Below are positions 1 through 37,023 of a DNA stretch of 37,023 nt, in pieces. The notes beneath the pieces were generated by a model. The model made no database searches. It saw only the letters and a program-made list of their open reading frames with translations, and was not told the origin of the DNA. Position 1 is the stretch's first letter. Each line of letters begins with the position of its first letter. The position numbers and the translations under genes are program-made. The DNA is from Chamaesiphon sp. 336R_metabinner_41 (GTDB lineage Bacteria; Cyanobacteriota; Cyanobacteriia; Cyanobacteriales; Chamaesiphonaceae), in assembly GCA_025359915.1 (NCBI GenBank), contig JANYDE010000111.1:1-37023 (forward strand), written 5' to 3'.

Positions 1-140
1 CTGCAAGATAGCCCTCAAAAGCGCATTCTCTCGTTGAATTTTTGACCAAAAATAGCTAAAACTGCAAGATCTTAAACTGGCTCAGAGCAAGCGTTACAAT
101 GCTATCTTGCAGGTTTTTACTTGTATCCTGTAGCTACCCC
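1..140. mobile_element. Tn3-type miniature inverted-repeat element (MITE/TIME), right part
   Basis: This is the part of a 168-bp miniature element that lies at the start of the window; the rest is at 36884-36911. Bases 1-112 are identical to 36912-37023. The right terminal inverted repeat (about 101-140, read inward from 140) starts GGGGTAGCTACAGGATA and contains AAAACCTGCAAGATAGC. It matches the left repeat at 33 of 40 positions. The tip GGGGT and the AAAAC block at positions 24-28 line up with the 38-bp inverted repeat of Tn3. The element is followed by ATTCA (141-145), the same five bases that precede the left end at 36879-36883. A 5-bp target duplication is the Tn3-family hallmark. There is no internal gene; CTGCAAGAT occurs once more inside, at 62-70. 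It would have to be moved by a transposase elsewhere. Confidence 0.85.
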
Positions 141-202
141 ATTCAGTCAAGAATTTTCTTCAACCTCTAGTTTCGGAAGGTAGCCATACGTCAAGAAATT
201 GA
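141..202 (+). pseudogene. Orphaned 3' end of the DUF1998 helicase gene
   Basis: After the miniature element, the frame of the helicase that ends prematurely at 36922 resumes. The codon TCA inside the duplicated ATTCA is followed by 18 codons (VKNFLQPLVSEGSHTSRN) and TGA at 200-202. Joined to the upstream protein this gives LDRHSVKNFLQPL, which reads naturally as the last helix of a DUF1998 helicase. The fragment has no start codon of its own and is probably not translated. Its existence shows both that the insertion is recent and that the two ends of this window are neighbours on a circle. Confidence 0.8.
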
Positions 203-449
203 TATAAACAGTTCGTTATCTCACCAGAAAAGTAATGCGATCGCCGTGTTCCGGCGCGCAAGCTTCGCATCTTCAGGCAAACGATCGCATTCACCCAAAC
301 GCGATCGCCTTCAAAATCCCGACTCTTAGAGGACAAGTAAAAAGCTGACATTAGCTTGGGATAAATATTTGAGGGATTGAGCCTCTCAAAATTACCGTTC
401 GACTAATGCGATCGCGATCCGATCGCATTAGGGGTCGAGCCGAGATACG
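203..449. other. Intergenic stretch rich in HIP1 sites
   Basis: No convincing gene is seen between the helicase remnant and the insertion sequence. The stretch contains several GCGATCGC octamers (near 238, 301 and 408) and a strong hairpin at 403-431. The region probably held the end of the helicase transcription unit before the insertion sequence arrived at 450. Confidence 0.5.
403..431. terminator. 12-bp-stem hairpin built from HIP1 sequence
   Basis: CTAATGCGATCG (403-414) pairs perfectly with CGATCGCATTAG (420-431) around a 5-base loop. It lies downstream of the helicase gene remnant and could stop its transcription, but no T-run follows. It may simply be a paired HIP1 repeat. Confidence 0.35.
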
Positions 450-483
450 GATACTGTTGGCGAATTCAAAAATCGATCGGTTC
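450..483 (+). repeat. Left terminal inverted repeat of the IS
   Basis: Exact 34-bp inverse match to 2289-2322. It is flanked outside by AGATACG. Confidence 0.9.
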
Positions 484-507
484 TGGCCATTGTGAAACGC
501 TGGCGAT

Positions 508-2169
508 TCAAGTCGCGAGCTTTCGATGTGCCATTTTTTCAAAATGAGATCTGCGAGTTTGAGCTAGAGGAATCTCTTCGAGCCAAGCATAAATCCGCTC
601 TAAATTCATCGCTGCTGCGGTCAAAGTATGTTGAAGCCGAGTTTTTTCTAATCCAATATAACGACACTTGCGTAAATTAAAACCACGAATACATTGAGAG
701 ATAGTACCTTCAATTCCCGAACGCAAAGAATATTCCTGATTGAATTCCGCCGTTTTTTGTCTGGCACGAGCATTATTTAAAGCTTCATAATCAGCTTGAA
801 TCATCAAAGTTAAACCGCGAGGATTAACAGGCGCACGAGTACATCGAGCGCGTACCGGACAACTAGAACAATCACTTTTGTGAAATTCAATATGGATTGT
901 TGGTTTGCCATAAGCATCATGACTATTTTTCCAAGACTGACTGCGCTTACCTTGTGGGCAATAAACAACTTTTCGTTTCCAATTAACTCGAAAGCTAAAC
1001 AAATCGAATCCTGCTTCTTCCTTAGCCTGCCATTGAGCATTTACAGCAACTGGGCCAAACAGATCGATATCATACTCTTGTTGACTGCTGACGATTAACT
1101 GTGCAGAAGTATAGCCCATATCGACTAAATGCTGTTGAGGTAAAATTTCCTTTTCTGCTAAAGCTTGATGAATTGAAGGCAAAACTGTAGAATCTTGCGT
1201 TGTTGCCACAGTAGTTTCGACGTGAGTTATTAAATGTGGTAAATCCTCTTCGCAAGTTTCGGTTAAATGGACTTTATAACCAGTCCATTTGGTAGAGCGT
1301 TTGATACTTTTACGAGCTTCAGTCTCATAAGGGGAGAAAATTCTGGTGGCATTAGGTGGGCCATCTTTTTCTGTCCGGAGTAGAACTGTTCCTTCTGTGG
1401 GTGCATAATATTGCTGGAGCCAGACTTGACGTAGTACTTCTACTGCCTGAATTTGGCGGATTGCATCGGGAGTAGTCTCATGGTAGATCGCGTCAAGTAA
1501 GTAGAATCCATCAGTTCCAATCTCAATAGCTTTAGCTTCTTTTTCCTCAGCAGTTCTAGTCTTTCTTGAATATCCGACTTTTTGACCATAACGTTCATAC
1601 CAATCAATACTGACCATTCTCTCCAACCAGGTTGGGGCTACTTGTGCCAGGGTATTTAAAGCAGATTTTAGAGTTTCTTCTAGGTGTTCTAATTTAGTTA
1701 GCTCTTTGACAATAGCGAGGATATGAGTTGAATCGGTTCGAGCTTTCCCTCTGGATTTTAGTAATCCTAAGTCTCCAAATTTAGCTAGCATTTTGTCTAA
1801 GATTTGTTGGGAGCTGCCTCCTGTGATTAACCGATCGCGAAATTCACTTAAAACCGAAAAATTAAATCCATCATCTTCTAATTCTAGTGATAATGCATAT
1901 TTCCAATCGATTCTTCCTCTGACGGCATCTGCTGTTTGTCTGTCTGACAGATTTTCTAAAAACTGCATAATTAGAATCATCACCAACCGCCAGGGCGCAA
2001 TTGCTGACTGCCCTTGATTTGGATATAGTTGGGCAAATTCTTCATCTTGGTAAAACGCTCCCAGCTCATCTCTCAACCGCATATACTTATTGCCTTTGGG
2101 AAATGCTGCTTTAGCTACTTTGGCGGTAATTTCTGGAACTGGAGGAATTAATTCAGGATGTAGACACAT
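508..2169 (-). CDS. IS1182-family DDE transposase
   Basis: This 553-residue enzyme cuts and joins the ends of the surrounding insertion sequence. The N-terminal part (about 1-115) is the usual DUF772-type transposase start, with the stretch SDRQTADAVRGRIDWKYAL. The catalytic triad can be placed at D146 (RTDST motif, typical of IS1182), D350 (HLVDMGYTS) and E487 (SGIEGTISQ, followed by a basic FNLRKCRYIG stretch). A cysteine cluster (CSSCPVRARC) precedes the last acidic residue, as in relatives. The length is normal for the family and the frame is intact. The gene fills the element between its 34-bp inverted repeats and has no partner gene. No frameshift signal was seen. I am confident of the family; activity is inferred from intactness. 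Confidence 0.93.
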   Translation of the reverse strand: MCLHPELIPPVPEITAKVAKAAFPKGNKYMRLRDELGAFYQDEEFAQLYPNQGQSAIAPWRLVMILIMQFLENLSDRQTADAVRGRIDWKYALSLELEDDGFNFSVLSEFRDRLITGGSSQQILDKMLAKFGDLGLLKSRGKARTDSTHILAIVKELTKLEHLEETLKSALNTLAQVAPTWLERMVSIDWYERYGQKVGYSRKTRTAEEKEAKAIEIGTDGFYLLDAIYHETTPDAIRQIQAVEVLRQVWLQQYYAPTEGTVLLRTEKDGPPNATRIFSPYETEARKSIKRSTKWTGYKVHLTETCEEDLPHLITHVETTVATTQDSTVLPSIHQALAEKEILPQQHLVDMGYTSAQLIVSSQQEYDIDLFGPVAVNAQWQAKEEAGFDLFSFRVNWKRKVVYCPQGKRSQSWKNSHDAYGKPTIHIEFHKSDCSSCPVRARCTRAPVNPRGLTLMIQADYEALNNARARQKTAEFNQEYSLRSGIEGTISQCIRGFNLRKCRYIGLEKTRLQHTLTAAAMNLERIYAWLEEIPLAQTRRSHFEKMAHRKLAT

Positions 2170-2288
2170 ATGCTCACCTTAATCCGATGCATTTATTTTA
2201 GATGATTGGCACTCGCGCAAAATTATTAAGTTGTTTTCCAGTGGGGACTTGCTTCGAGCGGGTCGAAATCCCGATCGGACGATCGCCT

Positions 2289-2322
2289 GAACCGATCGAT
2301 TTTTGAATTCGCCAACAGTATC
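2289..2322 (-). repeat. Right terminal inverted repeat of the IS
   Basis: Exact 34-bp inverse match to 450-483. It is flanked outside by AGATACG (2323-2329). Confidence 0.9.
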
Positions 2323-2408
2323 AGATACGTGTAAAATAGTGCAACTTTGCTTAGAATACTTTTCCTGTATAAGTTAGCGTGCGCTTGCGTGTGTTTTCAG
2401 TTTGCCTG

Positions 2409-2660
2409 CTATGTACTCGATGTCTTAGGCACAGATGATGTATCTCGATCTGGGGAAGAGTGTTGGGTTGAATATTTGGCGTTCTCCCAAAATTTTTGAC
2501 GCTCTTGATATGTCAGATGAGAGCGATCTTGGATTGTGATGACATCCGCTGGAGATTCGGTATAAGCCGTCTCATTCGGGGAGTTCGATTGCTGTTCCGT
2601 ACTGATTGTTGATTCCATTGAGGAATTCGATTGCTTGACTTTTTGAAAACCTGAAAGCAT
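2409..2660 (-). CDS. Small hypothetical protein overlapping the acetyltransferase-like gene
   Basis: This 83-residue, hydrophilic, Ser/Thr/Gln-rich protein is of unknown function. The N-terminal half looks disordered; the stretch SHLTYQERQKFWENAKY near residues 47-63 is the only part that looks folded (amphipathic helix). The start is well supported: GAGGAGGG lies five bases before the ATG at 2660, an almost ideal ribosome binding site. The gene overlaps the last 89 bases of the upstream gene in another frame, so it is probably translated from the same message as the regulator and acetyltransferase-like genes. Without the ribosome site I would have dismissed it as a shadow frame. Confidence 0.6.
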   Translation of the reverse strand: MLSGFQKVKQSNSSMESTISTEQQSNSPNETAYTESPADVITIQDRSHLTYQERQKFWENAKYSTQHSSPDRDTSSVPKTSST

Positions 2661-3156
2661 AACCCTCCTCGTCAGGACTTAAAGTAGTCCACTGAAGTCC
2701 TTCCATTTTAACCTTATCTCGGTAATATGGAATCGCCAATTCTACCGAGATCAATACTAGTATAGAGCCACTAGCATCGCCACTACAACCAACTTCCAAG
2801 CAAATCTTGACAGCATACCAGATCAACCACAAACCTACTGGAGAGACAGTCCGATCCGCTCCTGAGAGCGATTCGATATTGAGGATTTCAGTAAATCGGG
2901 GGATTCTATCTGGTGCAGGGTAAGGATACAAGGCAAATTTGACAATCCCTTGGATCTTGCCTTGGTAAGTCAGCTTTACTAGTGCTTCACAGTCAAAGTC
3001 GGCATTGCTCCATAATCTCGTCCAATCACACTTAAAACCTGACACTAGCGATATTTCAGCAATATCACTTTCATCAGCCGCTGCTAAGTAAGCATCATCC
3101 AACAGATCGTTTCTTAATATTTTGACTACATAAGTAGGCAGGCGACTTTTGGGCAT
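2572..3156 (-). CDS. GNAT-like acetyltransferase-related protein
   Basis: The start at 3156 (MPKSRLPTYVVK) lies one base after the stop of the upstream regulator gene (TGATATG); a frame open further upstream is not needed. The 194-residue product ends in a segment (EVGCSGDASGSILVLISVEL, then AIPYYRDKVKMEGLQWT and YAFRFSKSQA) that resembles the C-terminal part of cyanobacterial GNAT-fold proteins. The typical Q/RxxGxG/A acetyl-CoA loop is not evident, so catalytic activity is uncertain. No signal peptide or membrane segment is apparent. The tight coupling to a DNA-binding regulator and a small acidic protein suggests one operon read leftward from the promoter near 3812-3841. The GNAT resemblance is recalled from family knowledge; the operon is seen. 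Confidence 0.65.
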   Translation of the reverse strand: MPKSRLPTYVVKILRNDLLDDAYLAAADESDIAEISLVSGFKCDWTRLWSNADFDCEALVKLTYQGKIQGIVKFALYPYPAPDRIPRFTEILNIESLSGADRTVSPVGLWLIWYAVKICLEVGCSGDASGSILVLISVELAIPYYRDKVKMEGLQWTTLSPDEEGYAFRFSKSQAIEFLNGINNQYGTAIELPE

Positions 3157-3157
3157 A

Positions 3158-3769
3158 TCAAGCAACCTTTGGGGGCAAATGCTTGGTGACTCGCCAAGCA
3201 GTTTGTCCGTCGATCTTACCCGCTTTGACAAAATTAAAACTCCCCCGCTGATAGGTCGATGTTCCTTTGTGCGGAATTGGCTTGACACCGAGCAATTGTT
3301 GCACTTCTGAGGTGGTTAACAGCCAACCTTCAACTGAGGCTCGTTCCAATTCGCTCATATACCACAGGGGGCTGCGGGTGGGGATGGTCGAGTTGAGCGG
3401 CGGGGATACTTCACCAGCAATCAGCTTCATCAACACCTCTAAATTATTTTCCAATAGTCCAGTGAATTTGTTCAATCTGTCTACTAAACTGATTTCTGCA
3501 CTCGTTAGTAATTTAGTGGTTTTGTCTGGGTCTACTGGGCTGATTTCTGTCTGAGGTGAAGATTGAAAATCTGAGATCGCTCTACCTTGCTTGATATGTG
3601 CGTGGAGGCGATCTAATGGTTCTAATTGCGAAGCCGTAATGTAAGACCGTCTGCCAACTCTGGTTGGTTTGATGCCCACCGTTTCAAGTCGATTGTAAAC
3701 CGCTTGCTTACCCAAATTAAAACGGCTCTGCAAGTCAGCTACAGAATACTTATCTATTCCTATTTCCAT
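3158..3769 (-). CDS. Helix-turn-helix DNA-binding regulator
   Basis: The 203-residue protein has an N-terminal MerR/excisionase-type helix-turn-helix (residues about 8-50: YSVADLQSRFNLGKQAVYNR, then VGIKPTRVGRRSYITASQL). A second similar segment lies at the C-terminus (about 152-195: LLTTSEVQQLLGV ... NFVKAGKIDGQTAWRVTK). The middle is helical. Two DNA-binding modules in one chain suggest binding to paired sites. A promoter with two TGGAC...GTCCA-type operators lies immediately upstream (3788-3843), which points to self-repression. It is the first gene of a leftward operon and is divergent from the replication gene at 4167, so it may also control plasmid copy number. That last point is inference. 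Confidence 0.75.
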   Translation of the reverse strand: MEIGIDKYSVADLQSRFNLGKQAVYNRLETVGIKPTRVGRRSYITASQLEPLDRLHAHIKQGRAISDFQSSPQTEISPVDPDKTTKLLTSAEISLVDRLNKFTGLLENNLEVLMKLIAGEVSPPLNSTIPTRSPLWYMSELERASVEGWLLTTSEVQQLLGVKPIPHKGTSTYQRGSFNFVKAGKIDGQTAWRVTKHLPPKVA

Positions 3770-3787
3770 GTTTGTAAATACGCTTAG

Positions 3788-3843
3788 TGGACTTATCCAT
3801 TTGTCCAGTGTATTGTAAAGTATGTTGAATGGACTTGTCCATT
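3788..3843 (-). promoter_or_regulatory. Promoter with two operator palindromes for the HTH regulator
   Basis: AATGGACTTGTCCATT (3828-3843) is a palindrome with a 2-base centre. A second, looser copy is at 3788-3807 (TGGACTTATCCATTTGTCCA). On the minus strand, TGGACA (3841-3836) and TACAAT (3817-3812) form a -35/-10 pair with an 18-base spacer. The -35 box sits inside the first operator and the second operator lies just past the expected start of transcription. This arrangement is classic for self-repression by the downstream regulator. Confidence 0.6.
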
Positions 3844-4166
3844 TTTCCGCTCAACAGATCTAGTCGAGCTAACCCGATCGAAATAAAGTAGAGATGGCTG
3901 GCACTGATAAGATAGAACTGGATTATTTTCAATCCCAAAAACTAAAGCCGTCCTAGCTTTACAACTAGACCGACTCAGAAGACTAACGCCTTTTTCAATT
4001 GTTTGTGTAAGTTGAAACCCTGTACCAGCAAGGCTTAAACCGAATAATATCTAAGTTCACCCTTATATATTTTAACAGACGATCGGAAAAAATAGAGCGT
4101 CCTTTGGGGGGATATTTTTAGTGCGTTTTTTTAGGCGGCTCCAAAAAAATCAGGAGTTCCAGCATC
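3844..4166. other. Leader region between the divergent regulator and rep genes
   Basis: No gene is supported here. A 62-codon frame on the minus strand (3750-3938) merely reads through the operators. Near 4009-4040, AAGTTGAAACCCTG followed by GGCTTAAAC weakly resembles part of the origin repeats (AAGTTTGAAACCCTTG ... GGTTTAAA). AGGAG at 4152-4156 is the ribosome binding site of the rep gene at 4167. Confidence 0.4.
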
Positions 4167-6434
4167 ATGACCGATGATTATGAGATCTATGACATCAGAA
4201 CACATCTCAATGTTCTGACCAAAACCAAGGGTTCACAGACTAAATATCATTGCCCTGTCTGTAATCGCAAAAATTTAGATATTCACCCACCCACAGGTGC
4301 ATACAAGTGCTTTAGCGGTGAGTGCGCTCCAAAAGATATCCGCTTGGCGATCGACCAGCTAGAAGGTAAGCCTGAGTGGAAGCCAGTACGAGCTGAATGG
4401 GTTAAACCAATCCGTCCTCAAGCTCGGACAGAATATTTTTATCCCGACCGCGATGGCAACCCCTTAATTAAAGTGGTGCGGAGCGATGATGGTGAGGGCA
4501 ATAAAAATTTTCCCCAATTCCACTGGACGGGTAGCAACTGGAAAATAGGCAACCCGCAAGAAATTCGACACCGGATTCCGATCTATCGATTAAAAGAAGT
4601 CCGAGCGGCGATTGGGCGTGGTGAATTAATTTTTCAGGTAGAAGGTGAAGATACTGCCGATTTGCTGTGGAAACTGGGGATTGCTGCCACTACTACCCTG
4701 GGTGGTTCGGATGGGTATAGCAAGTATGGAACTTATCAGGCGGACTTAGCAGGAGCAAGGTTAGTCTTGACACCAGACCGAGATCGTAATGGACTAAAGT
4801 ATATTGCCAACATCGAGCGAGATTTTCCCAAGCAAATCGAGGGATATTATCTAGCAGGTACTCAAGAATTATGGCAGAATCCCCAGGGGGGAATGGATAT
4901 TGGCGATGATATCCGCGACCACAATTTAACGAAAGAACAAATTTTAGCTAAAGTAATTAGTCCACACAAGTATGGAGGAATCATTAATCTATCTTCAGAA
5001 ATCGAGTTAGAGGAAAAAGAAGAATCCCAACAACTAGTCCAAGAATTAAGCGAACTATTAAATAAAAAGAGCCAAATAGCCCCACAGATATTTGCAGGTA
5101 AGTTAGGGATAGAAATGGCACATACAGCCGCTAATTTTAATATTCCCCTAGAAATATTCAGTGCTTGCCTATTGCCTATCCTAGCTAGTCAGATTGCTGC
5201 TAAGTCGAGGTTGATGATTAATCCTGGAACTGATTACAAAGCACCTCCCATTCTCTGGGTGGGGATGGTCGGAGAATCAGGAACGATGAAAACACCGATT
5301 TTGAATATTTTAACTTCTTCACTATGCCTGATCCAGGGAGAACTGGCAGAGCAATGGAAGTTAAACAAAGCCGAGCGCGAGCGAGAACTAGACTATCACC
5401 AACTCAAAAAGAAAGGTGAAAAAACAGAGCCACTAATGCCTCTAGCTCCTCTGCGGGACATTTTCTTCTCTGACTTCACGATCGAATCGATCGCTCAATC
5501 TGTCAGTAACTATCCAGACACAGGTTATTTGATCTTTGTAGATGAGTTAGCTGGATTTTTTAAATCTATGGATGCTTACCGCCAAAGTGGAGGAGATAGA
5601 CAGAAATGGCTCACAGCTTACAATGGTGGCGGCTTTAAGGTCAACAGAAAAGGAGCCGATACCTTATGGACATCGCATACTTCCTTATCGATGCTCGGAG
5701 GGGTTCAGCCTTCAGTACTGGAAAAACTCATCAAACAGGATGATTCCCCTGAAGACGGACTATGGAATCGATTCATGTTCGTTCATCTTCCTCAATCGAA
5801 GATGGAAGCATTTTCTACCTATTCATTCGGACTAGCTGATGAGTTGAAAACAATTTACCAACGACTATCGAACCAGCCCGATCGTGAATATAAGTTAGCT
5901 GATGAATCTAAGCCTGTTTGGAAGCTGTGGCACGACCAAATGGAAGAAAAGGTGTGGAATGAGCCTAGCAACCTCTTACGAGCTACCTACGCCAAATTTA
6001 AGGGAGCAGCAGCGCGAATTGCACTAGTACTCCACTGTACCAATGCAGCTATCGTCAATCAGCTACCGGATACACCGATCTCTAGTGAAACACTCTCCAA
6101 CGCGATCGCCTTCACTCAATGGCTGCTCAATCAGACATTGCTGGAATATCAACGGATGGGGCTACTGGACAATTCAAAATTAAATCGGATCTTCAAATTT
6201 ATCGATCGGTTCGATGGACGAAACTGGATTGATACTCAAACTGTTAAGGCTTTCTGGAGTACTAAAATCAAGCCAGGGGTGAGCGAACTCCGATTGTTTA
6301 TGGCTTCAGTAGTCGCTTTGGGCTATGCGATCGACAATGGGTTGCCGCCCACCTCAAGTAAATATCAAATTTTAATTACTAGAAAAGGTAGTCTAAGTAG
6401 TCCAACAATTAATCAAACTAGCTCCCAGAGATGA
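4167..6434 (+). CDS. DUF3987-type primase-helicase, probable plasmid replication protein
   Basis: This 755-residue protein very likely starts or carries out replication of the plasmid. Residues 29-53 form a CHC2-like zinc site (C29, C32, C48, C53). Residues about 150-210 look like a TOPRIM fold (VEGEDTADLL with E159; LTPDRDRNG with D204 and D206), as in primases. Residues about 310-680 are the DUF3987 helicase-like domain, with a Walker A-type loop GESGTMKT (369-376) and Walker B YLIFVDE ending D459-E460. The C-terminal 60 residues may be a winged helix. The start ATG has AGGAG ten bases upstream. The last codons run into the first of the GGACTACC boxes that fill the next 650 bases, which is the usual neighbourhood of an origin. 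No other initiator-like gene is present, which supports the Rep assignment. The domain assignments are recalled, not searched. Confidence 0.8.
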   Translation: MTDDYEIYDIRTHLNVLTKTKGSQTKYHCPVCNRKNLDIHPPTGAYKCFSGECAPKDIRLAIDQLEGKPEWKPVRAEWVKPIRPQARTEYFYPDRDGNPLIKVVRSDDGEGNKNFPQFHWTGSNWKIGNPQEIRHRIPIYRLKEVRAAIGRGELIFQVEGEDTADLLWKLGIAATTTLGGSDGYSKYGTYQADLAGARLVLTPDRDRNGLKYIANIERDFPKQIEGYYLAGTQELWQNPQGGMDIGDDIRDHNLTKEQILAKVISPHKYGGIINLSSEIELEEKEESQQLVQELSELLNKKSQIAPQIFAGKLGIEMAHTAANFNIPLEIFSACLLPILASQIAAKSRLMINPGTDYKAPPILWVGMVGESGTMKTPILNILTSSLCLIQGELAEQWKLNKAERERELDYHQLKKKGEKTEPLMPLAPLRDIFFSDFTIESIAQSVSNYPDTGYLIFVDELAGFFKSMDAYRQSGGDRQKWLTAYNGGGFKVNRKGADTLWTSHTSLSMLGGVQPSVLEKLIKQDDSPEDGLWNRFMFVHLPQSKMEAFSTYSFGLADELKTIYQRLSNQPDREYKLADESKPVWKLWHDQMEEKVWNEPSNLLRATYAKFKGAAARIALVLHCTNAAIVNQLPDTPISSETLSNAIAFTQWLLNQTLLEYQRMGLLDNSKLNRIFKFIDRFDGRNWIDTQTVKAFWSTKIKPGVSELRLFMASVVALGYAIDNGLPPTSSKYQILITRKGSLSSPTINQTSSQR

Positions 6435-7053
6435 TTTGAGGATAGACTACCCCGTCGTCCAACTTTTTTTGCAAAAGCTCTGAAATCTTTGCCTAGCATG
6501 GCTTAAAAACTTGGACTACCTATTCGTCCATAGGTAGTCCAAGTTTTCATTAAAGGGGTGGAAGAGTTAGTTCGATTCAGATTCTTGGACTACCTTTAGA
6601 CTAAGTGGTAGTCCAAGTTTGAAACCCTTGTCAGGTATAGGTTTAAATGCCATTGCTCGAAAAACTTGGACGACGTGGTAGTCCAGTGTTAAAGCCATGT
6701 CCAGTAAAGGTTTCAAAATTCTTGGACTACTTGGACTACCTTTTTACCAAATAAAAATTTGATTCATTTTCAGACAATGGATCTGTTGGACTACCTATTC
6801 GTCCATAGGTAGTCCAACTTTTAATTAAAGGGGTGGAGGAGTTAGTTCGATTCAGATTCTTGGACTACCTGGCGACTAAGTGGTAGTCCAAGTTTGAAAC
6901 CCTTGTCAGATATAGGTTTAAATGCTACTAGTCTAGAAAGTTGGACGACGTGGTAGTCCAACATTAAAGCCATGCCTAGTAAGGAATCTAGAAATCTTGG
7001 ACTACTTGGACTACCTTTTTACCAAATAAAAATTTGATTCATTTTCAGACAAT
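6387..7053. repeat. Iteron-like array, probable replication origin
   Basis: Two long direct repeats, 6511-6778 and 6786-7053 (offset 275 bp), share most of their sequence. Each holds about seven copies of GGACTAC/GTAGTCC. These form a hairpin (18-bp perfect stem 6506-6523 with 6530-6547; 14-bp stem 6785-6798 with 6805-6818, both with loop TCGTCC), an 11-bp inverted pair (6584-6594 with 6607-6617; 6859-6869 with 6882-6892), a TTGGACGACGTGGTAGTCCA box (6666 and 6941), and a tandem TTGGACTACTTGGACTACC (6722-6740 and 6997-7015). Each unit ends in an AT-rich block that could melt. A degenerate box begins inside the rep coding end (6387-6405) and another lies at 6445-6463. No gene is present. Confidence 0.75.
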
Positions 7054-7125
7054 TGGTGAAAGAGATCGATGTAATAAAAGTGCTGAAAAGCAAATCGAGC
7101 CACAAATTAACAGCCGGAACTAGCG

Positions 7126-7176
7126 ACCCGCCATTCTACAATCGCACTTATCCCATTATTAATTTGTCTGGCGGGT
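7126..7176 (-). terminator. Possible terminator of the mobilization operon
   Basis: ACCCGCCA (7126-7133) pairs with TGGCGGGT (7169-7176) over a long 35-base loop, just past the end of the relaxase gene. There is no T-run, so this is weak. Confidence 0.25.
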
Positions 7177-7199
7177 GCTGGTGAAGGCGACTTTCTGAC

Positions 7200-8180
7200 T
7201 CACATCGACATCCCATAGGAGCTACTCTCACTTTCACTCTTAACTGGATCTTTTCTGACGAAGACACGAATAATCTCGGACTCTAAATCATCTAGTTCCA
7301 GAAGTGGAGCAATCTCTGCCTCAATCTTCACTGTTAGTTTCTCCCCCCTAGCAACTGCGGTCAAAGCTGGTAAATCGCGTTCGCGCTCGTAGCTGACTCC
7401 CCTAGCTTGAAGCTTGGGAAAACTGCAACCCTGCAAGTGGGCACCTTGAAACGCCACCCCATAATACGAATAGCTCAAACCCTGGACTAGTCCAGTTCGT
7501 GTAATCTTCGGTCTGACTTCAACACCTTTGGATTGCAATCGCGCCACATAATCGGTCATCGTTGGAGAATAGGGGATGACCTCATCGATCGTATTTTGAA
7601 GCTTCGTACTAACTGGTAATTCAGGTGTAGGTAAGGTTGGATCTGCTTCAGCCGCTACTACTTCCCGTCGATAGCGTTCGGACTGTCCTTTAGTTGGCAG
7701 CGATCTGGCAGCCTCCCAGCTACAAGCCACTGGAGTCAAATCGTGTTCTGTTTCCAGTGCTCTGAGGATTTTTTCAGTTCTACGCCACTCGAACCCATTT
7801 TTGACCCGTTCCCCATCCAAACCAACGATATTTACCGCAATATGCAGATGGTCGTGGTTGTGGTCGTGGTCACTACGGGGATGTTCAACAATCAGGAACT
7901 GATTATTTTTATAACCCAATTCATCTAATAACCTCATCGCGATTTCTAGTTTCAGGGAGTTAGCTATTTCTCCATCTTCAGGCGCGAAAGCCAGGGCGAT
8001 ATGTTTTGCTACGACTGAGACTTGGGGGTTGAGATCGGAGATCGCCTTAAATTCCCGTGTCAATCCCTTCACAGACCGACAAGCAACATTCCCGCCAATG
8101 ATTTTGGCGGATTTCTCCAGAGCGAGTAAATAGCCAAACAAACCACCAAAACCACCACCCTGGCTAATACTAGCAATCAT
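7200..8180 (-). CDS. MOBP-type relaxase (plasmid mobilization)
   Basis: The relaxase nicks the transfer origin and stays covalently bound to the DNA strand during conjugative mobilization. The start at 8180 (MIASISQGGGFGGLFGYLLA) matches the usual beginning of MOBP relaxases, with Tyr17 as the likely attacking residue and GGGG upstream; a frame open to 8216 is not needed. The metal-binding histidine cluster HDHNHDHLHIAVN is at about 105-117. The product is 326 residues, with the relaxase domain in about the first 220 and no helicase or primase fused. It overlaps the mobC gene by 11 bases. No type IV secretion or coupling-protein gene is in the window, so the plasmid can probably be mobilized only with help from another element. 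Confidence 0.85.
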   Translation of the reverse strand: MIASISQGGGFGGLFGYLLALEKSAKIIGGNVACRSVKGLTREFKAISDLNPQVSVVAKHIALAFAPEDGEIANSLKLEIAMRLLDELGYKNNQFLIVEHPRSDHDHNHDHLHIAVNIVGLDGERVKNGFEWRRTEKILRALETEHDLTPVACSWEAARSLPTKGQSERYRREVVAAEADPTLPTPELPVSTKLQNTIDEVIPYSPTMTDYVARLQSKGVEVRPKITRTGLVQGLSYSYYGVAFQGAHLQGCSFPKLQARGVSYERERDLPALTAVARGEKLTVKIEAEIAPLLELDDLESEIIRVFVRKDPVKSESESSSYGMSM

Positions 8181-8535
8181 CTGTTTCCCCCAAGCATTCA
8201 AGTTGTAGCCGAGCAATGGTTTCCATCTGGGCTGTCATCGTCCTGCGGATTAGTTGAATTTCTGGCAGGATATTTCTAGGGCAGCGTTGTTCGTTGACCG
8301 CCCTAGTCAGTTGGTTGAGGTTGTTGCCCCAGCGGGATAATTCGGTTTTGAGTTGGGTCAAACTTTCATATGTCCGGTAATTTACCGAAGGGATTGAGGA
8401 TTTCTCCTTGCCAAAGAGATGATCTCGGATGTAATCAGCCTTGTCTATCCCTTGTTCGGTAGCGTGAGACTGGATTTTATCGCTCTCTGTTTGTGATAAT
8501 CTAAGAGTGAATTTAATTGGGCGGAGGTTTCGCAT
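8170..8535 (-). CDS. mobC: MobC-like relaxosome accessory protein
   Basis: This small 121-residue DNA-binding protein helps the relaxase open the transfer origin. The N-terminal part (KFTLRLSQTESDKIQSHATE, then ADYIRDHLF) has the ribbon-helix-helix pattern. The segment LSRWGNNLNQLTRAVNE at about 69-85 is the signature of the MobC family. The C-terminal helix is probably for dimerization. It is the first gene of the mobilization operon, overlaps the relaxase start by 11 bases, and lies directly downstream of the candidate oriT at 8592-8680, the standard arrangement. No strong ribosome binding site is seen before the ATG at 8535. Confidence 0.82.
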   Translation of the reverse strand: MRNLRPIKFTLRLSQTESDKIQSHATEQGIDKADYIRDHLFGKEKSSIPSVNYRTYESLTQLKTELSRWGNNLNQLTRAVNEQRCPRNILPEIQLIRRTMTAQMETIARLQLECLGETDDC

Positions 8536-8591
8536 CTGTTGAAATTAATAAAAACACTTGAAATCATCACCCCAATTATTTCCAAGGGGGT

Positions 8592-8680
8592 TCGGGGCAC
8601 ACCCCGACGAGCACTTCCCGATGTCCCGCAGGGGCATGAGGAGCGAAAGCGACGGCTACGGGAACTGCTCGCTTATCCTT
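8592..8680. other. Candidate origin of transfer (oriT)
   Basis: TCGGGG and CCCCGA (8592-8597, 8602-8607) form a small hairpin. CGAGCACTTCCCG (8608-8620) and CGGGAACTGCTCG (8659-8671) form a 13-bp inverted repeat with one mismatch. Directly after it comes CTTATCCTTAA (8672-8682), which contains TATCCT, close to the YATCCTG nic core of IncP/MOBP origins. The position just upstream of mobC and the relaxase gene fits. The exact nick site cannot be told from sequence alone. Confidence 0.6.
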
Positions 8681-8935
8681 AATATCGGCGGCTCACTCAA
8701 CCATAACCTACGCGATTAATTTTGACCAGAGGGCTGATTTAGCACGATATTTAGCAGTGACTTTGGTTTTACAGGTGCTATGAGAAGTAGCTGTCAATTT
8801 TTGGGTTTGAGCTGTATATTTGGAGATAGCACTAATATTTAGGGGTTTGCTCAGACAATCTGCTCTAAAGTTACTCGGTAAATGATAGGGATTTCTGTAC
8901 TATGGGTACGCTAAGATAAATCCCCAAGGAAAAGT
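8681..8935. other. Divergent leader between mobC and parM-like gene
   Basis: No gene is seen. The stretch is AT-rich and separates the mobilization operon from the actin-like segregation operon, so it should hold the promoter and perhaps the parC-like centromere of the latter. I could not identify a clear repeat array here. AAGGAA precedes the ATG at 8936. Confidence 0.35.
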
Positions 8936-10189
8936 ATGGCTGTCTTGTATCTCAGTGTCGATTGTGGCGGCTCTCAAACTAAAATTGTCTATCAATTATC
9001 GGGACAAGAAAGTCCTGGGTATTTGTTGATGTCTCCGTTGGTAGAGGAGATTAAGCCGGAAAAAATAGCTAGTTATCTCGATCGCAAATCGTCGTTGGGT
9101 AGTCCAGCTCCCGACCGTGAGGCTTATCTCAAGTGGCAGGAACGAGTATTTGTGGTGGGGGATTTGGCGCGGGAGTTTGACCCAGAAGACCGGACGAGCG
9201 AGCAGAAGTATGAGAATGCTCTGTATAAGGTTGCCGCAGCAATTGGAGTGATTATGAGTAAGTTGAAGCTCAAGCTGGGGAAGAAGAAGCTAGAGCTGCA
9301 TCTGGGGGTACTGATTCCTTGGGATGAGTATAATGACCGTTCGATTTTTGAGGAGCGGTTGAGGAAGATTTTGGCGGGGTTTGAGTTCCGAGGAGTGTCG
9401 CTATTCTGCTCGATTGGGAGTATTTTGGTTCGTCCTGAGGGGGGTGGTGTGGCGGCTACTTATATCCGTAAAAATGGGACTGATTGGTTGCATGAGAAGA
9501 AGATTGCGGTGTTGATGTTTGGGCATCGGAATGTGACTGCGTTGTATTTTGACAGGGGTAAGTTGTCGGGTGATAGTCCGTTGTTGGGGTTTACTAATTT
9601 TCTGGATGCGGTGAGCGAGCGGAAGTCTTTAGACAGGGAGTTATTGTCGAATGCGGTGATGGATACGATTGCTCGTGCGTATGATACTACTCACGCCCAA
9701 GATCAAGGTCAGAATCGTTATCCTGAGTGGGCTAAGTATCCACCGATTAAGGGTTTGGCAAGGGCGAAGGATGTTGAGTTGAACGAGCGGGAATGCAAGC
9801 TAATTGTGGATGCGATAACTGTGGCTACTAAGGAGTATTGGGAGAAGATTGAGAAGTGGCTGGGGAAGACAATTCCACATGATGTAGATGTCGTAATTAT
9901 CAGTGGTGGGGCGGCTGAGTTTTTGGAGCCGGATTTAGAAGTTTATTTCAATGCTGCTCATGGAGGGAGGAGAGAAAATAATTATAGTTCCTGGAAAAGA
10001 ACTGGTATATATCTGGCGAAGGATGAAGCTAAACCGATGCCGGAGCTACTTTGGGGAATAGAAATTATTAAGCTAATCAGGGAGAAGTTCAAGATTTTAG
10101 AGGATAAGGACGACCATAACATGGCGATTAGGTTGGTGGATTGTTATGGGTTGTTTGATTATTTGATTGGTGCGATGGAGGGGAAATAA
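8936..10189 (+). CDS. parM: ParM/StbA-like actin-type segregation ATPase
   Basis: The 417-residue protein is an actin-fold ATPase that would polymerize to push plasmid copies apart. The phosphate-1 motif VDCGGSQTK is at residues 8-16. The phosphate-2-like stretch VLMFGHRNVTALYF is near 200, and the adenosine motif VVIISGGAAEFL is near 320. It is longer than R1 ParM (about 320 aa) but in the range of cyanobacterial plasmid relatives. Its stop overlaps the start of the next gene by one base, so the two form a motor/adaptor pair. The coding strand is strikingly G- and T-rich (many GGG, GAG, TTG codons) compared with the neighbouring genes, a sign of different origin or strand bias. The family assignment is good; the filament mechanism is inferred from family knowledge. 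Confidence 0.82.
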   Translation: MAVLYLSVDCGGSQTKIVYQLSGQESPGYLLMSPLVEEIKPEKIASYLDRKSSLGSPAPDREAYLKWQERVFVVGDLAREFDPEDRTSEQKYENALYKVAAAIGVIMSKLKLKLGKKKLELHLGVLIPWDEYNDRSIFEERLRKILAGFEFRGVSLFCSIGSILVRPEGGGVAATYIRKNGTDWLHEKKIAVLMFGHRNVTALYFDRGKLSGDSPLLGFTNFLDAVSERKSLDRELLSNAVMDTIARAYDTTHAQDQGQNRYPEWAKYPPIKGLARAKDVELNERECKLIVDAITVATKEYWEKIEKWLGKTIPHDVDVVIISGGAAEFLEPDLEVYFNAAHGGRRENNYSSWKRTGIYLAKDEAKPMPELLWGIEIIKLIREKFKILEDKDDHNMAIRLVDCYGLFDYLIGAMEGK

Positions 10190-10608
10190 TGGTGGCGAGT
10201 AAGCGGGGGCGGAAGAATTTAAGTTTGCGGTTGCAGCCGTATGAGGGGACGCTGTTGGCGGAGGTGGTGGATTATTTGAATACGTTGGATAAGGAGGAGG
10301 TGAATCGGCGGGTGGCGGAGATTTTGACGATTTCGTTGTTGCCGTTGGCTCGGTATGAGCGGGGTGTGTCGGAAAAGGTGTTGCGGTTTTCGACGTTAGA
10401 GAGTTGTCATGCTCTGTCTCAACAGGCGCATTTTTTAAGGCAGGTGGTGGGGGTTGAGGTGGATCTTCCGGTGGAGGGGGAGGTTTTGCTAGCTCAGGTT
10501 AAAGCGAATGTGAAGAATATTCAGGTTAAGGAGAAGGTTGAGGTGAAGCCTGCGCATCCTAAGTCGGAGTTTGGGGCTGTAGATGGGTTGGATGATTTAT
10601 TTGGTTAG
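10189..10608 (+). CDS. ParR-like adaptor of the actin-type partition system
   Basis: This basic 139-residue protein is coupled to the ParM-like gene by a one-base stop/start overlap (TAATG). The N-terminal stretch KRGRKNLSLRLQPYEGTLL has the pattern of a ribbon-helix-helix strand plus helix. EEVNRRVAEILTISLLPLARY is a following helix. The tail (after about 110) is linker-like and ends in an acidic DGLDDLFG segment that could be the motor-binding tip. By analogy with ParR, it should bind a centromere near the operon and load filaments. I do not recognise a named family from sequence alone; the role rests on position and shape. It shares the unusual G-rich codon use of its partner. Confidence 0.65.
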   Translation: MVASKRGRKNLSLRLQPYEGTLLAEVVDYLNTLDKEEVNRRVAEILTISLLPLARYERGVSEKVLRFSTLESCHALSQQAHFLRQVVGVEVDLPVEGEVLLAQVKANVKNIQVKEKVEVKPAHPKSEFGAVDGLDDLFG

Positions 10609-10655
10609 AGTCGAGGGCAGCTTGCTACCAGTTACTTGATGGGCGACTGTCGCCG

Positions 10656-10697
10656 ATCGTTAATTTCATGAATTAATTAATTCATGAAATTAACGAT
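10656..10697. terminator. 42-bp perfect palindrome between convergent genes
   Basis: The 21-base arm ATCGTTAATTTCATGAATT (10656-10674) plus AA is mirrored exactly in 10677-10697 with no loop. It lies between the ends of the parR-like gene and the leftward gene at 10705, the place for a bidirectional terminator. It could also be a protein-binding site. Confidence 0.6.
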
Positions 10698-10704
10698 GAA
10701 AGAT

Positions 10705-11589
10705 TTAATTTGAACCAAGTAGGATTGAGATAATGCTACTAATTGTGACAGAAATAACGAGCGCATAGGTTAAATTCATCACCATCTCCATTGAAATCGA
10801 CTTTTTCCACAGATCGAGATTGAGTCTTGGCTGGTTAGATTTAGCCGACAATAAATTTAACCGACTATTCCTCTCGATGTATTTTGGTTTTGGAGCGACT
10901 TGAATCTGGCTTGAGTAATCTCGTTCTAATCTATAATTAGGCATAACTAATCGCTCGTCTTGTCCCAATCCGTAATTAGGCAGATCTAGTTGATGAAATT
11001 GTGCTAATAATATTTTTAGATCTTCGTTGCGTTGAGTTAATTCAATCGGACTGTTTACCGGAAAATCTTGAATACTATTCAATAGATTTCGTTCTTTAAC
11101 AATTCGCTCGAATAAATCTCCTAAGTTAGTAGCAAATAGTTCTAGTTGGGACTCAATATGTTGAATAGTAGCCTGAATTTGTTCGATTTTGGCTTGACTG
11201 TGTTTATGGTGTAAGTTTTGGACTTCTGTTTCTAGCTCGATTTTGACCATAAATGATTCTAGCGCAGATAAGCAAAGCGGTTCGGCGGTAAGGGCTATTC
11301 CACCGATTACAGTTGGGATGGCTATTTCTTCTTGATCCCATTGTCTCCAGATCCCTTTGATTTTAAAACCCAGGGGTAAAAGATACGCTTTACCATTAAT
11401 TTTAATTTCACTTCTAGAGGAAAAATCATACATGGTTTTCAGTTTCTCAGGGTCGCCAATAAAACAAAAAACTGGCTGCTCCAAGACTTTTCGATCTAGT
11501 TCAAAATAAAATCCATAACAATGGTAGGATTTTCCTTCATCCAAACATTCATAAACAGTTTTAGATTTATTAAAAATAGAACTAAACAT
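10705..11589 (-). CDS. Tail-anchored coiled-coil protein of unknown function
   Basis: I do not recognise this 294-residue protein. Residues 1-110 look like a compact beta-rich domain (FYFELDRKVLEQPVFCFIGD, then KINGKAYLLPLGFKIKGIW). Residues about 112-175 are a coiled coil (EVQNLHHKHSQAKIEQIQA and following heptads). A polar linker of about 85 residues follows. The last 24 residues are a hydrophobic helix (ALVISVTISSIISILLGS), so the protein is probably anchored in a membrane by its tail with the rest in the cytoplasm. It stands alone, convergent with the ParM-like operon and divergent from the pPIWI_RE island. It could be an accessory of either neighbour or independent. The start ATG at 11589 has no strong ribosome site. 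Confidence 0.6.
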   Translation of the reverse strand: MFSSIFNKSKTVYECLDEGKSYHCYGFYFELDRKVLEQPVFCFIGDPEKLKTMYDFSSRSEIKINGKAYLLPLGFKIKGIWRQWDQEEIAIPTVIGGIALTAEPLCLSALESFMVKIELETEVQNLHHKHSQAKIEQIQATIQHIESQLELFATNLGDLFERIVKERNLLNSIQDFPVNSPIELTQRNEDLKILLAQFHQLDLPNYGLGQDERLVMPNYRLERDYSSQIQVAPKPKYIERNSRLNLLSAKSNQPRLNLDLWKKSISMEMVMNLTYALVISVTISSIISILLGSN

Positions 11590-11854
11590 AAAATTTTCAA
11601 TTGCTTGAATGACTTTTTTGGTGCTTGGTTTACTATTGTATTCTAATGATAAAGACTCTTATAAATCATCTTGAAGGAAATTCGATCGAAAGGTAGAGCT
11701 AATTCTTATCTCGACTGCATCACCCAAATCAACTAGAACGGTATTAAGCTAAACGGTAAATGTGCCGCCAATGAGTTGCGATCGATCTGGTAGTTGTAGT
11801 TCACCCGATCTACTCACTGTGAATTTAGATGAGGTTGACTATTTCTCTCTAACG
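11590..11854. other. Intergenic leader upstream of the pPIWI_RE island
   Basis: No gene is seen. This is an AT-rich region between two divergent transcription units and presumably carries both promoters. The clear structure within it is the inverted repeat at 11855-11896. Confidence 0.4.
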
Positions 11855-11896
11855 CAGTTACTATAGTAAAAATACTAATTTTTAGAGTAGTAACTG
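11855..11896 (+). promoter_or_regulatory. Nested inverted repeat at the start of the pPIWI_RE operon
   Basis: CAGTTACTA (11855-11863) is mirrored by TAGTAACTG (11888-11896). Inside it TAGTA (11864-11868) pairs with TACTA (11873-11877). The right arm runs into the GTG start codon of the nuclease gene. A regulator bound here, or an RNA hairpin, would block translation or transcription of the whole island. Confidence 0.5.
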
Positions 11897-13023
11897 TGTT
11901 TAAACTAGATACTCTCACACTAGAGCGAATTTCTGCGGGACTAATTCAAGTTTCTCAGCATCAAGGACGGCTCTATCCATATCCACGCAACCTGCAACTG
12001 GGATATGACAGTATCGTCTTAGCCTTTATGATGGCGGGCAAGCCGGAAGACGCGCCCAAGAGTCTGCCAGCATTTTACGGGCAATGGTGCGAGCAGCCTT
12101 TAGGGGAGTGGGGCTTAGAGATCGACCCCGAACTAGATGGTGAGGAAGCCTTACTGTTTTTTGGAGAACCGACCGAAATCGCGATCGAGTTAGCCGAAGC
12201 CTTTGGCGGCAGCCAACCATCTCAAGAACAATCGAAAATTGCCACAGTTTTGCTCCAACGCTGTCAGGCTCACGAACGCGGGGCGGCGATTTACACCCAA
12301 TTTCGACGCTTTATTATCGAGCATCCAGTCCTATCCAACCAAGAATTGGTCGATGCCAAAGGATGGTTTGGGCTGGGGGTGGGATTGGCGGATTTGCTAG
12401 ACGAGTGTTATGAAGCCGCCCCCAGTTGTTACCGATTTGAGGATAATTTCTATGCCTGTCCCTATTGCCGTGCTCTTACAGCCGTCGCACATGAGGATGT
12501 AATTGCCAATCCCAATTGCAATCGTTGTCCGTCTGGACGGCGGCTCAAACGCAAAATGAAATTACCTAGCGATTGTCTGAAATTAAAACGCGGGCTAGAA
12601 CGCTTTTGGTTTTATCCAGGACGGGCAGAAATTCGGCTCTATGACAAGTTAGTACAGCTAGGATTGGAAGTAGAATTGTATCCCCAGCGTGATAGCTACG
12701 ATTTGCGCGTCATCTTCCCCGACAAGGAAGTTTGGGCGATCGATCTCAAAGACTATTCCAATCCCTATTTATTAGTCAAACGGCTGGGAGACGAACCAAT
12801 TCCCGCCGCGCCAGCCTGGGATGTCGGCTATATTGTCGTACCCGTCGAGCGCAAAAAAGACCGTCCCGCCTATCTCAAAGAACTCAAATCAAAATGGCGG
12901 TGGCAACACGTCCGCCCGATCTTTGACGATGCCTTGTGCGATCTAGCTAAGAAGAAACTCGATGGGGGTTCCCCAACGAAAACAAAACGCGAACGGATCG
13001 CCGTTGGAGAAAATACACAATGA
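11896..13023 (+). CDS. pPIWI_RE-associated PD-(D/E)XK nuclease with zinc ribbon
   Basis: This is the first gene of the three-gene pPIWI_RE island and starts at a GTG. The 375-residue product has an N-terminal helical domain (about 1-180), a zinc ribbon (C188, C191, C208, C211), and a C-terminal restriction-endonuclease fold (about 240-360). In that fold YDLRVIF (D269) is followed by VWAIDLKD (D283, K285), and WDVGYIVVP forms the next strand. This matches the REase component described with pPIWI_RE proteins, which is thought to cut the invading nucleic acid. The stop overlaps the helicase start by four bases (ATGA). No separate methyltransferase accompanies it, so self-protection must come from the guide or substrate specificity of the complex. 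The island type is recalled from Burroughs, Iyer and Aravind's description of the family; the catalytic residues are my reading. Confidence 0.75.
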   Translation: MFKLDTLTLERISAGLIQVSQHQGRLYPYPRNLQLGYDSIVLAFMMAGKPEDAPKSLPAFYGQWCEQPLGEWGLEIDPELDGEEALLFFGEPTEIAIELAEAFGGSQPSQEQSKIATVLLQRCQAHERGAAIYTQFRRFIIEHPVLSNQELVDAKGWFGLGVGLADLLDECYEAAPSCYRFEDNFYACPYCRALTAVAHEDVIANPNCNRCPSGRRLKRKMKLPSDCLKLKRGLERFWFYPGRAEIRLYDKLVQLGLEVELYPQRDSYDLRVIFPDKEVWAIDLKDYSNPYLLVKRLGDEPIPAAPAWDVGYIVVPVERKKDRPAYLKELKSKWRWQHVRPIFDDALCDLAKKKLDGGSPTKTKRERIAVGENTQ

Positions 13024-16000
13024 AAGACACCAGAGCGTGGCGAACGGAACCAACCAAGTCATTACAAAGGTCGGATGGTTTAAACAAAGACCAGATCGAA
13101 GCCTTACTCGATATCGAACTAGGCTTATTTGCGATCGAAAAATTGGGGTTACAGTCCGAACTCGATAGTGCAACCACATTATGGCTGTTAATTTCCAATC
13201 GCTTCTTCCTCTTTCCCGCCCTAGCAAAGCAGATCGAGACGAGTGAAGCCAAGCGCAATCTGTTTAACTTGCGGCAACTTTTACACTATTTAACTAACCA
13301 GGATATTGTCGAGCAATCGCTCAAAACTTATCGCCAAATTCCAGCTAAATATACTGCTTACGATCTCGATGATGCCTACCACTTTGCTCGGAAATCGATT
13401 CTACCTGCAATTTGGGGCAATCGGTTCGAGTGTTTTGAAAATTTACTCAGCACTAAACTCAAATACCGCACTCGTCCGTTCAAACTAGCCGAGCCTGGTA
13501 AAGAATATCGGTTCACCGATCGAGAAACTGCTTATAGCGTCAGAATTCCCGCCGATCTGCCCATCTATCCAGGTAAAACGATCTCTTTACATGGGGAAAA
13601 TCCGCAACCGATTAAAGTTTCAGTGGCAGAAATGGAGGTTGCCGCTCGACTATTGGACGAAAAAACCAGTGGTAAATATAATTATGTCCGACGACTGGAA
13701 GACATTATTATCGAACGATCGAAACAGATGGGCTTTGCACCCGTCACCGAGATCGAGTTTGATGGCATCAAACATTTAGTCGGATTGCTCAATGCGGGAA
13801 AATCTACCCTGATTGATGTTTTAACAGTCGCTCTCGTTCAAAAAGGACACCGGATTGGGGTCGTTTTCAACGAGGTTGTCACCTGTATCCGCATGGCAAA
13901 TTTGCTCAAACAAGTTGGTGTGCGAGTATGTGTGGCAATGGGGCAACGCAATCGCCAATCCCATTTGGAGAATTGGCATAGTGTGGATGGAGATATCGAG
14001 GGTTTTACGCATTTATCTACTGCTTGTCCGCTGAGTAATTATATTCAGCCCAAGCCACCAGTTTCACCGCCTTGTTTCGATCTCCGAGAGTATCAAAATG
14101 AGACAGAAGAGGGTACGGGTAAGCTTGGTGGATTGAGAGGATGTCCGTTAATCGGCAAATGTCCCAGACACCAAGATACCAACCAACTTGCCGATGCGGA
14201 TGTCATTTTAACGACGATATCGGCGGCAATTTTTACCCGTCCGTCACAACATGTCAGTTCCCAATCGATTACTTATTATGAGTCGATCTATCGAACTTGC
14301 GGGGTAGTATTTTTCGATGAATGCGATAAGATTCAAGCTAATTTAGATTCGACATTTTTCCCAACTATCAAACTGATCGATCGGGGAAGTAGTGGATTTC
14401 TCGATCGAGTGGTCAATTGGACGCGATCGCAAAAGTTTCAGAATTCTCGCATCGATCTCCAACAAGCGATGTTTGGGAAATTCAACCACGCGCTCCAGAA
14501 TGCCGACTCCCTTGTCGATAATATCTACACTCAACTCCAAATCTCACCGAATGAGAGTGAATGGCTGTCAGAGCGATTTTTCACCTGTTCGTCATTGGCT
14601 AGAAACTTTGTATTGGATCTAGCCAAAGCTGAAGGAGTCGATACCGATGCTAATACATTTATTCTCGATAAAAATCCAGTTTATCTGGAATTATCCGAGT
14701 TTCTATTGGGGGATTGGAAAAGCTCTTGGTTGGCTGAATACGCACTAAGACTATCCCATGAAAATTATCAAGAACAGCAAGAGACGATCGCTAAATTAGA
14801 GGAAGATTTAGTAAATCGTAAGTGGATCGTCTCGATTAAAGATCGGCGTGAATTCGTGATGCGGTTTGCATTATTTCTGAAATTAGTATTGTTTGTCTCA
14901 TTTTTCCAACAAGCAATTAATAGTGCCTATGGCGTAGTCGAACAAACCGACGGAGCTAATGACATTGCTTTTTCTAATCGGATTCCCCAAGATTTTTATG
15001 GCTTAGTCCCTGGTTTAGCAACTGGCTTGGTATGCGGTTTTAAACTAGAACGACGAGACGAGCTGCTGACGCTATCGTACTTTCAAATCTTGGGACAAGG
15101 GCGGTGGCTGCTCGAAAATTTCTCCCATGTCTTTGCAGGTGAAGGCACGTGCGGGGCACACGCATTGCTATTGAGCGGTACGAGTTGGGCTGGGGCTAGT
15201 CCGACTTATCATGTCGATTTACCAGTAGATTATCTGCTGCGCCCCAAACAGTCAGCCGCGATGGATGTACTCGCCCAGAGTAGCTTTCATTTTTCACCCT
15301 GCTACTGGGCTGATGGTAAACCCGTGCGAGTTTCTGGGGTTGACTCCAAAGAAGAGTCACTGGTACAGATTTTGAAATCGCTCTTGCAACAAACCGATAC
15401 TTTGCAACGCGATTTTGATGCCCTCCCAGAGTCGCGAAAACGACTGATTTGGTACGTCAATAGCTACGAACAAGTTGAATTCGTTCGCGATGCCATTTTG
15501 ACGATGGATACGGGCAGACAATGGCGCGATCGCATTGCCGCTCTGACTCGTAGTTCTCCACTGGAGGATCTGGATGATTCGCTGATTACCCGCAGTAATG
15601 TCGAGAATTTTGCCAGTACCAATCGAGCGATCCTAATCGCCCCCATCGCCGCAATTGGGAGAGGCAAAAACATCCTCAATGATGCGGGATTGAGTGCTTT
15701 CGGCGGAGCCTACTTTTTAGTTCGTCCGCACCCCAGTCCAGACGATCTCAATTACAAATTTCAAATCGCCCTACAACAAGAGCGAATGGCTATTTTAGAG
15801 GAACGTGCGGGTAATCTAGTTGAAGCATGTGAATCGTGGCGGGTAGATGGCTATCGAATTTTTCTGCGGAGTTTAGAGAAGGATTTGCGATATTCAGATC
15901 TGAGTCTGCCCAAACACGTCCGCGATGGACTGATTTGGACTCAGATGGTGCTGACTTGGCAAGCGATCGCCCGTACCATTCGCGGCAATCAACCCACTCT

Positions 16001-16208
16001 GGTTCGGTTTATCGATGCAGCTTGGGCACCGAATCTAGCAGAACACAAACCAGAAACTGTCAAAGATTCATTACTGACAGGATTTAAGTATGCACTCCAT
16101 CCTTATTTTGCCAAGACTAGAACCGCCTTTGACGGACGAGATATCGCTTTAGTCAGATCGCTTTACGAACCCTTTTATCGTGCATTGGAGAAAATCGATG
16201 GCATATAA
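13020..16208 (+). CDS. DinG-like helicase of the pPIWI_RE island
   Basis: The 1062-residue protein is an SF2 helicase of the DinG/XPD kind. Motif I is GLLNAGKST (255-263), unusual in having NAGKS. Four cysteines, C336, C352, C375 and C381, lie between motif I and motif II, the position of the Fe-S cluster in DinG/XPD helicases. Motif II is FFDECDK (DECD at 433-436). The N-terminal 240 residues are a family-specific domain. The C-terminal third contains the second RecA fold (ALTRSSPLEDLDD ... LIAPIAAIGRGKNILN, a motif V/VI region). In the three-gene islands the helicase probably unwinds R-loops or duplexes for the pPIWI and nuclease partners. GGAG precedes the ATG by ten bases and there is a four-base overlap with the nuclease gene. 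Confidence 0.8.
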   Translation: MKDTRAWRTEPTKSLQRSDGLNKDQIEALLDIELGLFAIEKLGLQSELDSATTLWLLISNRFFLFPALAKQIETSEAKRNLFNLRQLLHYLTNQDIVEQSLKTYRQIPAKYTAYDLDDAYHFARKSILPAIWGNRFECFENLLSTKLKYRTRPFKLAEPGKEYRFTDRETAYSVRIPADLPIYPGKTISLHGENPQPIKVSVAEMEVAARLLDEKTSGKYNYVRRLEDIIIERSKQMGFAPVTEIEFDGIKHLVGLLNAGKSTLIDVLTVALVQKGHRIGVVFNEVVTCIRMANLLKQVGVRVCVAMGQRNRQSHLENWHSVDGDIEGFTHLSTACPLSNYIQPKPPVSPPCFDLREYQNETEEGTGKLGGLRGCPLIGKCPRHQDTNQLADADVILTTISAAIFTRPSQHVSSQSITYYESIYRTCGVVFFDECDKIQANLDSTFFPTIKLIDRGSSGFLDRVVNWTRSQKFQNSRIDLQQAMFGKFNHALQNADSLVDNIYTQLQISPNESEWLSERFFTCSSLARNFVLDLAKAEGVDTDANTFILDKNPVYLELSEFLLGDWKSSWLAEYALRLSHENYQEQQETIAKLEEDLVNRKWIVSIKDRREFVMRFALFLKLVLFVSFFQQAINSAYGVVEQTDGANDIAFSNRIPQDFYGLVPGLATGLVCGFKLERRDELLTLSYFQILGQGRWLLENFSHVFAGEGTCGAHALLLSGTSWAGASPTYHVDLPVDYLLRPKQSAAMDVLAQSSFHFSPCYWADGKPVRVSGVDSKEESLVQILKSLLQQTDTLQRDFDALPESRKRLIWYVNSYEQVEFVRDAILTMDTGRQWRDRIAALTRSSPLEDLDDSLITRSNVENFASTNRAILIAPIAAIGRGKNILNDAGLSAFGGAYFLVRPHPSPDDLNYKFQIALQQERMAILEERAGNLVEACESWRVDGYRIFLRSLEKDLRYSDLSLPKHVRDGLIWTQMVLTWQAIARTIRGNQPTLVRFIDAAWAPNLAEHKPETVKDSLLTGFKYALHPYFAKTRTAFDGRDIALVRSLYEPFYRALEKIDGI

Positions 16209-18762
16209 CCAAATTCAATTATTCGCTCTCAATATTCCCACTCAGCTTACACTTCCTTTTGAGTTATATGCTTTAGAAGTCCCACAACATTGGAAAGAAT
16301 TATTTACTAGGCTTCAAGAAATAAAATTAGAGCGGAAGCCAGTCTTACCACCGATCGAATGCCTCAATCATTACTTGCAAATATTAATTGAAGACTTAAT
16401 TTTTCCTTCTCCTAATGCCTTCAAAAGAGATCGAGACAAGTGGTTTTATGCTAAAAGCGATCTTGTCGATCTCGATCGTATTGCTAGAGTCGTCCGAACA
16501 TGGGCGCAAGTTTCTTTTAAAGGCTTAGAATGCTTAACAGACATAGACATTCAAGCAATTCAAGCTATTTCTGGTCGGGATTTACAATTCCACAAAGTCA
16601 ATTTACCAGCACAGGTTTGGAAGATTGAAGATGGTAGAGGGAGGATCGAGCCACTCTACTATCGTTTGATTCCCTATTTATTCTCTAGTGCCATAGCATC
16701 TGCACCTCTAACCTTAGTCAATCCAGCTTCTAGCATAGATCGAAGAACATTTGCTTTCAGGGAAAGTATTAGCCCAGATGATGGTAGATCGGAAGTTATT
16801 AGTTGGAATCCCGAACTTATCGTTGCAGGAAAGCAAAAAGAAACTCACTATCACTCCTACCATGCAAGGTTTAATCTCCACTATCATCCCGATGGTACTC
16901 CTTATCTTATTTGTGAGTACGGAGTAAGCAGTTGGGTAAGTTGGAAGCTTGGTTACTTGCCTACTGATGTGACAGTTTATTTAAGTCCTACTGGCTCTAA
17001 AAGATTTGCACCAGCAAGTATAGGATATGTAAACAAAAGCCGAGGGGTAGATTTCAAAGGCAATTTAGGTAATCTGATAACAGAACTAAATTATCGAGAT
17101 AAATTTACAATTCAAGATCTGATCGAATCGCCATACAGAAATAATATTGACAACCTTGAATGGATAGCTGTCTACAATACTAGGATGTCAAAATCTCATC
17201 ATGCAGGGGGAGGTTTATTCCCCAAAGACATTGCTAGTCTTCACCAAGCTTGTTTAGAGCGTATTCAAAAATTATTTGGAACTGATATTTCTGAAGTTGA
17301 AGCTTATTCACGGTGCGACAATACTAAGGCTTTAAAAAGTTCATTATCTCAACATAAAAAAGTTAAGGATTTTATCAAATCCGACCTTACTATAGAACTA
17401 GATTGTATTCCTTTCAATATACCAGATAATCTTCAGATAGTCCTAATGGCGCAAACTCCAGCAACTCAGGTATTAGTTGAGAAGTTGGCGGCTAAATATG
17501 GCATCAAAAATATTAAGACGATCGGCCTTGGTAAATTAGGTACGGAGTTATCAGGAGCAAACTTGACCTCCGATTATAAAGATAGGATTCGCGAATTCAA
17601 AGAATCTCCAGAACTTAAAGATGCACTCTCAACATCAATACCAGGAAGTAAAAAACTAGCATTCCTAGAGATATTACCTAAAGCTGATTTCTGGGGGAAA
17701 GATGCTAAAAAAGATCCCAAACCATGTTTTCGCCCAGCTTTAGCTGAGTTGGGCTGTACCACTAAATGCTTTGAGCCTGAGAAACCGAAAAAAGACAAGA
17801 CAAGCGAGTCACATTCTGAAGCAGAGCCATCAGAAGCCGAGTTTAGCCGAAGAGTAGAGAACAGTCTCCTGCGGGGATTAGTTATGACTGGAGCCTATAT
17901 ATACCCTGAGTTCAAAGCCGATAAATTTCCCGCTGATGTTGCCTGTGTGGGTGTGTATGCCATTTCTTGTGGCAATAAATTTTTCCCTGTAGCCGTGCGA
18001 ATCGATCGGGATGGCATCATGGCTAAAGGCTATGGTTCTGAATGGATGGATATCTATGATTTTCAGATAAAAATGGCACGGAAGGAGATTTTCAATCCGA
18101 TCGAATTCAAAAATAAGTCAAAAATGCAAAACTGGGTATTTAATAACTTATTTGAAGAGACAAAAGAAGCAACTATCTACTGCTTTGATGCCCAGAATTT
18201 GCGGACAAAGGGTTTATTATTCCTTCAAAAACAGCATTGGCGGCAGGATAGTCTGGCTTTTCATACCGATGATTGCCCGACTCGATTTATCCCCCTCTCC
18301 GAGTATCCTCACGTTCGCATCGCTGCTATTCTCACGCCTGAATCCTCAGAAGTACCTATCTATCGAGCTTGCGATGAATCTGGCAATTTAGAAGGAAATA
18401 CCAAGGGTGTCTTTCATTCATCCTCTCAAGACGCAGAATGTGGTTACTATTATCTGAGCAATCAAAAACCTAGTAATCGTACCGATCCAATTTTACAGAA
18501 AAGTAAATTTTTCTCGACGACGACCAAGGCTGGTAAGTCGATGAAACCTAATCTATCAGCTCAAGGATATAATCCGACTGGAATTATGCTAACTTTGACA
18601 TTACAGCAAGAAGATGTAGCTAGTGATTGGGCTAGCTTTATTCAGTGTCAAAGATTGTACGGCTTAACTCACCATTTTGATGCAACAAATTACCCAGCAC
18701 CATTACATTTGGCTAAGGATTTAAGCGGTTATTTACCGATTCAAGAAATCCTCAAGCAATAA
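16198..18762 (+). CDS. pPIWI_RE protein (prokaryotic PIWI-like, RE family)
   Basis: The chosen start, 16198 (MAYNQIQLFA), has GGAG seven bases upstream and overlaps the helicase gene by 11 bases; a frame open from 16180 has no such signal. The 854-residue product has the N-terminal domain of the family (about 1-400, formerly DUF3962), a MID-like part (about 400-560), and a C-terminal RNase H-fold PIWI domain. There, FFPVAVRIDRDG (D603, D605), TIYCFDAQN (D664) and the closing segment GYYYLSNQKPS ... NPTGIMLTLTLQQED ... YPAPLHLAKDLSGYL are typical. Such proteins are predicted to bind RNA-DNA hybrids in conflicts with plasmids and phages. An acidic Lys/Glu linker (about 530-560) separates the halves. 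No PAZ domain is evident. The family call is strong; substrate and catalysis are inference. Confidence 0.8.
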   Translation: MAYNQIQLFALNIPTQLTLPFELYALEVPQHWKELFTRLQEIKLERKPVLPPIECLNHYLQILIEDLIFPSPNAFKRDRDKWFYAKSDLVDLDRIARVVRTWAQVSFKGLECLTDIDIQAIQAISGRDLQFHKVNLPAQVWKIEDGRGRIEPLYYRLIPYLFSSAIASAPLTLVNPASSIDRRTFAFRESISPDDGRSEVISWNPELIVAGKQKETHYHSYHARFNLHYHPDGTPYLICEYGVSSWVSWKLGYLPTDVTVYLSPTGSKRFAPASIGYVNKSRGVDFKGNLGNLITELNYRDKFTIQDLIESPYRNNIDNLEWIAVYNTRMSKSHHAGGGLFPKDIASLHQACLERIQKLFGTDISEVEAYSRCDNTKALKSSLSQHKKVKDFIKSDLTIELDCIPFNIPDNLQIVLMAQTPATQVLVEKLAAKYGIKNIKTIGLGKLGTELSGANLTSDYKDRIREFKESPELKDALSTSIPGSKKLAFLEILPKADFWGKDAKKDPKPCFRPALAELGCTTKCFEPEKPKKDKTSESHSEAEPSEAEFSRRVENSLLRGLVMTGAYIYPEFKADKFPADVACVGVYAISCGNKFFPVAVRIDRDGIMAKGYGSEWMDIYDFQIKMARKEIFNPIEFKNKSKMQNWVFNNLFEETKEATIYCFDAQNLRTKGLLFLQKQHWRQDSLAFHTDDCPTRFIPLSEYPHVRIAAILTPESSEVPIYRACDESGNLEGNTKGVFHSSSQDAECGYYYLSNQKPSNRTDPILQKSKFFSTTTKAGKSMKPNLSAQGYNPTGIMLTLTLQQEDVASDWASFIQCQRLYGLTHHFDATNYPAPLHLAKDLSGYLPIQEILKQ

Positions 18763-18851
18763 TGGGGGAGACTCATGATAATCAGCTTTAAGTTCAAAGA
18801 GACAGAACTGATTTTTTAGTTAAAATACCGAGTACGGAACAGGAGATTGAG

Positions 18852-19259
18852 ATGAAATTAGCCGATTTATCCGCAGCGACACGTCAAAAAATTGACAAGG
18901 TAAAATTCGATCGCAGTCTTGAGAAACATGAGGGGCCATATGATTGGAATTGGGTGTTCAGAACCGCCGAGGAAGAAAACGATCTAGCATTTTTGACGAT
19001 CGACAATCGCCCAGTTTTACTACCAATCGATCCCGAACATTATGCCAATATTGAAATTTTGAGAACAATTTGGAGTGCAGATGGGAATTCAGTCACGATA
19101 TTTTTGAAGGATACGACCTATTATAGTGCTGCGGATGGGATTGGTTATTTAGCTGTGTGCGATAAAGTTGCTGGAGCAGAATTTTGGCTGGCGATTATCT
19201 ATCATGAATGGTTTGTTATTGCACCAGACCCAGTTTTTGAAGTTAATAAACCTGGCTAA
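18852..19259 (+). CDS. Small protein downstream of pPIWI_RE, unknown
   Basis: This 135-residue protein does not match a family I recognise. It begins MKLADLSAATRQKIDKVKFD and is mostly predicted beta structure with many aromatic residues (PYDWNWVF, EFWLAIIYHEWFVIAP). A clear AGGAG lies six bases before the ATG. The gap to pPIWI_RE is 89 bases with no obvious terminator, so it may be a fourth member of the island, for example an immunity or adaptor protein. It could equally be a stray orphan. The gene on its other side is convergent. Confidence 0.6.
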   Translation: MKLADLSAATRQKIDKVKFDRSLEKHEGPYDWNWVFRTAEEENDLAFLTIDNRPVLLPIDPEHYANIEILRTIWSADGNSVTIFLKDTTYYSAADGIGYLAVCDKVAGAEFWLAIIYHEWFVIAPDPVFEVNKPG

Positions 19260-19349
19260 TCTTATATTTGCAATATGTCAGATAATTTTTAGCTTTGGCA
19301 ATCTCTCTATTATTAGTTTAGTGAGATTCTTCAGGGTTAAGATCGATAA

Positions 19350-20258
19350 TTACTCTTTCGGTTTGAAGTCAACTATCATCGATGTCAATTGTTTACGGTT
19401 AAATTCTAACAAATCGATGGCAAATTCTTTTGAAGCAAGATCGATCCAATCAGTGGGAATTCGCTCGAATAGATCGCTAACGATAGTTGAAGAAATAACC
19501 TCAATTTTGCCGATCCAATAACTGGCTGCGGTAGGATAGATATCGAGTAATTCTCTTGCCAAATCTGGGAAATTAAAATTCTCGGCAGCTCTCTCGGTAC
19601 GGCGACAGATGGCAGCTCCCATCATCGACGAGCAACGATCCGCCTTCAGTCCGAGTTTGACTATTTCAGATCCAGACATCTGTACGCCCAAGGAAGCACC
19701 ACAATCAAAATTGGGTAATAACTCTAGACTGCCAGTAGGATCGACTCTCACGCCCCAATTATAGTCGTGTCGATCGATATTACAAATCCAAGCGTCTAGC
19801 ATTAAATACCCAGCAAATAGTTCGGCTGCTGTGGTAATTTGCGGTGGAGCTTCCCAACTAATCGGGAGTTTAATGTTATTAGCTGCTAGAGCATTAATTG
19901 AGTTTTCTAGCGTGTAGTAATAATTATCTTTGCCATAGACGAGGGATAGTAAATCGGCTCCAGCTAGTTCAATTTCCCCAGCTCTGAGAAAATTGGGGCT
20001 GATGACTCCTCGATTCCCCTGCCAGTCAATGCCTAATTCATAGGAGACTGTAGGCAAACCAATTGCTCTGGCTAGCTCTGAAGCAATTTTCTCACTCCAG
20101 GCAGTCGTTCCCATTGGGCTATCAGCTTTAAATACAGCTAATCCTAATTCTGAAGTGGACATCCAGAATTTATCGAGCATTCCTAGATCGACAAATTCTT
20201 CACCTAGTTTTGATGCTTCGCTAACTATAATTACTGCGAATAAACTAGAGAATTCCAT
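19350..20258 (-). CDS. HipA-like kinase
   Basis: The 302-residue protein has the kinase core of the HipA family. The probable ATP lysine is K44 (AVFKAD), the catalytic loop is NIDRHDYNWGV (D162, N167), and the metal-binding motif is NFDCGASLG (D185, in place of DFG). In HipA relatives the kinase phosphorylates a translation factor and halts growth. This one is shorter than HipA (about 440 aa) because the N-terminal subdomain-1 is absent as a fused part. Its start overlaps the upstream HIRAN-like gene by 28 bases, so the two are translated together. The partner may supply the missing function. No HipB-type helix-turn-helix antitoxin is adjacent, which is unusual. The exact start is less certain than the frame; residues from about 20 on align with kin from memory. 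Confidence 0.75.
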   Translation of the reverse strand: MEFSSLFAVIIVSEASKLGEEFVDLGMLDKFWMSTSELGLAVFKADSPMGTTAWSEKIASELARAIGLPTVSYELGIDWQGNRGVISPNFLRAGEIELAGADLLSLVYGKDNYYYTLENSINALAANNIKLPISWEAPPQITTAAELFAGYLMLDAWICNIDRHDYNWGVRVDPTGSLELLPNFDCGASLGVQMSGSEIVKLGLKADRCSSMMGAAICRRTERAAENFNFPDLARELLDIYPTAASYWIGKIEVISSTIVSDLFERIPTDWIDLASKEFAIDLLEFNRKQLTSMIVDFKPKE

Positions 20259-20953
20259 ACTTTGAATGCGTCGCTATGATATAAATTTTTGCCACTAACT
20301 TTAGCCTTGAGTAATAGTCTCATCCCTAAATAGGGCTTGTCCAGATTTTGTTCTACTTCGAGATCGATGTTGGTAAATTTCAGATGACTGAAGAAGGGGT
20401 GACAATAAGCGATCGCAGTTTCATCTTTAAGAATGGCAATAGATCCATCCTGTTCTATCCGGTGTTGGAGCTGTGTACCAATCGGAATTTGACGGACAAA
20501 TTCACTCGATTCTGGCAAAATACCTGGTGAGAAATGAAATGTGTGAATGCCGTTAGCATCAGGAGCAATCTGTGGGTAGATATCGAAAGGATCGATGCCG
20601 CTACGTCCTCCAGATTTACTTAAAAAGGCAATCCCATCTAATTGTTGATATTCGAGATTGAAGAACTCAAAATTTTCACGTTCGTCATTTCTTCCCGATG
20701 GCATTCGCTTATCTATCGTCGCAGGGAGATGTTTTCCTCGGTATACACCACCAGTTCGACATTCTGGCGGGAAAGCCATCCAGTAGCCAGGATATTGATT
20801 GAGGATTTTGAATCCGATCTGGGTAATTTCGAGGCAGTACTCGGATTTTCCCCATGTCAGGAGGGCGAGGGGATACCACTGATGGGGCGGATTAATATCT
20901 TTGTAGCCGATATATAAGCCGTTAATTGTGGAATCTGTCGTGACAGCTTGCAT
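20231..20953 (-). CDS. HIRAN-like domain protein, partner of the HipA-like kinase
   Basis: The 240-residue protein begins with a strand pattern (NGLYIGYKDINPPHQWYPLA, then LLTWGKSEYCLEIT) typical of the companion proteins found beside HipA-like kinases. The C-terminal half (IDPFDIYPQIAPDANGIHTF, FSPGILPESSEF, then IPIGTQLQHRIEQ and AIAYCHPFF) resembles a HIRAN domain, which in other proteins binds DNA ends. GGAGG lies eight bases before the ATG. It is the first gene of a two-gene operon with the kinase. It could be the neutralizer of the kinase or its sensor; I cannot decide which. The family resemblance is from memory and no search was made. Confidence 0.65.
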   Translation of the reverse strand: MQAVTTDSTINGLYIGYKDINPPHQWYPLALLTWGKSEYCLEITQIGFKILNQYPGYWMAFPPECRTGGVYRGKHLPATIDKRMPSGRNDERENFEFFNLEYQQLDGIAFLSKSGGRSGIDPFDIYPQIAPDANGIHTFHFSPGILPESSEFVRQIPIGTQLQHRIEQDGSIAILKDETAIAYCHPFFSHLKFTNIDLEVEQNLDKPYLGMRLLLKAKVSGKNLYHSDAFKVWNSLVYSQ

Positions 20954-21055
20954 CGAAAAACCTCCAAACGTATGTAGTAATTTGGTTTCAACTATTCTAT
21001 TGTACCAACGATTGAGTTCGTCAAGTTAAGGCTAAAAAAGTGTACATCACCATAA

Positions 21056-22102
21056 CTAATCGGGATTGAGCTTAATCCCCAAATTTAAAGCCGGATTATT
21101 CAACCACCTATCGCCCACATGAGTATAAATCGCCGTCGTGCGCGGGTCGGCATGACCCAGTAAATCCTGCACCTGCCGCAGCGATGCACCACTCTGAATC
21201 GCCAGGGTAGCCGCAGTATGCCGCAGTGAGTGAGCGGATAAAGTCCGTCCCTCCCCATGTTTGATGTTGAGAGCTTTGAGATAACCATCAACAATCTTTC
21301 TCATCCCTCGCCGCGACAAGCGATAATCCTGCTCGGATTCCTTTAAATTTTTCGGACGATAATAGAGGTTAATAAATAAGGGTGTAATCGCAGCAATGCT
21401 ATAACCAGCCTTTCTCCTAGCGAGTAAATAACGGTCTAATAACTCCACCAAGTCGGGAGTCAAAGGCACGATCCGCTGTTGTCGTTTGCTAATCACCGTA
21501 ATCCCCACACCCATTGAACCGCGCACAATATCCTTGATGTCAGCCCGATGCACTTCCATCGTTCTTGCCCCTTCTAAAGTCATAATCCCTAGCAGGAGTT
21601 GGTCGCGCAACGTCTTGAGCGATGTAGGTTTAGCTAAAGGAGCCTGAAGCAAGGCTTGTGCTTCTGCGGTAGTTAAATAAGTAATCCGTTCGGCAGGATC
21701 GCTGCGTTGTTTGGGCGGTTTAACGCCCCAGACGGGGTTAATCGTCAGCAATCTGTATTCCATCGCCGCATCGTACATCCGACTGATGGCAACTAGTTTG
21801 AGGGAAATTGTGGTGGGTTTATACTTTTTTTGAACGAGATGGTGACGATAGATCTTAATCTGATCTCTGGTGACAGTCAGGGGTTGAAGCTGATTTGTCT
21901 CGCACCATTTCAGATAGTAGCGGACTTCACACCAGTAAGTACGGATCGTTTCGGCACTAGCTCCGCCAGAGCCGACATCAAAGGCGAGAAAATTGGTAAA
22001 CGCCGCCAGTAATTCATCGGCATTGAGGGTGAAGGGTGTTCCCTGGTCGATGTTTGAGAGCGAGGTGGTAGCAGTGGGATTTAGTTCATCCAATGTGGGC
22101 AC
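21056..22102 (-). CDS. Tyrosine recombinase (XerC/D-like integrase)
   Basis: This is a 348-residue site-specific recombinase. The N-terminal SAM-like core-binding domain covers about 35-125. In the catalytic domain the conserved residues are R180 (LEGARTMEVH), K206, H291 and R294 (HSLRHTAA), H317 (LLGHADP) and the nucleophile Y326 (TAIYTHV). All are present, so the enzyme should be active. The start is a GTG (MPTLDELNP) without a strong ribosome site. On a plasmid such an enzyme may resolve multimers or integrate cassettes. Two inverted-repeat structures in its upstream region (22157-22178, 22422-22464) are candidate sites of action. It stands alone on the minus strand between the HIRAN/HipA pair and the AbiE pair. 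Confidence 0.9.
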   Translation of the reverse strand: MPTLDELNPTATTSLSNIDQGTPFTLNADELLAAFTNFLAFDVGSGGASAETIRTYWCEVRYYLKWCETNQLQPLTVTRDQIKIYRHHLVQKKYKPTTISLKLVAISRMYDAAMEYRLLTINPVWGVKPPKQRSDPAERITYLTTAEAQALLQAPLAKPTSLKTLRDQLLLGIMTLEGARTMEVHRADIKDIVRGSMGVGITVISKRQQRIVPLTPDLVELLDRYLLARRKAGYSIAAITPLFINLYYRPKNLKESEQDYRLSRRGMRKIVDGYLKALNIKHGEGRTLSAHSLRHTAATLAIQSGASLRQVQDLLGHADPRTTAIYTHVGDRWLNNPALNLGIKLNPD

Positions 22103-22596
22103 TATTGAGGCTTTGTATCTAAAATTTTACTGGAATTGGGGGGAGTAATTTAACGCTCCGCTAATCCTCTTTAGCGGAACATCTTGAGACTATGATTATT
22201 ACAGGAATTGGGTTTTAGCCTATGCCCAGGTTTTTGAGATGTTCGCCGAATTTCAATCAAATTTTCAATCAAATTGGCAAGCTTATTAGTAGCTGGAGAT
22301 CGACGTTTCTAAAGATGACGATCGATCGACGAGACTATGAGAACGACGAATCTAAGTTTTACGCTCTGGACTGACAGCAAAGAGATAGGCTTGTGCGCTT
22401 TATAGCGTGACCTCGAAGACAAGGTTAAGCGCACGACAATTAAATTCTAGCGTGTGCTTAACCTCCTCTGTCACCAAGCGATTAGATCGGGTCTGATGCG
22501 AGCGGAGCTACAGGTATCGATCGAGGAAGAGCGTTCGATTAATTTGTCCGCCAGTTGTTGTTGAATCTAGCCCCAAATCAGGTTAATTTGATTTCA
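22103..22596. other. Intergenic region with inverted repeats upstream of the recombinase
   Basis: There is no gene in this stretch of about 500 bases. TCCGCTAA/TTAGCGGA (22157-22164, 22171-22178) forms a hairpin in the recombinase leader. A 13-bp inverted repeat lies at 22422-22464. The rest contains CGATCG repeats and nothing else I can name. Confidence 0.5.
22422..22464. repeat. 13-bp inverted repeat, possible recombination site
   Basis: AGGTTAAGCGCAC (22422-22434) is mirrored by GTGTGCTTAACCT (22452-22464) with one mismatch and a 17-base spacer. A third partial copy, GTGCGCTT, lies at 22393-22400. Two inverted arms of this size near a tyrosine recombinase gene resemble a core site, though the spacer is longer than the usual 6-8 bases. 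Confidence 0.35.
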
Positions 22597-22631
22597 TGCT
22601 ATTTTATATAGTATGAGTATATTAAATAGCA
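22597..22631 (+). promoter_or_regulatory. Operator overlapping the start of the AbiE operon
   Basis: TGCTATTTTATAT (22597-22609) is mirrored by ATATTAAATAGCA (22619-22631) with one mismatch, and the ATG at 22613 sits in the 9-base spacer. AbiEi antitoxins are known to repress their own operon by binding inverted repeats, so this is the likely operator. Because it covers the start codon it may also shape translation. Confidence 0.6.
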
Positions 22632-23386
22632 CGAAACTAAATAATCTCCTCGTCAATTGGCAACCAGGTGCAGTCTACACCGCCGCTTGGTTATCCAGCC
22701 AAGGCTTTTCTTCTAGCGCGATCGCGGGCTACTGTCAGAGCAATTGGCTCCGCTCGATCGGTCGCGGTGCATTCGTCAAAGTCGGCGATACCTACGATTG
22801 GAGTGGCGGTCTATGGGCGGTACAACAACAATTAGGTTTAGCCATCCATCCAGGAGCAAAGACAGCCCTAGAGTTAGCTGGTTACGGTCACTTTCTCCCC
22901 TTAGAACGACAGTCGGTGATGTTATTTGGCGCGACGGGAATGAAGTTACCCCATTGGTTAAGACAACAAGCCCAGGTATGGCAACTCCAGTATTTTACTA
23001 CCAATCTATTCGCTCAAGCACCCCTGTTAGGATTAACCGAGCGGCGGTTTGGAGACTTATCGATCAACATTTCTACTCCAGAACGCGCCAGTTTAGAAAT
23101 GTTGTATCTAGTACCTCATACCCAATCAGTTGAGGAAGCTTGGTTATTGATGGAAGGCTTGGTTACTTTGCGCCCAAGATTGGTACAGTCATTACTCGGT
23201 GCTTGTAACTCGATTAAGGTACGGCGGTTGTTTTTGTATTTAGCAGAGCAACACCAGCATCCTTGGTTCGAGCGATTGGATCTGAGCGCGATCGATCTGG
23301 GTGTGGGTAATCGATCGATCGTCAGTGGTGGACGGTTAGACCCCAAATATCAGATTACTGTCCCTGCGAATCTGGGAGTGAATTAA
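22613..23386 (+). CDS. abiEi: AbiEi-like antitoxin (type IV toxin-antitoxin)
   Basis: The 257-residue protein has an N-terminal winged helix (about 18-55: GAVYTAAWLSSQGFSSSAIA, then SNWLRSIGRGAFVKVG) followed by the AbiEi body (TALELAGYGHFLPL; LSINISTPERASLEMLYLVP; EEAWLLMEGLVTLRP). It should repress the operon and counteract the nucleotidyltransferase toxin encoded next, without a direct protein complex, as known for AbiE. The stop overlaps the toxin start by one base (TAATG). A palindromic operator spans its start codon. There is a plausible -10 (TATTTT or TATATA) within the left arm. Length and domain order are normal for cyanobacterial members. Confidence 0.85.
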   Translation: MSILNSTKLNNLLVNWQPGAVYTAAWLSSQGFSSSAIAGYCQSNWLRSIGRGAFVKVGDTYDWSGGLWAVQQQLGLAIHPGAKTALELAGYGHFLPLERQSVMLFGATGMKLPHWLRQQAQVWQLQYFTTNLFAQAPLLGLTERRFGDLSINISTPERASLEMLYLVPHTQSVEEAWLLMEGLVTLRPRLVQSLLGACNSIKVRRLFLYLAEQHQHPWFERLDLSAIDLGVGNRSIVSGGRLDPKYQITVPANLGVN

Positions 23387-24300
23387 TGGATCGATCGTTG
23401 TTTTTAGCTACTGTTGATTTACTACTGCGGATTCTGCCCTATGTGATGCGCGATAGTAGGTTCGCGCTTAAAGGTGGTAGTGCGCTGAATTTATTCATCC
23501 GCGATTTGCCGAGGCTATCGGTGGATATCGATTTAACTTACTTGCCAATTGAAGACAGAGACAGTACTTTGGCGAATATTAGCGATATCTTAACCACAAT
23601 CTCACAGGATATTAGTAGGGCGATGCCCCAGGTGACGATTCAACCGCTGCTAGCTACTGATGGGCGGTTGCGGAAATTGGTGGTACGTTCGGGGCTGGTA
23701 ACGGTGAAGGTGGAACCCAATGAAACCATTCGGGGGTCTGTCTTTCCCTGCGAATTACGGGATCTAGCTCCGCAAGTGGAAGAAGAGTTTGGGCTATTTA
23801 TGTCGGTGCAGACGCTCTCGCTGGCAGATTTATATGGGGGAAAGATTTGTGCGGCTCTGGACAGACAACACCCCAGAGATTTGTTTGACGTGCAAATGTT
23901 GTTGGCTAATGAAGGGTTGACTCCAGCGATTAGAACGGCTTTTTTAGTCTATTTAATCAGTCACAATCGTCCGATGGCGGAGGTATTGCAACCCAATCGA
24001 CTACCGCTGGAGACTGGATTTAATAATGAGTTTGTGGGGATGAGTCGATTGTCAGTTAGCTGTGAGGAGTTGGTCGCAGTGCGCGAACGGTTAATCGATT
24101 TGTTACGCCTGTCACTATCAATTGATGAGAAGCGATTTCTACTGTCGGTGAAGGAACTTGAGCCGGATTGGACGCTATTGGGAGTAACGGGGGTTGAGGA
24201 GTTACCAGCAGTACGGTGGAAGTTGCAGAATCTGGCGAAAATGCCTAAGCCGAAGCACAAGCTGGCAGTTGCAAAGTTGAAGGAAGTGCTAGGTCTGTAA
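23386..24300 (+). CDS. abiEii: AbiEii-like nucleotidyltransferase toxin
   Basis: The 304-residue protein is of the DNA polymerase beta-like nucleotidyltransferase class. The conserved motif is KGGSALNLF (K29, GGS 30-32) followed by RLSVDIDLTYLP with the metal-binding pair D47 and D49. A further conserved stretch is LADLYGGKICAALDRQHPRD with DLFDVQML (about 147-172), which belongs to the family. Relatives modify tRNA or otherwise stop growth when phage infection or plasmid loss upsets the antitoxin. It is translationally coupled to abiEi. The pair serves plasmid maintenance, phage abortive infection, or both. No damage to the frame was seen. Confidence 0.87.
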   Translation: MDRSLFLATVDLLLRILPYVMRDSRFALKGGSALNLFIRDLPRLSVDIDLTYLPIEDRDSTLANISDILTTISQDISRAMPQVTIQPLLATDGRLRKLVVRSGLVTVKVEPNETIRGSVFPCELRDLAPQVEEEFGLFMSVQTLSLADLYGGKICAALDRQHPRDLFDVQMLLANEGLTPAIRTAFLVYLISHNRPMAEVLQPNRLPLETGFNNEFVGMSRLSVSCEELVAVRERLIDLLRLSLSIDEKRFLLSVKELEPDWTLLGVTGVEELPAVRWKLQNLAKMPKPKHKLAVAKLKEVLGL

Positions 24301-24352
24301 TCCTACTCCTTCGAGTGGTCAGGAAGATTGGCTTGATTCAATCGGAACTGTC

Positions 24353-24610
24353 CTAGTCCCCTAGACATGTGACACAAAGTCCATCATCCAAATTGGCATC
24401 ATCGGCTAGACAGTAATAACAGAGGTTGAATTGCTGGGCGTGTCCTTCTAAAATCTCCCCTTGGTTGCAGTCATACTTGTTTGTTGCCATCTCCAAAATT
24501 TCTTTAATCAAGGTCTGAGTTGTGGTCTTTTCTATTCCTGCAAATACTTGATGTCGATCTAGGATTTCAATTACCTCATTTAACATATAGCTGCCAGAAT
24601 GATTGGACAT
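24353..24610 (-). CDS. Small zinc-ribbon-like protein
   Basis: The 85-residue protein is of unknown function. The first 55 residues are helical (LNEVIEILDRHQVFAG, TQTLIKEILEMATNKYDC). The C-terminus has two CxxC pairs (LCYYC, then LCVTC) that probably bind one zinc ion. A strong AGGAG lies eight bases before the ATG at 24610, and TATAAT upstream on this strand (24657-24652) may be its -10 box. It is convergent with the AbiE operon and follows the GNAT gene on the same strand with a 150-base gap. I do not recognise a family. Confidence 0.65.
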   Translation of the reverse strand: MSNHSGSYMLNEVIEILDRHQVFAGIEKTTTQTLIKEILEMATNKYDCNQGEILEGHAQQFNLCYYCLADDANLDDGLCVTCLGD

Positions 24611-24760
24611 AAAGGTTGCTCCTAATCTACTTTTCCAAAATACTTATTCAGATTATAGTATAAATAAACTAGTATTTGTCGAGCGACTGGAAAAATAATC
24701 CTTACTTTAAATCAGCGTTCATCCTACGCGGCTCCGATTGTCATCAACACCTGGGGAGAT

Positions 24761-25285
24761 TTAGAACGGTTCTAGATCCTGGACTAGTCGATCCCATCGG
24801 TCTTTTTCTGTTCCCAATTCCTCAAGCTGTTCGATTTGACCCAATTCCTCCCGCCGCCAGATTTCGTGTCGGTACCACGAGGATTTCAATTTACAGTAGA
24901 AATATTCCGGTATTTCTTCAAATCCAAACTTGTGCTGCCAAGCCCGACTACGCTCGTTACAAATATGGTAGCCACACCGTAGATCTCTGACCCCCTCCGC
25001 GTACAAGCTATTTGTGGCACTGGCAACCATCGCGGTGGCGATGCCCGTCCTTTGATGATTGGGCTTCACCAACAGCAAATCTAGTTCTACCCTAGAGTGT
25101 TTATTCTCGACAAATAAGGCTAGACCGATGATTTGAGTGCTATTTCGATCCAGTGCCATTCTCGAAACTGGATGAGGCTTGCCACGCACCCCTTGAAAAT
25201 AGTTGGTGATGTTCTTGCGAGCATGGGTACGGAACGAGTCCAATGACCAGTCACAAAATTCTACCGAATCTTCAAATGCCTCCAA
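24761..25285 (-). CDS. GNAT-family acetyltransferase
   Basis: The 174-residue protein has the GNAT fold. The acetyl-CoA motif A is VKPNHQRTGIATAMV (QRTGIA, about 75-90), preceded by the strand RVELDLLLV. The last third (YHICNERSRAWQHKFGFEEI) is motif B, with the usual NxxxxxxxxKFGF ending. The C-terminal tail, YRHEIWRREELGQIEQLEEL, is a helix seen in cyanobacterial relatives. The only start in frame before the stop upstream is a TTG at 25285; an ATG at 25300 in another frame is soon closed, so a few N-terminal residues may have been lost through a small frameshift. The substrate is unknown. It may be cargo, or a toxin-like acetylase; no antitoxin partner is seen. Confidence 0.78.
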   Translation of the reverse strand: MEAFEDSVEFCDWSLDSFRTHARKNITNYFQGVRGKPHPVSRMALDRNSTQIIGLALFVENKHSRVELDLLLVKPNHQRTGIATAMVASATNSLYAEGVRDLRCGYHICNERSRAWQHKFGFEEIPEYFYCKLKSSWYRHEIWRREELGQIEQLEELGTEKDRWDRLVQDLEPF

Positions 25286-25395
25286 GGTTCGTCATATAGA
25301 ACATTGTTACTATTCTATCGGACAAGCGTGACGATCGGTTTTTGATACCAAAACTAGCATGTCGAGAAAAGATTTTCCCCTCATGAAAATTGGGC

Positions 25396-25506
25396 AATAT
25401 CAGTATTTGCTTACTGATTATTTTAAAGTAATCAGTAAGCAAATACTGATATTATTACTGACTAATGTGTGAATATCAGTATTTATTTGGGTCAGTAAGT
25501 ACTGAC
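25396..25506. repeat. Centromere-like (parS) palindromes upstream of parA
   Basis: A perfect 25-bp inverted repeat (25396-25420 and 25429-25453, 8-base loop) is built from ATCAGTA and TACTGAT. It is followed by more TACTGA/TCAGTA boxes and by GTCAGTAAGTACTGAC (25491-25506), a palindrome with a 2-base centre. The same TCAGTAAGTACTGA appears inside the downstream gene at 26276-26289. This is a likely binding site of the ribbon-helix-helix partner, acting as centromere and operator. Confidence 0.65.
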
Positions 25507-25565
25507 TAAGCTAAAATAGATAATAGTCCAATCCTATTGCTAGGTGCTAATTGCATCCGATCGTT

Positions 25566-26204
25566 ATGCCTGTAATTGGAGTGTGTAATCAAAAAGGAGG
25601 GAGCGGTAAAAGTTCGACTGCCGTTCATTTAGCCCGCTGGCTTCAGTCTCAATCTGATTCGGTTTTTGTAATTGATAGTGACGGACAACGTACTTCATCA
25701 CTGTGGTTGAGTAATCTATTGCAGCCAATTCCGGTGGAAATCATTCCCGATCCAAATGAATTACTCGAACGTTTGCCGAATCTAGCGACTGAACATCAAT
25801 GGTTGATTGTTGATGCACCAGGGACTTTAGCTGAAGCGACTAGAGCGATCGTGTTGTGGAGTGATTTGGTACTGATTCCCTGTCAACCCACTGGAGTCGA
25901 TCTCGCTAGTGCTTCTGATACCGTGCGGTTGATCAAGCAAGCGCGGGCAATTCGCAAAGGAGAGCCAAAAGCGGCGATTTTTTTGAATCGGGCGGTAAAA
26001 GGAACTCGACTGAAACAGGAAGCTTTTACTGTTCTCAAAGCAGTGCCGGATATTAATGTTCTGGGCGAGGTGATCCATCAACGTCAGATTATTGCTGATG
26101 CTTTCGGGCAGGGGGCGACTGTCTTCGATCTCGGTGGAGATGCTGCCAAAGACGCTCAGAAGGAATATTCCAGATTGTTTACAACTATATTGAAGTCATT
26201 ATGA
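25566..26204 (+). CDS. parA: ParA-type partition ATPase
   Basis: This Walker-type ATPase moves plasmid copies over the nucleoid. The start at ATG 25566 (MPVIGVCNQKGGSGKSS) gives 212 residues; a TTG at 25551 is possible. The deviant Walker A is KGGSGKSS (10-17) with signature Lys10 and Lys15. The A' motif FVIDSDGQRTSSLWL and Walker B WLIVDAPG follow. It lacks an N-terminal DNA-binding domain, so it is a type Ib ParA like those paired with small ribbon-helix-helix partners. Its stop overlaps the next gene (ATGA). The palindromes at 25396-25506 lie directly upstream. A second, actin-type partition operon is at 8936-10608 on the same plasmid. Confidence 0.88.
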   Translation: MPVIGVCNQKGGSGKSSTAVHLARWLQSQSDSVFVIDSDGQRTSSLWLSNLLQPIPVEIIPDPNELLERLPNLATEHQWLIVDAPGTLAEATRAIVLWSDLVLIPCQPTGVDLASASDTVRLIKQARAIRKGEPKAAIFLNRAVKGTRLKQEAFTVLKAVPDINVLGEVIHQRQIIADAFGQGATVFDLGGDAAKDAQKEYSRLFTTILKSL

Positions 26205-26560
26205 CCAACAAGCGAAAATCATTGACTGCTGATGTGATGCAGCAATTTATGAAAGATCCCGATGCTGTCAGTAGTTCAGTAAGTACTGAAGTCAGTACTG
26301 ATAAATTAGCAGAAGTAAGTACTGAAGTCAGTACCGATCCACTGGAATCGATCGAGGAGTCAAGTCTGACGGCTGATGTGATTGAGATGTTTAAAAGCAA
26401 TCAGAAGGAGGCAACGACGAGATTTACCGTCGATTTACCTAAGTCTCGACATCAACGGTTTGCGATCGTCTCGAAGCAACTCAATACTAATATGAGTAGT
26501 CTGGCACGAGTGTTGATTGAGAAGTTCCTCGATGAAGTCGAACGCGATCGATTATTGTAA
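26201..26560 (+). CDS. ParG/CopG-like ribbon-helix-helix partner of ParA
   Basis: The 119-residue protein ends in a ribbon-helix-helix domain (about 72-117: TTRFTVDLPKSRHQRFAIVS, then LNTNMSSLARVLIEKFLDE) that would bind the palindromes upstream of parA. The N-terminal part is flexible and repetitive. SLTADVMQQFM (7-17) recurs as SLTADVIEMF (54-63), and between them is the repeat VSTEVSTD (twice, about 28-46). Such a tail in ParG stimulates the ATPase. The DNA that encodes the repeat carries the same TCAGTAAGTACTGA boxes as the parA promoter, so the gene may contain extra partition sites. It overlaps the parA stop by four bases. Confidence 0.78.
   Translation: MTNKRKSLTADVMQQFMKDPDAVSSSVSTEVSTDKLAEVSTEVSTDPLESIEESSLTADVIEMFKSNQKEATTRFTVDLPKSRHQRFAIVSKQLNTNMSSLARVLIEKFLDEVERDRLL
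26276..26335. repeat. Intragenic copies of the partition boxes
   Basis: TCAGTAAGTACTGA (26276-26289), the perfect palindrome TCAGTACTGA (26292-26301), and GTAAGTACTGAAGTCAGTAC (26315-26334) lie within the ribbon-helix-helix gene and encode VSTEVSTD twice. They match the boxes at 25491-25506. Whether selection kept the protein repeat or the DNA repeat cannot be told from one sequence. Confidence 0.6.
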
Positions 26561-26783
26561 TTTAGACTTCTATTCCCAACTCAGTAGTGAGAAAGTATGT
26601 ATTTTGAAACTTTGCCACGTCAAAAGTTAATTACTGTAGTAGATGGAGAAAATTTGAGTTGTGGGATAGAAATTTTCTTTATTATCCTGACAGAGGTATG
26701 TCCCCTGAGTATATAGTCTTATCCCTCTCCAAGAGCCTGCATAAAAGAGTTTGAGGATGGTAAGTACCTAGTAGGCTATCCAT

Positions 26784-29700
26784 ATGTTCAAGAATTGGTT
26801 TCTAATTGCTGGAGTCTCCTGTGGGGTAGGATTTGGATCGACTTTTCTGATTAGTCGAAATTTACAACAGTCTGCATGGGCGGGTTTAGGAACAGTTCCG
26901 GCAGTTGCGGCTAGTCTAACGATCCTATCCCGTCAGCGTCAGGAAGAGATCGAGCGTCAGGTAGCTAAATCGAGATTGAGCTTAGATGATTTGCAACGCG
27001 AAGAGCAACTTGTCAAAGAGCAATTACAAATTAGAAAGAGTAGCTGTCAAAAGATTATCGTAGGGGGACAGGAGTTACAAACAGCATTCACTCAACTGAA
27101 ACAAGATGTAAATCGATATCGAGAGGAACAAGCAGGATTAGAAAGAGAAATAAATTCTTTAGTGCTGCAAAGGCAGGCACAAGAGTCCTCGTTAGTTAGA
27201 TTAGATGCAAAGGTTGTCGCTCGACAGAATAACTTACAGACAACTCAGGCAGAATTAGCTCTGATTCAAACTCAAAGGCAATCAGCAATCGATTCAGCTA
27301 AACAATCAAATTTAGAACTCCAGAGCGTTCGCGAGAAAATACGCCAATATTCTGTTACTAAGGAACAACTAGGGTTTCAACTTACCGATTTACAGAATCA
27401 AGCACAAAGTTTACAAACTAAACTAGTAAATAGAGAAGTCGATCTCAGGGGGATTGAGTACCATATTCTCCAAATGGAGGAGCGGCGCGATCGAGTTGCG
27501 ATCGCGATTGTAGATCTGGATGGATCGTTGGAGCAGAAACAATCTCTATTGCAGGATATAGACCGAGATCGGCAACAACAACAAGCATTAATACAAGAAA
27601 TATCAGACCTACTGTTGGAAAAGCAGGATCGGGAAGTCTTACTTGGTGAATTGGTGGTAAATATTACCGTCAAGCAAAATATTATATTTGAATTAGATAC
27701 TGAAGTTAGCGAAGGACAGGCTAATTTAGACAGGATATCTATTGACTTAGTTCAGATTGAAGCACAAAGACAATCCGCGATCGATTTAGCGCAGCGATCT
27801 GAGTTAACACTCGCCAATATCCAGGAAGAGATAAGTAACCACTGCATTAATAAAGAAAAGATAGCGGCTGAAATTGCTGAGTTACAGAATCGAGGAGAAA
27901 ATCTAGAAGCCGAAATAGTCACACAGAAAATCAATCTAACCGAATTACAGGAACAGATATCCGCGCTGCAAGAGCAACTCTCGATCGAAATAGAGCCTCA
28001 ACAACACTTATCTAATCCAGAGCCAATCCTAGATCCCGATCTAGGAAATCAGAATAAAGATCTAGATCTTCATCTAGATGAATCGGAAGAGATCGAAAAT
28101 ACCAGGCAACATCGAAATTGCCGAAGTTTATATTCTAGTCATGAATTAGTCGATCGCCGTCAAGGTTTTATGAATCCTCAATACACGAAAAAAATATGGC
28201 AAGAGCAAATCCTACCATTTTGGTTAGATCGAGATAAGCCCATAGGTCACAAATTTCTCGGTCATGTGAATATTCCTCGTAGTCAAAGCGATGAATTAAT
28301 CGCTCTCGTTGGTGAGAACTTACGACGATTGGATGGAATCACAGAACGAAAAACTAGAATTTTTAATAGTTTAGATCAAGATTGGATTAAGATTTTTACC
28401 TTTGCTGTGTCTGAATATGCTTATTACTATTCTGACGATCTGTTTTGGGAAGGATTATGCAATCGCTGGGAAATATCATCAAATCAAACTGTAAATACTG
28501 CTCTACGGCAGATCGCAAAAAAGGGGATTAAATTACTCGGTTTGGTTGAGGCTCCAAATGGTTATAAATATGTTTCTACCTTGTGGCTTCAAAGTTGCAT
28601 CCCTTCTCAAAATTTAGACCAATTTGCTCAATTGTTGAAAGAATTAGCCGAGCGGTATGGATGGGATTATTTAGCAGAAAATTCAGTTGAAAATCTGACA
28701 GAGAAAATCTTATACTTGTACAATCACAAATATCCTCAAGGTGGAACTTTATCTCATTTATTTAAGTATCAAGAACCAATATCAGGTAGAATTATTCAGG
28801 GAATAGCAAAAATTGCTAGAAAATTAGAAGCTAATCAACTTTCACCTACAATATTAGAAGATGAAAGACAACGAGATAGTATTATAGGCAATCTTTCTCT
28901 AGATGAGGGATTCTTTCTTCGAGACTGGGAAGCGATCGTTAAAATACTGACACCTAAAGAAAATAATAGCCGTTGCCAAAATATTGATAAAAAAGAGAAA
29001 GAGAACGATCTCAGCTTACATCTAGATATTGAAGATTCTAGAAATATTCAGTTGATCTTACCAGAACAAAGTCTTTGGGATAATGAATGGGAAAATCACA
29101 GAGGTAGTGAATGCAAGATATCTGAAGCTGGATGGGAAGGGAATATTCCTATGAAAGGGAGTTTGGAAATTCCTGAACTCACAATCGATATAAATCAAGT
29201 CAGTCAGGAATACATTGTTTTATTAAAAAACGATCGTGGTGATTCTATCCATACATGGTTTTGTGAAGGGATAGATGAGGAATTGCCCTGTTTAATTTTC
29301 GACGCATTTTCAGGAGAATATTTTCCGCTTAACTTAGATAATCCGATAATTATCGGTGTAGGACAGATTATTTGTTTTACTCCGAAAGAAATAACGATCG
29401 TATTTGATGAAGGAATTCAATCGATCGATAATTGTATCCCCTGTAGTCTCAAAGGTTGGAAAGGTATTGAGATGAGATTGGGTGGAGCCAGCGGATGTAT
29501 ATCGATTCAATCTGACGATAAAACTATCGATAGAACAATTGACTGGCAATTGCAAGAAAATGACACACCCCGCCTGATCGGAATCAAATCAAACTGGAGA
29601 AAATCGATATATCTAGAAGTACCTATCCTTTGTCTACCACCTATTCAGCAATCTTTACAGGTTGATATTAAAATTCAAGATGCTGAATCTAAGAGCGAAC

Positions 29701-30692
29701 TCTGTTCTAACAGTTATACTTTCCCCGCTAGTTTAAAATGGTTTGAGCAATCTCTCGAACAATGGATTGACAAGCCTGGTAACTATCGAATGAGTATTTC
29801 TAGCGATAACATAAACTGGAGTCAGAAATTTACTGTGATTGAAAAATATAGTACTTTAGTTATCTCTGAAATACCCAAACCACAAATTTATATTAAAGAG
29901 CGAATTGTAGATGTTGAGAAATTACCGTTAAGTTATAAATCTTCCCATGAATTCGATGCTCAAATCATGGAAATTCGAGGATTGTGGAATTTAGAGCAAG
30001 TTAGTTTGATTATGACTAACGGGACTGATGGAGATATTTGTCATTATACTCAAGCCGATCGAGAGGGTAATTTAAAAATTAGCTTATCTGAGTTATCAGA
30101 ATTTTGGGACAAGTCTGCCGATTATTACTCCTTGAGTTATCAACGCTGTGGTTACGATAGACAATCTTTAATTGAAGCAAAATTAAGCCTTAATAAGTTT
30201 GAGTGGCTCTGGATAGACGGAGAATTGACAATTTCTGGATTAAAACCAGATCGTCCATACGATCTATCTTGCTGGAATTTACTCTTACCTAATCGAGAGG
30301 CTAAGAAACTTCCACTACCTCTAGCAACAAATGAACGAGATACGCTCTCTGTCGATATTAATTTACCTACTGGTATCTACTACCTGCGACTGCTGAATGT
30401 TCAAGAGAAAGTAGAAGCAAAACTAGGATTTCATTGTATTGGGGCAAGAAACGAGCTGCCCGAAGCAGCCTTAGATGATGAATACTTAGAAAATTACTGT
30501 TTTACGATTTTAGGTGATGAATCTGTAGAAGATTTTCAAAAGGCAGCGGAGAAATTAGATATTTGCTTTGATGTCGATCTAGTTAAAGGTGCGATCGACA
30601 GCCTGAAAGCATCTGAAAACCATGTGTTGCCAGAATGGTTGAATAAACAAGGATTAATTATTAAATTAGATACTTTGGTTGATTTGAATTAA
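26784..30692 (+). CDS. Membrane-anchored coiled-coil protein with beta-rich C-terminus, candidate defence component
   Basis: This 1302-residue protein belongs to no family I can name. Two hydrophobic segments (about 4-24 and 30-48) should anchor the N-terminus in the membrane. Residues about 50-400 are an almost unbroken Gln/Glu/Leu-rich coiled coil with repeats such as LALIQTQRQSAIDSAKQSNL and LVQIEAQRQSAIDLAQRSEL. An acidic linker follows (about 405-440). Residues about 449-725 are an alpha-helical domain (WLDRDKPIGHKFLGHVNIP; WIKIFTFAVSEYAYYYSDDL). Residues about 792-1240 are beta-rich, probably several immunoglobulin-like modules. It is the first gene of the operon with a 311-aa protein and a DUF1998 helicase. 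A sensor or scaffold role at the membrane is inference. The ribosome binding site is weak and the start less certain. Confidence 0.6.
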   Translation: MFKNWFLIAGVSCGVGFGSTFLISRNLQQSAWAGLGTVPAVAASLTILSRQRQEEIERQVAKSRLSLDDLQREEQLVKEQLQIRKSSCQKIIVGGQELQTAFTQLKQDVNRYREEQAGLEREINSLVLQRQAQESSLVRLDAKVVARQNNLQTTQAELALIQTQRQSAIDSAKQSNLELQSVREKIRQYSVTKEQLGFQLTDLQNQAQSLQTKLVNREVDLRGIEYHILQMEERRDRVAIAIVDLDGSLEQKQSLLQDIDRDRQQQQALIQEISDLLLEKQDREVLLGELVVNITVKQNIIFELDTEVSEGQANLDRISIDLVQIEAQRQSAIDLAQRSELTLANIQEEISNHCINKEKIAAEIAELQNRGENLEAEIVTQKINLTELQEQISALQEQLSIEIEPQQHLSNPEPILDPDLGNQNKDLDLHLDESEEIENTRQHRNCRSLYSSHELVDRRQGFMNPQYTKKIWQEQILPFWLDRDKPIGHKFLGHVNIPRSQSDELIALVGENLRRLDGITERKTRIFNSLDQDWIKIFTFAVSEYAYYYSDDLFWEGLCNRWEISSNQTVNTALRQIAKKGIKLLGLVEAPNGYKYVSTLWLQSCIPSQNLDQFAQLLKELAERYGWDYLAENSVENLTEKILYLYNHKYPQGGTLSHLFKYQEPISGRIIQGIAKIARKLEANQLSPTILEDERQRDSIIGNLSLDEGFFLRDWEAIVKILTPKENNSRCQNIDKKEKENDLSLHLDIEDSRNIQLILPEQSLWDNEWENHRGSECKISEAGWEGNIPMKGSLEIPELTIDINQVSQEYIVLLKNDRGDSIHTWFCEGIDEELPCLIFDAFSGEYFPLNLDNPIIIGVGQIICFTPKEITIVFDEGIQSIDNCIPCSLKGWKGIEMRLGGASGCISIQSDDKTIDRTIDWQLQENDTPRLIGIKSNWRKSIYLEVPILCLPPIQQSLQVDIKIQDAESKSELCSNSYTFPASLKWFEQSLEQWIDKPGNYRMSISSDNINWSQKFTVIEKYSTLVISEIPKPQIYIKERIVDVEKLPLSYKSSHEFDAQIMEIRGLWNLEQVSLIMTNGTDGDICHYTQADREGNLKISLSELSEFWDKSADYYSLSYQRCGYDRQSLIEAKLSLNKFEWLWIDGELTISGLKPDRPYDLSCWNLLLPNREAKKLPLPLATNERDTLSVDINLPTGIYYLRLLNVQEKVEAKLGFHCIGARNELPEAALDDEYLENYCFTILGDESVEDFQKAAEKLDICFDVDLVKGAIDSLKASENHVLPEWLNKQGLIIKLDTLVDLN

Positions 30693-30731
30693 AGACCAGA
30701 ATAGATCCAATTCAAAATAGGAGTATAGGCA

Positions 30732-31667
30732 ATGCTATCAAATTCAATTATAAATTTATTTAGTAATCATCGCGATCCAAAAAAACAGGATAGACCAAAT
30801 ACTTTAAATAAAACACAGATTATTAAACTATTGAGAGAAAGTGTATCACCCGATCGTGAACTATCGAATTTACAGGAAGAAATTTGTCAAGCTTTACAAG
30901 AGTTAGAAGCTCAAGGTGAAATCTTAGCAAGTAAAGGTAATTATTATTGCATCGCTCCACCTACTCTCTTGGCAAACTCGCGGGAAGATGTAGCAGGAGT
31001 AAGATTTCGAGGCGATCGAGCTTATCTTTCAGTAGCTCATGAACGTCTAAACTCCAGGAATCAGAATCGAGATGAAGTCAAGATTCATCCAAGAATTAGG
31101 ACATTCGATCGTATTCAAGCAAAACTCGATCCAATCGGGATTCGGTTGCTGACTGCTGAAGATTTGATTCAGTGTCTACCATCTCCGCAGAAACCTCCTG
31201 AGTATGTGTTGAGATGCCCCACAACTTTTCCCGATTCGTCTGATGGTGAATTGTTCGGTTATGAGCCAGTACCCAATACTCTTCAGGAAGATCGCTGGCA
31301 ACCTGTTATTGTCAGCCAAGTATCGACATTAGCCGATCCCAGCATCTTAAAACTCTCCAAAGATCGATATCATCGGAACGATCGCTATTTTTACTGGAAA
31401 GGCAATAAAGTGTATGAATTAGATCGAGATGTAGCAGTTTTAGCGATGTTTGATAAAGATCGGAAAACAAATTTCCCTCTAAGGGTTATTTGGCATACTT
31501 CAGAGGGAAAACTAGACTTAGGAGATATTTATCTGCCCCTTGCATACATGAGGTATTTATGGCAGTTATCTGTGGAAACCGAGCAATATCGAGTTCGCTT
31601 TGTACCTGCCATGTCTAGATCGCTTATCGAACCTGTTTTTCAAAGATTAGGATGCCTGCGAAGATGA
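30732..31667 (+). CDS. Middle gene of the helicase operon, unknown
   Basis: The 311-residue protein has no family I recognise. Residues about 25-75 look like a winged helix (TLNKTQIIKLLRESVS; LQEEICQALQELEAQGEILA; KGNYYCIAPP), suggesting nucleic-acid or protein binding. The rest is mixed alpha/beta with a possible WYL/SH3-like strand pattern (RYFYWKGNKVYELDRDVAVL; LRVIWHTSEGKLDLG). AGGAG precedes the ATG at 30732. It lies 39 bases after the coiled-coil gene and its stop overlaps the helicase start (ATGA), so the three products are very likely made together and act together. Confidence 0.65.
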   Translation: MLSNSIINLFSNHRDPKKQDRPNTLNKTQIIKLLRESVSPDRELSNLQEEICQALQELEAQGEILASKGNYYCIAPPTLLANSREDVAGVRFRGDRAYLSVAHERLNSRNQNRDEVKIHPRIRTFDRIQAKLDPIGIRLLTAEDLIQCLPSPQKPPEYVLRCPTTFPDSSDGELFGYEPVPNTLQEDRWQPVIVSQVSTLADPSILKLSKDRYHRNDRYFYWKGNKVYELDRDVAVLAMFDKDRKTNFPLRVIWHTSEGKLDLGDIYLPLAYMRYLWQLSVETEQYRVRFVPAMSRSLIEPVFQRLGCLRR

Positions 31668-34600
31668 ACCCAAAATCCAGTAAATATCTCGATCCAATTA
31701 AAGCAGTCACTCAACCGCGCGAAGATTTGATTCGCTATCTCCTCACGGCTTATCCTCTGCGCGATCGCCATTTACGTTATGGCTTGAAGAAATTACTGGA
31801 ACAACAGGGAAATATCTGGCAAGAACCCTATTTAGAAGGCTCCCAACCCTATCGATCGACTACTACTGTCGCGAAACTAGTTACTGATGGTGTACTTCAT
31901 CCAGAAATGGAGAATATATTCACGCCTAGCGATCGAGCTTTATACGAACACCAAGAAAAAGCTGTCAAAGCTGTAATTCAAGATCGCTCGAACATCGTCG
32001 TAGCAACAGGTACGGGTTCGGGTAAAACTGAGTGTTTCCTCTTACCCATGTTCGATACCTTGCTGCGGGAAGAGGAGAATCTATTTATCCCTGGGGTACG
32101 GGTGGTGATTTTGTACCCGATGAATGCTCTCGTCAACGATCAAGTTAAGCGGTTGCGAAAATTGCTCTGTAAGCAAAAGAAGAGTAAAATTCGCTTTGGT
32201 TTCTATACCAGTAGAACAGAAACCGACGAGAAAAAAGCCAGAGAAATGCTGGCAGAAGAGTTATCTGCATATGAAGATAAAGAGCTTGATGAATTATTTA
32301 GTAAAGGCGATCTCATTCCTACTAATCGGGATGAAAAAGTTGCAGCAGCGATCGAGAACGTTCTAAGAATACAATCAGTCTCTAGAAACGAAATTCAAGC
32401 AGAGCCACCCCATATCTTGGTGACTAACTACTCCATGCTGGAGCATATGTTAATTCGCCCGACGGAGCGTAAAAAAGTATTTGAGGCTTCTAAGAACGTC
32501 TTTAAAATGCTGGTTGTAGATGAAGCCCATAGCTATAATGGTTCGACAGGTAGTGAAGTCGCTATGCTGCTAGAGCGGTTGAAAGTTGCCGTAGGGATAG
32601 AGGAAAAGGGAAAGGTGCGCTGTATTGCTACCAGTGCAAGTTTAGGCGATGAATCGGTAGATGATGAAGTTAAAAAGTTCGCTAAAGATTTTTTTAGCGA
32701 ACAATTCGATCGAGTAATTCGAGGCGATCGAGAGCCTGCGCTCGAAAGAATGGGCGAACCTTATTTATTACCCTCCGAATATACCGCACAAAAGATATTA
32801 ACTGCCCTTAGTAATTTAGACTTACCCAGTCTTGACGACGAGCTTAATGTCTGGGTAGAACGACTCCGAGGTTTTATTCCTGCCGAACACCTAGAAACAG
32901 CAAAGAATCAAGTCAATGGAGATATCCATAAACTCTTGTGGCTTGCACTAAAACAACATCCCCTAGTACATCGATTAATCTATATTCTCAGTCGGAAGCC
33001 AGAACCTTGGGGAGTAATTACTAAATCGGCAGAACTTTGGGGATTAAGTTTACCTACAGACAGCGATGGTAATGTTGATGACAAGGAAGCTCAAACAGCC
33101 CTAGCTCGTTTATTACAGTTAGGGACGATGGCTCGTCAGCGTGATGATGATTTACCACTTCTACCTGTGAAAATTCATCTTCTCTTTCGCAGTCTAGAGG
33201 GACTATATGCTTGTGTTAATCCTCAGTGTTGTGGTGCAGAAACCGATCCTGAATATGCAGATAAACCGCGTCGATACGGTCGTCTTTATTTGAATGAAAA
33301 GAAAAATTGTGAAGATTGCAGTTCACCTGTTTTAGAATTAGGTAGTTGTTCTCAATGCGGACAAGGATACTCATTCACCCAAATTAATAATAATAGTGGG
33401 AAATTAGAATCTCTACCGCGATCGTATCAAGGATTGAAAGACAATAAAAATATCTACACTCTCACTTCTGGTAACTTACATAGCATCACCGAAGAAGATG
33501 AAATCGGCGAAGGTGAAGAAGAAAAATCTTCCACAGCCCAAACTATGATTTTGAGCGATCGAGATGGTTGGATCGGGATAGCTGCGAAAAAAGACTTCAA
33601 CTCAAAAGATCGAGTAGAAGGAGAATTTCATTTGGCCTGGCATCGCCATAAAAATGATAAAGACTCAAATGGATGCTATTTACCAAAATGTGCGGCTTGT
33701 GGTGTTAGACCGACTCGTGCCCAAACTATTAATCGCTTTGTCACCTATACTGACGAACCTTTGCAAATCGCGATCGATAGTTTATTCGAGCTATTACCAG
33801 AAGCCGAACGCAAAAATGGAGAAGCATCCGAGCGGAAGTTATTAACTTTTTCTGACGGTCGTCAAGATGCGGCATTTTTTGCTTCTGACTATCAACGTAA
33901 CTCAACTGAAAAAGTTTATCGCCAAATGCTATGGCAATCATTTCAAGCAGCAAAAGGTGATGATGGTGTTGTCACAGTTAAAAAATTAACCGAGCGGTTA
34001 AAATTAATTTTTGTAGAAACATCCATTCCTCATCCAGACCGAACTTCTGCTGACAATTACAAGAGCTATCGGCAAGAAGATGAACAGAGTTTTAATAACA
34101 AAAGAGACTGTGAAGATAAAGCTGAAAAACGAGCCAAAGAAATCTTAGTGCGAGAGTTTGCGCTACCTTTTAATCGTCGATCTACTTTTGAAGCTTATAC
34201 CCTACTAGCTTGCCATCTTGACTTGTCTGACGATCGCCTATTTGAATCCATATCTAACAAGTTTAGTATATCCACCGCCGAAGCGCGTATTTTCATAACT
34301 GTTGTAACCGATATTATTCGTCGAACTGGAATCGTTAGCGTTGAAGGATCGTCCAATTATTTTCCTGAAACTGGCGGTGTAGAAGGAACACGACCAGAAA
34401 TGATCGATACTCAAGGAAAATCCAAGAATTACCTATTTTTAGAAAAGGGAGAAACTGAGAGAAAAAGATATGAAGATTCGCCTTCATTTATACCCAAATG
34501 GAAAAAAGATGGTGAAGTAAGTCAAGCACAAAATAGGCTAGGGTGGTATTACCATCAATTCTTTGGCGATCGATTCCCAACCAGAGAAGATTTTATCTGG

Positions 34601-36922
34601 CTATTTGATAAGTTAAAAGAATATCGCATACTTACCCCAGCGAAGAGTGGCTATCATCTAAAATGGGATAACCTAAATATCATTGAAACCAAACATGATT
34701 GGCAGCAATGCGATAGCTGTCAACAGGTATTTCATATCCCAAATTTATCAGATATTAAAAATTCGACTTTGAATATCACAGGATGTCCAGCTTTTAGATG
34801 TGAAGGAACTCTTGAGCCTTATACTCTAGAACAAATTGAGAGAACCAGAGCAGAACATTATCAACAGCATCTCATTCTCAATCGATCGCCTTTACCATTG
34901 AGATCGCAAGAACATACAGCTCAGTTGGGTACAGGCGAATTAGAGAAGCGAGAAAACCGTTTTCGGCGCGGGCAAATTAATATGCTCAGTTGTTCGACAA
35001 CCTTGGAAATGGGCGTAGATATTGGGGACTTGCAAGCAGTTGTGCTGCGTAATTTCCCCCCTCATGTCAGTAACTATCAACAACGTGCAGGGCGTGCGGG
35101 TAGACGTACTGATGGAGTTGCAATCACGCTAATGTATGGGCAACGCCGCCCTCACGATCGCTATTACTTCGAGCAACCAGAGCGGTTGATTGCTGGCACC
35201 AACCAAATCCCTAAATTAGATGTTGACAATCGTCAAATTCAAGAACGACATATTCGGGCAGAATTATTAGCAGCATTTTTGTACGATTGTAGAGGTGTTC
35301 GTGCAGAAAAGATTACGATGGCTGATTTTCTAGCGTTACCTTTCAATAACCCTGCTGCCCATCCAGATTTTACACCGCCACAGACAGCAACGATTGTGCG
35401 ATTACAAGAATGGCTGGATAAAGACGAAGCTAGAAGTACAGCTCAATCTTGGATTGACAGACTAGAAAGCTCTGATAATAAGATTGAATTACTCAATCGA
35501 TTTATCCAAGCTCTTGTTGTATTTCAAAAAGACCAATTAGCTGACTGGAACGATCTAGCTGCACCTCTAGGAGGAATCAAAGCAGATATCAATGCTGAAA
35601 ACGATCGAAGGAACCGTCAATCCCTAGAAAAGTGGCGCGATCGAATTGAAGCCGAACTAGATAAAATTGCTAAACGCCGCTTGCATGATGAATTAGTCCA
35701 GGCAAGTATTCTACCTATTTATGGTTTCCCCATTGATGTTGTTCGCTTGTTAACTGGAGAAAGTAACGAATTTAAGTCATCTCAAGGGAAACATCGATTA
35801 GAACGCGATCGACGTTTGGCATTGGGTGAATATGCACCTGGACAGGAAATAGTTGTTGACGATCGTGTTTATCGAAGTGTAGGTATTACTCGACCTAAAG
35901 AACTAGAAAATAAATATTATTGGGTTTGCAAAGAATGTAATCATTTTCATTCTTCTCCTAAAGAAGATTTGGTAAATCAATGCCCAGTTTGCAATTGGGA
36001 ACCGACATCAGTATCTCATCAAAAGATGAAACTGTATAAAATTCCCAAGTCATTTATGACAGATTTCTCAGCTTCCGCAAAAGTTACCCCTTACATCAAA
36101 CCGCAACGTCAGCCAACATCTCAGGTATTTTTAGCTCAAGGCGGTCAAGATATTGAAAATATCCCCGCTTCTTTCTACGATCTTACAGTCAGCAGAAGTG
36201 GTACGTTCTTTCTCGCCAACCAAGGATTATTAGGTAATGGCAGAGGTTTTGACAAACAAGGATTTGCAATCTGTCAAAATTGTGGACGGGATTTAACTGA
36301 ATTGGTTAAAAAACAAAGAGAAGAGCAATCCAAGAAAGGTAAATCTAAAAAATCGATTGGGAACTCAAAAGAACATCTAAAACATGATAATCCCATTACA
36401 GGGAAAGATTGTCTGCCATATGAGAAATATATCCACTTAGGGCATGAATTTCGCAGTGATTTACTCAAGATTCAGTTTAATCCTACTACTAACCCACCAT
36501 ACCTATTTGGAGAGGTGAGAAATATATTAGATGGAACGACTGTTTCTTCTGTTGAGAATGACGAAAATAAAAGTATTGGCGGTTTGGATTTTTGGCGATC
36601 GCTTACCTATGCCTTACTCGCTGCTGCTGCTCTAGTAATAGACGTTCCACGGAATGAGCTAGATGGTTTATTTAGACCATTGAATAATCGTTCTACTGAA
36701 ATTATTATTTATGACAATGTACCTGGTGGCGCAGGTTATAGCAAAAGGATAGCAGAAAAATTTTCAGAAGTTTTAGAGAGGGCTTATAAACTTACCAATG
36801 AATGTGAGTGTGGCACAAGTTGCTATGAATGTTTGAGAACTTACTCGAATCAACCATTTCATAACGATCTCGATCGTCATTCAGGGGTCGCTACAGGATA
36901 TGCCCGAAAACCTGCAAGATAG
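31664..36922 (+). CDS. DUF1998-type SF2 helicase, C-terminus altered by a miniature transposon
   Basis: This is a large DEAH helicase of about 1752 residues. Motif I is ATGTGSGKT (114-122), motif II VVDEAHSYNG (DEAH 286-289), motif III TSASLGD, and motif VI QQRAGRAGRR (1139-1148). Several zinc clusters follow (for example CEDC ... CSQCGQGY, CAACG, CQNCGRD). The closing DUF1998 site is C1714, C1716, C1720 and C1723 with CLRTYSNQPFHN. DruE of Druantia and the DISARM helicases share this plan. The chosen ATG overlaps the previous stop (ATGA); an ATG at 31652 is possible. A miniature Tn3-type element cuts the gene after codon LDRHS. The element supplies 12 new residues and a TAG, replacing 18 native ones (found at 146-199). 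All motifs are kept, so function may survive. Confidence 0.82.
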   Translation: MNPKSSKYLDPIKAVTQPREDLIRYLLTAYPLRDRHLRYGLKKLLEQQGNIWQEPYLEGSQPYRSTTTVAKLVTDGVLHPEMENIFTPSDRALYEHQEKAVKAVIQDRSNIVVATGTGSGKTECFLLPMFDTLLREEENLFIPGVRVVILYPMNALVNDQVKRLRKLLCKQKKSKIRFGFYTSRTETDEKKAREMLAEELSAYEDKELDELFSKGDLIPTNRDEKVAAAIENVLRIQSVSRNEIQAEPPHILVTNYSMLEHMLIRPTERKKVFEASKNVFKMLVVDEAHSYNGSTGSEVAMLLERLKVAVGIEEKGKVRCIATSASLGDESVDDEVKKFAKDFFSEQFDRVIRGDREPALERMGEPYLLPSEYTAQKILTALSNLDLPSLDDELNVWVERLRGFIPAEHLETAKNQVNGDIHKLLWLALKQHPLVHRLIYILSRKPEPWGVITKSAELWGLSLPTDSDGNVDDKEAQTALARLLQLGTMARQRDDDLPLLPVKIHLLFRSLEGLYACVNPQCCGAETDPEYADKPRRYGRLYLNEKKNCEDCSSPVLELGSCSQCGQGYSFTQINNNSGKLESLPRSYQGLKDNKNIYTLTSGNLHSITEEDEIGEGEEEKSSTAQTMILSDRDGWIGIAAKKDFNSKDRVEGEFHLAWHRHKNDKDSNGCYLPKCAACGVRPTRAQTINRFVTYTDEPLQIAIDSLFELLPEAERKNGEASERKLLTFSDGRQDAAFFASDYQRNSTEKVYRQMLWQSFQAAKGDDGVVTVKKLTERLKLIFVETSIPHPDRTSADNYKSYRQEDEQSFNNKRDCEDKAEKRAKEILVREFALPFNRRSTFEAYTLLACHLDLSDDRLFESISNKFSISTAEARIFITVVTDIIRRTGIVSVEGSSNYFPETGGVEGTRPEMIDTQGKSKNYLFLEKGETERKRYEDSPSFIPKWKKDGEVSQAQNRLGWYYHQFFGDRFPTREDFIWLFDKLKEYRILTPAKSGYHLKWDNLNIIETKHDWQQCDSCQQVFHIPNLSDIKNSTLNITGCPAFRCEGTLEPYTLEQIERTRAEHYQQHLILNRSPLPLRSQEHTAQLGTGELEKRENRFRRGQINMLSCSTTLEMGVDIGDLQAVVLRNFPPHVSNYQQRAGRAGRRTDGVAITLMYGQRRPHDRYYFEQPERLIAGTNQIPKLDVDNRQIQERHIRAELLAAFLYDCRGVRAEKITMADFLALPFNNPAAHPDFTPPQTATIVRLQEWLDKDEARSTAQSWIDRLESSDNKIELLNRFIQALVVFQKDQLADWNDLAAPLGGIKADINAENDRRNRQSLEKWRDRIEAELDKIAKRRLHDELVQASILPIYGFPIDVVRLLTGESNEFKSSQGKHRLERDRRLALGEYAPGQEIVVDDRVYRSVGITRPKELENKYYWVCKECNHFHSSPKEDLVNQCPVCNWEPTSVSHQKMKLYKIPKSFMTDFSASAKVTPYIKPQRQPTSQVFLAQGGQDIENIPASFYDLTVSRSGTFFLANQGLLGNGRGFDKQGFAICQNCGRDLTELVKKQREEQSKKGKSKKSIGNSKEHLKHDNPITGKDCLPYEKYIHLGHEFRSDLLKIQFNPTTNPPYLFGEVRNILDGTTVSSVENDENKSIGGLDFWRSLTYALLAAAALVIDVPRNELDGLFRPLNNRSTEIIIYDNVPGGAGYSKRIAEKFSEVLERAYKLTNECECGTSCYECLRTYSNQPFHNDLDRHSGVATGYARKPAR

Positions 36923-37023
36923 CCCTCAAAAGCGCATTCTCTCGTTGAATTTTTGACCAAAAATAGCTAAAACTGCAAGATCTTAAACTGGCTCAGAGCA
37001 AGCGTTACAATGCTATCTTGCAG
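36884..37023. mobile_element. Tn3-type miniature inverted-repeat element, left part and core
   Basis: The left inverted repeat begins GGGGTCGCTACAGGATATGC (36884-36903) and runs to about 36923. It is preceded by the target bases ATTCA (36879-36883). Bases 36912-37023 repeat 1-112 exactly and must be the same DNA, so the element continues at 113-140 and is 168 bp long on the circle. The stop codon that ends the helicase frame (36920-36922) is supplied by this element. GGGGTC and CGAAAAC at positions 22-28 coincide with the Tn3 inverted repeat, supporting a Tn3-family origin. Confidence 0.85.

Follow-up and report, generated by a model that had tools for sequence, protein, structure and literature searches.

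A plasmid-borne trio of genes in Chamaesiphon that is probably a shortened copy of a cyanobacterial Druantia subtype

The window analysed here, the whole 37,023-nucleotide contig JANYDE010000111.1 of Chamaesiphon sp. 336R_metabinner_41, carries three adjoining genes which raise the question of whether they form a defence system and, if so, of what kind. The first-pass annotation had proposed an undescribed system composed of a membrane-anchored coiled-coil protein (here P1), a possible winged-helix protein (P2) and a DUF1998 helicase. All three frames were confirmed on the forward strand in the tight arrangement that had been described (Table 1), with a gap of 39 bases between P1 and P2 and a four-base overlap between P2 and the helicase by way of a second helicase start at 31664. 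A promoter scan, which was uninformative, gave no forward-strand promoter-like site upstream of P1.

Table 1. Coordinates of the trio, its predicted domains and the adjoining MITE within the window
Feature	Position	Strand	Description
P1, 1302 aa	26784..30692	+	Membrane-anchored coiled coil, helical domain and Ig/Fn3-like array; presumed sensor
Two hydrophobic (probable membrane) segments of P1	26799..26930	+	Residues ~6-24 and ~31-49; Kyte-Doolittle
P1 coiled-coil rod	26937..28043	+	Residues ~52-420, limits by eye; optional, in 7/23 sequences
P1 conserved core	28164..30692	+	Residue ~461 to end
P2, 311 aa	30732..31667	+	Remote DruD homologue
P2 winged-helix domain	30732..30962	+	Residues 1-77; best VIA-align row Z 10.9, 1.6 Å, 67 aligned
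Helicase ORF, 1756 aa from ATG at 31652	31652..36922	+	From the ORF list
DruE-type YprA-family helicase, 1752 aa from the overlapping start	31664..36922	+	Without the C-terminal tail of relatives
DUF1998/MrfA Zn-binding domain (Pfam MZB)	36602..36835	+	Residues 1651-1728 of the 1756-aa form
168-bp MITE near the end of druE	36884..37023 (first 140 bases) and 1..140 (last 140 bases)	+	Inverted ends, target-site duplication

The last 112 bases of the window are the same as the first 112 (window 1-112). This end repeat frames a single MITE, whose inverted ends are imperfect and about 28 bases long and whose 5-bp target-site duplication, one copy at the contig end and the other at its start, is exact. 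The contig is thus most likely circular, a plasmid of about 36,911 bp. A plasmid origin, assumed earlier, is in keeping with this closure and with the presence of a MobA/VirD2-like relaxase gene (7200-8216, reverse strand) and a ParA gene just upstream of the trio (25551-26204). A second copy of the MITE, with its own 5-bp duplication by eye, was seen on contigs C114 (end) and C18 (start) of genome G000, and partial relatives occur on Pseudanabaena galeata plasmids and one Synechococcus plasmid. On the forward strand the plasmid also encodes a DUF3987 protein (4167-6434), a pPIWI-RE operon recognised by PADLOC (PprRE, PprDinG and PprPIWI, 11896-18762) and an AbiEi/AbiEii type IV toxin-antitoxin pair (22613-24300). 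The reverse strand holds a DDE transposase (508-2169), a tyrosine recombinase (21056-22102) and two possible toxin genes, one with a weak HipA-like kinase match (19350-20258) and one for a GNAT acetyltransferase (24761-25285).

The helicase was found by Pfam search to contain DEAD, Helicase_C and DUF1998 domains, the last being the MZB family of Pfam. It is matched by 53 PADLOC families, at the top of which stands DruE1 (5.9e-239, 795 bits), followed among the DruE models by DruE3, DruE2 and DruE4 (687, 563 and 509 bits), with SngC (115 bits) as the best model outside DruE, DpdJ scoring 103 and DISARM DrmA 62. By its sequence the protein is a DruE, the large YprA-family helicase with DUF1998 that belongs to Druantia of any type. 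The DUF1998 helicase of about 1750 aa described earlier is there, but not at full length: the helicase is unbroken at 2076-2127 aa in 17 of the 22 other loci described below, and the window copy, whose helicase motifs are intact by eye, stops before a C-terminal tail of about 340-375 aa present in its relatives. A search of the assembly gave no remainder of this tail (best E 0.5). The MITE contains the final 12 residues of the window ORF together with its stop. Across the empty site the frame continues for 18 codons, of which roughly the first nine resemble relatives, and then stops; the tail was therefore missing without the insertion, which changed no more than the last few residues of DruE.

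To place the helicase, a quick tree of 22 DruE-like proteins was built, in which the nine cyanobacterial trio helicases grouped as a clade of their own, with support 100 on a stem of 1.33, separate from the rows of types I, II and III. In a second tree, from which the ArmC, Thermus and Leisingera rows were left out and to which E. coli DruE1 was added, they were sister to type III (97), a join which the program flags as long branches meeting. Support for kinship with type III that is separate from the tree came from the tail: a profile of eight cyanobacterial tails matched the type III DruE tail at 92.8% (E 4.1e-7; reversed 0.049), against 0.019 or worse for six other groups. The motifs Y-x-D-[RS]-Y, H-x-R and D-x-G are common to all 11 tail rows, that is, eight of eight cyanobacterial and three of three type III. 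The type III tail is reported, in the accessible text of two papers, to hold one inactive and one active PLD module (PMC13192584; PMC12458937). The homologous tail is present in all eight relatives examined; its PLD nature is taken from the same accessible text and was not seen by Pfam. On sequence grounds, then, the DruE of intact relatives has a type III-like C-terminal tail, and the window copy ends before it.

P2 had been described as a protein with a possible winged helix that could not be matched to DruA-D. The first statement holds, as the AlphaFold model (pLDDT 84.6) contains such a domain, with structural matches to LACTB2 (Z 10.9, 1.6 Å, 67 aligned) and Stn1 (Z 10.2, 2.1 Å, 68 aligned); Foldseek alone gave no match at 0.001 (best 0.038). 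The second is not supported. In a profile-profile comparison with DruD from P. putida and two E. coli copies, P2 matched over 70 C-terminal columns at 78.5% (E 1.7e-5 for one comparison), and the best of ten other families, at 0.0018, was a small protein beside another cyanobacterial DruE. In a control against 115 reference-locus proteins the two E. coli DruD proteins ranked first and second (1.6e-4 and 3.2e-4), the next following at 0.0085. When realigned, the two match collinearly along 250 columns, and E. coli DruD, like P2, is encoded immediately ahead of druE and overlaps it by four bases. P2 is beyond the reach of the DruD1 model, since at 0.001 none was found in 386 genomes, the window's own included; DruD was likewise not reached by tblastn in the window and the 22 other loci. 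The assignment of P2 as a remote DruD is well supported, although remote, with profile scores under the usual comfort level. A reading as a CARF protein, from weak matches in four of 22 members (E 0.0047), was given up, since the winged helix was all that the fold search returned and DruD gave the better score.

The two N-terminal hydrophobic segments and the long coiled coil reported for P1 are present, the best 19-residue Kyte-Doolittle windows of the segments scoring 1.74 and 1.42. The rod, which had been given a central role, is however optional: P1 starts at window residue ~461-462 in 16 of 23 sequences, and a coiled coil ahead of the core is found in only seven (window, L005, L009, L011, L012, L013 and L026). 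Two hydrophobic segments occur in five of the six long forms measured, which were all but L026, and one in L009. With only seven of 23 sequences having the rod, a membrane-tethered rod is an option and not the core of the system. Beyond generic coiled coil, neither P1 nor P2 matched anything in Pfam, PADLOC or NCBIfam at 0.1, the coiled coil of P1 giving SMC-type matches all below cut-off, and neither matched a solved structure by sequence up to E 1; as far as informative library matches go, the earlier failure to place the two proteins is borne out.

The structure of P1 was modelled on the core of a relative (L011, 960 aa, 16-row alignment; pLDDT 73, pTM 0.39), and in this model the domains are usable and their arrangement is not. 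It begins with helices, which extend to about residue 270; a beta-rich array follows (290-760), then a second helical stretch (775-845) and, last, an alpha/beta domain (872-960), the array being in keeping with the Ig-like C-terminus proposed earlier. The Foldseek rows listed for the core had low TM-scores and comprised S-layer, macroglobulin, complement and Ig/Fn3 proteins, and VIA-align rows for the array reached Z 6.8 with mostly large rmsd, which points to a common Ig/Fn3-like fold and to nothing further. For the C-terminal domain, the ten best VIA-align rows were all NusG (Z 9.8-12.0, 2.0-2.6 Å, 79-96 aligned), the best having Z 12.0 and 2.1 Å over 89 aligned residues. NusG was absent among the 50 Foldseek rows listed for the core, and Pfam gave no match on this domain. 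With hhalign it aligned to E. coli K-12 NusG over 89 columns (E 0.0067, probability only 5.7%); the controls gave 0.56 reversed, 0.61 for tufB and 0.098 for secE, and the best of 115 other proteins gave 0.057. By these models the last P1 domain of the relatives has the NusG N-terminal (NGN) fold, with a modest profile probability. The FFPGY stretch of NusG is a contact to RNA polymerase. This motif is not kept, as the aligned stretch in L011 and the other rows shown reads differently. The domain is present in 14 of the 16 alignment rows, the exceptions being the window and the L026 fragment, and in all 15 loci with whole frames; the window P1 is shorter by this C-terminal domain, which measures about 90-110 aa.

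Comparison of P1 with known Druantia proteins was also carried out. As a DruH by sequence, nothing stood out: the core against 19 proteins gave a best forward E of 0.058 and a best reversed E of 0.075, against 11 family profiles including DruH, DruB and DruC a best of 0.059, and against a profile of three DruH an E of 0.7. Two of 18 P1 proteins matched the DruC1 model (best 4e-4), a candidate that was dropped because this model gives matches in 13 of 14 controls and in all but 33 of 292 genomes (259), and because its matches fall in the coiled-coil part.

Whichever trio protein was used as query, tblastn returned one set of five cyanobacterial plasmid records, of which three are near-identical; the helicase search, at 1e-50, also gave one Meiothermus record. 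A pattern-based and non-exhaustive scan of the genome collection with the P2 profile gave at least 17 loci (17 of 17 with cyanobacterial titles), and two further trio loci were found from other genomes. Loci were located through P2 and then read for their neighbours, and the relatives of P1, P2 and the helicase adjoin in the same order in all 22 other loci (L005-L009, L011-L027), so the three genes do occur together outside this plasmid. All frames are whole in 15 of these, and at least one is split or cut in seven (L005, L009, L013, L017, L025, L026 and L027). The system is rare, P2 being found in three of 386 genomes of the phylum sample including the window's own. Two further genomes were left out of these counts, namely G125 (L004/L010), with a broken P2 fragment (E 5e-4) lacking P1 or helicase within 20 kb, and G334 (L082), with a broken fragment of 42 positions (E 8e-5). 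Pattern-based scans of viral contigs gave no relative of P2, DruH or DruD.

Upstream of the trio, a divergently transcribed WYL regulator family is present in 16 of 23 sequences and absent in the window; this count includes L024, where the gene is cut by the contig end, and excludes L023, which starts 542 bases before P1. Pfam detected WYL or WCX in four of seven members tested. WYL regulators beside defence systems have already been described (PMC9122601 and PMC9122589). Six of nine other neighbours, hand-picked and not random, had PADLOC matches, spread over five loci: a HamB-like helicase, two Avs4-like proteins, PbeA, an SduA-like protein and a second DruE-like helicase, the last of which adjoins the trio on a Pseudanabaena plasmid (L006, 19168-24858, reverse strand). 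The defence role first proposed is supported by the DruE helicase, the recurrence near other defence genes and the WYL regulator. The dN/dS of every trio gene was below 0.31 in each of six pairs compared, of which one has saturated dS, and that of P1 was the highest of the three in all six (0.147-0.309); the accessible text of PMC13192584 reports a similar difference, DruH having diverged more than DruE.

Druantia type I consists of DruABCDE, and type II, or type IV CoCoNuT, of DruMFGE. A tblastn search of the window and the fetched stretches of the 22 loci gave no DruA, DruB, DruC, DruF, DruG or DruH; the DruA-C queries, taken from P. putida and E. coli, gave nothing at 1e-3 in the trio loci, although the proteins of each species do detect those of the other. 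The result for DruF and DruG refers to two proteins assigned by position from a single Agrobacterium locus, with inferred names and no second copy as positive control. The trio resembles type I in that DruE1 is its best PADLOC model, P2 occupies the place of DruD before druE, and long-form P1 and DruC both have a coiled coil and both precede DruD. It differs in its missing DruA, DruB and DruC, in its helicase tail and in a P1 core unlike DruC. With type III (DruH-DruE) it shares the homologous tail in intact relatives and the nearest clade in one of the two trees. DruH, as described in the accessible text of PMC13192584, is like P1 large, more divergent and equipped with Ig-like domains between helical parts. 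Yet no sequence similarity between P1 and DruH was found, the trio has an additional DruD-like gene, intact P1 ends in the NusG-like domain, and most trio loci have a WYL regulator. Type II shares a DruE-type helicase, but the DruE2 score is lower (563 bits) and the trio has no methyltransferase. ARMADA, DISARM and Dpd share a YprA-family helicase with DUF1998, but DrmA and DpdJ score far below DruE, the trio has none of the partner genes of these systems, and the ArmC tail does not match the trio helicase tail.

It is therefore proposed, with a probability of roughly 0.6, that the trio belongs to a cyanobacterial subtype of Druantia, as a shortened copy carried on a plasmid. The intact cassette, as seen in relatives, consists of P1, the DruD-like P2, DruE with its type III-like tail and, usually, the divergent WYL regulator. 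This version, with a new multi-domain P1 in place of the known helper proteins, is apparently undescribed. No named system was clearly matched by all three proteins, in agreement with the novelty first claimed, and among the matches listed no title or abstract opening describes the trio; subscription papers and the supplementary tables of PMC12458937, which may contain these helicases, lie outside this search. The accessible text of PMC12458937 names cyanobacteria once, for ARMADA.

By analogy with type III, P1 is probably the sensor, P2 an adaptor and DruE the effector. According to the accessible text of PMC13192584, DruH is a likely sensor with three Ig-like domains and DruE is a helicase-nuclease loading on 3' tails. 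A sensor role for P1 is suggested because its parts run parallel to this description of DruH, from a helical N-terminus through the Ig/Fn3-like array to a helical part, and its dN/dS is the highest in all six pairs. P1 would take the place of the type III DruH as infection sensor, the array binding a phage protein or structure, and the long form would do so from a membrane anchor on its coiled-coil rod. P2 might bind DNA through its winged helix and couple P1 to the helicase, which would load on 3' single-stranded tails of replicating phage DNA, unwind it and, where the tail is present, cleave it. A mycobacterial DruH-DruE pair is reported to be activated by a phage minor tail protein, neither protein having a canonical nuclease domain (PMC13316683, accessible text). 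With the DruE tail and the last P1 domain missing, the window copy may be impaired, and would either act without a nuclease of its own, as reported for DruE of M. smegmatis in the same text, or be on its way out.

The strongest competitor accepts the family as a defence system and takes the window copy for a decaying remnant without function, which is plausible, if somewhat short of an even chance. Both P1 and DruE are shorter than in intact relatives, the MITE sits in the last codons of druE, and seven of the 22 other loci also have a split or cut frame. On the other hand, the three frames are still open over 1302, 311 and 1756 codons with helicase motifs that look intact by eye, the insertion affected only the final residues of a frame that ended 18 codons later anyway, and a DruE without a canonical nuclease domain is reported to work in M. 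smegmatis (PMC13316683, accessible text). An improbable alternative is a separate, non-Druantia defence system in which a membrane-tethered rod couples envelope sensing of entering DNA to the helicase. In its favour are the two hydrophobic segments and coiled coil in the window, L005, L011, L012 and L013, and P1 gives no informative match in libraries or solved structures by sequence, but the rod is absent from 16 of the 23 sequences, and the helicase is a DruE and P2 is DruD-like. Less likely still is a plasmid maintenance or DNA repair module pairing an SMC-like coiled-coil protein with a YprA-family helicase beside ParA, for although two public records label P1 relatives 'chromosome segregation ATPase-like' and ParA is encoded a short way upstream, the likeness to SMC proteins is one of generic coiled coil, with scores under the cut-offs, the trio also occurs on a 4.26-Mb contig of genome G187 (with split frames there), and it lies near defence genes and the WYL regulator with a helicase that scores best with DruE models.

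If the trio is indeed of the Druantia family, it links two of its types, joining a type I-like DruD gene to a helicase with a type III-like tail in intact relatives, and adds a sensor candidate of its own. This linkage makes it testable which partner directs DruE and what DruD does. One would not expect a NusG-like domain in a defence protein, and this point, too, can be tested directly. It could be speculated, as a long shot, that in intact systems this domain attaches the sensor and the helicase to RNA polymerase during transcription; the system would then watch phage transcription or R-loops and send DruE onto the exposed strand, the long form doing so at the membrane. If true, this would be a Druantia that senses via the transcription machinery.

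It should also be noted that a second cyanobacterial arrangement, consisting of a 656-664 aa protein, a 302-361 aa protein and DruE, was seen at L054 (Nostoc sp. C052, 6065-14583) and L058, with L057 also listed; its DruE groups with the type II row, and its small protein is the weak P2 relative mentioned above (E 0.0018). In a Haloplanus locus (L059), a gene of 611 aa (5182-7017) precedes a DruE, and E. coli DruD matches this locus over 77 aa (4.8e-5); the DruD C-terminal domain is perhaps fused to the 611-aa protein. In E. coli strain 11 (L066, 6933-13376), a type I druE is annotated without its C-terminus and has an IS3-family transposase directly behind it.
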